Origin: Austropuccinia psidii
Lineage: Eukaryota > Basidiomycota > Pucciniomycetes > Pucciniales > Sphaerophragmiaceae
Reading direction: 5' to 3'
Assembly: GCA_023105745.1 (NCBI GenBank)
Contig: JALGQZ010000011.1
Location: forward strand, 31,804,612-31,868,611
DNA length: 64,000 nt
This document shows, in pieces, positions 1 to 64,000 of this stretch; the stretch's first letter is position 1; every line of letters starts with the position of its first letter. The translations under genes and the position numbers were made by a program. The notes below the pieces were generated by a model that was not told the DNA's origin, did not search any database, and saw only the letters and a program-made list of their open reading frames with translations.

Positions 1-275
1 ATTTTTTTAAGTGATTAATGATATTATCAAGTCAGTCATTTAGCACCTTTTCTCTTTTCTATCTTTGCCTGTCAATGGATATTTGGTGGTCATATCCTTA
101 CTAATTCAATTGTTCATTTTGGCAGGTTGAAACATTGATTAAGGACCCACTTGGTTGGCTCTTTGGCCATTTGGATTTTCATTTCTGTTATTGCATCTGA
201 TCTTTGTACTTGTATTCTTCTTAAAGAAATTCCATTCTTGACTTTTATTTTCTTTATTCTTTTGGAGTCTTCCAA
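1..275. other. Unassigned sequence at window edge
   Basis: I see no retrotransposon protein match here. The stretch lies directly before the pol remnant that begins near 335. A short lysine-rich reading frame runs on the minus strand (114-359), but it has no family hallmark. It may be an insertion in, or a diverged part of, the element whose LTR starts at 781. Confidence 0.3.
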
Positions 276-653
276 GTGAGTTCCCTGATTGGTGTGTGCC
301 AGGCCACTCTTGTTTTTCTGTCCAAGAGCCCCTGTGACAGAGAATTCAAAAACAAACATCCAACCTTTCCTGTTAGTCTAGTAACACATTACACTTTAAG
401 TGATAAGGAGTTATTCCCTTTAAGAAATGAAACATCCTTAGAGGTACCTCCACTTGATCAAAGTGAAGAGAAAGAGGTACTCAAAATCTTGAAAAAATGA
501 AGACTTAGGGAAAAGATGAAAGAAAATACTTGGTCGGGTACAAATATCCACAACATGAAGATGAATGAATTTCAGCAGAAAAGATACCTGATTCCCAAAT
601 GTTTCTCAGAAGATTAAGACATGAGAGAAGACCAATTCCTCAATCAAACATTT
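276..653 (+). pseudogene. 3' end of decayed Ty3/gypsy pol (integrase tail and chromodomain)
   Basis: The translation contains [12 protein letters not shown] and DKELFPLRN, closely matching the end of the D1 polyprotein in this window (around 36940-37020). In the family this segment follows the integrase core and leads into a C-terminal chromodomain. Here the frame is broken: a TGA follows the lysine-rich run near 498, and the chromodomain part (about 505-650) is readable only with changes. It is followed by a polypurine tract and the LTR at 781, so it is the tail of that element. The rest lies left of the window. Confidence 0.75.
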
Positions 654-763
654 GAATTGTGTGCTTTACATACTTACATGTATAAGTTGAGAGGTGGGAC
701 AGTGGATGATAACCCCCCGAATTAACTTGGGGTATACTACTAAAGAAAATTGTAGTATAATTT

Positions 764-780
764 TTTTTGGTGGTAGGGAA
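764..780 (+). other. Polypurine tract of family E element
   Basis: A T-rich then purine-rich run ending GGTGGTAGGGAA sits directly against the LTR start. The same tract type lies before the D1 3' LTR (37366-37377). It would prime plus-strand DNA synthesis. Just upstream (about 712-733) CCCC and GGGG arms could form a hairpin, as in D1 and D2. Confidence 0.7.
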
Positions 781-2635
781 TGTCAGCCTGTGAGGTATAT
801 ATGACATACCCATAAGACCACAAATAGCTTTATATACAGCTTATTTAGTCTTGAACAGACTTTTCAGTTTAAATTAAAATACAAAATAACAAAAAATAAG
901 CATAACTTTTGTTTGGATAAACAAAATTATAATTATTATGTTCTTTTTGGATTCTACACCAGAAATAACCTAGGGTACACCCATAGGGTGTTATACCCAA
1001 AAATACTTATTTCTTAAGTTATTGGAAGATTTAAGAATCTAACAGTAATAATGTAGCTTTTTTAACATTTTTTAAAAATTTGTCAAATTTAAGCTTAAAT
1101 AAGCTTAAATTGAAAGTTCCATAAGGTTTATGCAAACTTACCAAAATTTTAGTTAAGATTGAGGTGTTGTGTATATTTACTGAATTGACTAAGGATTTGC
1201 CATATAGGATGCAAATCCTGTGTGAGCTCAATTTAACAGTGTTTAAGGCCATAGTATGGCTTTAAATAAATAAAAGGGCAAAATCCATTCAAAAAGGTGG
1301 AACAAAGGAAAAAGACCAAACAGAGCTGGGGTACCCAACTTTTTAGATCTGCAAGGATTCAATTAAGGTTTTCCGCCTGTATTGGAGGATTTTCAACCTT
1401 ATTTAACTTCAAGATTAGACTTTGATCCAACCTTAAAGTTTCAAATATTGTTATCCCAACCTGGACATGAATTTCAAGCTGCCAGAGGGTAAATTCCAAT
1501 ATTCAAGATTAAAATTAAAGTTTTTAGACCTGTCAAGGTTTAAATCAGCTTAAAAAGCTTAAATAAGCTCAAAAATTCAAATTTACAAGCATTAAACCAT
1601 TATAAAAAGTTAAGGTTTAGTGTGTATTGCTATTTTACATGGAAAAATAGCAATAACTTCAAAAACTCATTAAAAAGCCAAATCTTAATAGATTTGCTTG
1701 AAAATTTCACACAGCTTACAATTAAATGTTATCTGTGTATAAAATGAATTGTAAGTATCCTTTATAAACAGGGGTTACTAATAATTAGCCTGCAAAATTA
1801 CTCTTTTAATCTGCAGACATAAAAAGACTCTATTCATCACTGTTTTTGTCCATAAGCTCAATCCAATCCAATTATATTTAACATTTAAACAGCTAAAGTT
1901 TTATTATATATAAAATCTTATTATTAAAGTAATCCTTACGTTATTTTATTCTTTATTAATTTTAAATTAAAGAATTTAGATAATAGAATTCAGATTTTTT
2001 TTTTAATCACCAAAAAATATATTTTATTTTATAAAATTATTGTCTTTAAAATATCTTTTAAAATCCACAAATTCCTCTTAAAAAATTTTTAATCATATTT
2101 TTGATTATAGAAAGTTGTTTTATCTTTTAGAATATTTATTTCTGGAATCTTTTTAACTTATAATAACTGTTGTATTTGACTTATTTTATTAAATATATAT
2201 TATAAGTAAGTTTTCTCTAAAATTCTGTATATTTTTTATCAATTATTAGTTTTTTTATATAGAATTTTTCTATAAGAATGATTTCTGCACAGTGTTTGTT
2301 TTAATTCTGTTATAAAGAATGTTATTATATTATTTATAAGTGGTCAAATATCTATATTTTCCATATCTAATTGTCTCATTAAGATATTTACACTTCTTAT
2401 TGTTATAACTGTCAGTGACTATAACAATAATAGAATAATTATTATTTATTATAATCTTTCATATATTTTTTATTAATTATATTAAATAATAATAGTTAAA
2501 TTTATTCTTTAATATAATTATTTCTTAATAATTATATTCAATTTGTGGTTATAATATTATATTTTTCTACTGAGGACAGTCATAGTACTCTTGATATTGT
2601 TACTATTATCAAGAGTTTCATAGACAAACCTTACA
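781..2635 (+). repeat. LTR, family E (3' LTR)
   Basis: The LTR starts TGTCAGCCTGTGAGGTAT and ends in TTACA, giving TG...CA termini and 1855 bp. It follows a polypurine tract and pol tail, so it is a 3' LTR. Its first 278 bases match the LTR that starts at 63723. Its end (tag-tac-t...tttcatag...ttaca) matches the end of the D1 LTR, so the families are related. It was inserted into the copia remnant to its right; GGTCT at 2636-2640 would be one TSD copy. Confidence 0.85.
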
Positions 2636-5600
2636 GGTCTGGTAAATTGTACCAGGTATTTGAGTAGTTCAATTACTTTTTGATAGCTTAATGGGTGGAT
2701 TATTTCTTGAGTCGGTAGGTCTCTGAACAACTTGCAGTTTCCTGGTAGTGCGTTAGAAGTCAGGTGGGGGTTAGTGATTTTGAATACTTCCAGAATGTTG
2801 TTGATTAGTTTGTCTTGTGTGAGACTGATGTGCTTGTTGTGTTGAGTAATTCTGATTCCTAAGGTTTACTTTCTTTTCCCTATCTCTTCCATTTTGAAAA
2901 TATTGTGGATTTTAGTATTGATGTTTTTGTTCCATAATCCTCCAAAAATCAAACCATCTACATGTATGAATAGTGAAATGTGTTTGTCTTAATTGGTTGA
3001 CTAATACAGCCGGGGGTCAGTGTGCACTGCACTCAGGCAAATGGTTATTAATGTATTCTTAAGCTCTTTGTGCCAGAATTGGGGGCATTGCTTCAAACTG
3101 TAAAGGGATCAGTTCAGGAGAAAGTATTTGTTTGGTTTGTTTTTTTTATATCCTTCAAGTCTGAGAATTAAGAGGTCTTTGTTGGGTCTTCCAGTTAAGA
3201 ATGTGCACTTTATGTCCATTTGTTTAATGGTGAATCTGTCCAAGGGGTAGAGGGTGAGGAAGAGATGTAGTTAGGTAAATCCACCAGTGGGTGAAAAAAT
3301 GTCTTCATAGTCTATGCCCTCTTTCTTATGAAATTCTCAAACATTTTTCCATCTTCATCAGTCCTGCATTTGAAAACCCAGGTGGTGGATAATGGCTTTG
3401 TGTCTTCCTTTAACATAGGGGGGACCAAAATTGATGTTTTTCCATTTTTTCCAGTTCTTTTTGGATAGAATCCTCCCAGTGTTGGTGGAGGTCACTTTTC
3501 ATGGCTTGATGGAAGTCTTTTGGGCATTCTTTTTCCAGGAGTGAAACAGAATTTACAGAAATTCTTGGCCATTTTATTGATTCAATCACATTGCTGGAGT
3601 CTCCTAATTTTCCTAGTATTTATTTTGGTGGAGGTTTATTCTCTGGTACACACTCATATTGAGGAGATTTACCTTTGGGAGGAGTATTTGAGTCAGGTTC
3701 AGGGTCTGGTCTTGAGAGCATTGGTATATTTGTCTTGGGGCTGATTCTTTATGTAGAATTTTCTATTGAATCAGGTTCAGTGTCTTGTCTTGAGGGTGTT
3801 TTTGCACTTATTTCAAGGTTGATTCTTTCTGGAGAGTTTCTTTTCCCTTGTTTGGTGACTCTGGGGTTGGAGCTGGTAAGTGTCTGGTCTAGATCTGTGG
3901 TAAGTGAAAGATGGTGAGTTTCCTTGTTAGATGGGTCAGAGAGTTTTCTTGGAAACACATTTGGGATAAATTAAAAATTGTAAGTAATTTTAACATTACC
4001 TGTACACCTGTCCAAGATTTGGTATTCTTGGTGCCCCTTCTTGTACCCTAAAAAAATCCCTCCAAGTCCTTGGTCTGAGAATTTTCTTCTGATGAGGTCG
4101 TTAATGTAGTAGAAAGGACACCCAAAGGGTTGTAGGTGATGATAGATTGGGATTCTTTCAAACCATTTGTTAAAGGGTGTAGAGTGATCTAACAACCCTT
4201 TGGGGTGATATCTTCTAAGTAGGTTGCAGTTCTTATGTCTTTGGCCCAATACGACCGACTGAGGCCACAGTCCTTTAGCAGACATCTTGCTTTTATAATA
4301 GTAGTTTCATTTCCTTCTTCATAAAAGGGGTTTTGTTGAGGTGTGCATGGGGCTTTAGTAAGGTGGGTGATGCCTTCTTGTTGGAAAGGGCTGTTTAATC
4401 TTTTGTTTTTAAATTCACTTCCATCATGGGATAGGAAATTAGTAATCATTAAGCAGGATTGAATTTTGATCCAAGAAAAAGTTTTTTGCAGGAGAAAGCT
4501 GACTTGGGATTTGGATTTAACAAATAGGGTCCAGAAAAATTGTCTGAATCCATAAATCACTCTTAGGAACTACTTTTAGCCAAGTTTGGAAGGGGGTTTG
4601 ACAGGTCTGAATAATTCTATATGTAAGAATTGGAGTTTTTGTTGTGTTAGAGGGAAAGATACCTTGAAAGGGTATTTGTTTATTTTGAATAGGTTTCAAG
4701 AGTTGCATAAGATATTCTGGGTGTTGGCTTTTGTAAAGCTTTTGTTTAAAAATTCTGGGATGGGCAGCTGGTGGCTTGATTTAATGTAAGAGAGCTGTTT
4801 CAGTGGGAAACTGTGGTAAGGGAAAGTTCATTTTTGGTGCTGAATTCAAAATTTCCATATTTAAAGTTTCCTCGGACAGTTAGGCTGTTACTTTGGTCAA
4901 GTACTTGGAAGTCCTTATCTTTGCAGGATATTAATTTGTAAATCATTTTAAGGATTTGTCCTAGGCTGATTAAGCTATATATCAAATTTTCTACAGGTAG
5001 GAAATTGGATAGCTCTAAGAAGCAGTCAGAGAGTTCAATCTGGACTGTCCCATTTTTGGAGGCTAGGATTGTGGACCCATTGGCAAGCTCTATGGCTGGA
5101 GTCAAATTTGATATTTTGGTGAATGTATTAGGATTTTTGAATATGGAGGTTGTGGATCAAGAGTCAAGGATGATAGAGCTTTAGCTGTGATTTTTGGTGG
5201 AAGCTATGAGGGATTTGATTGGTTTTTGGAGGTTAGGGGATTATGCCATCTGAGGTAGTCTCCTTCTGGGTTTCTTCTTTTTGTTGATTTTTCTTGGTTT
5301 TGGAGTTAACTTTTGAGGCAATTAGTGCCTGATTGCTAGAGTTGTTGTTTTTATTGCTTGGCTATACAAACTTTCTCATAACTTCCCAGGTGTTGTCAAG
5401 GGAAGGAGACTTCTTTTCTACTTTTCATTTACTGATCCAGAATTCCATGGTTGTTTTGAATCTTTCAGGTATGTTGATAATGAACCTCTGTGAGGTCTTC
5501 TGGAGAGATAGTAAGGCCGGAAAATAGGGTGGGGAGGTGGAGTGTATTTTTAAGGATAAAAGACATTCAGTATTTTATTTGATAATCAAGAAGTTGTGTT

Positions 5601-5900
5601 GAGAATATTTTTCCAAGGTACATGGTTTGGGTTTGGATTGATTTTGTCTGGTAAAATTCTTGGGCAAGCTTCCATAATGTAGCTGGATCTTTTTTGGATT
5701 TGTTGTATGACTTATTATCAATTTCAAATGTGCATTTGATTTTGAGTAGGGAAGTGGCTTTTTGTTTTCTACAAGGCTCTAAATTATCATTTTCTGTGTC
5801 TGTGACAAGACCATAGTAGTTTTTGAGTGTTAGGATACCCTCCATTCTGGAGACCCATTCCAGGTAGTTTGTTGTTTTTTCTTAGTTCTAGGGAGAATTC
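2636..5900 (-). pseudogene. Decayed Ty1/copia gag-pol remnant
   Basis: Read on the minus strand, domains appear in copia order. A gag piece lies at 5567-5845 (ATLWKLAQEFYQTKS). A protease/pre-integrase piece follows at 4800-5105 (ELANGSTILA, then a leucine-rich end). The integrase is at about 4190-4700, with HDGSEFKN standing in for the usual DNGGEF and with TPQQNPFYEEGNE. The integrase-RT linker is at 3971-4285 and contains the diagnostic GIFLGY. RT traces run from about 3500 to 2640, including HVDGLIFGG where YVDD is expected. Frames are broken many times. The order integrase before RT separates it from the gypsy elements. The distal RT/RNase H and 3' LTR are cut off by the family E insertion at 2635. 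Confidence 0.8.
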
Positions 5901-5978
5901 TCCCATGTGTTGAGAGCTGGGTTTGGAGTTCTTCTCAGAGCTTCATTGGTCTCATAATCTTTAAGACAAACAGGACTT

Positions 5979-6224
5979 GGATCAGAAAGAAAGCAGGTCT
6001 TAGCCAATGGATCAGGGTGAGGAGCGAAGTAGGCATAATGAACCTAAAGGGAAAAGGGTAAAAACAGACAATGGGTTTAATTGCTTTAAGTGATACTAAT
6101 TATAAGTAGTGAATTATCAAGTAAAGTACCTTGGATTGGGAAGACAGGAGGTCTTAGCCAATGGATCAGGCTGAGGAGGGAAGTAGGCATGACTAACCTA
6201 AAGGGAAAGGGTTAAACACAGACA
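5979..6224. repeat. Pair of direct repeats (about 92 bp each)
   Basis: Segments 5979-6070 and 6133-6224 are near-identical direct repeats, both containing GGTCTTAGCCAATGGATCAG and then CCTAAAGGGAAA. A 62-bp spacer separates them. A shorter echo (ACAAGTATAGTAAA) recurs near 6418 and 6571. They lie at the 5' side of the minus-strand copia remnant and may be its leader or LTR remains. Confidence 0.55.
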
Positions 6225-7407
6225 AAGGAGATTCTGGATACAATATATTATGGGGTGAAATAGTCTAGTAGTGGTCAAAAGGGATAAAAATAATCCTGAA
6301 TTGATTATATCATAGTATTACATCACTTGGGTGTACGCGCTTAATGTATAACTAGTGTTTACCGTCCCTTCTTTTCTTTCAAACAGGACAAATAGGACGG
6401 GGGGACGAAAAACCTACAAGTATAGTAAATTAAACAACAAAAATTAAATCAATAAATTTAAACTAAGTAAAAGCAAGAATGAGGTACAAGAATTAAGACG
6501 CACCTTTAGGAAGGCAGGACTTCATAGTCTGAGCCAAACAGGAGAAATTGTAAATGGAGGACAACAAACATACAAGTATAGTAAAGAAAGAAACAACAAA
6601 TAAAGGATGATGAACTATTACAAGAATTATCGTCTCTTTATTTATATATAAAATGATGAATCTATTTACATAGGGGTTATGGGTTTTCCTTAGTGAGGAA
6701 AGAACTTCACAAGGACGGATATCCTGTCATAGCGGTTCATCTGATAGCTACAGTAAGTGAGTAATATAGGGGAAGAGTCCTTCTCCGGGATTTAGGGTGG
6801 GGAGAACTTATTTCTAAGACTATTCTTCATTTACAGCTGTTACAGTAAGTTTTTATCTACTTTGTTTGCTTTCATTTACCTTATATTTTATGGCTTTGGC
6901 TACTGTAAATGCTAATGTAATGCACCTTGCGATCTAAACTCTAACAGTACTAGACTGTTGAGTCGAATTATCTTGAATCACGGTAAGAACAGAACTTAAA
7001 GAACATCTTTAAACCAATCTTCAATGAGTATTATTTGCTTTCAATCAGCTCTGTAATCCCGAAATGCTACAGGTTCAAACTTCATATGATACAGATACTT
7101 CTGTGATGGTTAACTACTTGCTGATCATTCTTTCTGCCTCTCTCAATGTAATTATCAGAACTAGTTAAGATTTGTATGATTGCATTCTCGATAAGAGTTT
7201 ATCGAAGATTTAAAACAAGTTAGTATGTGGCCAGCATTGGTATCAGATATCAACAAAACACTAGGGAGATGATACAAAGAGTTGTGTCTGCTTTCAGTAG
7301 CGTCAACTTTTTCATATGCCTCTTCTCTACAAGATCTTTGTAATTCGCGTTTATGCTCTATTAATCAGATCAAAAATTTGAAGATTGAATGTTATTCAAC
7401 CTCATTA
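6225..7407. other. Noncoding stretch downstream of the secreted-protein gene
   Basis: I see no convincing ORF or retroelement domain. The base composition is less AT-skewed than the LTR tracts, suggesting host intergenic DNA, perhaps with copia LTR remains at the left end. Confidence 0.4.
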
Positions 7408-8047
7408 CTAAGGCTTTTTGGTACTTTCGGGCACAGCACAAAGGTCTTTGTACTTCTTTTGAGAGGCTTGTTTCTGCGTCAAAACTACCGTTATTGATTG
7501 GTCGCAGCAGAGTTTTATTGAAAATGTATCCTTTGGACAATGAGCTGGGTCCGATTGACTTTTGCTTGGTTTTGGAGGCGGCGTGGTAGGCTTATTGGGA
7601 GTGTGAATTTCTCTTCTCCATTTCTGCTTCCCTGCCACGGGTATTGCTGGGATTGCTGAAACATTCCAAATATGCACATTTGATCAGCCCAACTAACGGT
7701 GTCCGATTGTTTCTATTAAAAACTAAGCTGGATATGAGTGGAGAATAACGCTTACAATTATTCTTATTTATCAAGCTATCGTCACTTTTCGCGCAGATTG
7801 GAATTTTTTTCTCCAAAGCGCATTGGAATTTGTCACTATTGGAGCTTTCTGCAAGAGTTAAGTTTGCATTTGAAAGAAGCTCGGTGGTGTCAGCGTGCTC
7901 GTGATGATCATGCTCATGGTTGTGCTCCGGCACAGGTGTTGGAGGGGTAGTCTTTTGGGGATCAGAAGCAATGGTGAAAGCTGTTACCAACAGGAACGAA
8001 AAAGTCATGACCCTGAGGGTTAGGCTGTGAGCTTTCGAGTGCAACAT
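7408..8047 (-). CDS. Small secreted cysteine-containing protein, candidate effector (two exons)
   Basis: I do not recognise a named family. Exon 1 is 8047-7756 and exon 2 is 7655-7408. The intron (7755-7656, 100 nt) has donor GTAAGC, acceptor TTTCAG and a CTGAT-type branch site 28 nt upstream of the acceptor. Its length moves the reading from the exon-1 frame exactly into a second open frame, giving 179 residues. Residues 1-28 look like a signal peptide (hydrophobic MTFSFLLVTAFTIA at 14-27, with a possible internal start at Met14). Residues 41-51 are histidine/acid-rich (EHNHEHDHHEH). Six cysteines lie at 76, 85, 137, 147, 148 and 170, with the last four in a block ending KDLCAVP. A short secreted protein with paired cysteines beside transposons is typical of rust effector candidates, but the role is inference. 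Without splicing the first frame would give 151 residues. Confidence 0.65.
7656..7755 (-). other. Intron of the secreted-protein gene
   Basis: The donor is GTAAGC, the acceptor TTTCAG, and the branch-like motif GGGCTGATC lies 28 nt before the end. At 100 nt its phase joins two open frames exactly. A shorter alternative (GTTAGT at 7697 to the same acceptor, 42 nt) keeps one frame but leaves out the cysteine-rich second frame, so it is less attractive. Confidence 0.65.
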
Positions 8048-8279
8048 TTTGTCCGCGAATTTACTTCAATCGGTAGTGAGCCAAAAAAAAGAGCAACAGA
8101 TATTTTCTGCTTAGAAAAGATGGGGGTGAGAAGTGTTGATAAGGCTCAATAATATGTTTTGCTATCAAAGCCAACTATCTCAAGCGCTTCAAGAACTCTT
8201 AAGATAAATTCGAGACTAGACAGGCTGAGAAATTGTGTTGTGGTGGTCTGTGTGTTCCAGTTTTTGGAGTAGGCAATCT

Positions 8280-8288
8280 CTTTATATA
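8280..8288 (-). promoter_or_regulatory. Possible TATA box of the secreted-protein gene
   Basis: TATATAAAG on the minus strand lies 233 nt upstream of the ATG at 8047, with a pyrimidine-rich leader between. The position is plausible for a fungal promoter but rests on sequence alone. Confidence 0.3.
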
Positions 8289-8394
8289 GACAAGACCACA
8301 TCAGCAGCGTTTGGCTAAACCAACATGGGAATGAAACTAGCATTTGTCTTGTGCGCAGGCTTTGAGGTAAGGCTAAGGCCCGTAGGCATATCCC

Positions 8395-8850
8395 GAGAAC
8401 AAGATGCTTTCTTTTTTGGATGGGGCCCTTGGTTTGCGAAGGCGGACTGAAGAATCTAGGCAGCGTAACCTAAGACCCGAGTTTGATGGGATATACCGTC
8501 GCCGACTTGAGATCTGGCAACTAGCTCTCCTGCTGGCCTGACAGCCAAATAATCAATGAGCTGGCCTTGGAAGCTGTGCAGCTACGGAGCGTTCCGACCT
8601 GTGTCTCAACGTCTCCAGCTAAATAGGCTGCATGGATCGCAACAGACGACGGCGAATGGCCAACTTTCAGCTGCACAACGGACCTCCCGTCGGTATTGAA
8701 AAGGCGTGCCGACCGGCATCTGCACATCACTGAGTTTCCCGTCGGCCTGGATCCAGAGGGCTCCGGTTGGTGTGGCCCCCCAATTTGGGAAGCCCCCACC
8801 GAGGACCTCAAAACCACCACCAACCAACATTTAGGCAATCTTGATTGATG
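8395..8850 (-). other. GC-rich block, possible host exon(s)
   Basis: This block is clearly richer in G+C than anything around it and has the CpG-rich, mixed codon look of host coding DNA. Two overlapping minus-strand frames are open: 8606-8830 (glycine-rich start, then PTGALWIQADGKL) and 8521-8892 (ends IIWLSGQQES). Neither shows a family I can name. One frame may feed the other through an intron, or both may belong to a broken gene. It lies upstream of, and on the same strand as, the secreted-protein gene. Confidence 0.35.
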
Positions 8851-8892
8851 TAGGAGGTGTGTTGGAGGAATGCATTGTATGAAGGGTGTCAT

Positions 8893-11800
8893 CGCCTTGA
8901 TTGATAATTGTCAAATGTTTCTTGTTTAACTTTTATTAATATTGCTTTTTATGGAAAACAAAAGTTTTTTGAATCGAAATCCTTCGTTCATTTATTTACA
9001 CTAGATTTTCTTTAAAAAGATCATTTAATTGTTGTAATTTCTGCAAGAGAATTGTGATATGATGTTTATTGCTTTGGAACTTAATAAAAAATAGTAGCAG
9101 TAATAGGACTAGGACCAGACAGTAGTTAGCAAAAAGTCATTCGTGTACATTAATAGATAAAATAATGCACCTGTGTACAGCTATGTGAATTTATATATTA
9201 TATCCCCAATGATATAATCACACAGTACTAAGAACACGTCTAAGAGGACTAACACGGAGAGAAGATGAGTACTAAGATAAGCAGAACGATACAATTTAAA
9301 ACCAGCTACCTGATTGACAAATTGTCAGCTTTCTAACGTAACTACACTAATCACCTCACAGGTTATCCTGCCTTTATGTGAGAACCAACTACAGATCAAT
9401 TAATAATGTTCAAAGATGAGTGATCATGAGAGCCAGAAATTACCTCGATAACTCCTCCTGAATATCTAGTACTGGAAATGCTATTAGGAAACTATATGAT
9501 AAGAAAGTGAACAGAGCAACACGAAGAGACGCTGATGACCAAGAGTTTCTGTTGATCATCAGGCCCTTTTATCTAAGTAATATTCATCCCTGTTATTGAT
9601 CAATGTTGATAGTCCCCTGATATATCAACTCTGTCATTTATTCAGAGCTAAACATCTATCAGAGAGATGGGTAACGACCTTCCCTTCCGTAGATAATCAT
9701 TGCAAAGTCCCTTACTTCATAACAATTTCAATATGAAAAACTAATATTTTGATCCTTGTCGTCAACGTCATCTTGCCTTCGTTACTCTAACGAGGTGGAT
9801 CAACACGCCTGCATTCATCTTCTATTTAGATCCAACCCGGATTGCTGATTTCCAAACGACTGGCGGTGCTTTCAAAATTCCACCTGCAGCACTCACTTCT
9901 CTAACCTAAATCGTGCTAAGTGTTAGAGATCAAAACTAAACGAATGACATTGCGTTAATGAATGTAGCAATAGACAAGTTTTAATAAGAAAGGATTGTAC
10001 CTGAACGGTGGACTACAGATAGCTATGATAATAGAGGCAGTAGCAACGTAGGGTACAACAAGGAATTGATCTGCTTGAACAATAAAGAATTAGTCAACTT
10101 GGAAGTCGGAATCTATTGACTTCTGAGAAACAACAATACCTTAATCAAACAGGATTAAATAATAAATAGAGGTACGAAAAGTAGAGAAAAAGTAGAGAAT
10201 GAGAGACGATTTAAGGAAGAAAGGTGAGAATTTGGGCTCTGTTGCTAAAAATTCCCATTGGGTTGCCAGATCTAGCAACCCGATCCCTCCCCAAAATGCG
10301 CCACCAATATATAGCCATTTGATGGAATTTTTGAAGTGAGTTTATCCTGCATGCTTCATTATAGAAAGAGATGGGTTTCTCATAAAGGTTTGGTGGCCAA
10401 TTTTGGATTTCTAATTTGGCTAAGGCACTATGGACATATTGAATGGGGAATTATGGCAAATACGGGAAGTGATGCCCAGATTTTGTATTCTGCTCTCTAG
10501 CTTTGCAAAGGCTCTCAAGTGTTTCAATTGGTACTAATTTAGGTCCTTCATTTTCAATCGCTGCCTAAATATGTTCTGCACTTGACCACCCTCAACCATG
10601 TGAATGGGGCTTTCCTTAGATGACTTTCATTTAATAAATAATTTTCTCATCTTTCAATTTTTATTTGTTTTAATTCTGGAGCTTATTTAGTTTAATTATC
10701 TCTGTGAGGCTTGCAGGACTTGTATTTTGATTACTGATATGAGGTTGATGGAAATAAGAAAACTCCATTGCTTCAGCTTTCTCAGCGAGAAAAGAAATTA
10801 TTTCGTCTTTTGCAGAAAGGTTTTTCTTGACCTCTAATGTTAGCTGAGGAGTCAAACTAATACTTTTCTCATTTTATTGTGGTTTATGAACAATTTTTTT
10901 TTAATTCATTACTAAGGAGAGGAGAAAAATAATCAGTCTAAATGTTTCAAAAGACATGAAACTCAAGCAATCAAGAATAAGGAGGAATATTTTGAAAAAA
11001 AATGTTTATGAATATAAAAAGAAGCAGTATCAATTAGAAAAGTTTGCAACAAGAAAATTTGGGGGTAAACTTAATCATTATTTGAAAACAGAATGATCCT
11101 AAGTGGTAGGTGTGGATTGCAAAGGAATTTTTTTTGAATAAAATCTGAAATACCTTTGTGGTTGATTATGACGGTCCCCATTTGAAAAAATTCAAGCTAA
11201 TCGATGTTAAAAATTATCAGCTAATGTTCATTATCTTTGCATAAGAGAAGGGACTTAATTCAATAGAAGTAAAAGATGGTGTGTGTTGTGGATAGTAGTA
11301 TAATATATTTCATGTTACATTCACTTAAGTGGAGAAATATTTTCAAATAAATCATCTTATCCAAGCCCTCCAGTTTTTTCACAGGAAAGGATTGAATGCT
11401 TTTTATTTACATGAACCAAGGGAAGAAGTGAAAATGAATATGGCTGTTATTTGTAGCATAGCATTTGTGTAGATTAGACTCAGTACAGTACCTCAAAACA
11501 CGTAATAAACTAGTGCGCATGGTTACAAAAGAAACCTCAATATTAATTTGAGTTCTGAGAGTCACGCAGTAAGCATTTTCCTTCTAAGGATTTGATATAT
11601 ATATGTTGAGAAGACCTTGATTGCAATATATACCATTTTAAGAAATATAATAAAGAATTACTGAGACGACTCATATGTTCTTATATTATTCTATTTTTTA
11701 CAGTTCATATAACTTGATATTTCCCTAAAAAATCAACAATAGTTGGATTTGTCTTATTGCTAATACCATAAATATCATGAATAATTGATAGTTGTATTTT

Positions 11801-14351
11801 TGTAATATAAATCAATATTTTTTTGTAAGGAAGTTCACATTCTATCATTAGCTTCAAATACCAATAGTTATACTTGAATTTTTTTTGCACATCTGAAATG
11901 AAGATTTATTTCTCAAAATGTCCTATATATTTATTATCTTTCATTTATGTGAAATAATTGTGTAGTATTATCTGTATTATGAGATGAGACAGAAAGGCTT
12001 TTAAAAATAGCCTTTTTATTTCAGTAAACAATTGCCACAATCTCCTTTTTCAGGAAAATGCTCAGATAAAAATGTAAGGTTGCACAGGGTTGATTTGAAA
12101 ATAGCTTCCTGTACCTATACCAGATACACACTCAAAAACACGTACAGTTTTCCTCCTAAAATAATAAAAGTTTATTTAAACATTAGTTTGAACCTAAGCT
12201 TTTCATCTGATTAATGGAAAAGCGAAATTAGCAATGTTCATCATGTTAAATTTAGCCATTGATCTTTTTTTGGCAAGAAATGTGAGGATGGTTTTCTGAA
12301 ATTGAACAAAACCTTTCAGAGGTTTTAAATTAGGATTTTAAGAAAAGAGAAATCATTTTCATCTAATGGGATCACACTTGTATTTGTAGAATAACTTTCT
12401 TAATTTGAATTAAGGATTAGGCTTATGAATTCATACCTCTCACATGGGAGTTTAGCCTAGTTTCTTAATGGTTTATTATGAAAAAAATATCTGAGAATAT
12501 CCTCATTATTCTGATATTTACATATTTCCTAATGATTAAGGTTTCAAGTTAAGAAGAAAATAAAAAACATTATTTTGTCAAAAGGAAATTTGTCTTAAGA
12601 ATATTAGTTTGAAATGAGTCTTAGGAATTTATGAAAAAATACGAATTCTATTCCTTGTTATAAGAGAATAATATGTGAGCGCCTTTATTAGAATTTGAAA
12701 TATCATAAATAATTTACAAAATAAAGTGAAAAAATGATTCATATTGATCTAGTTAGCTTGAATCGGGGTTTTTCAACATTTTAGCTATATGATTATTTAT
12801 GATACATATATTATGTCATGAGAAGTTAATAAAATATTCAATCAATTAGGTTTGTTCAAAATAGGGGTTTCTTCCATTTAATTATCTTGAATCTGAAACT
12901 CTTAAAAGACTTTACATGAATAGAACCTTTAGAAATCTTAAAAATAAAATTAGAAATCAATCTTTGCAAAAATGAGTCCTCTCTTTTTAGATTCTTGTTT
13001 CATCTCCAGTTTGAATTCCTCAGATATCAAATAATATATTTACAGAAATCTGTAGCTAGGCCATAAGCTTCCAAATTCTAACATTAGTTAAAAGAAATAA
13101 AATATCAATGTTGCATCTTCAGGAGGCCAAAATATAGATTATAGGTTTCTTTACGCGACCAGACATCATGAAAGTCCTTTCTGTTTGAAATTTCGAGTAC
13201 TGAATAATATTTGACAATATATGCAATCGCATTTCTCTAAGAAATATATTATTATAAAGACTCATAGTTCCTTTTTCAGTAAAACCTGTTGTAAAAATAG
13301 CATTCGATGAAAAAATTATAGTAAAAGAAAAACATGGATTAAACAAAACTAACTCAAAACGAGGTAAATTTTAGTCTGAATACGCCAAGTTTTAATATCT
13401 CCCTTTTAGATTTTAGAACGAACTTCACATGAAGAAACTATTTAATCAAAAACAAATACAGAATCATGTTTAAATACAAAGGCTTTTTCGAATTAATCGT
13501 TCTCCCTAATAAATAAGATTTTCATGTGGTTTGAATGACTAAAGTATTTAGCATCTTCTTGAATAAGGATTTGAGATGATTAATCTCAAAAAATTCAGTT
13601 CCATCCATAATACGTTTTGGAAGGTTGAAGTTGTGGTAATTTCTTGAAAATCTCCAAATAATTGAGTTCAAAATGATATTACTCATAAATAAATTTGAAC
13701 CTGCATAGACATAAATTCGAGTAATGTGGTATTCAATTATTTTTTTTGAAAACTTAGGAAAATAAAGATCAGAATCAATATTATCCTTGAGATGAACAGT
13801 TACAAGTCTGAGTGATGTAGAGATAATATTCTATAGGTGTGAACTGTTGAGCTCTTCTCTGAAATTTTTATTAAAAATTCAGAAGTGTTTTGAAGTATTT
13901 TGAAAATCCAATCTTTTTTGAGAATCTAAAATGATTCTCTAACTTTGATTTAATTATTACTTTGGTTAGATATCACCTGTGCACTTGAGAGTTCTAATTC
14001 TCAAAGATCATTTCAATTTCCTTTCTCAGAAATAGAATTTCCAAAAAAAAACTGAGGAGAATAATTTCGTATAATTGCCACAACTCGAAAGACAGAAAGC
14101 TCAAAAAATTATTCATTATTTATGATACATATTAATACAAGCTAAATTTGTGAAGTTAATGAATCAATGGGGCGAGAATGATCCTATGAATGACTGAGTG
14201 GATTGAAAGTACATCGTATTTTTCTAATGAAGGGGACATATGGTCTTAGTCACATTCAATTGAAGGCACAAGCTTCTGCATCAAAATGCTTAAATAAATA
14301 GCTTATAGGGCCCTTTTGAAGATGGAGAAACAATGAAAGTGGGGCTCAGCC
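8893..14351. other. Long AT-rich gene-poor stretch
   Basis: About 5.4 kb with no ORF over about 75 codons and no protein motif that I can support. Around 10260-10281 GGGTTGC and GCAACCC form an inverted repeat with an 8-nt loop. Just right of it the minus strand reads TTGGTGGCGCATTTTGGGG, which resembles the primer-binding region of another LTR element. A very old insertion may therefore lie here; this is weak. Confidence 0.4.
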
Positions 14352-14356
14352 AAAAA
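14352..14356 (-). terminator. Pol III terminator of the tRNA gene
   Basis: A T5 run on the minus strand lies 6 nt after the discriminator base of the tRNA. This is the usual Pol III stop signal and supports a transcribable gene. Confidence 0.6.
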
Positions 14357-14362
14357 CAGTTC

Positions 14363-14459
14363 AACCGGGTGAAGGAGTCGAACCCCCATCATCTGCTTTC
14401 AAGTTAGGAACATTGTTCAAACTTCAAAGGCGGTTGTTCTACCGTTAAACTAACCCGGT
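14363..14459 (-). tRNA. tRNA-Gln(TTG) with intron
   Basis: Reading the minus strand from 14459, the 7-bp acceptor stem is perfect (ACCGGGT with ACCCGGT). The D stem is GTTT/GAAC, and the anticodon loop CTTTGAA has TTG at 14425-14427, the standard Gln loop. The T arm is GGGGG-TTCGACT-CCTTC with an intact B box. The discriminator is T, usual for eukaryotic tRNA-Gln. About 25-26 nt of intron follow position 37, the canonical site, and the intron contains CAA, complementary to the anticodon. The weak point is the anticodon stem: ACCGC against GCAGA gives two mismatches, so it could be a recent pseudogene. The T5 terminator argues for function. Confidence 0.7.
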
Positions 14460-15829
14460 GCTTATAAATATTTCCGGGATTTCATCCATATACACAAAAG
14501 ATTGTACTAAGTAGTCCTACTATCATGAAAAATATACCAAACTATTAGCGAGAAAGCTCATATTATGTATATTCCTCTATATTTAGACCTTGAATAACTT
14601 TTCTTTTCAATTATAAATAAAAAATAGCTCAATTTTTCTAAAAAGATTACAGGAAAATATATGCTAGCAGTAATATCCATCAAGCTTCAAATTTTCATAT
14701 AACAGTCAATAGTGAGAATTTTGGGAGTGAAGCTATGTTTATTTAATTTTTCAAGACCTTGGGATATTGAGAATATTCATATTGAACTGATAGAGCTTCA
14801 GTATACAGCTTATGTAGTTATTTTGGATCAATAAGTCCTCAATTGAAATCCCTTTGGATATCATTTTGGCCAAGATGGGAAAGGAACCTTACAAACAATT
14901 AGTATAAGTAAAAAAAAAGAAGAATTAAGAAAGCTTTATCAAAATAATTTGAAATAAATACAATATGTATCTATAGTTTGCGCTTGTAAAATAAGTCATC
15001 ATATATAAAGGAAGTATCCAATTGAGCCAAGACTAAAAAGGTTTTCCAGAGAGGTTTTCCTCAATGGAAGATGTTGGGTTTGGGGATTCCAAGATTTTAA
15101 ATATAAATTTCCTTTATTATTGAAAGGGAAATTCTGGCTGGTTTTTCTTTAAGATAAGTTCATTTGAGAGAATAATTTAAATCTGACAGATATAACAAGA
15201 ATCCAGTAATAGAATTTTTTGTTGGATTTTCTTTGAGACCTAATGTATATTACCTTCAAAGTGTTAGCTTCAAAGTTATGAATTTTGTTGTATTTCTTAA
15301 TAAAACAAAACATGATTACATATGTCCAATGATATTTTAATATCATAGAGGTTTTGAAAATCAAAGAAAAAAGATTGAAATCTTTTCTAAATCTATAGTG
15401 AATATCACATAGAAATATTATATCTATATATTCATTAACATGTCTGATAATATTGAATTCACAACTCTCTTCATGATAGAGAAAGCCAAAAATCACTTTC
15501 TGGTACCAAAATTGATGAACAACTCTGAGTTTCAATTTCTCACTATTTGAACCTATTAATTGTTTCATACAATTTTCATTAATTGAAGGTAATAAAACTG
15601 TCATGTCATCAAATATGAAAATTTTCTTTCAAAAGAAGTTTTTCAAGCTCCTAACTTCAGAAAATCATTTAATAAAATCTCTGGGATCAGAAGTAAATCC
15701 TATCTCAATATGTTTTCTGTATATGATAGCCATATTGAAAAATCTCAAACATTACAAAAGCAAGGATGTTGTGGGAGCTATGTGCTATAGTCAATACATA
15801 TGATTGTGATTGGAGGATTTTTCTTACTA
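14460..15829. other. AT-rich stretch without supported gene
   Basis: A 151-codon minus-strand frame (15149-15604) exists, but it has the composition of translated AT-rich noncoding DNA and no motif. I see nothing else. Confidence 0.4.
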
Positions 15830-17716
15830 CTAGAAAAGAAATCCCATCATGGTTATTAGTTTTATACACATCTATGGTAATTAAATTTACTTTATTCTTA
15901 CATAAATATTTGATACACCCATACTGGATGTCAGTCTTTAAGCCTGAGCTGCTATTTGTGATGTGAAAAGAGCTGAAGGCAACAAAAGACATCATAGAGA
16001 GCCATAGTAAAGGCTTCTCAGGCCTCTGAGGCATTGCCAGCTGCAAGCCTTAGATCCATGGCTGATCTTGGAAAAATTATTCTCTTAAAACCTCTCGGGA
16101 ACCTTGTTACCAAGTTAAAATCCCATTGAATAAAGATAAAATAGTAAATAAGCTACTATTTCAATGGGACAGGGAAGTCATTAGCAGATTTAGATCCTTT
16201 AACCATGTTCATTATTAATGATGTTCCATAAATAAACACCAAAAGATTAAGTGAAAACCTCTTGACACTAGTATCCATGAAAGTAACACTTGGAAACCAG
16301 CTCTTTCTATTATATCTTCCCACATGCCTTATAAAATAAGGTAGAAATTCAGAAATCCATGAGAAATACAGTTATTAATGACTCCTTCTGAGACTTTCAG
16401 GAAAAATTGAAAAAGGAATGATCCAAGTTAAAACCAAAAACAATTATTAATTCTTACTTCAAACTAAAAGTTTGACTTACAATCCATTTTTTATGATTTT
16501 ATATGAAACATTGAATATTTGAAAACTCACAAAAAAACAACCTGTGATGAAATTTTGAATAGCATTGATAGCTTTGAAAAAAGATTCATTGACAGTTATA
16601 ATAATAAGAGATATGAAAGCTCTTAATGAGACAATTATATGTTGAAAATCATAATATTTATCCACTTATAAATAAGATAAATATTATTTTTAAAAGAAAT
16701 AGCACACACATTCTGCTGAGATAAGTCTAATAGTTAAATTCTATATAAAAAACAAATACTACATAAAAAAGATATATAAACTAAGAGAAAATTAACCTAT
16801 CATATTTGTTTAATACAATAAGTCAAAAAACAAAATTTATAGTATTGAATAATTTTGAAAATTTAAAAGTCTATTATTGGTGATTACAACAGTATAACCT
16901 AAGTTCTATTATTTCAATTTGTTATTTATAATCTTTAAAGAGTAAAATAACTTAAGAATTACTTTAATAAAATAATATATTCTATTGAATCAAATATTAC
17001 CTGTTTAAACTGTCTAATAGAATGATTGATTGCTTATCTTTTCTGTACAAAAAAGGTGATGCAATGGCTCTTTATATGCCTTAAGAGTATCTCTCATGAT
17101 TCATAATGGATGAAGAGTGCATGATAAGGTCAAAAATAAAAACAATACCAAAAATGTATGCTCTTGACTTCAGGTAACAAATTTTTCAACTGAATTTAAA
17201 GTTTCCAGTGTTATTCTCAACTCCAAGTAACTTGAATCCTCTTTTGGGTTAATTAATTTGATTTTATATATAAAACAAGTTTAATTATATTAAATTTCAT
17301 CACATCAACAACTTGAGGATGTTTTCTAAGGTGAAAATATCTTAAACTGGATTTTTAATTTTTTTTTGAAAGAAGTCTTCATTTATTTGAAACTAATTGA
17401 ATAATATGTAGGGTTTGACCATTAAAAAATAAGTAAATATTACCAATATTTTACTTATTGTACTATTAATGTTCTTATTAAATTCAAGAATATGATAAAG
17501 AATACTTATAATAATAAAAAATTGTTATAATTATGGCATAAGGTTTTTATATTATTGAATAAATAAAATAATATCATGAGAATAAATATATTAATATTTA
17601 ATAATTAATATATTTATGACACTTTATGATTGTTAAGAACAAATTATAAAGGCATTAGAAGTTATTATTCAAAAATAAAAACCAATTTATAACAATAATA
17701 TTACCAATATTGAAGT
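15830..17716 (+). repeat. Old degenerate LTR remnant related to the D1 LTR
   Basis: Collinear patches match the D1 LTR: GAAATCCCAT near 15839, TACACCCAT near 15915, ACAAAAGACATCA near 15982, a CTCAGGCCTCTGAGGC-like patch near 16017, GTTACCAAGTTA near 16106, and ACCTGTGATGAAATT near 16541. Spacing between the last patches agrees with D1 within a few bases. The outer ends are unclear. The last 100 or so bases before 17717 may belong to the minus-strand G LTR instead. Element A inserted at its right edge. Confidence 0.6.
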
Positions 17717-17721
17717 TATAT
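17717..17721. repeat. Target-site duplication of element A (left)
   Basis: TATAT directly before the left LTR is repeated at 27421-27425 directly after the right LTR. It is the 5-bp duplication expected of Ty3/gypsy integration. Confidence 0.9.
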
Positions 17722-19160
17722 TGTCAGGCTGAGTCTATGATAAAGGTGTATATGAGTATTTACAAGCTTTAACTATGACTGTGACACGGTAAAAATGGTT
17801 TTAAAAGATGATAAGATTGATAATAAATGATTTAATTTAAGATTTAAAGGGCTTTACTATAGAGATATAGTGGTGGTGAGCGCTGTTGAAAGCCCTGGGT
17901 GCAGCTTTACCTGTTGGATTACAATAATAAAGACTACAATACTTTAAATTAAGAGTATACCTGATTATTTAACCAAGAGTAAAACTGTTTTTGACAGTTT
18001 ACTACGTAGGTTATTCAAGAGCAGGATGAGGAAAGGTTTTTGGCTGTGAAAAGCCCTCCTTTTATCCTGAAATTGAGGTGGAAAGGCTGCTAGACCTTTC
18101 CACGTAGAGGAAGTGAAGATTTTTCACTCTCCAGGACAGGCTTGTGGTTTGCAAACAGCCTGTATACCCTGTATTGGGCTCAGATGTGGTTTTGAAACCA
18201 CATCTGGGCAGTTTTCACCAATACAGGGTGCAAGTTTTCATCTGGGGACCTCACAGCCTGATTCTGACGTGTATGATGCGTAGAATGCTGTACAGAAACT
18301 GTATGGGACCCCAGTATTGACTGACATATGAGGTATTGAAGTAAAAACATGCTTCTTTGTCTATTTGACACCTCATATTCATGGTTATGGGATATTATCC
18401 CATGGTAAGGCTGTATCTGACAGCAGGTGGGATTTTGACCTTAAAATGGTCATAACTCTGTCAGTTTTTGAGGTATCAAGCTCAAAGTTGGTTCATTGAG
18501 TAGCCCTGTATGGGCTCTACACAATGGTACCCAACTTGACATGGTTATCATTAAATATGACAAAGTTATCCCATGTACAAGTATTTTTGTACATTAGCGT
18601 GGTCTGGTCAAAAGCTGTATTAAGCTTGTTTGGCCAATAACTTCTGTTGTAGTTGAGTTATGAGGAAATGGATGGCACCATCAGATAGCCCTGATTGTGC
18701 TCTTTCCAAAAAGACCCCACTTTAGGTATCTCACACTAAAACTGTAAAAGTTAGATGAGAGGTGAATGTTTTGTTCACCCTTATTTGGTCTGAATTTGAC
18801 CATAACTCAAGTAATACTGGTGCTAGCTCAGTTTGGCTGGGACCATTGGATAGCCCTGGCTTAGAGCTTCATTTTGAATACCCATTTGATGGGGTTAAGC
18901 CTCTCCTTCTAGATTTTAGATGAGAGGTGAAAATTAAGGTTTATGCTCAGCAATAACTTTGAGCAGGAATAACTTTGTTATTTCTTGTCCTATGGTGATG
19001 GGACTTATATTTTCAGGAAGAGGTGAGTTTCCTCTTTCTTTTGATACCTTTTGAGCTAATTTGGCTCAGCTTCATGTTTTGGTGGTATTTTGGCTATACC
19101 ATTGGTTTATGGTGTTTTGGTTGTCATGCTTGTGCTCTGGTTTTGAGTCACAGGCTGACA
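17722..19160 (-). repeat. 3' LTR of element A
   Basis: Bounded by TGTCAGGCTG and CAGGCTGACA, which form unusually long near-perfect terminal inverted repeats. It lies next to the polypurine tract, so it is the 3' LTR on the minus strand. It carries a 62-bp nested hairpin at 18167-18228. Confidence 0.95.
18167..18228. repeat. Nested perfect hairpin in the A LTR
   Basis: The inner arms CAGATGTGGTTT and AAACCACATCTG (12 bp, perfect) are separated by only TG. The outer arms CCCTGTATTGG (18167-18177) and CCAATACAGGG (18218-18228) are also perfect over 11 bp. The same structure is at 26427-26488. Element B keeps the inner arms at 52467-52492 and, with one change, at 42525-42550. It could be an RNA structure in the transcript or a protein-binding site. 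Confidence 0.85.
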
Positions 19161-19178
19161 TACCCTCCCTCTAAAAAA
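19161..19178 (-). other. Polypurine tract of element A
   Basis: On the minus strand the run AGAGGGAGGGTA directly precedes the 3' LTR. It fits the plus-strand primer of reverse transcription. The same tract precedes the B 3' LTR at 43505. Confidence 0.8.
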
Positions 19179-19184
19179 GGCTCA

Positions 19185-22100
19185 TCATGGATGAGACTGT
19201 TCAGTCCTCCTAGAGGCTCTGAATCTCCTTAAATGGAGGTTCCCATCTGGTATGGCATCCTCTGCCAACCATTTGTCTTTGTCAGCTGTCTGGTTCTTGA
19301 ATCTGACTAGATATTGTCTCTGATCCTTCCCATTGAGTCTGATTTTTCTGGCCCTGATGATTTTACTCACAGGTCCAGGAGAGTCTTCTACTTCCACTAT
19401 TTCTGGTGGAGTGATGTTTTTCTTCCTGGAGGGGAATTTATCCTCTTCTGTTTGGAAGTATGGTTTGACCAGGCTTACTGGAAAGACTGGGTGTTTCCTA
19501 GGAAACTCCTCAGTGAGCTTGACCTCTACTGCATTCTTCCCTATCAACTTAATGATAGTGAAGGGCCCTACAAATGAGTCTCTCATTTTCTTGGGTCCTT
19601 TGAGATTGTTAAAGTTTAGTGTGGACACTAACACCTGGTCCCCTTCCTTGAAGTCAGGTTCCATATGTGATTTGTCCCACCTCTGCTTATTATACTCTTT
19701 GGCCTCAGCTATGCATTTGGCAGCAGTATCACAGGCTTTCTTCCACATATCATGGAAGTCTTTGGCTGTGGGGTGGATGGTCAGAAGATTTTTCTTCAAG
19801 TGATCCACAGGTAAAAGGGGATTCCACCCTTTCTCTACCAGGGAAGGTGTTTTTCCTGTGGTAGAGTGCTGGCTTGTATTATAAGCCAGTTGGACTGCTG
19901 GTAAGAGGGTGACCCAATCATGGGTATATCCCTCATGGTCCTTGTATTCCATGCCATAGGCACAGAACCTCCTGAGGATGTCCTCCATTGTTTGGATCAT
20001 CCTCTCAGCTAGGCCATCTGTTTGTGGATGGTAAGCTGTGGAAAAAGCAAGCTTGGTGCCTAGCATGTCATATAAATTGGTCCAAAATTCAGATGTGAAT
20101 TTTGGGTCCCTGTCACTAATTATGATCTTAGGGACTCCACAGGTGGATATGATGTTATTCCAAAATAACAGAGCAGTGTCCATGGCTGTGTCCTCTTTAT
20201 GGCATGGTAGACATCTCATACTCTTGCTGAACCTATCTACTATGATTAGGCAGGCATTGTAGTTTTCTTTGCCTCCTGGGACAAGTCCTGTGACCCAGTC
20301 CATGTTGATGGTTTCCCATGGGTGTTTGGGTTCTTCTATGTGTTGAAGCAACCCATATTTTTTCCCATGTTTTCTATTTGCCTTTTGGCATCTTTCACAA
20401 TTGTTGATGTATTCACTCAACTCTTGCTCCCACTTGGGCCACCAAGCTGTGCTTGCTACCCTCTCTTTAGTCCTGTCCTCACTCATGTGTCCCATGTAGG
20501 GGCAGTCATGGCATTCCTGCAGGATTAAAGAGATGTGGTCTCTGTCTATCACTGTGAGTGCACTGGTGTGCTTTTCTCTGTGATAAATCAGGCCATCTAT
20601 AAGGAAGAATTTATTGTCCTTATAGGCCCTCAACCAGGGTTCCTCCAGCTGGGTTTCCAGTTCTGGGCTCCTGTATTTTTGTTGAAGGAGTTGGAGTAGT
20701 ATGCTACACTGTTTGTGTTTAGCATAGGATTTCAGTACTGCATTGAAAAATTCATTGTGCAATTCTGAGGAACTTATTCCCAGTATGGGGGTTTCTGTCC
20801 CTTCTGAATCAGTGTTTCCACTGTCAAGGGTACCACTCCCTGGTGCCCATTCAGAGAATCTGAAGTTCTTTTTCCTATTTATTTCCATAAAATGGATAGG
20901 AGTTTTTGCAGCAACTTCAGGGTTATAAGCTGGATTGCTTTTGACATTGTCCAGTGGCCATCTGCTAAGGCCATATGCATTGGTATGGCTTTTACCTTCC
21001 TTGTATATGATGGTCATGTTCCCTCTATACTCCCGGATGGCTATTTGCCATCTCAGCATGTGTCTATTAGTAGTCTTCATGTTTAGTAAAGACTTCAAGG
21101 CTGTGCAGTCTGTGTAGACTTCAAAGACTGCACCCTCCAAATAATAATGGAGTTTTTCTAGAGCCCAGACTAGACATAGACATTCTGTCTGGGTGGCCCC
21201 ATACCTGGCTTCTGAATCTTTCAGCTGCCTGGAGATGTGACATATTACATCTTCTCTTGGTTCACCATCCACAATTTGTCTTTGGTGAAGGGCTGCTCCC
21301 AAGCCTTGGCTGCATGCTGCATCTATATATAACTTGAATGGTAGTTCAAAGTCAGGCAAGATGAGTACAGGTGCATTTGTGAGTTCATATTTGATCCTCT
21401 CATATGCATCCCTCCTTTCCTTGGTTATTTCAAAAACTACATCCTTTGAGCATAACTTGTATAAACTACTAGTTATGTGGGCAAAGTTTTTGATGTGGTT
21501 TCTATAGTAGCTAGCAAATCCAAGGAAAGATTGCATCTCTTTGATGTTCTTTGGTACTGGCTTTTGCAGTACTGCTTCTACTTTATTCTGGTCAATTGCC
21601 AGACTAAGGCCTGAGACTTTGTGTCCTAGAGCTAGTAGCTCTTGTTGGCCAAAATTACACTTTTTAAGTGAAATTTTCAGATTGATGGGTGTACATTTAC
21701 TTAGCACTCTGTCTATGTATTGTACATGGTCTTCCCATGTCTCTGAGTATATAATGATATCATTAATATACACTACCATCCAGCCTTCCATTATTTCTTC
21801 TTGAAATATGGTGTCCATCATCCTTTGGAAGTGGGCTGGTGCATTCTTGATGCCAAATGGCATCCTGATGTACTCATATATGCCCATATGGCATATTATT
21901 CTGAGCAACTTCATGGAATTTGGTTTAACTCCATTTTGGTGGAAGCCTTTCATACAATCCATCTTGGTTATGTATTTGGCTTTGGCTAGCTTATCCAAGG
22001 CATGAGGTATCCTTGGTATAGGGTACCTGTCTGCTTTTGTGTAGTTATTCAGGGCTCTGAAATCTCCACACAATCTAGACTTGCCATCATGCCAGGTGAT

Positions 22101-25040
22101 TAGGACAGGAGTGGTGATTTCCACTATTTCATTATGTCCAATCTTCCTAATGACATCCATGTCCAGGAGTTCATTGATATGTTTCTCAATCTCTTTCCTG
22201 GTCTCCAGACTTGCTGGGTAAGGAGGTCTCCTTAACATGGGTGGATAAGGCCTTTCCACATCCAGATATAGTTCTATATCATGGCCTTTGATCTTGCCTA
22301 ATGGTTCTTCACCAATGGCAAATGCTGGTCTATTCTTCCTCAGCATCTTCAGTAAACTTAACTTTTGTTTACTGGTGAGGGTAGTGCTAAACTGTCCCTC
22401 TCTGAATTCTTTCAGAAGTTCTTCCAGTGGGTCCTGAGAAGATATCTGGTATATATCAAGAGAAAATTTCTTTTCCTTGTTAGTACCAATGGTAATATGC
22501 CTATTTTTACTATTGTAAATATCTATGCCATACATCCTCTGGTAATCTGTTCCCAGTAAAAACCCTTGGATGTGGGCATCTTCAAGCACTACAAACTCTG
22601 GGTTGAGTCTGATATTACCTTTTCTGTGGGGTATAATTATCTCTTTGATAATTGTCCCAATAGAGGTCATCTTTCCAGATGCACTCTTAAGGTTCTTTGC
22701 CCTGGTGGGCAAGAGTTCTTTTTCCCAGTTTGGGAAGTGGTTATCCAGATAATTTCTGGCCACTATGGAGCAGTGTGCTCCACTGTCAATGATCAGTGGA
22801 TGCTGAGCATTGTCAATACATACAGTCATTTTTGTGGCTGTTCCATGTATGTATGCCATTCCTTTGGTTGGTGTAACCAGGAATGTTTGTGCATCTTGTG
22901 TATGTTTACACAAATTCTTGTTGGCAGTGTCTTGTGGCATTCCTGCTTCCAACTGTATATCCTGAATTTCTAGTGGGGTTTCCTCTTGGTATTCCACTAG
23001 AAGTTCCTCTCTTGGGTCTTGATCCTCATCAGATGGTTCTCTAATGGCATCACCCATAGAGTCTGATTCAGAATCCTCTGTTGGAGGTTCTTCTTCAGGG
23101 ACTTTTTCTATAGCATAGACTTTCTTCTTTGCTTTTGGACAGTTGTTGGCATAGTGGTCTGTTGAACCACAATTGTGACAAGAATTCTTCTTCTTTGCGA
23201 CTTCTGCCACTCTTTCTCTGGGTTTGTCTTTAAACTCCACCCTGAAAGGTTGTTTCTCTTTGAAACTACTGCTTCTATATGGGGTGAATTTCCCTATATT
23301 AGTCCTTTTCCTTATGTCTTGTAAGGTATTGGCTATATCATATAGAGTGCAATTTTGGTTGCATCTGCATTTTACTGCATGCTCTAGTTCTCCTGGCAGT
23401 TGTGTCAGAAGTTTATGATTCCTCATTTGAATGTTCATTTGAGGATCAATGGCTTTAAGTCTTTTAGACTGTCTAAGACACCACTCATATGGATCTTTGT
23501 CCACAGAGTATTTGTCATTTTCAAATGACATGGTCTTTTGCCATATCCAAGTTCCATTACTGTACTTTTGGATTATTTGACTCTTCCACCATGGCCAATT
23601 TCTTCTGCCATGGATTTCTTTCATTTCAGTGTACCATATACTTGCATGACCTTTAAATGCAGTATTCAGTCTAGCAGTAATCCAGTAATCTGGTATGCTT
23701 GGTACATCAATGAAGAGTCCATCAATATAATCTATGAGCTCCATATGATCATATTCTCCTGATCCAGAGAATTTGGGCCAGTTTGAGGCCTCAGGAAGCT
23801 GTTTCAAGGCTTCCTTCTCTGAATAAGACATGCCATCTCCATCCTGGTATTGTGATGGAGATCTTGCCTTATTCAACAACATGGCATCTGGTTTGATGTC
23901 ATCTGGTTGATATGGATTCTCCATAGCTTGGCCTTGTGGTTGGGGCTTTAAGCTATGGTAGGCATCAAAAAATTTGTTGATGTCTTGGTTCAGACACTCC
24001 CTGTCCCTGCTACTATGGTGTTGTTCTTCAGAGACCTGATTCAGTCTCTTGTTGGTTTCTTCAGAGGCTTTGCTCAGTTGAGCATATCCTTCTTGAAGGT
24101 TTTTAACTATCTGCTCCAATGAGGCTTGAGTTTTTCTCATCCTCTCTTGGGCAGATGCAAATTCTGTAGCCTGCTTTGCAGATTGCTCAGCATATTGGGA
24201 CATTTGTAACCACAGTGTGTCACTGTTGATGTTACTCTCAGATGTGATAATATTATTTTCAGTCTGAGTGGGGGTAATGTTTCTATTACTAGGACTACTG
24301 ATTCTAGAGTGGTTTACAACTACTTCTGGTTCTTGTGTACTTCTTTTACCAAATCTAACAGCTTCTGGATCATGGGGTCTGACTCTTTCCTCCTCTGGTT
24401 GAAGGAGGCTTTGTTCTTGCCCTTGTTGCCTTGTCTTCTCCTGGAAACTTCCTGGAGTTGTGAAGAATGGTGACTCTTGGCCACTGATCTGCTGGTTTCT
24501 GAATGGTGTGAAGCCACTGGAGAGCTGATTTTGCATGCTCCTTGTGAACCTGAAGGAATCTGAGTAGGCCCTGTCTGGGTTAACCGTTCTTCTATAGCTT
24601 GGATAGTGGCTTGATTCTCCCTTATCCTCTGTGCCCTTGCCTCCAGGAGTCTGTGCTGCCTGGTAGGATTCCAACCCTTGGTGATTACCATAAGGTCTTT
24701 GAAGTCTATCTCTTTGAGACAGATCTTCTGGCAACTTGATCCCAGTTCTGCCCAGTGAGTTGCTAGGTTGAACCTCTTGTTGTCCATGCTCCATTGAAAC
24801 AAATCTTTGAGGAGTTGGTGGATTTGAAGAACTTAATCCATATCCTTCCAGTCCTCTGGTTTGAGGTTTCTGTTGAATTGGAGTGTGAATGGCAAGGTTG
24901 ATATTATCTCCCTCATTGTTTTGCCATCCACCACTGTGTCCAATGTGTCTTCTTTCAGGTCTTCTGGTTCTAGACATTCCTGCTCTATCCTCTGGCTGGT
25001 TCCTTTGGAAGCCAAGGTCTCTGAGGTATGCAGGGGACAT
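19185..25040 (-). CDS. gag-pol: Gag-Pol polyprotein of element A, 1951 aa, with RT and RNase H active-site substitutions
   Basis: One uninterrupted frame. The N-terminal 240 residues are low-complexity and overprinted by ORF1. A predicted coiled part and the capsid-like region follow (tryptophan-rich around 470-520). The zinc knuckle is C621-X2-C624-X4-H629-X4-C634. The protease site is DSGA with Asp752. RT follows. At the YxDD motif the sequence is YINDII: Asn1093 replaces the first catalytic Asp (codon 21762-21764, AAT). RNase H keeps Asp in LYIDAA and Glu in TECLCLVW, but Tyr1356 replaces the Asp of NADGLSR (codon 20973-20975). Integrase has an HHCC finger and D1581, D1643, E1679, the last two exactly 35 residues apart. 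A chromodomain-like end (about 1905-1945, QYLVRFKN...KWLAEDAI) should guide integration to chromatin. B and D1 keep Asp at both changed sites, so the changes are derived. The ATG follows the stop of the upstream frame by one base (TGATATG). Confidence 0.93.
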
Positions 25041-25388
25041 ATCAGTGTTTGCAAGCAGTCAAAAACTTTATGTTCTTAGGGTATTTACCTTTGACTGTGC
25101 CTTGTACAAATTTGTTATCTGCTGATTTGGGCAGTTTGCCTTTGGAGGTTACAACTGGGTTAAGAATTGTAATCTTCCCTGTACAAGTGGTTAAGGTTGG
25201 TTTACCTTGTATTGAAGCAGAGTTTTGTGGTTTTCTACTCCTCTGAGTGGCTATTGGTGTCCACTTCTTGGCTGTAATGAGGCCTTCACTAAGCCTTTTT
25301 CCTTTACCCTTGCTGCCCTCTGGTTCTGAGGGTGTCACTGGTGTGTTGGCCTGTGACTGGGTTTCAAGTGGGATGTAGTTTTCTTCCA
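24320..25388 (-). CDS. ORF1 of element A: predicted spliced, overprinted on gag
   Basis: No known family. Proposed exons are a leader ending at 25935 (base A), 25388-25089, and 25020-24320. Intron 1 (25934-25389) has donor ACAA|GTAAGT and acceptor GATTCAG|TG, so the start codon ATG (then GAA GAA) is made by splicing. Intron 2 (25088-25021, 68 nt) has donor AAAG|GTAAAT, branch CACTGAT and acceptor CCTCAG. It joins the upstream frame exactly to the alternate gag frame. The product would be 333 codons: a basic N-terminal third, a helical tryptophan-containing segment ([10 protein letters not shown]), a K/R-rich linker ([11 protein letters not shown]) and a short terminal helix ([10 protein letters not shown]). 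One TAA (24833-24835) interrupts it here; B has CAA at that site. Role unknown. B keeps both splice sites of intron 2 and its 68-nt length. Confidence 0.6.
25021..25088 (-). other. Predicted intron 2 of ORF1 in element A, containing the Gag-Pol ATG
   Basis: GTAAAT...CTCAG, 68 nt, with CTGAT about 20 nt before the acceptor. The Gag-Pol ATG (25040-25038) overlaps the branch region. The intron length shifts the frame as needed to enter the alternate gag frame. B has the same intron, same length, at 51109-51042. Confidence 0.6.
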
Positions 25389-25934
25389 CTGAATCAAGAC
25401 AGGAAAAAGAGGGCTTATGTCAGTTAAGACTTCTTAAAAGGCTGGTTTTGCACGTCTAAGAATGGCCTCTGGGCTTGTATATTATTACAATATGCCCTTG
25501 TATAATGACAGTGTAATTGAATTAACAATTTCACGTCAAAAATACAGCTTATGGTGCCCTGTCACACTGTTTGTGTGCCAGTATCCCACAGATACACTTG
25601 TGGTTTTCAAGTGTATTCTGTACAAGTGGTTTTGTATAAGTGTTATTGAGTCAACAATACACTTAATCCACGCCTCAACTGATGGTTTTTCAGTCAGAGG
25701 TGTCCTTATTCAGTCACGAATACAGGACATATTGATGGCTGATGTGTTTTTATATACAAAACACGCCAAAAATAATTATTTTCAGTGGGTATTAGCCACG
25801 TGAAAAATACTCTTTTATAATATGAGTATATGAAAAAAGATAAAAATATATAAAATATATATATTTAAATGGAGATTACGCCTAAAAAAGATAAAAAATG
25901 TGTTAATAAGTCATAAAAAAGAGAAAAGACTTAC
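25389..25934 (-). other. Predicted intron 1 of ORF1 in element A
   Basis: Donor ACAA|GTAAGT is 47 nt inside the 5' LTR edge, just past the PBS. The acceptor has a long pyrimidine run ending GATTCAG. Removal joins a terminal A to TG, making ATG in a good context (ACAATGG). Two minus-strand ATGs in this leader (25730 and 25914) open only tiny frames, and both lie inside this intron. Confidence 0.55.
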
Positions 25935-25962
25935 TTGTAAGGTCCAAAAAGTTAAAAAAAAA

Positions 25963-25978
25963 CACGGCCAGGCCCCCA
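25963..25978 (-). other. Primer-binding site of element A
   Basis: Starting three bases after the 5' LTR, the minus strand reads TGGGGGCCTGGCCGTG. The identical string lies at the same place in D1, although the LTRs are otherwise unalike. The TGG start fits pairing to a tRNA CCA end; I cannot name the tRNA. Self-priming, as in Tf1-type elements, is the alternative. Confidence 0.7.
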
Positions 25979-25981
25979 AAA

Positions 25982-27420
25982 TGTCAGGCTGAGTCTATGA
26001 TAAAGGTGTATATGAGTATTTACAAGCTTTAACTATGACTGTGACACGGTAAAAATGGTTTTAAAAGATGATAAGATTGATAATAAATGATTTAATTTAA
26101 GATTTAAAGGGCTTTACTATAGAGATATAGTGGTGGTGAGCGCTGTTGAAAGCCCTGGGTGCAGCTTTACCTGTTGGATTACAATAATAAAGACTACAAT
26201 ACTTTAAATTAAGAGTATACCTGATTATTTAACCAAGAGTAAAACTGTTTTTGACAGTTTACTACGTAGGTTATTCAAGAGCAGGATGAGGAAAGGTTTT
26301 TGGCTGTGAAAAGCCCTCCTTTTATCCTGAAATTGAGGTGGAAAGGCTGCTAGACCTTTCCACGTAGAGGAAGTGAAGATTTTTCACTCTCCAGGACAGG
26401 CTTGTGGTTTGCAAACAGCCTGTATACCCTGTATTGGGCTCAGATGTGGTTTTGAAACCACATCTGGGCAGTTTTCACCAATACAGGGTGAAAGTTTTCA
26501 TCTGGGGACCTCACAGCCTGATTCTGATGTGTATGACGCGTAGAATGCTGTACAGAAACTGTATGGGACCCCAGTATTGACTGACATATGAGGTATTGAA
26601 GTAAAAACATGCTTCTTTGTCTATTTGACACCTCATATTCATGGTTATGGGATATTATCCCATGGTAAGGCTGTATCTGACAGCAGGTGGGATTTTGACC
26701 TTAAAATGGTCATAACTCTGTCAGTATTTGAGATATCAAGCTCAAAGTTGGTTCATTGAGTAGCCCTGTATGAGCTCTACACAATGGTACCCAACTTGAC
26801 ATGGTTATCATTAAATATGACAAAGTTATCCCATGTACAAGTATTTTTGTACATTAGCGTGGTCTGGTCAAAAGCTGTATTAAGCTTGTTTGGCCAATAA
26901 CTTCTGTTGTAGTTGAGTTATGAGGAAATGGATGGCACCATCAGATAGCCCTGATTGTGCTCTTTCCAAAAAGACCCCACTTTAGGTATCTCACACTAAA
27001 ACTGTAAAAGTTAGATGAGAGGTGAATGTTTTGTTCACCCTTATTTGGTCTGAATTTGACCATAACTCAAGTAATACTGGTGCTAGCTCAGTTTGGCTGG
27101 TACCATTGGATAGCCCTGGCTTAGAGCTTCATTTTGAATACCCATTTGATGGGGTTAAGCCTCTCCTTCTAGATTTTAGATGAGAGGTGAAAATTAAGGT
27201 TTATGCTCAGCAATAACTTTGAGCAGGAATAACTTTGTTATTTCTTGTCCTATGGTGATGGGACTTATATTTTCAGGAAGAGGTGAGTTTCCTCTTTCTT
27301 TTGATACCTTTTGAGCTAATTTGGCTCAGCTTCATGTTTTGGTGGTATTTTGGCTATACCATTGGTTTATGGTATTTTGGTTGTCATGCTTGTGCTCTGG
27401 TTTTGAGTCACAGGCTGACA
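25982..27420 (-). repeat. 5' LTR of element A
   Basis: 1439 bp, same length and ends as the left LTR, differing at about 8 positions. It carries the same nested hairpin (26427-26488). It should hold the promoter and leader of the element's transcript, read leftward. Confidence 0.95.
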
Positions 27421-27425
27421 TATAT
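27421..27425. repeat. Target-site duplication of element A (right)
   Basis: TATAT, matching 17717-17721. Confidence 0.9.
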
Positions 27426-28681
27426 ATTGATATAAGTACTGTATATATTAATAGAAGAACTATTGAAGATAATAATAAAAAGAGAGTTATTATAAAAGAT
27501 AAAAATGACAGACTTTTGACACTTAATATAATAATTTTGAATTAATTTACCCCTAAAAATGTGAATAAAACTTATTTAAATTGTATTTACAATTGAAAAT
27601 AGAAGAAATTACAAATGTTCTTGTTTTTAAATGGAATTAGAGATTTATAGAGAAATTTAACAAAAAAAAAATTAAAATATTTATTTGATCATATCAAGAT
27701 TGATTATACAAAGAAAGATGATCTGTGGTATTTAATATTTCAATGGATTTATATATAAAGAATACATAATTTACCTTTTGCTTTAGTGTTTTGATGTTTT
27801 TGTTGTTTCTGAGGGGGAAATAGAGGTAAAAGAGCTCTATACATAGTAAATTTTTCTCTCCTAGAGTCCATAAGGCTTCTAGCAAATTCTTAATGATGTT
27901 ATCCACTGTAATTGATGAGTATTTTAAGGTTTAGGGATGATTAAATCATAATTAAACCATCTTATCTCATTATTACACCATTATTTAGAGTTATCACTGT
28001 AACTCCAAGTTTCTGACATCATATGCTTTGAAGAAGACTTGAATTTGTGTATTTTATTATTTTTAAGAATAATAAACTATTATTCACCACTTTAATCATT
28101 TATATTACTGTTAAACTTAAATTAAGATTACTGTGAGTGATCATAAATGATCAATTTTAAGCTTAAAGATAATTAATAACTTTGGATTTATACACACTAC
28201 ATCCATTCAGAGAAGAAAATCTGATAGCTAGGAATGTCATTTTGAAACTTTGAAGAGAGTTTTGTTACATATCAAAACTCTATTTTTGATGATTTTTCTG
28301 GTAACTCATCTTTTCAGTTGAAGTTTACTATTTTAAACTTCAAACCATGATTTCAAGGGATTATACCTTGTATATAATGATAACCACTAGATAATTCTTC
28401 ACTTATATACTATTAGATTCTGAATATACACTTTGCTTTAAGTTTGGACCACTTTCACAACAAAGTGGTCAACACCTACTAGAATTTTGTTCAATAAACC
28501 TTTACAAGTTATAACCTTGCTTATAAACTGTCAAATGAAGCTTATATCTGTTTCTTTACAGTAATTAAGTGGTAAATTGATTTTTCGTTCAACCATATAT
28601 CATGTATATTTCAAGAGATATGAGCTAAAAGCCATGAATATATGCACTGATCATAAAAGTGCATATATAAAGGTTATTTCA

Positions 28682-28986
28682 TTAAGTATTGGCTTCACAG
28701 ATATGAAATACAAATGTTATATTTGTAATTCTTCATGGGGAATCCAATGGTGCAATTTATTCCACATGTTGATTAATTGGTTTCTGATATAATCAAGGAT
28801 TTATTCCTTTTCATGGCATTTTTACTTATTTCTCTGTAAGTATTGTCTTTACAGATATGCCATAAGAATTTTATATGTGTATTTTACCATGGTGAATTTA
28901 ATGGTGCAATTTATTTTAAATTTTTACTTATTTGATTTGAGATAATCAAGAATTTATGCCTTTTTATGGCATTTTTGTTTATTTCA
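28682..28986. repeat. Tandem duplication of about 150 bp in the G LTR
   Basis: Unit 1 (28682-28832) and unit 2 (28835-28986) share in order TAAGTATTG.CTT.ACAGATATG, AATGGTGCAATTTATT, GATAATCAAG, and CATGGCATTTTT or TATGGCATTTTT. They differ at many sites, so the duplication is old. It predates D1, which inserted a few tens of bases to the right. Confidence 0.65.
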
Positions 28987-29009
28987 AGATAATAATTTGA
29001 ATTCTTATT

Positions 29010-29014
29010 ATTAG
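29010..29014. repeat. Target-site duplication of D1 (left)
   Basis: ATTAG, repeated at 39302-39306. Confidence 0.9.
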
Positions 29015-30937
29015 TGTGAGCCTTGAGGTATATTTTACATACCCAAATAGGCCACAATTATCTTAAAAAGAAGTTTTGAATTATGCAAAACTCATAAGTC
29101 ATGCATATATCCAAAATTCATCATTTTCAATTTGAGAAAAGATGAATAACTTTTTATTGAGTAAGTAAATCCATGGATTTAAGACCAGATTTGGATTCTA
29201 CACAAAAATTCACCTAGGGTAGCTCCATAGAGTGAATAAGCTCAATTTAAGTATTTGAGGTGGTAAAATGGCAAATACTTCAATACCACATCATTAATAC
29301 CACATAAAAGATTCGTGAAAATTTTTGTTTTTCTTGATTTTTAGCCAAAATAATCGGAAAGTGAGAAATCCCATGTTACATATACACTAAGAATAGTGTT
29401 ATGCATGTTTTGAGCACTTAATATCATGGTATTCTTACATGGACTTTTGGTACACCCATAGTGGATATCTCACTTTAAGCTTAAAATTACTATTTTGACA
29501 TAAAAATTAGGCAAGGGGGACAAAAGACATCAAAGAGAGCCAGGGTACCCAACTTCTGAGGCCTCAGAGGCGTGGATAGCTCCAGAGCATGGATCCATGG
29601 CTCATCTTGGCCCAATTGGTAAACTAAACCTCTTTGGGAACTTGGTTACCAAGTTACACCTACTGTAATTATAAGAAAAATAGCAAATAACCTGCTATTT
29701 TGACATGCCAAGGAGGTAATAAGCTACTTAGGCTCCTGTAACCACGTCAATTTTTGATGACTTTCCATGACTAGACCCTAAAAGAGTAATTAAACCCTTT
29801 TGGGATCCATATTTATTGATTTACCTCATAGCAACCAGCAAAATACTGCTATTTGCAATTCTACGTAGAAATGAGGTAAAAACTTCAAAAATTCATTAAA
29901 AATACAATTCTTAATGAATCTTCCTGAAACTTTCAGGACCAATGAAGAACTGTATTATCTATGGTACAACCAAAAAGAATTATGGTTTTACTAGTAAAAT
30001 TAAAAGTTTTACTTACAGTCCCTTTTTGACCATTCTACGTGAAACACTGAATCTTCAAAAATTCACAGTAATTACAACCTGTGATGAAATTGGCAATAAC
30101 ATTGATAACTTTGAGAAATCAATTATTATTTTAGAATAAAAGAAGATTTACAGATGTTACGCCTTTTATTCTTAACCATATTGGGGTTGGTAGTCACGTA
30201 AAAGCATCAATTAAGTAATTATGATAATCTTACGTGACAACAGATGATGCAATCATTAATCCAAAAGGGTTTATTGTTTTCTCACTCACTGGTTTTTCAG
30301 TTTGCTCCATGGCACGCCTCTGTGAGCTGTTGTTGACTTAAAAGAAGCCTATTCTTGCTGTTTTTTCCATATCATCATCTTATCAATTTATTAAATCATT
30401 ATTACCAACAAGTAAGTATTAGTTAAAGCTATTCTTAAGTGTTTTAAATCTTTCCAAATCATCCAGAAAGACGTGAAATCCTAGAATCCAACTATATATT
30501 GTTGTAATACTGTTATAAATCTTTTTGATCCCTTAAATCCACAATTCTACGTCAAATTTCTCTACTCTTATCTATCAAAAAGTTCTTTGGAGTATTAGTG
30601 AGTCATTTATTCTTAATTCTTAAAGTTTTTCTCTAGTAATAGTTTTCTTCAAGAATTATCTTTATAATTATTCTTGCAAAAGATAATTATATATTAAAAT
30701 AATTTTATTATTTTAATAAAGAAGTTTTTATTATTAAATTCTTCTTGTAATTGATTCTTGTAGACAATTACTTGCTCACTGTTAAAATCACTAGTAGTGC
30801 TTAACACGTGAAAGAAATAATTTTTTAATTATTTAATTGTGGTTATAATAATATTTTATTATTATATTTCATAAGAACAGACATAGTACTGTTGATTAAT
30901 AGTAATATTATCACCAGTTTCATAGTCACATCTTACA
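29015..30937 (+). repeat. 5' LTR of element D1
   Basis: Starts TGTGAGCCTTGAGGTATA and ends CATCTTACA. GGTAT and ATACC form a short inverted repeat near the start, shared with families C and E. A donor-like ACAA|GTAAGT lies at 30408-30417. AATAAA at about 30715 could be the poly(A) signal. After the ATG at 30309 there is no further ATG to the LTR end. Confidence 0.95.
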
Positions 30938-31324
30938 TTTGGGGGCCTGGCCGTGTTTTTTGAACCTTGTACCCTTAATTAATATATTTTTAAGCTCTAA
31001 AATATATTAATTCAATAATTTTTTCTTTCATTTTAAAGTTAAAATAATTCTTATTTTTGAAATTGTTTTGGAAATCTTTTTCATTGAGGAATTTGGTTTA
31101 ATTTTATACTGTTTTACACGTGGCTTTTTCACATCCAAAAACTTATAAAATTATTCTTTGAGTTACTCTGAATTAATTTTCATTCAAAATCTTAAATTTT
31201 AATTTTTTCCTTTAAAAAGAATAATTTTTTTAATATTAAAAAAATAATAAAATTCATAAAAAATCTTTTAAAAATATCTTAAAACACAAAAATAATTTCT
31301 TTTATCATATTTTTTCTCTTTAAG
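30412..31324 (+). other. Predicted intron 1 of ORF1 in D1
   Basis: Donor ACAA|GTAAGTATT in the LTR, acceptor after a strong pyrimidine tract (TTTTTTCTCTTTAAG|TG), 913 nt. The intron removes the PBS and leader. Joining A to TG creates an ATG followed by TCTTTAATC. D2 keeps both sites (donor near 56451, acceptor at 57343). Confidence 0.55.
30940..30955 (+). other. Primer-binding site of D1
   Basis: TGGGGGCCTGGCCGTG begins two bases after the LTR. It is identical to the A site (25978-25963) and near-identical in D2 (56958 on). Confidence 0.7.
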
Positions 31325-32313
31325 TGTCTTTAATCAAATACTCTGCAGCTGGTAACAGACTCAGTAAAAGATACATCAATAGTCCAGAATCTTCAGAAGC
31401 AGAATCTGAAGACAGTATTGAGGTGCAGATTGCTAAAAGAGGCACCTTATTCAACTCAGAAAAAGCTAAATTACCACCAAAAGGTGTGTATTTTTATCTT
31501 TTATTTTCACCTTTTATCTTTAAATTGACGTGAAAATGGTGCATACCAGAAATGGAAGCAACTATTCAGTCCAACCAGATGGATGTGGACAAGGAAGAGG
31601 CAAGACCAAATCCAGAAGTGCCAAATCTTCCACAAGAAAGACACATCTGGAGGATGCCAGAGTTGCCCCCCATTCCCCAAGGTCTGTACCAACAGATTTT
31701 GACGTAAATTCTGAGCCTGAACTGATTTATGGTAATATTTCCAGGGCTGAACCACTTTCAGGTGGCAGCAATAGAAATTTATCAATGCCAGTACAAAAAC
31801 TGGTTCAGAGCAGCCAAGGAAGAGGAGTGGGAAATCTGCCCAAGCCTTTGGCAGGGGGCCATGAACTCCTACTTACACATCAAGAGCTTTCTGGGTCAGG
31901 AGAAGACCATAGAACTCTTAGGAGGATGGAGCCCCCTGTCTTGCAAAGACAAGGTCAAAAAGATAAAGAATTGGTTGAAGAACCAAAGTCTTTTATCCAT
32001 AGACCAGAAGAAAGAGTTGGAAATGACTCCAGCTTTGGAGACAGAGGCACCAGTGGCATCTACCAGCTCCAAACCAGCTCCAGAAGCGCCCAAGGACAAG
32101 CCCAAAGGACCTCAAAAGAAACAGAGAGGTCCCAAGAACCATCAAGGCAAGGGCAAAGGCAAAGCCAATTGGCACAGACCTTACCCACAAGGGTACAGGA
32201 TCCCCAAATTGGAGCCTTCAGTCGTGGACAGTGTCTTCAATATGGCCAGAACTCTTATGGAATTCACAGCCAAGGAGCAGGAAAGGATGAACAGGACTTT
32301 TCCACGCAAATAA
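31325..32313 (+). CDS. ORF1 of element D1: predicted spliced, overprinted on gag
   Basis: No known family. Coding exons are 31325-31483 and 31745-32313, with the first base of the start codon from the leader exon ending at 30411. Intron 2 (31484-31744, 261 nt) has donor G|GTGTGT, branch CTGAT and acceptor TTTCCAG, and keeps phase. The product is 242 residues with no stop. An acid/serine N-terminal part is followed by a helical tryptophan-rich part ([20 protein letters not shown]), a basic linker ([16 protein letters not shown]) and a terminal helix ([16 protein letters not shown]). The order of parts resembles ORF1 of A, although I see no residue-level match. The overprinted Gag portion is low-complexity, and the ORF1 frame looks the more protein-like of the two. 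If intron 2 were retained, the frame would stop at 31531-31533, two bases before the Gag ATG. A start at Met 31729 without splicing would give 194 residues. Confidence 0.62.
31484..31744 (+). other. Predicted intron 2 of ORF1 in D1, containing the Gag-Pol ATG
   Basis: GTGTGT...TTTCCAG with CTGATT about 20 nt before the acceptor. It is 87 codons long, so the upstream frame continues into the alternate gag frame. The Gag ATG at 31536 lies within it, so a spliced RNA cannot make Gag-Pol. Confidence 0.55.
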
Positions 32314-35300
32314 ATGATGTACATAGAAGTATTAGTGTAGAAATTGGCAAACTTGAGTCAAAGTTAAAGCAAATTACACTAGACATCAATGATTTAAAGA
32401 AAAATGACAAGCAACATTCTGATTGGCATCAATTGACAACTGTCACCCTTGAGTCAATTAGCAATGCTTGTGAAAGAATTGAGACCCAATGTCAAAATAA
32501 TGACACAGAGGATCCTTCTATTTTTAAAGTAAATGATAGACTTAAAACTCTTGAAGACCATGTCTTACAAATAATTAAGAACACCAATCAATTTGCTATA
32601 CATTTAGCAAAAAGTGACAGTGAGAGGCAGAAATTGAAGAATGATATAATTGCAAGTGTGGAGCAAATTCATAAGAATCATGAACCACATATGCCAAGAC
32701 ATTCTACACCTTTTACTGAAGAAAAACTTTCCGTCAAAGAAAGTTTGACTCCATTCTTAGGAGAAAATGCCTACTCTGCAAGAGATATTCCCAAAATAGA
32801 AGAATGGCCAACATTCTCTGGTGAAGGAGAATATAACCGTATTGAATTCATCAGAACTATTGATATGTTGCAAGAAGACTTTAATATACCTGATGAAATC
32901 ATAGTGGTAAAATTACACTGTTTGTTTACCAGAACTGCAAAGAAATGGTATTACAAAATGAGGATTGATCATGGTAAACATGACTGGTCTTGGTGGAAAT
33001 CTGAAGTTATTACCAAATGGGCCAATAATTCTTGGAGGTTTAAAATGGAGAATGCTTTTGAAAGTGCCATTTTTAACTCAGAAAAAGACAAACCACTTAC
33101 TTGGTTCTTCAAACAAAAAGACAGATTATCTTCTTTACACCCAGATATGTCTGACACTATGATTAATATGAAAATATTAAGAAAGTGTGGAGGAGAACTG
33201 GAACATGCTATCAAAAGCAGATGTGTGGAACCTTGTTCAACAGAGGACTACATTAATGCTATGGAAGATATCATTACCAGGACAAGAATTGGTAAGACTT
33301 GGATTAAAAACCCAATAGAGTCCAAAATAGTCTCAAAGATTCCTAGAGAGGAAAGGAGACCAGAAAGACCTGTCTTGAAGTGTCATAAATGTGGAAGTAC
33401 TTCACATTTAGCCAACACTTGTCCTAAGAAGACAAAAATCAATGAAGTTCAAGTCATTGAAGAAATTCAGTGTACTGAAGAGAAAGAGGAGTCTGATCAA
33501 GATTCTGCAATCTCTGAAGATACACCAGTGGAAGACTATCCCATTGAAAACATTTCAGCTTTCTTTGAGGTCACAGAAGTCCATACCCACTTGCCACAGT
33601 ACAGTGAAGATTGCTGCAACCTGATCAATATCCAAGATGCCAGAATGTGTAGAACAAAACCTGCTAGAGGAAATGGTTATACTGCTGGAACATCCTGTAT
33701 CACATCAGTTCTGATAAGTGATATTGAAGCCAAAGTAAATTTGGATACAGGGGCATTTTGCACTTGTGTTGGCAAAGATTATCTCCAAATTATACATCCT
33801 GAATGGAAAAACCATCTATTACCAATAGAAGGTGTACAATTCAGTAGTGCCAGTAACAATATGTACCCCTTGGGCATATTGGACACTAATATTGTATTCC
33901 CACATCCAGCAGGAAGTGTAAGAATGAAAACTGAGATTGTAGTAATGGATAATTGCACATCTCAGCACATCATTCTTGGAAATGATTACTTGAATATTTA
34001 TGGTATTGATATAAATAACCATAAAGACAGATATTTCACAATTGGAGATAACAAGAGACAAAAATTTGCTTTCTCCAATATGCCAAAACAGGTATCTGTA
34101 GTATCTTCTGTCAAGGATACTTAAAAAGATGAATTTGTGACTAATCAACTTGTTGAAGCACAAATTAACCAATCATTGTCACCAAAGATGAGGAATGAGC
34201 TTATTAATGTGTTATACACATATAAAAATGCATTTGCCTCTGATAATGAACCATTAGGCGCTATAAGAGGACATGAAGTTGATATTACTCTTAATATTGA
34301 CAGACCATATCCTCCAGTACTTAGAAGACCAGCTTATCCAGCCAGTCCCAGAGCTAGAGAGGCCTTGGAAAAACATATCCAAGAGTTGATCCAACTTGGT
34401 GTGCTAAGGAACGTAGGCCATAATGAGGAAGTTGAAGTGACAACACCTGTTATTATTGCATGGCATAATGATAAGTCAAGAATGGTTGGAGATTTTAGAG
34501 CTTTGAATACCTACACAGCTCCAGATAGGTATCCAATCCCTAGAATTCAAGAAACCTTGACTCAATTGTCTAAATCCAAGTATATAACATCAATGGATGC
34601 ATTGAAAGGCTTCCATCAAAATGTTTTGACGCCTAAAGCTAAGAAATTACTTAGAATTATCACTCACTGTGGCATTTTTGAGTATCTTAGAATGCCATTT
34701 GGCATTAAAGATGCTCCATCTCATTATCAAAGAATGATGAATACCATCTTCCCCACAGAGTTGTCTGAAGGATGGCTTATCATTTATATTGATGATATTA
34801 TTATATGTTCTGACTCATGGTCTTTGCACCTTGAAAGACTTGCAAGAGTACTTCATAAAGTTGCAGAAGTGAACATGAAAATTTCACTTAAGAAATGCAA
34901 TTTTGGTTTTGAAGAACTCAAAGCATTAGGACATGTTGTTTCTGGTTTGAGCTTGGGTATTGACAAGAATAAAGTAGCAGCAGTGTTACTTAAGCCAATA
35001 CCCCAGAATAAAAAAGAAATGATGTCTTTTCTTGGATTTGCTAGTTACTATAGGCAACACTTGAAAGATTTTGCAATTCTAGCCAAGTCACTCTATAGAA
35101 TCTGTGATCAACAGACTGTATTTGAGATGACACAGGAAAGAATTAAAGCTTATGAGAAGATAAAGAAAGCCCTTACAGAAGCACCTTTACTCCTCATGCC
35201 TGACTGGAATATTCCTTTTAAATTGTACATTGATGCATGTGGAGATGGACTAGGGGCAGCCCTACATCAAGTCCAGATTATTGATGACAAACCTACAGAA

Positions 35301-37238
35301 GGACCAGTTTGTTATATCTCAAGACAAATCAAACCAACAGAAGCCAGATATGGTGCAAGCCAAATGGAGTGCTTATGTTTGGTATGGGCACTTGATAAAC
35401 TACACTATTATCTTGATGGCAGTGTTTTTGAAGTGATAACTGACTGTAATGCCGTGAAATCACTTCTTAACATGAAAACTCCCAACAGACATATGTTGAG
35501 ATGGCAAATAGCCATTCAAGAATATAGAGGAAACATGACTATAGTTCATAAAGCAGGAAACATTCACAAGAATGCTGATGGACTTAGTAGATGGGCTTTA
35601 GCCAACACTCCTGATAACCCAGCTTATGTACCTTTGGAAGCTGAACCACAGATTCCAATTGAAGGAATTAACATAACTGATATTGGGACTGAATTCTTTG
35701 AAGAGGTCAGAGAGTCTTATAAACAAGACAAGAATTGCCATATCTTGACTTCTTTATTGGATAAAGACTGCAAAGATACATCTTTGGTTAATGCACTAGA
35801 TGAAGTTTGGAAAAATTCCTATTCTGAAGGAAGATTTCACTTGTTTGATGGGATTATTTACCATAGAACAAAACATTCTTGTGTGATGACACTGTGTAGT
35901 AGATTGCTTATCAATACCATTCTTCATGAATGCCATGATAGCATTTACTCTGGACACCTATCAGAAGACAGAACACTTGAAAAAGTAAAGAACTGTGCAT
36001 GGTGGCCATCTTGGAGAAAAGAAACCATTGAATATTGCCATACCTGTGATAGATGCCAAAAAGCAAACAGGAGTACAGGCAAGAAATTTGGATTGATGAT
36101 CCATATTCAAGAACCAAAATCCCCTTGGGAAGTTGTTCACATGGATTGGGTCACAGCACTTCCTCCAAGTGGTGACAAAAGTTATAATGCTTGTTTAGTC
36201 ATTGTAGACAGATATAGCAAAACTCCCATATTCTTACCATGTCATAAACATGACACTGCTATGGATACAGCTCTTCTTTTATGGAGTAGAGTTATTTCTC
36301 ATACAGGGTTATTTAAGAATATCATAAGTGACAGAGACCCCAAGTTCACATCTGCACTTTGGACCAATCTTCATAGATTGTTTGGGACTAAGTTATCATT
36401 CTCTACAGCATATCACCCTCAAACAGATGGGCTAGCAGAGAGGATGATTCAAACTTTAGAAGACATGATCAGGAGATTTTGTGCTTATGGATTAGAATTC
36501 AAAGACTCAGATGGCTTTACCCATGACTGGTGCACTCTGATACCTGCATTAGAATTGGCATACAAGACATCAGTCCACTCTTTCACAGGACAAACTCCTG
36601 CTATGTTAGAAAAAGGATGGAATCCAAGACTCCCAGCAGACACACTGAGGAAAGACTTGATTGACATTCATCCTACAGCTTCCAGCTTCAAATTAATGCT
36701 AGATAAAGTAAAACACCATGCAAAACAGAGTATGGATGATGCTTTTGATTATGCAAAACAGAAGTGGGACAAGAGTCATAAAGTACCAGACTTCAAAGTA
36801 GGGGACTTAGTTTTAGTTTCAACCTTGAATTTTAATAATATCAAAGGCCCAAAGAAACTTAAAGATTCTTATGTAGGACCTTTTGTTATTGTTGCTTTAC
36901 ATGGAACCAATGCAGTTCAAGTGGAATTGAGTGGTGAATTGGAAAATAAACACCCCACATTTCCAGTCAGCTTGATAAAACCTTATCAACCAGCTGATAA
37001 AGAATTGTTTCCTTTAAGAAACCCAACTCCTTTAACTGTACCACCTGTGGAACAGAATGAAGACAAAAAGATAAAGAAAGTCATTAAAGAAAGGAGACTT
37101 AGGGGTAAAAATCAAAGAGAATATCTTGTCAGATATAGAAATCCAGTACATGAAGATGAATGGATGGCAGAATCAGAAATACCTGACTCAGATAAACTCT
37201 TAAAAAGATTTAGACATGAAAGAAGGCCACAAGCCTGA
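31536..37238 (+). CDS. gag-pol: Gag-Pol polyprotein of element D1 with one in-frame TAA
   Basis: 1900 codons in one frame, with a single stop at codon 863 (34122-34124). The ATG at 31536 (MVHTRNG) is the first ATG of the whole leader. Gag has a tryptophan-rich capsid-like part ([19 protein letters not shown]) and zinc knuckle C616-X2-C-X4-H-X4-C629. The protease site is LDTGA with Asp737. RT has YIDDII with both Asp (first at 1086). RNase H keeps [15 protein letters not shown] and NADGLSR (Asp1348). Integrase has its HHCC finger and D-D-35-E (Asp at 36330, Glu at 36438). A chromodomain-like end follows (about 37100-37200). At the site of the TAA the D2 copy reads TAT, and no overlap or frame change exists, so the stop is most simply a mutation; readthrough is the alternative. 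Confidence 0.9.
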
Positions 37239-37299
37239 ATATGTCTATAAATGTGCTTTAAATTACTTGATCTGAGTAATGTGAAGAGGTTGGACAGTG

Positions 37300-37320
37300 G
37301 ACATTACCCCCTTTGGGGCC
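37300..37320 (+). other. Short G/C hairpin before the polypurine tract of D1
   Basis: ACCCCC-TTT-GGGG forms a tight stem-loop in the spacer between the pol stop and the polypurine tract. D2 has it near 63292 and the family E element has CCCC/GGGG arms with a different loop near 712-733. The position is conserved while the loop differs. Confidence 0.5.
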
Positions 37321-37365
37321 TTATTCTTTTTTCACTAATAAAATTGTAGTACAATTTTATTTTTT

Positions 37366-37377
37366 GGTGGGAGGGAA
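37366..37377 (+). other. Polypurine tract of D1
   Basis: GGTGGGAGGGAA directly precedes the 3' LTR, after a T-rich run. Confidence 0.8.
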
Positions 37378-39301
37378 TGTGAGCCTTGAGGTATATTTTA
37401 CATACCCAAATAGGCCACAATTATCTTAAAAAGAAATTTTGAATTATGCAAAACTCATAAGTCATGCATATATCCAAAATTCATAATTTTCAATTTCAGA
37501 AAAGATGAATAACTTTTTATTGAGTAAGTAAATCCATGGATTTAAGACCAGATTTGGATTCTACACGAAAATTCACCTAGGGTAGCTCCATAGAGTGAAT
37601 AAGCTCAATTTAAGTATTTGAGGTGGTAAAATGGAAAATACTTCAATACCACATCATTAATACCACATAAAAGATTCGTGAAAATTTTTGTTTTTCTTGA
37701 TTTTTAGCCAAAATAATGGGAAAGTGAGAAATACCATGTTACATATACACTAAGAATAGTGTTATGCATGTTTTGAGCACTTAATATCATGGTATTCTTA
37801 CATGGACTTTTGGTACACCCATAGTGGATATCTCACTTTAAGCTTAAAATTACTATTTTGACATAAAAATTAGGCAAGGGGGACAAAAGACATCAAAGAG
37901 AGCCAGGGTACCCAACTTCTGAGGCCTCAGAGGCGTGGATAGCTCCAGAGCATGGATCCATGGCTCATCTTGGCCCAATTGGTAAACTAAAACTCTTTGG
38001 GAACTTGGTTACCAAGTTACACCTACTGTAATTATAAGAAAAATAGCAAATAACCTGCTATTTTGACATGCCAAGGAGGTAATAAGCTACTTAGGCTCCT
38101 GTAACCACGTCAATTCTTGATGACTTTCCATGACTAGACCCTAAAAGAGTAATTAAACCCTTTTGGGATCCATATTTATTGATTTACCTCATAGCAACCA
38201 GCAAAATACTGCTATTTGCAATTCTACGTAGAAATGAGGTAAAAACTTCAAAAATTCATTAAAAATACAATTCTTAATGAATCTTCCTGAAACTTTCAGG
38301 ACCAATGAAGAACTGTATTATCTATGGTACAACCAAAAAGAATTATGGTTTTACTAGTAAAATTAAAAGTTTTACTTACACTCCATTTTTGACCATTCTA
38401 CGTGAAACACTGAATCTTCAAAAATTCACAGTAATTACAACCTGTGATGAAATTGGCAATAACATTGATAACTTTGAGAAATCAATGATTATTTTAGAAT
38501 AAAAAGAAGATTTACAGATGTTACTCCTTTTATTCTTAACCATATTGGGGTTGGTAGTCACGTAAAAGCATCAATTAAGTAATTATGATAATCTTACGTG
38601 ACAACAGATGATGCAATCATTAATCCAAAAGGGTTTATTGTTTTCTCACTCACTGGTTTTTCAGTTTGCTCCATGGCACGCCTCTGTGAGCTGTTGTTGA
38701 CTTAAAAGAAGCCTATTCTTGCTGTTTTTTCCGTATCATCATCTTATCAATTTATTAAATCATTATTACCAACAAGTAAGTATTAGTTAAAGCTATTCTT
38801 AAGTGTTTTAAATCTTTCCAAATCATCCAGAAAGACGTGAAATCCTAGAATCCAACTATATATTGTTGTAATACTGTTATAAATCCTTTTGATCCCTTAA
38901 ATCCACAATTCTACGTCAAATTTCTCTACTCTTATCTATCAATAAGTTCTTTGGAGTATTAGTGAGTCATTTATTCTTAATTCTTAAAGTTTTTCTCTAG
39001 TAATAGTTTTCTTCAAGAATTATCTTTATAATTATTCTTGCAAAAGATAATTATATATTAAAATAATTTTATTATTTTAATAAAGAAGTTTTTATTATTA
39101 AATTCTTCTTGTAATTGATTCTTGTAGACAATTACTTGCTCACTGTTAAAATCACTAGTAGTGCTTAACACGTGAAAGAAATAATTTTTTAATTATTTAA
39201 TTGTGGTTATAATAATATTTTATTATTATATTTCATAAGAACAGACATAGTACTGTTGATTAATAGTAATATTATCACCAGTTTCATAGTCACATCTTAC
39301 A
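37378..39301 (+). repeat. 3' LTR of element D1
   Basis: 1924 bp, same ends as the left LTR, about 17 differences, including one extra A near 38500. Confidence 0.95.
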
Positions 39302-39370
39302 ATTAGGATAGATACTGTAAAGTTGTTTTGTAACCTTTTTGAATATGTGGTCATATCTCAAAGGCTCAAA
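39302..39370 (-). repeat. Start of the G 3' LTR, right of D1
   Basis: On the minus strand the LTR would start TTTGAGCCTTTGAGATATG (TG decayed to TT) at 39370, next to a polypurine-like TGGAAGGGAA. It contains the D1 target duplicate ATTAG (39302-39306). It continues left of D1 at 29014. Confidence 0.65.
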
Positions 39371-42085
39371 TTCCCTTCCACCAAAAATGATTGTACCACA
39401 ATGTGATATAGTTAATTTGGGTATCATCCACTGTCCTACCTCTTCATTAGACTTTATTAGTCTTGAAGCTCAATAATTCTTAAGCTTTTCTATTCTTTAG
39501 GTCTTCTTTCATGTCTAAACCTCCTTAATAGCTTATCAGCATGAGCTATGTGCTTCTAAAGTAGCCATTCATATTCTTCAGTTGGGTTTCTATACCTTAC
39601 AAGGTATTACCTTTCTTTTTTGTTTCTTGTCCTCCTTTCTTTAAGGACTTTTAAAGTTTTATTTTCTTCTCCTTATTCTAGAGGGGGAATCTCAAGTAGT
39701 GGTTTATTTATTAGGGAAAATAACTCTTTATCACTCAAGCTGTAAGGATTTATCAGATCCACAGGGAAAGCTGTGTGTTTCTTCATTAATTTGGTCTTCA
39801 ATTTAGTTGAACAGCATTAGGGCCATGTAGTGCTCTTATACTAAAGGGTCCTTAAAAGGAATATTTCAATTTCTTTTGTAATTTAATGTTATTAAAGCAT
39901 ATAGTTGATACTAAGAACAAGTCTCCTACTTTAAAGTCAGGTGGCTTATGACTTTTGTCCCATCTTTCTTTTGCATATTTGAATGAATCTTTCATACATC
40001 TGTTGGCATGATGCCTTTATTTTTCAAGAATTATTTTGAATCTGCTTTCTGTTGGATTTATATTAGCTAAGTCCTTTTTGAGAGTATCATAAGGAAGTCT
40101 TGGATTACAGCCTTTTTCTAACATTGCTGGTGTTTTGTCAGTTGAATAATGGATTTATTTCTTATATGCCAGTTCAAGAGTTGGTATGACGGTACACCAA
40201 TCAACAGTAAAACCATCAGAGTCTTTGAATTCTAGTCCATAAGCATATAATCTTTTGATCATTTTTTCTAAAGCTTGTATCATTATTTCTGATAGACAAT
40301 CAGCTTGGGGGTGGTAAGCTGTTTAGAATGATAACTTTGTTCCAAACAAGTTATGGAGATTTTTCCATAATGCTGAAGTTAATTTTGGAGCTCTATCACT
40401 TATGATGTTTTGGAATAAGCCTATATGACTAATGACTCTATTCCATATCATTATGGCTTTGTCCATAGATGTGTCATTTTTATGAAATGGTAAGAAAATT
40501 GGGGTTTTGCTGTACCTGTCAACTAGTACTAGGCATGCATCAAAACTCCTGTCTCTTCCTGGAGTTAAGGCTGTTACCCAATCCATGTGAACTATTTCCC
40601 ATGGTTAATTTGGTTCCTGGATTTGGATCATCATTACAAATTTCTTTCCTGTTGCTCTTTTTGCTTTTTGACATCTGTCAAAGATTTGGAAGTACTCTGC
40701 AAAATCCTTTCTCCAATTTTGACACCAAGAGCATGTTTTCACCATCTCTAGTTTTGTATCTTCTGAGTGTTGTCCAGATACAACACTATCATGACATTCA
40801 TTTAGGATAGTTTTATCAGATTCCTATCTGTTGAGGTCATAACACATGTGTGTTTAGTACTATGATAAGGGATTCCATCAAGTAGGTGGAATATTCCTTC
40901 ATCATATGCTTTTTTCCATATTTAATCTAGTTTGGAGGATAGTGATAGGTCTTTGCAATATCTCATAAATAGTTGGCATGAGATATGACAATTTGTGTTC
41001 ATCTTGTAGTTTTCTTTGACTTGATTAAATAATTCTGTGCCAGTGTCTGTGACACAAATGCATGCTATAAAATGCTGTTCCTGTGGTACCCATGCTGGGG
41101 TTTCAGGTGTATTTGCTAAATACCATCTGCTAAAACCATTGGAATTTTTATGAATATTTCCATATTTATGAACCATGGCTTCTCTAGCTCTTGGGATAGC
41201 GGGGTAAGCTGATCTTCTTTACAGGGGTTGAGAAGATTTTTTCACATTAAGAGAAATATCTATATCATGTCCAAAGATAGCATCTAGTGGTTCTTTGTCA
41301 GTTTTAAAGCCACTTTTATGTTTAAATAAGAGATCAGCCAATCTTTCTTTAGTTTTTTCTGTTAATATTTAATTAAATTCTGCCTGTATAAGTTTTTCAC
41401 TTATTAATGAATGTCTTTTTGGGCTTTTCTCTTCATTTTCAATAACAGTAATTTTTCCTTTTATTTTTTAAAAACAAAATTTCTGTCTTTTATTGTCTTC
41501 TATTGTAAAATATCTGTCTTTCTGGTTAGAGATATCTACACCATAGATTGACAAGTAATCATTCCCTGATATGAAATGGTTACTAGTACAGTTTTCCATT
41601 ACTATAAACTCTACTTTCACTCTTATACATTGGGAAGGGTGAGGAAAAATTATTGTCAAGTAAATTATTCCAAGGGCCTTCATGCTCTCACTTGCACTCC
41701 TAAATCTAACCCAATTTATTGTTATACATTTTTCTTCCCAATCTGGTATGATTGTTTTCAAAGAAATCTTACCAACACAGGTGCAGTATGCTCCTGTGTC
41801 CAGGCTTACCTTTTCCTATTTGTTTTCTACCATTAAAATACTTATACTTGACTTTCCAGCTGTGCATCCCACTCCTTTTGCAAGTTTGATTCTATGAAGC
41901 TTGGCATCTTGTATGTTTGTGAGGCTTGTATAAGATGTTACAGCCTGTGGTAAGCTTGAATTTAGATCTAGTACTTCACATTAAATAAATATTATTAATT
42001 TTTGCATTGATTTTATAAATTTAATCACTTTCATAAGTTTCTGACTCTTCAGTGTCTTTTGAAGAGGCAGATTCATCTGCTTTAT
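39371..42085 (-). pseudogene. Decayed gag-pol of element G with RT region deleted
   Basis: Minus-strand pieces match the D1 polyprotein: the chromodomain/tail (about 39480-39800), integrase (40323-40586, MDWVTALTPG through ISDRAPKLTSALW), the region after RNase H (40922-41176) and the protease (41468-41800, with DTGAYCTCVG intact). At about 41175-41182 the start of RT (PRAREA) runs straight into the end of RNase H (MVHKYGN). D1 has about 1.19 kb there, so RT and RNase H are deleted as a block. Stops and frame changes are frequent. Gag is cut by the B LTR at 42086. Confidence 0.8.
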
Positions 42086-43504
42086 TGTCAGGCTGGGTCT
42101 ATGATAAAGTGTTAATAAAGGTATATAAAACTATAACTATGACTTTCACACAGATAAAAAACTATTTTAAAAGGCTTTGGTTAAATATATTAAGGGCTTT
42201 ACTAATAAAATTAGTGGTGGTGAGAACTACTGAAAGCCCCAGATGCAGTTTTACCTGTTGGGTTACAATAATAAAGACTACAATACTTAAGTTAAAAGTA
42301 TACCTGACTTTTTTTCCAAGAGTATAACTGTTTTTGGACAGTTTTACTATGTACAAGCTTGAGAACAGGATGAGGAAACCCTTTCTGGTGGAGAAAAGGC
42401 CTCCTTTTATTCTAAAATGGGGTGGAATGGCCCTCTAGACCATCAACTTAGAGGAAGTGAAGAGTTTTTCACTTCAGGGTAGTGGCTTGTGGTTTCCACA
42501 AAGCCTGTAAGCACTTTATTGGGCTCAGATGTGGTTTTGAAACCACATATGGGCAGTTTTTACCATTACAGGATGAAAATTTTAATCTGGGGACCACACA
42601 GCCCTCTTCTGACATATATGATGCATAGAATGCTGTACAGAGCCTGTATGAGACCCCATTATTGAATGAACTATGAGGTATTGAATTATAAACATTCTTC
42701 TTTGTCTTTTTGACACCTCATAATCATGGTTATGGGATATTATCCCACAATAAAGGCGTTTTGGCCCAATTGTGCAATTTTAACGTTAAAACTTCTATAA
42801 ATTTGTCAGTTTTTGAGATATTGAGCTCAACGTGGGTTCATTGTGTAGTTATGGATGCGATCTACACGATGGTAAATCATTTGGTATGTGTAATATTAAA
42901 CATGGCAGAGGTATGTCATGTACAAGTTCTGTTATTCATACATATGATTTTCTCAATATCTGTATGGAGTTATTTGCTCCATAACTTTTGTTCTAGATGG
43001 GATATGGAGAAATGAAAGGCATCATCAGAGAGCCCTGATTGTTCTCTTTTCAAAAAGACCCCACTTGAGGTATCTCAAACCAAAGCTGTAGAAGGTAGAT
43101 GAGAGGTGAATATTTTATTCACTCTTATTTGACCTTATTTTGGCAATAAATTCTGTAGTTTTTGTGCTAGCTCAATTTGGCTAGTACAATTGGATAGCCC
43201 TGACTTAGAGCTTCAATTTGCATACCCATTTTATGGGGTTAAGCCTCTTCCTCTGGATTTCAGATGAGAGGTGAAAATTGAGGCTTATGCGCAGCAGCAA
43301 CTTTGAGCAGGAATAACTTTGCATTTCTTTGTCCTATGATAATGGGACTGGTATATTTTGCAATAGGTGAGTTTTCTATTTATTTTGATACTTTTTTGAG
43401 CTTATTTTGCTCAACTCCATGCTTTTGTGGTATCTTAGCTCTACCATTGTTTTATGGTATTTGGCTGTCATGCTTGTGCTCTGGTTTTGAGTCACAGGCT
43501 GACA
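42086..43504 (-). repeat. 3' LTR of element B
   Basis: TGTCAGGCTGGG...CAGGCTGACA. The inner hairpin is at 42525-42550 with one mismatch; the outer arms are eroded. Confidence 0.88.
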
Positions 43505-46500
43505 TACCCTCCCTCCAAAAATGGCTCATCATTGATGAGACTTCTCATTCCTCCTAGAGGCCCTGAATCTTTTTAGATGAAGGTTCCCATCTGGTATGGC
43601 CTCTTCTGCCAACCATTTGTCTTTTTCTGCTGTCTGGTCTTTACCATTCAGCCTAATCTTCCTGGCCTTGATGATTTTCTTCACAGGACCAGGGGAGTCT
43701 TCCACTTCCACTATTTCTGGTGAACTGGGATTTTTCTTCCTGGAGGGAAACTTATCCTCCTCTGTTTGGAAGTATGGCTTAACCAAACTCACTGGGAATA
43801 TTGGGTGGTTTCTAGAAAATTCCTTGGTGAGTTTGACCTCCACTGCATTCTCCCTATCAGTTTAATAATAGTGAAGGTCCCTAAAAATGAGTCCCTCATC
43901 TTTCTTGGTCCCCCAAGGCTGTTGAAATTGAGTTTGGACACTAACATCTGGTCCCCTTCTTTGAATTCAGGTTCCATATGGGATTTGTCCCACCTCTGTT
44001 TGTTGTATTCTTTTGCCTTGGCTATGCATCTAGAAGCTGTATCACAAGCTCTGTTCCACATATCATGGAAGTCTTTGGCTTTTGGGTGGATAGTCAGAAG
44101 ATTTTTCTTCAGATGATCCACAGGCCATAGGGGGTTCCACCCTTTGTCTACCAGGGAGGGTGATTTCCCTGTGGTAGAGTTCTGGCTTGTGGTGTAAGCC
44201 AGCTGGACTGCTGGTAGAAGGGTAACCCAGTGATGGTCCTTGTATTCCATGCCATATGCACAGAATCTCCTGACAATATCTTCCATATTTGGGATCATCC
44301 TTTCTGCTAAACCATCTGTCTGTGGATGGTAAGCTGTAGAGAATGCAAGTTTTGTACACAGAATGTCATAGATATTGGTCCAAAATTCTGATGTCAATTT
44401 TGGGTCCCTGTCATCAATGATGATTTTTGGGACTCAACATGTGGATATTATTTGATTCCAAAATAACAAAGCTGTATCCACTTCTGTGTCCTCCTTGTGA
44501 CATGGTAGGCACCTCAGACCTTTACTGAGCCTATCAGTTATGATCAGGAAAGCATTGAAGATTTCTCTGCCTCCTGGGACAAGTCCTGTGACCTAGTCCA
44601 TGTTGATGGTTTCCCATGGGTGTTTGGGCTCTTCTATGTGTTGAATGATCCATACTTCTTCCCATGTTTTCTGTTTTCCTTCTGGAATCTTTCACAAGTG
44701 TTGATAAATTCACTCAACTCTTTTTCCCATTTGGGCCACCAAGCTGTGTGTGAGCCTTGGAGGTATTTTCATATACCCAAAAGACCACAAATAACAAAAT
44801 AAGATACAAATATAAATGAAATTAATTTATTTATATTATCAAAATAAAAATTATAATATAAATACAAATTTATATACAAAAATAAAAAGACAATTCTAAT
44901 TTAAAATGAAACTTACATAAGATTTTAAAATTATGAAAATGCATTTTTACTTGAAAAAATTAATTAAATTGAAATACTTTTGGCAATGGTTACATTGAAT
45001 ATATTATAACTTTTTATCAAATAAATAAAATTAAGAAAATTACTTCACCATTGGATTCCTCATAAACAATAAGGTAGTGTCACCTCTGGGTAAAATTTCT
45101 GTAACTCAACTCTAAATAAGCTTAAATCAAGTTTTTAGTATTTTCTGTACAAAAGTTGAAAATCCTCAAAACCTTAGTTTAATTCACACCACATGTGGTG
45201 TAAACCATCAATTTTTGTGTTAAAATTGAGGTGTTGTGTGTAATCTAGAAGTTATGAGGAATTTAAGTATTTTCAATTGAAATATCAAAATGTGTGAATG
45301 TATTACATGAGTGCACTTTAATGTAAATATGAGGTATCAGTTATTACAGTTGTGTACTGTAAAATCTCAATTGAATTATATGTGTAAATTAGAAGTGTAT
45401 TATATGATGAGAAATTAGAGGAAAAATAAATTGGAAAGATTAGTTCTGGGGGAGCCAGACCCCCAAAGTCCTTCCTGACAGGCATGGGATCTCAAAATCC
45501 ACACAAAAGTTCATCACTTTTTGCCTGGAATTGAGCTACAGTGTCTGCAACTCAATTGATGATGAGGTTTTGATACCAACCAGGGTGGTTTTAACTGTTG
45601 CCAAGAGGGTAAAACTACCCTTAAGTTAAAACAATGTTAGTAAAAACAGTCTTAACTGGTTTCTACGTCTCTTACACACATTCTGACGTGTTTTGAAGGC
45701 TCTAAACTAGGTATTACTATATTAATGGTTGATTTAAGGGTCTATAATGGCTAAAACCAGCCCTTTTTGGCCTAAACCAGGGTTCAATGATGCCATAATT
45801 GGCTTTTCTGTTGTCAGAGTGTTTTTCACGACTGACAAGAGTAAGCTGTACTTTTGGAGCAAGAAAATTGATGGCTATAAAAGAATTTCTTCTTTGCCTC
45901 ACTTTTCTCTTCATGTTAGAATCTTTTCCTTTTATAATTAGTTTAAACACTGTTAAACCAATCAATAAAAGATTCCAACCACCCTTTTTATATCATTTCA
46001 AACCTTCTAATCACTTGAAAAAATCATTATAATCATTTTTTGTAACTCTTATAATCATTTTTATCCCTTGAACCACCCCATAAGTGAGTTAAAGCATCTT
46101 TCATCACTGTTAACTTTCTCACTTGGTTTACAAATTCACTCTGGTCACTTTTGGGCATGCTTTCTCTTTAAATACCTTTTTAAAGACTTTGTTCTTCAAT
46201 TAATTTCTTACAGTTCTTTGCTCAATTCATTCCAATTGAAATTGCTCTTGAAGAAATTTCTTTTGTAGCCATAAATATCTCTTGTAGAGTATTTTTGGAT
46301 AACTTTTTATTGTTGGTCAAACAATAAATCTTTATAATATCATTTTTTATACTTATAAAGTTAAAAACAATAAAATTGGCTTGTTTTCTCTTAAATATAC
46401 TATTTCATAATTTTTTTCAATTATTTTTTTTACCTTATACAAATTTTTGAGGACAGGAAAAGTACTTGATTTTTTATCAAAGTTTCATATCCACACCGTA

Positions 46501-49500
46501 AGCTGTGCTTTCTAACCTCTCCTTGGCCCTGTCTTCACTCATTTCTCCCATATAGGGGCAGTCATGACATCCCTGCAAGTTCAGGTATATATGGTCTCTT
46601 TTTATCACTTTCAGCGCACTTGTGTGATTTTCTCTATGATAGAGCAGGCCATCTATGAGTAAAAGCCTTTTACCCTTATAATCCCTCAACCAGGGTCCCT
46701 CTAACTGTGCTCCTGTACTTCTGTTGAAGGAGTTGCAACAGTATGCCACACTGTTTATGTTTGGCATAGGTCTTCATTACTGCACTGAAGAACTCATTAT
46801 GTAGTTCTGAGGAACTCATTTTAAATATGAAAGTTTCTGTCCCTTGTGACTCAGTGTCTTCACTTTCTGGGGTACCACTTCCTGGTGCCCATTCAGAAAG
46901 TCTGAAGTGCTTCCTCCTATCTGTTTCCATGAAGTGGATAGTAATCTTGGCTTCTAATTCAGGGTCATAAGCTGGGTTGTGTTTGACATTATCTAGTGGC
47001 CATCTGCTGAGGCCATCTGCATTGTTGTGGCTTTTTCCCTCCTTTTATATGATGGTCATATATCCTCTATACTATTGGATGCCTATTTGCCACCTCAAAA
47101 TGTGTCTATTTGTATTCTTCATGTTCACTAAAGACTTCAAGGCTGTGCAGTCTGTGTAGACTTCTAAGACTGCACCCTCCAAATAATAGTGGATTTTCTC
47201 TAGAGCCCAGACTAATAATAGGAATTAAGTCTGGTTAGCCCCATACCTGGCTTCTGAATATTTCAGTTGCCTTGAGATGTAGCATATTTTTCCTTCTCTT
47301 GGTTCACCATCTACAATTTGTCTCTGGTGAAGGGCTGCCCTTAAGCCTTGGCTATGGGCTGCATCTATATATAGCTTAAATGGTAGTTCAAAGTCAGGTA
47401 AGATGAGCACAGGTGCATTAGTGAGCTCATGTTTTATCCTCTCATAAGCATCCCTTCTTTCTTTGGTAATTTCAAAAACTACATCTTTTGAGCATAACTT
47501 GTATAGAATACTAGTTATGTGGGAAAATATTTTGATGTGGTTTCTGTAGTAGCTAGCAAACCCAAGGAAAGATTGTATCTCTTTGATGTTCTTTGGTACT
47601 GGTTTTTGAAGTACTGCTGCTACTTTATGCTGGTCTATGGCCAGACTAAGACCTGAGACTTTATCTCCTAGTGCCAGTAATTCTTGTTGGTAAAAATTGC
47701 ACTTCTTAAGTGAATTTTCGGATTTATGGGTGTGCATTTTCTTAGTACTCTGTCTATGTACTGCACATGGTCTTCCCATTTCTCTGAGTATATAATTATG
47801 TCATCAATATATACTAGCATCCAGCCTTCCAATATTTCTTCTTAAAATATTGTGTCTATCATCCTTTGGAAGTGGGTTGGTGCATTTTTGATGCCAAATG
47901 GCATCCTGGTGTACTCATGTATACCCATATGGAATATGATTCTTAGTAGCTTCATGGAGTTTGGTTTAACTTAATGATGGTTAAAACCTTTCATACAATC
48001 CATTTTGGTTATATATTTGGCTTTTGCCAGCTTGTCTAGGGCATGAGGTATCCTTGGTATAGGGTACTTGTCAGCTTTTGTGTAGTTATTCAGAGCTCTG
48101 AAATCCCCACACAACCTAGATTTGCCATCATTCCAGGTGATAAGGACAGGAGTGGTGATCTCCACTATTTCATTGTGTCCTATTTTCCTGATTACATCCA
48201 TGTCTAGGAGTTCAGGGATGTGTTTCTCAATTTTATTCCTAGTTTCCAGACTTTCTGGGTATGGAGGTCTTCTCATCATGGTTGGATACGGTCTTTCCAC
48301 ATCTAGATATAGTTCTATATCATGGCCTCTGATTTTTTGTAAGGGTTCTTCACCAATGGAAAATACTGGTCTATCTTTCCTCAGCATTTTCAGCAAACTT
48401 AGTTTCTGTTTACTGGTGAGGGTAGTGCTGAATTGCCCCTCTCTGAATTCATTAAGTAGTTCTTCCAGAGGGTCATGGGTAGATATGTGGTATATATCAA
48501 GTGAAAATTTCCTTTCCTTGTTTGTACAAATGGTAATATGCCTGTTTTTACTATTGTAAAGATAAATTCCATACATCCTCTGGTAGTCTGTCCCCAGTAA
48601 AAACCCTTGGATGTGGGCATCTTTAAGCACAACAAACTCTGGGTTGAGTCTCATATTACCTTTCCTATGGGGTATAATTATCACTTTGGTAATTGTCCCA
48701 ATGGCCTTTATCTTCCCTGATACATGTTTGAAGTTCTTTGCCTTGGTTGGAAAGGGTTGTTTTCCCAATTCGCGAAGTGATGATCCAGATAATTTCTGTC
48801 CACTATTGAGCAGTGTGCACCACTGTCAATGATCAATGGGTTTTGACCATGGTCAATACAAACAGTCATCTTTGTGGCTGTCCCATTTATATATTCCATT
48901 TCTTTTGTTGGTGTGACCAGGAATGTATGTGCATCTTTTGTTTCTTTACACAAGTTTCTATTTGCAGTATCTTTTAACATGCCTACCTCTAGCTTTATGT
49001 CCTGAATTTCTATTTGTGTTTCCTCTTGGTACTCCACTACAAATTCTTCTCTTGGGTCTTGGTAATCATCAGATTGTTCTCTGATGGCATCACCCATAGA
49101 GTCTGATTCAGAATCCTCTGTTGGGGATTCCTCCTCTGGAACTTGCTCAATTTCATATACTTTCTTCTTTGCATTTGGACAGTTATTGGCATAGAGGTCC
49201 ATTGAACCACAATTATGAAAATTATGTTTCTTCTTGGTCAGTTCTGCCATTTTCTTTGGGTTTGTCTTTGAAGTCCACCCTTACAGTTTGTTTTTCTTGG
49301 AAAATACTGCTTCTAAATTGGGAATATTTCCCTATATTTGTTCTTTTCCTTACATGTTGTAAGGTCTTTGCAATGTCATCTAGAGTGAAACTTTGGTTGC
49401 ATCTTCATTTTACTGCATGCTTTAGTTCCCCTGGCATTTGTGTCAGGAGTTTGTGGTTCCTCATCTGAATATTCATCTGAGGATCAATGGCTTTAAGTCT

Positions 49501-51061
49501 TTTGGACTGTCTAAGACACCACTCATATGGATATTTTTCCACATAGTACTTGTCATTTTCAAATGACATTGTATTTTTCATATCCAAATACCATTGCTGT
49601 ACCTTTGAATAATCTGACTCTTCCACCATGGACAGTTTCTTCTCCCATGGATTTCCTTCATCTCTGTGTACCATATACTAGCATGACCTTTGAATTCTGT
49701 ATTAAGTCTAGCATTAATCCAGTAGTCTTTTACGCTTTTGAAATCAATGAAGAGTCCATTAATATAATTAATGAGCTCCATGTGATCATATTCTCCTGTG
49801 CCAGTGAATTTGGGCCATCTTTAGGCCTCTGGAAGCTTTTTCAAGGCTTTCTTCTCAGAATAAGACATATTATCTCCATCTTGGTATTGAGATGGAGATC
49901 TTTCCTTATTCCCCAATAGGGCACCTGGTTTGATGTCTTCTTGGTGGTAAGGATCATCCAAAGCATGGCCTTGTGGTTGGGGGTCCATGTTTTGGTAGAC
50001 ATTAAACAATGTTTTTATGTCCTGATCCAGACAGTCCCTGTCCCTTTTGCAGTTGTTTTTCTATTCAAAGACTTGATTCAGTATTTTGTTGGTTTCTTCA
50101 GAGGCTTGGCTCAATTGAGCACAGCTCTCTTGGATGGCTTTAATTTTAGCCTCTTGTAAGATTGCATTTCTTTGCAATCTTTCATTCATTCTCTTGAAAT
50201 CATCAAGTTGTTCTTGATTTTTCACTGCTAATGGGACATTTGTAACCACATTTTATCACTGTTTAGGATACTCTCAGGTGTAATAACATTAGGTTCTATC
50301 TGAGTGGGATTAATATTTCTATTAGTGGGGCTACTGATTCTAGAAGTATTTACAACTATTTCTGAGTGTTATGTACTTTTTTTACCAAGTCCAACAGCTT
50401 CTGGATCATTGGTTCTGAATCTCTCTTCCTTTGGTTGAAAGAGGTCTTGTTTTTGCCCTTGTATCCTTGTCTTCTCCTGGAAACTACCTGGAATTGTAAA
50501 GAATGGTGACTCTTGGCCACTTATCTGTTTGTGCCTGAATGGTGTGAGGCCACTGGAGAGGTGGTTTGGTCTACTCCGTATGAGCCTGAATGAATCACAG
50601 TAGGCCCTGTCTGGTTCAGCTGTTCTTCTATAGCTTGGATAGTGGCATGATTCTCCCTTATCCTGGTTGCCCTCTCCTCCAGGAGTCTGAACTGACTGGT
50701 GGGTTTCCAACCTTTGGTTATTTCCATAAGTTCTTTGAGACATATCTTCTTGCAACTTGCTCCAATCTCTTCCCAGTGGGATGCTAGGTTGAACCTCTTG
50801 TTGTCCATGCTCCATTGTAAAAGATCTTTGATGAGTTGGTGGAGCTGAAGAACTTGATCCATATCCTTCCAGTACTCTGGTTTGAGGTTTTGTTTGAATT
50901 GGAAAGTGAATGGCAGAGTGGGTATGATTTCCCTCAATTTCTTGCCATCCACCACTGTGTTCAAGGTTTCCTTCTCCAGGTCTTCTGGTTCTGGACAAGC
51001 CTTCCCTGTACTCTGGCTGGTTCCTTGGGATTCAAAGGTTTCTGAGGCTTACAGGTGACAT
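43505..51061 (-). pseudogene. gag-pol: Decayed gag-pol of element B
   Basis: Collinear with the 1951-residue A protein but broken into many frames. Pieces include the chromodomain end (43529-43843), integrase C-terminal part (43789-44397), protease to RT start (47971-48768), RT/RNase H (47225-47779), zinc knuckle region (48708-49250), capsid region (49405-49781) and gag start (50369-50998). The Gag ATG at 51061-51059 is soon followed by TGA. RT still reads YIDDII (about 47795-47815) and RNase H still NADGLSR (near 47006), the ancestral states missing in A. The zinc knuckle has Phe/Tyr-type changes. Solo LTR C1 interrupts the integrase finger. Confidence 0.88.
44749..46502 (+). mobile_element. 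Solo LTR C1 inserted in the integrase region of B
   Basis: Starts TGTGAGCCTTGGAGGTATTT. Its end (gaggacag...gtact...tttcatat..) aligns with the ends of the D1 and E LTRs, with the last two bases AG instead of CA. The 5-bp duplication CTGTG is at 44744-44748 and 46503-46507. There is one LTR, no PBS, no polypurine tract and no coding sequence, so the interior was lost by LTR-LTR recombination. It splits the sequence for the integrase zinc finger (STA-WWP). Confidence 0.8.
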
Positions 51062-51410
51062 ATCAGTGTTTTCAGGCAGTCAACAACTTAATTTTCTTAG
51101 GTTATTTACCTTTTACTGTGCCTTGTATATATGTATTTTCTACTGCTTTGGGAAATTTTCCTTTAGAGGTTACAACTTGGTTAGTTATTGTCATCTTCCC
51201 TGTACAACTGATTAAGGCTGGCTTACCTTGTATTGATGAAGAGTGTTGTGGGTTTCTACTCCTCTGGGTGGAAATTGGTGTCCACATTTTTGCTGTTATG
51301 AGGCCTTCACTGTTCCTCTTTCCTCTTCCCTTGCTTCCCTCTGCCTCTGAGGGTGTCACTGGTGTGTTGGCCTGTGACTGGGTTTCAAGTGGTATGAAGC
51401 TTCATTCCAC
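50521..51410 (-). pseudogene. ORF1 of element B, spliced plan still visible
   Basis: The acceptor GATTCAG|TG (51410 region) is followed by GAA TGA, a stop. The upstream frame then runs to donor AAAG|GTAAAT at 51109. The 68-nt intron (51109-51042) ends in CCTCAG, and the alternate gag frame is open from there to 50521, about 170 codons. Residues match ORF1 of A ([26 protein letters not shown]) and CAA stands where A has TAA. The first donor (near 51985) has become CAT|GTAAAA. ORF1 has thus stayed open across gag while the main frame already had a stop just after its ATG. Confidence 0.6.
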
Positions 51411-51885
51411 TGAATCGAACAAAAAGGGGGCTTATGCCAGTTAAGACTTCTTAAAATGCTGTTTGCACATCTAAGAATGGCCTCTGGGAAATATATTTCT
51501 ATATTTTACCCTTGTATTATGATGGTGTGATTGAAATTATCAATTACACTTCAAAAATACATCTTGTGGATTTCTGGTGCACTTTTTGGGTACCAGTATC
51601 CCACAGATTAACTTGTAGCTTACAAGTTTGATCTCAGAAGACGTTATTTAATGGGCAATTGAAGCTATCAATATGCCCAATCATGCCTCTAATACTGTTG
51701 GTTTACAGTAAGAGAGGTGTTCTTTTTAATGAAAAAAGAAAAATATTCATGGCTTTGGGTGTTTTAATATGCAAAACATGGCAAAAATATGTATTGTGGT
51801 GATTATATTATAATCAACCACATGAAAAGTAAAAAAAACAGTGGTATATGATTGTATACCACTCAAAAAAATGATAATAATAAAT

Positions 51886-51910
51886 TATTGTATTATTATT
51901 ATTATTATTA
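51886..51910. repeat. TAT microsatellite
   Basis: About eight TAT/ATT triplets in the leader of element B. Element A has an AT-rich tract in the corresponding place. Confidence 0.8.
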
Positions 51911-52011
51911 ATTTTGATGCCTACAAATGGAAGCAATAATGTCCGAAAGATAAGAATATAAGAGAAAAACCCACTTTTACATGAGATAGGGACCAAAAAG
52001 TCAAAAAAACA

Positions 52012-52029
52012 CAGCCCAGGCCCCAAAAA
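52012..52029 (-). other. Primer-binding site of element B, decayed
   Basis: The minus strand reads TTTTTGGGGCCTGGGCTG directly after the 5' LTR, the A/D1 site with one G lost and one change. Confidence 0.6.
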
Positions 52030-53445
52030 TGTCTGGTTGAGTGTATGATAAAGTGTTAATAACAGTATATAAAACCTTAACTATGACTGCAACACGGATG
52101 AAAGGTATTAAAGAAGGTTTGGGTTAAAGTATCAAGGGCTTTCCTAATAAAATTAGTGGTGGTGGGTGCTACTGAAACCCCTGGAGGAAGTTTTACCTGT
52201 TGAGCTACAATGATAAAGACTACAATACTGAATTTTAAAGTATACCTGACTTTTTTCCAAGAGTATAACTGTTTTGGACAGTTGTACTACATAAGACTTT
52301 TAAGAACAGGATGAGGAAGCCTTTTCTGGTGGAGAAAAGGCCTCCTTTTATTCTAAAATGGGGTGGAATGGCCCTCTAGACCATCTACAAAGAATAAGTG
52401 AAGAGGTTTTCACTTCAGGGTAGTGGCTTGTGGTTTTTAAAATTCCTGTATTCCCTGTATTGGGCTCAGATGTGGTTTTGAAACCACATCTGGGCAGTTT
52501 TCACCAATACCAGGTGAAAGGTTTCATCGGGGGACCACACAGCCCTCTTCTGATGTGTATGAAACATAGAATGCTGTACAGAATCTGTATGATACCCCTG
52601 CATTGAATGAACTATGAGGTATTGAATTATAAACATGCTTCTTTCTCTATTTTGCACCTCATAATCATGGTTGTGGTATATTATCCCACAGTAAAGGTGT
52701 ATTAGACCAATTGTGGGATTTTAACCTCAAACCTGCTATAACGTTGTCAGTTTTTGAGATAGTGATCTCAAGGTTGGTTCATTTTTTAGCCCTGAATAAT
52801 ATATACACAATGGTAGCTCATTTATTATGAGTAACATCAAATATGGAAAAGTTATGCCATGTACATATTTTGTTATTCATACTTATGATTTTCTCAATAT
52901 CTGTATGGAGCTTATTTGCTCCATAACCTATTTTCTATATGATATATATAGAAATGAAATTCACCACCAGATAGCCCTGATTGCGCTCTTTCCAAAAAGA
53001 CCCCACTTTACATATCTCACACTAAAACTGTAGAGGTTAGATGAGAGGTGAATATTTTATTCACCCTTCTTTGACCTTCTTTTGGCCATAGCTCCTGTAA
53101 TTTCCTTTCTAGCCCAGTTTGGCTAGTACCATTGGATATCCCTGACTTAGAGCTTAAATTTGAATACCCATTTGATGGGGTTAATTCTCTTCCTCCAAAT
53201 TTCAGATGAGAGGTTAAAAATAAGGTTTATTCTCAGCAACAAGTTTAATCAGGAATAACTTTGTTATTCCTTGTCCTATTATGGTGGGACTTGTTTATTT
53301 GGAAAGTGGTGGTTTTCCTCTTTCTTTTGATACCTTATGAGCTGATTTGGCTCAGCTCCATGTTTTGGTGTTATCTCGGCTTTACCATTGGTCTATTGTA
53401 TTTGGCTTTCATGCTTGTGCTCTGGATTTGAGTCACAGGCTGACA
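52030..53445 (-). repeat. 5' LTR of element B
   Basis: TGTCTGGTTGAG...CAGGCTGACA, 1416 bp. The hairpin is at 52453-52515 with perfect inner arms. Confidence 0.88.
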
Positions 53446-53985
53446 TCCAGATTGAAAGAAAATATACCCACCACTGCTTCTGCTCACCTCTATGAATCAT
53501 TGGGACCATGAAAGATCAGGTACTACTGTGACAATAGAAAACACAATCCAAATTGCACCTACCACTCAAAGGAGGGACGTTTTGCTGAAAATCTGAATCT
53601 TTGACGACCACGACAAGAAAACAAAAGAAAAAATGGACGTTGTCAAAGCCCAGAAGCTCATTTTGCATCCGTAGCCAGGCCTTCATTGGAGGAACTAAAT
53701 TTTCCTTGTCTGGTCAATTTCTCATCATCAATTGTGGTGCAATTCACCACATGTTCAATTTGAAAAAGATTTTCTTCTCCCTTAAGGAAACTCCCTATAT
53801 CCAGGTATCATCAGGAGACTTATCAAGTTCTCTCTGCACAGAAGCAGTTGGTACTGTCAGTATCTTATGTGATGGTAAAATTCTCACCTTGAAAAACTGC
53901 TTGTACCTCTCAAAATCAAATGGCAACCTAATCAGCCTTCTGGAGCTATTTAAAGAAAGTTTGTCTATCAAAAACACTGAAAACT
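53446..53985 (+). pseudogene. Ty1/copia fragment (Gag knuckle, protease, pre-integrase)
   Basis: The plus strand shows a knuckle-like YCDNRKHNPNCTYHSKEG near 53540, then the protease site as LIINCGAIHHMF. The copia consensus has Asp-Ser-Gly, so the catalytic Asp is Asn here. A pre-integrase stretch follows (TLKNCLYLSK, GNLISL). It ends where LTR C2 begins. It matches the protease region of the left copia remnant in layout only. It abuts the B 5' LTR without a duplication. Confidence 0.75.
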
Positions 53986-55057
53986 TGTAATGTTTGTATA
54001 TGAAGCTTTGATTAAAAATCAAGTACTCTTCCTGTCCTCACAATTTATTTAAGGTAAAAATTGATTAAAAATAGTATGAAATAATATTTTTAAGGAAAAA
54101 CACACCAATTGTATTGTTTTTAACTTTATTAGTAAAGAAAAATAATATTATAAAGATTTATTTCTTTAACAACAATGAAAATTTATCCAAAAATACTTTA
54201 CAAGAGATATTTAGAGCTACAAAACCAATTTCTTCAAGAGAAATTTCAATTGAAATTAATTGAGCAAAGAGCTAAAATCAATCGATATTAGAACAGAGCT
54301 TTTGAAAAGATTCTTAAAGATAAAATACACCCAAAAGTGATGAGCGTGAATTTGGAAACAAAGTGACAAAGTTGACAGCGATGAAAGATGCTTTAATTCA
54401 TTTATGGGGTGGTTCAAGGGGTAAAAATAATTATAAGAGTTACAAAAAATGATTATAATGAGCTTTCAAGTGGTTAAGAGGTCTAAAATAATTTAAGAAG
54501 GGTGGTTGGAATCTTTTATTGATTGGTTTAACAGTGTTTAAACTAGCTATAAAAGGAAAATATTCCAACATGAAGAGAAAAGTGGGGCAAAGAAGACATT
54601 CTTTTATAGCCACCAATTCTCTTACTCCAGAAGTGAAATCTGCTCTTTTAAGTCGTGGAATGCCCTCTGACAACAGAAAAGGTAATTATGTCATCATTGA
54701 ACCCTGGTTTAGACCAAAAAGGGGCTGGTTTTAGCCATTTTTTGCTATTTTCAGCCATTTTGGACCCTCAAATCAGCCATTGATATAGTAATACCTGGTT
54801 TTAAGCCTTAAAAGAACTTCAGAATGTGTGTAAGAAACTTCAAAACCAGTGGAAACTGTTTTTACAATGTTTGTTTTGTCTTAAGGGTAGTTTTACCCTC
54901 TTGGAAAGAGTTAAAACTGCGCTGGTTGGTATTAAAACCTCATCATCAATTGGGACACAGACACTGTGACTCAATTATGGGCCAAAGGTGATGAACGTTT
55001 GCATGGATTTTGACATCTCTCACACCTTTCAGCAAGGAATTTGGGGGTCTGTCTCCC
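53986..55057 (-). repeat. LTR fragment C2 (C1 family), cut by D2
   Basis: In reverse it matches C1 from about 46502 back to about 45455, including the block near 45721-45945. It ends, in its own sense, in ATTACA. About 700 bp of its start are missing at the D2 boundary and may lie beyond D2, outside the window. AAACT at 53981-53985 would be its target duplicate. Confidence 0.78.
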
Positions 55058-56955
55058 TGTGAGCCTTGAGGTATATTTTACATACCCAAACAGGCCACAA
55101 TTATCTTAAAAATAAATTCTGAACTATGCATAAGCCATAAGTCATTCATATATTCAAAATTCATCATTTTTGATTTCAGAAAACATGAATAACTTTTTAT
55201 TGAGTAAGTAAATCCATGGATTTAAGGCCAGATTTGGATTCTACACAAAAATTCACCTAGGGTAGCTCCATAGAGTTAATAAGATCAAATTAACTCTTGG
55301 AGGTGGTAATATGGAAAATACTTCAATACCACATAATCAATACCACATAAAAGATCTGTGAAAATTTTTGTTTTTCTCTATTTCACATCAAAATAATGGG
55401 AACATGAGAAATCCCATGTTACATATACACTAAGAATAGTGTTATGCATGCTTTGGTCACTTGATATTATGGTGTTCTTGCATGCACTTTTGGTACACCC
55501 ATAGTGGATATCTCACTTGAAGCTTAAATTTCTATTTTGACGTGAAAAATAGGCAAGGGGGACAAAAGACATCAAAGAGAGCCAGGGTACCCAACTTCTG
55601 ACGCCTCTGAGGTGTGGAAAGCTCCAAAGCTTGGATACATGGCTGATCTTAGCCTAATTGGGAAAGTAAAACCTTTTGGGAACTTGGTTACCATGTAACA
55701 ACTTCAGTAAATCATAGGAAAATAGCAAATAACCTGCTATTTTGACATGGCCAGGAGGTAAAGAGCAACTTAGACTCCTATAACCATGTCAATTCTTAAT
55801 TACTTTCCATGGACAAACCCCAAAATAGTAATTAAAAGCCTTTTTGGACTAGTATCCATTGATTTACCTCATAGCAACCAGCCATAGACTGCTATTTGTA
55901 ATTCTACATAGAAATGAGGTAAAACTTCAAAAATTCAATAAAAATACAATTCTTAATTAATCTTTCTGAACCTTTAATCACCAATTGAGAACTGTATAGT
56001 TCATATAAAAGCCAAAAAAAATTATACTTTTATATTCAAAATTAAAAGCTTTACTTACAGTCCATTTTTGAGGATTCCACATGAAACACAGAATCTTTAA
56101 AAATTTACAGAAAATATATTCTGTGATGGAATTTCCAATAACATTGATACCTTTGGGAAATCAATGATTATTTTGGAATAAAAGAATATTTAAAGTTGTT
56201 ACTCCTTTTATTCTTAACCATAAATGGGCTGGTAGTCATGTAAAATCCTCAATTAAGTAATTATGATAATCTTACGTGACAACAAATGATGCAATCAATA
56301 ATCCAAAAGGATTTACTGTTTTTGCACTCACTGGCTTTTCAGGTTTCTCCATGGCATGCCTCTGTGAGTTGTCTTAGACTTAAAAGAGGCCTCCTCTTGC
56401 TGTTTTTTCCACATCATCATCATCACATTCTATTATACCTTTATTACCAACAAGTAAGTATTACTTAAATCTTTTCTTAAATTGTTTTAATTCTTTCTGA
56501 ATCAATCAGAAGGACGTGAAATCATAGAAATCAACTATATATTTTTGTAATCCTGTTATAAATCAATTTTGATCCATTAAATCCACAATTCTACGTCAAA
56601 TCTCTCTACTTTTATCTTTAATAAGTTCTTTGGAGTATTAGTGAGTGATTTATCTTTAAATTCTTACAGTTTTTCTCTAAAATTAGTTATCTTCAAGAAT
56701 TATCTTTATAATTACTCTTGTAAAAGATAATTATATATTAAAATGATTTTATTATTAAATTTTTCTTTCAATTGATTCTTGTAGGCAATTACTGCTTACT
56801 TTTATAATCACTAGTAGTGTATAACACGTAAAAGAAATAATTCTTTCATTACTTCATTTTGGTTATAATAATTTTATTATTATATTTCATAATAACTGTC
56901 ATTGTACTGTTGATTAATAGTAATATTATCAACAGGTTCATTGACACATCTTACA
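55058..56955 (+). repeat. 5' LTR of element D2
   Basis: TGTGAGCCTTGAGGTATA...CTTACA, 1898 bp. It keeps the ACAA|GTAAGT motif near 56451. Unlike D1 it has gained ATGs (for example AAAATG near 56740). Confidence 0.9.
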
Positions 56956-56957
56956 TT

Positions 56958-56973
56958 TGGGGGCCTGGCCGGG
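56958..56973 (+). other. Primer-binding site of D2
   Basis: TGGGGGCCTGGCCGGG, two changes from D1 at most, two bases after the LTR. Confidence 0.65.
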
Positions 56974-57343
56974 ATTTTAACCATAGACTTGACTTCAATA
57001 ATATATTTTTAAGCTCTAAAATATATTAATTTAATAATTTTTTTTCTTTCAATTTAAAGTTGAAATTATTTTTATTTTTGAAATTGTCTTAAAATCTTTT
57101 TCATTGAGCAATTTGGTTTAATTTTATACTGTTTTTACACGTGGCTTTTTCACATCCAAAAACTTATAAAATTATTCTTTGAGTTACTCTGAATTAATTT
57201 TCATTAAAAATCTTAAATTTTAATTTTTTATCTTTAAAAAGAATAATCTTTTAATATCAAAAATAAAAACTTATAAAAAAAAACTTTAAAAATATTTTAA
57301 AAGAAGTATAGAAAATATCTTTTCTCTTTTATAATTTTTCTAG

Positions 57344-58304
57344 TGTCTTTGATCAAATACTGTGCAGCTGGTAACAAACTCAGTAACAGATATATTACCA
57401 GTCCAGAATCTGAGGACAATATTGAAGTGCAAATTTCTAAAAGAGGCACCTTATACAACTCTGAAAAGACTAAATAACCACCAAAAGGGGTGTTTTATCT
57501 TTATATTTTCACTCTTTCTCTTAAAATTGACGTGAAAATGGTGCATACCAGAAATGGAAGCAAATATTCAGTCCAACCAGATGGATGTGGACAAGGAAGA
57601 GGCAAGACCAAATACAGAAGTGTCAAGTCTTCCTCAAGAATGACACATTTGGAGGATTCCAGAGTTTCCCCCCATTCCCAAAGGTCTGTACCCACAAACT
57701 TTGATGAGAATTCTGAATCTGAACTGATTCATGATAATATTTGAAGGGCATAACCACTTTCAAGTGGCAGCAATAGAAATTTATCAATGCAAATACAAAA
57801 ATTTGTTCAGAGCAGCCAATGAAGAGGAGTGGGGAATATGCCCAAGCCTTTGGCAGGGGGCCATGAACTCCTCCTTACACATCAAGAGCTTTCTGGGTCA
57901 GGAGAAGACCGTAGAATGTTTAGGAGGCTGGAGCCCATTGTCTTGCAAAGACAAGGTCAAAAGGAGGAAGGATTGGTTGAAGAACCAAAGTCTTTTATCC
58001 ATAGACCAGAACAAGGAACTGGAAATGAATCCAGCTTTGGAGACAGAAGGCCCAGTGGCGCCTACCAGCTCCAGAAGTGTTCAAAGACAAGCCCAAAAGA
58101 CCTCATAAGAAACAGAGAGGTCCCAAGAACCATCAAGGCAAGGGCAAAGGCAAAGCTAATTGGCACAGACCTTACCCACAAGGGTACAGGATTCCCAAAT
58201 TGGAGCCTTCAGCTGTGGACAGTGTGTTCAATATGGCCAGGACTCTCATGGAATTTACAGCCAAGGAGCAAGAAAGGATGAACAGAACATTTCCATACAA
58301 ATAA
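57344..58304 (+). pseudogene. ORF1 of element D2, decayed
   Basis: The acceptor TTTTTCTAG|TG is kept at 57343. Exon 2 has TAA where D1 has TTA, and the intron-2 donor has changed (AAAAGGGGTG). The alternate gag frame is open from 57731 to 58108, then a frame change leads to 58077-58304, which matches the D1 ORF1 end ([32 protein letters not shown]). Over this stretch the gag frame itself has a TGA at about 57742. Confidence 0.55.
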
Positions 58305-61300
58305 TAGATGAAATACATTTTGTTCAATCTAATATTGATGTAAATATTGGTAAACTTGATGAAAAGCTAACTAAAATAACATTGGACATCAATGACTTAA
58401 AAAAGAATGACAAACAGTCTGCTTAAATGCATAAGTCTGTAATTACCACACTGGAATTACTTACCAATATATGTGACAGAATTGAGAGTAAATATCAAGT
58501 TTAAGATGATGAAATGGAATATCTTTCCATTTTAAACATTAATGATCAACTTAAAACTCTGAAATATCATGTCTTGGAAATTACTAAAAATACCAATCAG
58601 TTTGCCACACATTTGGCAAAAAGTGACAGTGAAAGGCAGAAGTTAAAAAATGATATCATTGCAAATGTAGAACAAATTCATAAGAATTATGAGCCACATA
58701 TGCCAAGACACTCTACACCTTTGACTGAACAAAAATTTCTGTCAAGGAAAGTTTGACCCCATTCTTAGGAGAAAATATTATTTCTGCAAAAGATATTCCC
58801 AAATTGGAAGAATGGCCAACATCCTCTGGTGAAGGAGAATACAACCATATTGAGTTCATCACAACTATTGATGTGTTGCAAGAAGATTTTCACATACCTG
58901 ATGAAATTATAGTGCGCAAATTACACTCTCTGCTTACCAGAACTGCAAATAAATGGTATTACAAGATGAGTATAGATCATGGAAAACATGATTGGTCTTG
59001 GTGGAAATCGGAAATGATTACCAAATGGGCCAATAACTCTTGAAGTTTCAAAATGGAAAATGCTTTTGAAAGTTCCATTTTCAACTCAGAAAAAGATAAA
59101 CCACTTACATGGTTCTTCAAGCAAAAAGACAGATTATCTGCTTTACACCCAGATATGTCTGACACTATGATTAATATAAAAATATTAAGAAAATGTGGAG
59201 GAGAACTAGAACATGCTATCAAGTGCAGATGTGTAGAACCCTGTTAAACAGAGGACTACATTGATTCAATGGAAGATATCATTACTAGAACAAGAATTGG
59301 TAAAACCTGGACTAAAATCCCTATAGAGTCCAAGATGGTCCCAAATATTTCCAGAGAGGACAGAAGACCTGAAAAACCTCTCTTGAAGTGTCATAAATGT
59401 GGAAGCACTTCACATTTAGCCAACACCTGCACCAAAAAGACAAAAGTCAATGAAGTTCAAGTCATTGAAGGAGTTAAGTGTACTGAAGAGAAAGAAGAAT
59501 CTGACCTAGATTCTGAAGTCTCTGAGGATACACCAGTAGAGGACTATACCATTTAAAACATTACAGCTTTCTTTGAGGTCACAGAATTCCATACTCACTT
59601 TCCACAGTACAGTGAGGACTGTCATAACCAGATAGATATCCAAGATGCCAGAATGTATAAACCAAACCTGCTAGAGGTAAAGGTTATACTGCTGGAGCAT
59701 CTTGTATCACATCAATTATGATGAATGACATTGAAGCCAAAGTAAATTTGGATACAGGGGCATTTTGCACTTGTGTGGGCAAATAGTATCCCCAAGTTAT
59801 ACTTCCTGAATTGAAAAACCATTTATTACCAATAGAAGGTGTGCAATTTAGTAGTTCCAGTAACAATATGTACCCTTTGGGCATATTGGACACTTATATT
59901 GTGTTCCCACACCCTGCAGGAAGCATAAGAATGAAGACAGAGATAGTAGTGATAGACAATTGCACATCTCAACATATCATCCTTGAAAATGATTACTTGA
60001 ATATTTATGGTATTGACATCAATAACCATAAAGACAGATATTTCACAATTGGAGGAACCAAAAGACAAAAATTTGCTTTTTTCAATATGTGCAAACAAAT
60101 ATCCATATTATCTTCCAAGAAAGATACTTATAAGGAAGAATTTGTAGCTAATTAACTTGTTGAAGCACAAATTAATCCATCATTGTCAACAAAGACAAGA
60201 CATGAGCTTATTGATGTGTTATACACATATAATAATGCCTTTGCCTCTGATAATGAGCCATTAGGCGCTATAAAAGGGCATGAAGTTGATATTACTCTTC
60301 ATATTGACAGACCATACCCTCCAGTCCTTAGAAGACCAGCTTATCCAGCCAGTCCCAGAGCTAGAGAAGCCTTGGAAAAACATATCCAAGAGTTAATCCA
60401 ACTTGGTGTACTAAGTAAAGTAGGCCATAATGAAGGAGTTGAAGTCACAATACCTGTTATTATTGCTTGGCGTAATGATATATCAAGAATGGTTGGAGAT
60501 TTTGGAGTATTAAATACCTACACAGTTCCAGATAGGTATCCAATTCCTAGAATACAAGAAACCTTGACCCAATTGTCTAAAACCAAGTTTATAAAATCAA
60601 TGGATATGTTGAAAGGCATCCATCAGAATGTTTTGACACCTAAAGCTAAGAGATTACTTAGAATTATCACTCACTGTGGTATTTATGAGTATCAAAAATG
60701 CACCATCTCATTATCAAAGAATGAAAAATACCATCTTCCCTACAGAATTATCTGAAGGATGGGATATCATTCATGTTGATGATATTATTATATGTTCTGA
60801 TTCATGGCCTTTACACCTTGAAAGAATTTCAACAGTACTTCACAAAGTTGCAGAAGTGAATATGAAAATTTCACTCAAGAAATGTAATTTTGGTTTTGAA
60901 GAACTTAAAGCATTAGGACATATTGTTTCTGGTTTAAGCTTGGGTATTGACAAAAACAAAGTGACAGCATTGTTACTTAAGCCAGTACCTCAGAATAAAA
61001 AAGAAATGATGTCTTTTCTTGGATTTGCCAGTTAGTAAAGGCAACACTTGAAATATTTTGCAATTCTGGCCAAGTCACTCTATAGAATCTGTGATCAACA
61101 AACAGTATTTGAGATGACACAGGAGAGAATTAAAGCTTATGAGAAGATAAGGAAAGCTCTTACAGAAGCACCTTTACTCCTCATTCCTGACTGGAATATA
61201 CCTTTTGAATTGTGCATTGATGCATGTGGAGATGGATTAAGGGCAGCCCTACATCAAGTCCAAATTATTGATGATAAACCCACAGAAGGGCCAGTTTGTT

Positions 61301-63226
61301 ACATCTCAAGACAAATCAAACCAACAGAAGCCAGATATGGTGCAAGCCAAAGGGAGTGCTTATGTTTGGTATGGGCACTTGATAAATTACACTATTATCT
61401 TGATGGCAGTTTTTTTGAATTGATAACTGACTGTAATGCCGTGAAATCACTTCTTAACATGAAAACTCCCATCAGACATACGTTGAGATGGCAAATAGCT
61501 ATTCAGGAATATAGAGGAAACATGACCATAGTTCACAAAGCAGGAAACATTCACAAGAATGCTGCTGGACTTAGCAGATGGGCATTAGCCAACACTCCTG
61601 ATAACCCATCCTATGTACCTTTGGAAGCAGAACCACAGATTCCAATTGAAGGAATTAACATAACTGATATTGGGACTGAATTCTTTGAAGAATTCAGAGA
61701 ATCTTAGAAGCAATACAAGAATTGCCATATCCTGACTTCCTTATTAGATAAAGATTTCAAAGATTAATCCTTGGTCAATGCACTGGATGAAGTTTGGAAA
61801 AGTTCCTATTCTGAAGGAATATTTCACTTGTTTGATGGAATAATTTACCACAGAACCAAACATTCTTGTGTGATGACATTGTGTATTAGACTGCTTATCA
61901 ATACCATTCTTCATGAATGCCATGATAGCATATACTCTGGACACCTGTCAGAGGAAAGAACACTTGAAAAAGTGAAGAACTGTGCATGGTGGTCATCTTG
62001 GAGAAAAGAGACCATTGAATATTGCCATTCCTGTGACAGATGCCAAAACGCAAACAGGAGTACAGGCAAGAAATTTGGACTTATGATCCATATTCAAGAA
62101 CCAAAATCCCCTTGGGAAGTTGTTCACATGGATTGGGTCACAGCACTTCCTCCAAGTGGTGATAAAAGCTATAATGCTTGTTTATTCATTGTAGACAGAT
62201 ATAGCAAGACTCCCATATTCTTACCCTGCCATAAAGATGACACAGCTATGGATATAGCTCTTCTTCTATGGAGTAGAGTTATTTCTCATACAGGAACATT
62301 TAAGAATATCATAAGTGACAGAGATTCCAAGTTCACATCTGCACTTCGGATCAAACTTTCATAGATTTTTTGGGACTAAGTTATTATTCTCTACAGCATA
62401 TCACCCTCAAACAGATGGGCTAGCAGAAAGAATGATTCAAATTTTAGAAGACATGATCAGGAGATTTTGTGCTTATGGGTTAGAATTCAAAGACTCAGAT
62501 TGCTTTACCCATGGCTGGTGCACTCTGATACCTGCATTAGAATTTGCATATAAGACATCAGTCCATTCTTCCACAGGTCAAAGTTCTGCTATGTTAGAAA
62601 AAGGATGGAATCCAAGACTCCCAGAAGATACACTGAGGAAAGACTTGATTGACATTCATCCTACAGCTTCCAGCTCCAAACTAATGCTTGATAAAGTGAA
62701 ACATAATGCAAAACAGAGTATGAATGATTCTTTTGAATATGCTAAACAGAAGTGGGACAAGAGTCACAAAGTACCAGACTTCAAAGTAGGGGACTTAGTT
62801 CTAGTTTCAACCTTGAATTTTAATAATATCAAAGGCCCAAAGAAACTTAAAGATTCTTATATAAGACCTTTTTTTATTTTTTCCTTACATGGAACCAATT
62901 CAGTTCAAGTGGAATTAAGTGGTGAATTGGAAAATAAACACCCAACCTTTCCAGTCAGCTTGATAAATCCTTATCAACCAACTGACAAAGAATTGTTTCC
63001 TTTAAGGAACCCAACTCCTTTGACTGTACCACCAGTGGAACAGAGTGAAGACAGAAAAAGAAAGAAAGTCATAAAATAAAGGAGACCTAGGGGTAAACAT
63101 CAGAGAGAATATCTTGTCAGATATAGAAATCCAGTACATGAAGATGAATGGATGGCAGAATCAGAAATACCTGACTCAGATAAGCTCTTAAGAAGATTTA
63201 GACATGAAAGAAGGCCACAAGCCTGA
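57538..63226 (+). pseudogene. gag-pol: Decayed gag-pol of element D2
   Basis: Collinear with D1 from MVHTRNG to the chromodomain end, with at least ten lesions. Stops lie near 57742, 58424, 58503, 59041 (TGG to TGA), 59246, 59554, 60153, 61035, 61706 and 63076. Frame changes occur near 58740, 60700 and 62360. RT reads HVDDII at about 60755, so Tyr is replaced but both Asp remain. Integrase has DRDSKF in place of DRDPKF. RNase H reads NAAGLSR, so its Asp is lost. The codon matching the D1 TAA is TAT here (near 60128). Confidence 0.88.
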
Positions 63227-63371
63227 ATATTTCTATAAATGTGCTTTAAATTGCTTGATCTGAGTAATTTAAAGAGGTTGGACATTGGACATTACCCCCC
63301 TTTGGGGCCTTTTTCTTCTTTTATACCATTGATAAAATTTTAGTACAATTTTATTTTCTGGTGGGAGGGAA

Positions 63372-63722
63372 TGTGAGCCTTGAGGTATATTTTACATACC
63401 CAAATAGGCCACAATTATCTTAAAAATAAATTCTGAACTATGCATAAGCCATAAGTCATTCATATATTCAAAATTCATCATTTTTGATTTCATAAAACAT
63501 GAATAACTTTTTATTGAGTAAGTAAATCATGGATTTAAGGCCAGATTTGGATTCTACACGAAAATTCACCTAGGGTAGCTCCATAGAGCTAATAAGCTCA
63601 AATTAACTCTTGGAGGTGGTAATATGGAAAATACTTCAATACCACATAAACGATCCATGAAAACGTTTGTTTTTCTCTATTTCATGCCAAAATAATGGAA
63701 ATGTGAGAAATCCCATGTTACA
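63372..63722 (+). repeat. 3' LTR of element D2, truncated
   Basis: Starts TGTGAGCCTTGAGG after the polypurine tract GGTGGGAGGGAA. It stops after about 351 bp where the family E LTR is inserted, within the patch CCCATGTTACA also seen in D1. Confidence 0.88.
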
Positions 63723-64000
63723 TGTGAGCCTGTGAGGTATGTATAACATACCCATAAGGCCACAAATGATTTTACAGACAGTTAATTTTGTCTTAAACAG
63801 ACTTTTTAGTTGAATTTAAAATAAAAAATAACAAAAAATTAGTATAACTTTTTTTGGATAAACAAAGTTATAATTATTATGTCATTTTTGGATTCTACAC
63901 CAAAAATAACCTAGGGTACACCCATAGGGTGTTATACCCAAAAACACTTATTTCTTGTGCTATTGGAAGATTTAAGAATCTCACAGTACTAATGTAGCTT
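63723..64000 (+). repeat. LTR, family E, second copy (start only)
   Basis: TGTGAGCCTGTGAGGTATG and what follows match 781-1060 closely, including GATTCTACACC and CCTAGGGTACACCCATAGGG. It runs off the window. TTACA at 63718-63722 would be its target duplicate. Confidence 0.85.

What the first reader, a model, noticed from the sequence alone, without database searches (positions are those of the whole stretch)
24320..25388. Splicing appears to fuse an upstream frame to an overprinted frame of gag (element A)
Three frames near the gag start fit one spliced gene. A 68-nt GTAAAT...CTCAG intron with a CTGAT branch motif changes phase by exactly the amount needed to enter a frame that stays open to 24320 apart from one TAA. 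Element B keeps the same intron, same length, and an open continuation. The predicted protein (333 codons) has no family I recognise. Retroelements that make an accessory protein from a spliced, overprinted frame are known among retroviruses; I know of no such description for fungal Ty3/gypsy elements.
Basis: partly seen in the sequence, partly recalled or inferred. Interest (0 to 1): 0.9.

Follow-up and report, generated by a model that had tools for sequence, protein, structure and literature searches.

The report
Splice-made accessory gene in rust retroelement
A very abundant jumping element in a rust fungus appears to use splicing to build the start codon of, and join up, a hidden second protein that shares its DNA with the front of the virus-like coat gene.

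Summary
On the minus strand of element A (Ty3/gypsy, rust fungus), a 546-nt leader intron and a 68-nt intron would join ORF1 to a frame overlapping the first 240 codons of gag-pol (333 codons). The one TAA was seen only in this copy among 150 scored. The overlapping frame, X, has 1,043 database relatives (120 shown, 119 named A. psidii hypothetical proteins). In window pairs A/B and C/D, substitutions in the overlap are excess-synonymous in X (P = 0.0045, <0.0005), not in gag (P = 0.73, 0.77). Yet, given X, gag's lack of stops is far beyond chance: both frames look translated. Added here: a second family (C/D) has the same layout, and the unspliced leader is nearly ATG-free (A: 2 in 1,422 nt; C: 0 in 1,226). 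The X start codon exists only once the leader intron is removed (ACA-A|TG). Inferred switch: unspliced RNA makes Gag-Pol, spliced RNA makes X, a basic protein possibly acting like Rev or CERV. No RNA evidence was available, function is untested, and an unbiased genome sample for the selection test was not obtained.

The parts
25982..27420 (-). 5' LTR of element A (TG..CA); partner 3' LTR 17722-19160; flanks agree with a 5-bp TSD TATAT
   Evidence: offset-8260 identity and printed ends; 99.4% identical over 1438 bp
25389..25934 (-). leader intron (ACAA|GTAAGT ... TTCAG|TGGAAG); splicing would make ACA-A|TG-G, the X start codon
   Evidence: acceptor CAGTG in 21 of 21, donor GT in 20 of 21 copies; the joined ends read ATG in 21 of 21
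25089..25388 (-). ORF1 exon, first 100 codons of X; holds no ATG in any frame
   Evidence: A/B synonymous excess in ORF1 frame 20 of 46 vs 11.8, P=0.004
25021..25088 (-). intron 2, 68 nt; branch-like CTGAT 25045-25041; contains the gag-pol ATG (25040)
   Evidence: branch-site reading is from recalled motif knowledge
19185..25040 (-). gag-pol ORF, 1951 codons (CCHC, RT, RNase H, integrase)
24320..25020 (-). X exon overlapping gag; TAA at 24835-24833 in this copy; natural stop TAG 24322-24320
51042..51109 (-). element B intron 2, same sites and length
   Evidence: A coordinates + 26021
30412..31324 (+). element C leader intron (ACAA|GTAAGT inside the 5' LTR 29015-30937; acceptor TTTAAG|TG), again making A|TG
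31325..31483 (+). element C ORF1 exon
31484..31549 (+). element C intron 2 (66 nt; 63-66 nt in 21 other C-type sequences), contains gag-pol ATG 31536
31550..31681 (+). element C X exon 3, overlaps gag
31682..31744 (+). element C intron 3 (63 nt), gag-only stretch
   Evidence: 12 of 16 public C-type models read are joined across it
31745..32313 (+). element C X exon 4 with stop, overlaps gag (X of C: 286 codons in all)

Best explanation
Two related Ty3/gypsy families of this rust carry a dual-coding 5' gene, X, controlled by splicing. Unspliced RNA has a leader almost free of ATGs, so scanning ribosomes meet the Gag-Pol ATG first or nearly first; that ATG sits between the branch-like site and the acceptor of intron 2. 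When the leader intron is removed, its two ends join as A|TG and create the start codon of X. Removing intron 2 then cuts out the gag start and fuses ORF1 to a frame overlapping gag's N-terminus, giving X. X is conserved, basic (pI about 9-10) and weakly predicted to be helical; the overlapping gag segment is kept open but is weakly or unevenly constrained. SHOWN (sequence): sites, phases, frame constraint, open gag frame, ATG-poor leader, second family. INFERRED: the RNAs and proteins themselves. MORE SPECULATIVE: X is an early regulator that lets unspliced genomic RNA leave the nucleus (as Rev or Cer1 CERV do), about 35%; a Gag cofactor or RNA chaperone is the main alternative.
For: Window pairs, not chosen by similarity: A/B overlap X syn 39 of 109 (26.5 expected, P 0.0045), gag 24 of 109 (26.2, P 0.73); C/D X 27 of 55 (14.8, P<0.0005), gag 13 of 55 (15.0, P 0.77); downstream gag-only is normal, A/B 47 of 149 (32.5), C/D 73 of 161 (35.3). 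Sites with a minor letter in >=4 of 54 divergent copies: X 48 of 129 vs 31.9 (z 3.5), gag z 0.7, although copies were picked by gag-frame similarity. Given X, gag has 0 stops vs 6.6-8.8 (permutation) or 12-16.5 (pol usage), P <= 0.0002, in 4 A-type and 4 C-type copies. ATGs in the leader: A 2 vs 13.3 expected, C 0 vs 12.7; young A copies (n=21) 1.33 vs 13.1, C-type (n=22) 1.05 vs 7.2, divergent A-type (n=62) 6.3 vs 14.3; the antisense word CAT averages 15.7, 6.7 and 16.2 in the same sets. Joined leader ends read ATG in 21 of 21. Of 202 listed public A-type models, 85 carry motifs of both ORF1 and X, 47 with the exact junction pattern.
Against: No RNA or peptide evidence. Nearest-neighbour pairs of mostly decayed copies (27 pairs from 54 of 62) show no significant synonymous excess over the whole overlap in either frame (X z 1.0, P 0.16; gag z 0.7), and in its middle third gag, not X, has the excess (gag z 3.7; that third lies inside the gag-frame query). 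At the stricter count (8 copies) the middle and 3' parts also lean to gag (z 2.1, 2.0) and only the 5' part to X (z 4.0). C-type copies were selected by X similarity, so their z of 8.6 is inflated; their exon 3 alone is not significant (z 1.5). Conditional on gag, X openness in A-type copies is only marginal under permutation (P 0.06-0.12). Public models are of unknown evidential basis, some use other splices or internal ATGs, and only one of the 202 A-type models matched my pattern for the predicted N-terminus (P0051; the pattern misses others such as P0269). A-type and C-type X are not detectably homologous by profile; one pairwise test is weak (P 0.016). Structure models are poor.
Confidence: 0.75

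Rival explanations
1. X is made without splicing, by leaky scanning to an internal ATG of the overlapping frame (24916, 198 residues in copies without the TAA); ORF1 is incidental.
For: Several public models start there (for example P0008, P0014, P0016).
Against: ORF1 is constrained in its own frame yet holds no ATG; the 5' part of the overlap, which includes X residues before 24916, is conserved in X (z 2.4-4.0); splice sites persist in 20-21 of 21 young copies; C-type intron 2 varies between 63 and 66 nt while the exons on both sides stay open in most copies.
Confidence: 0.1
2. Gag-Pol is made by termination-reinitiation: on RNA that lost only the leader intron, ORF1 ends at a stop just upstream of the gag ATG and ribosomes restart.
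For: Stop-to-ATG gap is 1 nt in 17 of 21 young A copies, and 2 or 7 nt in 17 of 22 C-type sequences.
Against: That stop is part of, or beside, the branch-like site (CTGAT, TTGAC), which explains its place; in 62 divergent A-type sequences, most with earlier ORF1 stops, the 1-nt gap is seen in only 11, 3 of them without the ATG; the ATG-poor leader fits plain scanning on unspliced RNA.
Confidence: 0.12
3. X is a structural or RNA-binding partner of Gag (matrix- or chaperone-like), not a nuclear regulator.
For: Basic, with predicted helices, a basic linker and a C-terminal helix (models poor); shares its DNA with gag.
Against: It would come from spliced RNA that lacks the gag start, the plan of regulatory genes in complex retroelements (recalled); no test here separates the two.
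Confidence: 0.25
4. The overlapping frame is a chance open frame of an AT-rich element.
For: Elements A and B each carry a stop in it.
Against: Frame-specific constraint in two families, 1,043 and 889 database relatives, open frames of 194-254 codons in 149 of 150 scored copies (best-scoring rows).
Confidence: 0.02

Closest known systems
Cer1 CERV (C. elegans Ty3/gypsy; PMC10309623 abstract and passages, PMC3315495 passages)
   Same: Ty3/gypsy element; novel protein from a spliced mRNA, with one exon in a reading frame of its own; Gag-Pol from unspliced RNA
   Different: [quoted passage not shown] the passages read mention no splice-made start codon and no ATG-poor leader. CERV's role in RNA export is shown; that of X is not
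Rev/Rex-type regulators of complex retroviruses (recalled)
   Same: basic protein expected from multiply spliced RNA, overlapping other genes
   Different: homology not shown; location and export activity of X unknown
BARE1 spliced subgenomic RNA (barley; PMC3735527, passages read)
   Same: splicing separates protein products of one LTR element
   Different: there the spliced RNA encodes Gag itself; here it removes the gag start
MDG1-group sORF1/sORF2 upstream of gag (PMC11952523, passages read)
   Same: extra conserved frames upstream of gag in Ty3/gypsy elements
   Different: no splicing seen there; not fused to a frame overlapping gag
Yeast GCR1 (PMC7826247, passages read)
   Same: fungal gene whose unspliced RNA uses a start codon inside the intron
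   Different: a host transcription factor; the unspliced form only adds an N-terminal extension

Membership tests
Ty3/gypsy LTR retrotransposon | paired LTRs with TG..CA ends and short target duplication | tested here: met
   99.4% identical LTRs; TATAT read at both outer flanks
Ty3/gypsy LTR retrotransposon | RT - RNase H - integrase order in pol, CCHC in gag | tested here: met
   RT 986-1142, RNase H 1206-1338, integrase 1499-1672; CCHC 620-636 just under its cut-off (19.6 vs 20.8 bits)
Ty3/gypsy LTR retrotransposon | primer binding site matching a tRNA | not tested
   TTTGGGGGCCTGGCCG follows both LTR types; primer not identified
Cer1/CERV-type spliced regulator | protein encoded by spliced mRNA in a frame not used by gag-pol | tested here: inconclusive
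   sequence architecture and constraint agree; no RNA
Cer1/CERV-type spliced regulator | sequence homology with CERV | not tested
   CERV sequence not compared; element not placed on a tree with Cer1
Cer1/CERV-type spliced regulator | needed for nuclear export of genomic RNA | not testable with these tools
   needs experiment
Rev/Rex-like protein | arginine-rich RNA-binding motif and leucine-rich export signal | tested here: inconclusive
   A-type last 55 residues net +8.7 with [11 protein letters not shown] and a predicted C-terminal helix; no signal predictor run
BARE-type Gag subgenomic RNA | spliced RNA still encodes Gag | tested here: not met
   intron 2 contains the gag ATG

The most novel reading that the evidence does not exclude
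A splicing-built start codon works as a molecular switch in a fungal 'complex' retrotransposon: early spliced RNA makes X, a Rev/CERV-like regulator; X then lets unspliced RNA accumulate and, because its leader has been purged of ATGs, that RNA makes Gag-Pol. The same device serves at least two families that probably helped fill a 1-Gb rust genome.
Probability: 0.33. Interest if true: 0.92.

Novelty: new variant of a known kind. Interest (0 to 1): 0.77.

Why it matters
Spliced accessory genes are a mark of complex retroviruses and, as far as I recall, are rarely described for LTR retrotransposons. Two abundant fungal families with a dual-coding, splice-started gene would extend this to fungi, show an economical RNA-level switch between two proteins, and give a large natural set of copies (150 scored in each, out of 14,598 and 38,534 first-look candidates) on which overlap evolution and intron retention can be studied. 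Practically, it says that hundreds of 'hypothetical' gene models of this rust probably belong to a retroelement protein.

Tried and rejected
Homology between A-type and C-type X by profile: none; pairwise z 2.9, P 0.016 is only suggestive, and the gag N-termini score P 0.15. Structure prediction: mean pLDDT 51 and 47, too poor for a fold search, so none was run. Solved structures: nothing for A-type; one weak hit for C-type (4ov4, E 0.003), judged chance without looking at its alignment. Viral contigs: none. Reinitiation as the main way to Gag-Pol: weakened once the stop was seen to fall in or beside the branch-like site. Fixed differences between two young subgroups were too few to test the overlap (2 of 698 sites, both synonymous in X and not in gag). 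Nearest-neighbour pairs in divergent copies gave no overall signal in the overlap. Eight of 62 divergent sequences were dropped before (L032, L040, L044, L054, L073, L079, L085, L087: poorly aligned, low identity or frame-shifted) and one of 22 C-type (L089) before the site counts. Occurrence in other rusts could not be judged: every name shown in the three 120-row listings is A. psidii; one row (P0029) has no name, and the rest of each list is not displayed. Literature: ten searches over the held open-access papers found no description of this design in fungi; subscription papers are mostly absent. Term searches inside two rust transposon papers found no mention of gag (PMC8063080, PMC12210899). 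Of the eight papers opened I saw an outline with abstract (one) and passages, never a whole text.

Full report
Setting. The window lies in a 1.015-Gb assembly; the names shown for protein relatives of the element are Austropuccinia psidii MF-1. Element A is a minus-strand Ty3/gypsy element with LTRs 25982-27420 and 17722-19160 (99.4% identical) and one gag-pol ORF of 1951 codons, 25040-19185.

Check of the observation. Coordinates, intron lengths, phase and the 333-codon total are right. The overlapping frame is broken by TAA 24835-24833, which sets this copy apart: the 149 other scored genomic places have open frames of 194-254 codons (the best 150 of 14,598 first-look candidates, so not a random sample). 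In A plus 20 fetched copies (20 of the 149 rows), intron 2 donor GTAAAT is kept in 21 of 21, acceptor CAG in 20, TGATATG in 21, leader donor GT in 20, leader acceptor CAGTG in 21; X is open in 17, the gag overlap in 18. In 62 more divergent sequences, A and B included, the figures are donor 52, acceptor 54, TGATATG 46, leader acceptor 52.

Which frame is constrained? The cleanest data are the two window pairs, which were not chosen by similarity (the random placement keeps base types but not CpG context). In the A/B overlap, 39 of 109 substitutions are synonymous in X (26.5 expected, P 0.0045) and 24 of 109 in gag (26.2, P 0.73). In C/D the numbers are 27 of 55 (14.8, P<0.0005) and 13 of 55 (15.0, P 0.77). 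Beyond the overlap gag behaves normally (A/B 47 of 149 vs 32.5; C/D 73 of 161 vs 35.3). ORF1 is constrained in its own frame (20 of 46 vs 11.8, P 0.004). Sites with a minor letter in at least 4 of 54 divergent copies agree (X 48 of 129 vs 31.9, z 3.5; gag z 0.7), and the overlap is less variable (0.19 of sites) than ORF1 (0.35) or gag alone (0.46); the copies were chosen by gag-frame similarity in part of the overlap, which lowers variability there and should favour gag, not X. At a stricter count (8 copies) X stays ahead over the whole overlap (z 3.1; gag z 1.5, P 0.07), but this comes from the 5' part (X z 4.0), while the middle and 3' parts lean to gag (z 2.1 and 2.0; X z 0.3 and 0.8). So in A-type elements both frames are probably constrained, unevenly along the overlap. 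C-type copies give X 44.8 of 59 vs 16.7 (z 8.6, sites with a minor letter in at least 2 of 21) but were chosen by X similarity; their short exon 3 alone is not significant (4 of 10 vs 2.2). Against: nearest-neighbour pairs of divergent copies give nothing significant over the whole overlap (X z 1.0, gag z 0.7; 5' third X z 1.8, middle third gag z 3.7), as expected if they mostly record decay after insertion.

Is gag really translated there? Holding X fixed and shuffling its synonymous codons, the gag frame would contain on average 6.6-8.8 stops (or 12-16.5 with pol codon usage); it has none (P <= 0.0002 in four A-type and four C-type copies). Given X, the third frame is as stop-rich as expected; given gag, it has somewhat fewer stops than permutation predicts in A-type copies (13-15 vs 19-20, P 0.014-0.039), so that control is not perfect. 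The gag frame is kept open, so both products seem to be made.

How are they started? ORF1 has no ATG in any frame (0 in all 21 A-type copies). The leader splice would join ...ACAA to TGGAAG..., forming ACAATGG; in C the same happens with TGTCTT, and the joined ends read ATG in 21 of 21 A-type copies (one of these, L018, has lost the GT donor). The unspliced leader is depleted of ATG: A has 2 in 1,422 nt (2 vs 13.3 expected in the last 944 nt), C none in 1,226 nt (0 vs 12.7 in 1,124 nt); young copies average 1.33 vs 13.1 (n=21) and C-type 1.05 vs 7.2 (n=22), divergent A-type copies 6.3 vs 14.3 (n=62); CAT, the same word on the other strand, averages 15.7, 6.7 and 16.2, though its own expectation was not computed. 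Two leader types, represented by copies that differ at 112 of 539 sites, keep this (0-1 ATG in seven copies, 1-3 in fourteen). Hence on unspliced RNA the first or nearly first ATG is that of gag, and on spliced RNA it is that of X. The start of the ATG-poor stretch also suggests the transcription start, inside the LTR.

Second family. Elements C and D (plus strand; C's gag-pol is about 47% identical to A's over residues 297-1945) share the layout: leader intron 30412-31324 making A|TG, short ORF1, intron 2 (66 nt in C, 63-66 in 21 other C-type sequences) holding the gag ATG, entry to a frame overlapping gag, plus a third, 63-nt intron. In those 22 sequences the leader acceptor reads AG|TG in 19, intron 2 ends in AG in 22, and the intron 3 donor is GT in 21; the leader donor is lost or not covered in 5. 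X of C has 889 database relatives, and 12 of the 16 I read are joined across intron 3. A-type and C-type X share order (helical part, basic linker, C-terminal helix) in poor models but no proven homology.

Public gene models. Of 202 A-type models listed, 85 hold motifs of both ORF1 and X and 47 of these show the exact junction pattern, a lower bound because variants escape the pattern. They are 'hypothetical proteins' whose evidence I could not see; several use other joins or internal starts.

Function. X is basic (pI 8.9-9.8 in six public models, one of which runs on into gag; +13 net in the 170-residue A piece) with no Pfam match above cut-off. Production from spliced RNA, absence of the gag start on that RNA, and the shown case of Cer1 CERV (PMC10309623: spliced mRNA, one exon in a unique frame, needed for export of genomic RNA) make a regulator of unspliced RNA my preferred reading at about 35%; a Gag partner or RNA chaperone is next. 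None of this is tested.

Limits. No RNA or peptides; no unbiased genome sample for the selection test (the reverse-transcriptase query did not complete); no view of other rust species. Novelty rests on ten searches of an open-access library plus memory.

Noticed in passing
L009-L028: Young A-type copies carry two leader-intron types: L011 and L009 differ at 112 of 539 leader-intron sites but at 8 of 698 in the overlap, so the leader seems to have been exchanged between lineages by recombination.
   Followed up: partly
e.g. C3:32975630 and C3:32983890; C10:17654657 and C10:17662918; C5:13986807 and C5:13995063: Some copies of the element lie about 8,260 bases apart, the LTR-to-LTR repeat length, so tandem arrays sharing an LTR (LTR-LTR recombination) seem to exist.
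   Followed up: no
window 44753-46498: Pol of element B is interrupted; sequence within the insert (45488-46429) is an inverted relative of 54056-55017. Not identified.
   Followed up: no
window 39493-41971, minus: Remnant of a third Ty3/gypsy family (pol pieces 27-50% identical to A); no 5' end was found between it and the LTR of B.
   Followed up: no
window 25981-25964 (minus) and 30938-30955 (plus): Both families have the same primer-site-like sequence TTTGGGGGCCTGGCCG after the LTR although their gag-pol is only about 47% identical; the primer tRNA was not identified.
   Followed up: no
window 30412 and 25934: In C the leader donor lies inside the 5' LTR, so spliced RNA would lose the primer site; in A the donor lies after it, so spliced RNA would keep it.
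   Followed up: no
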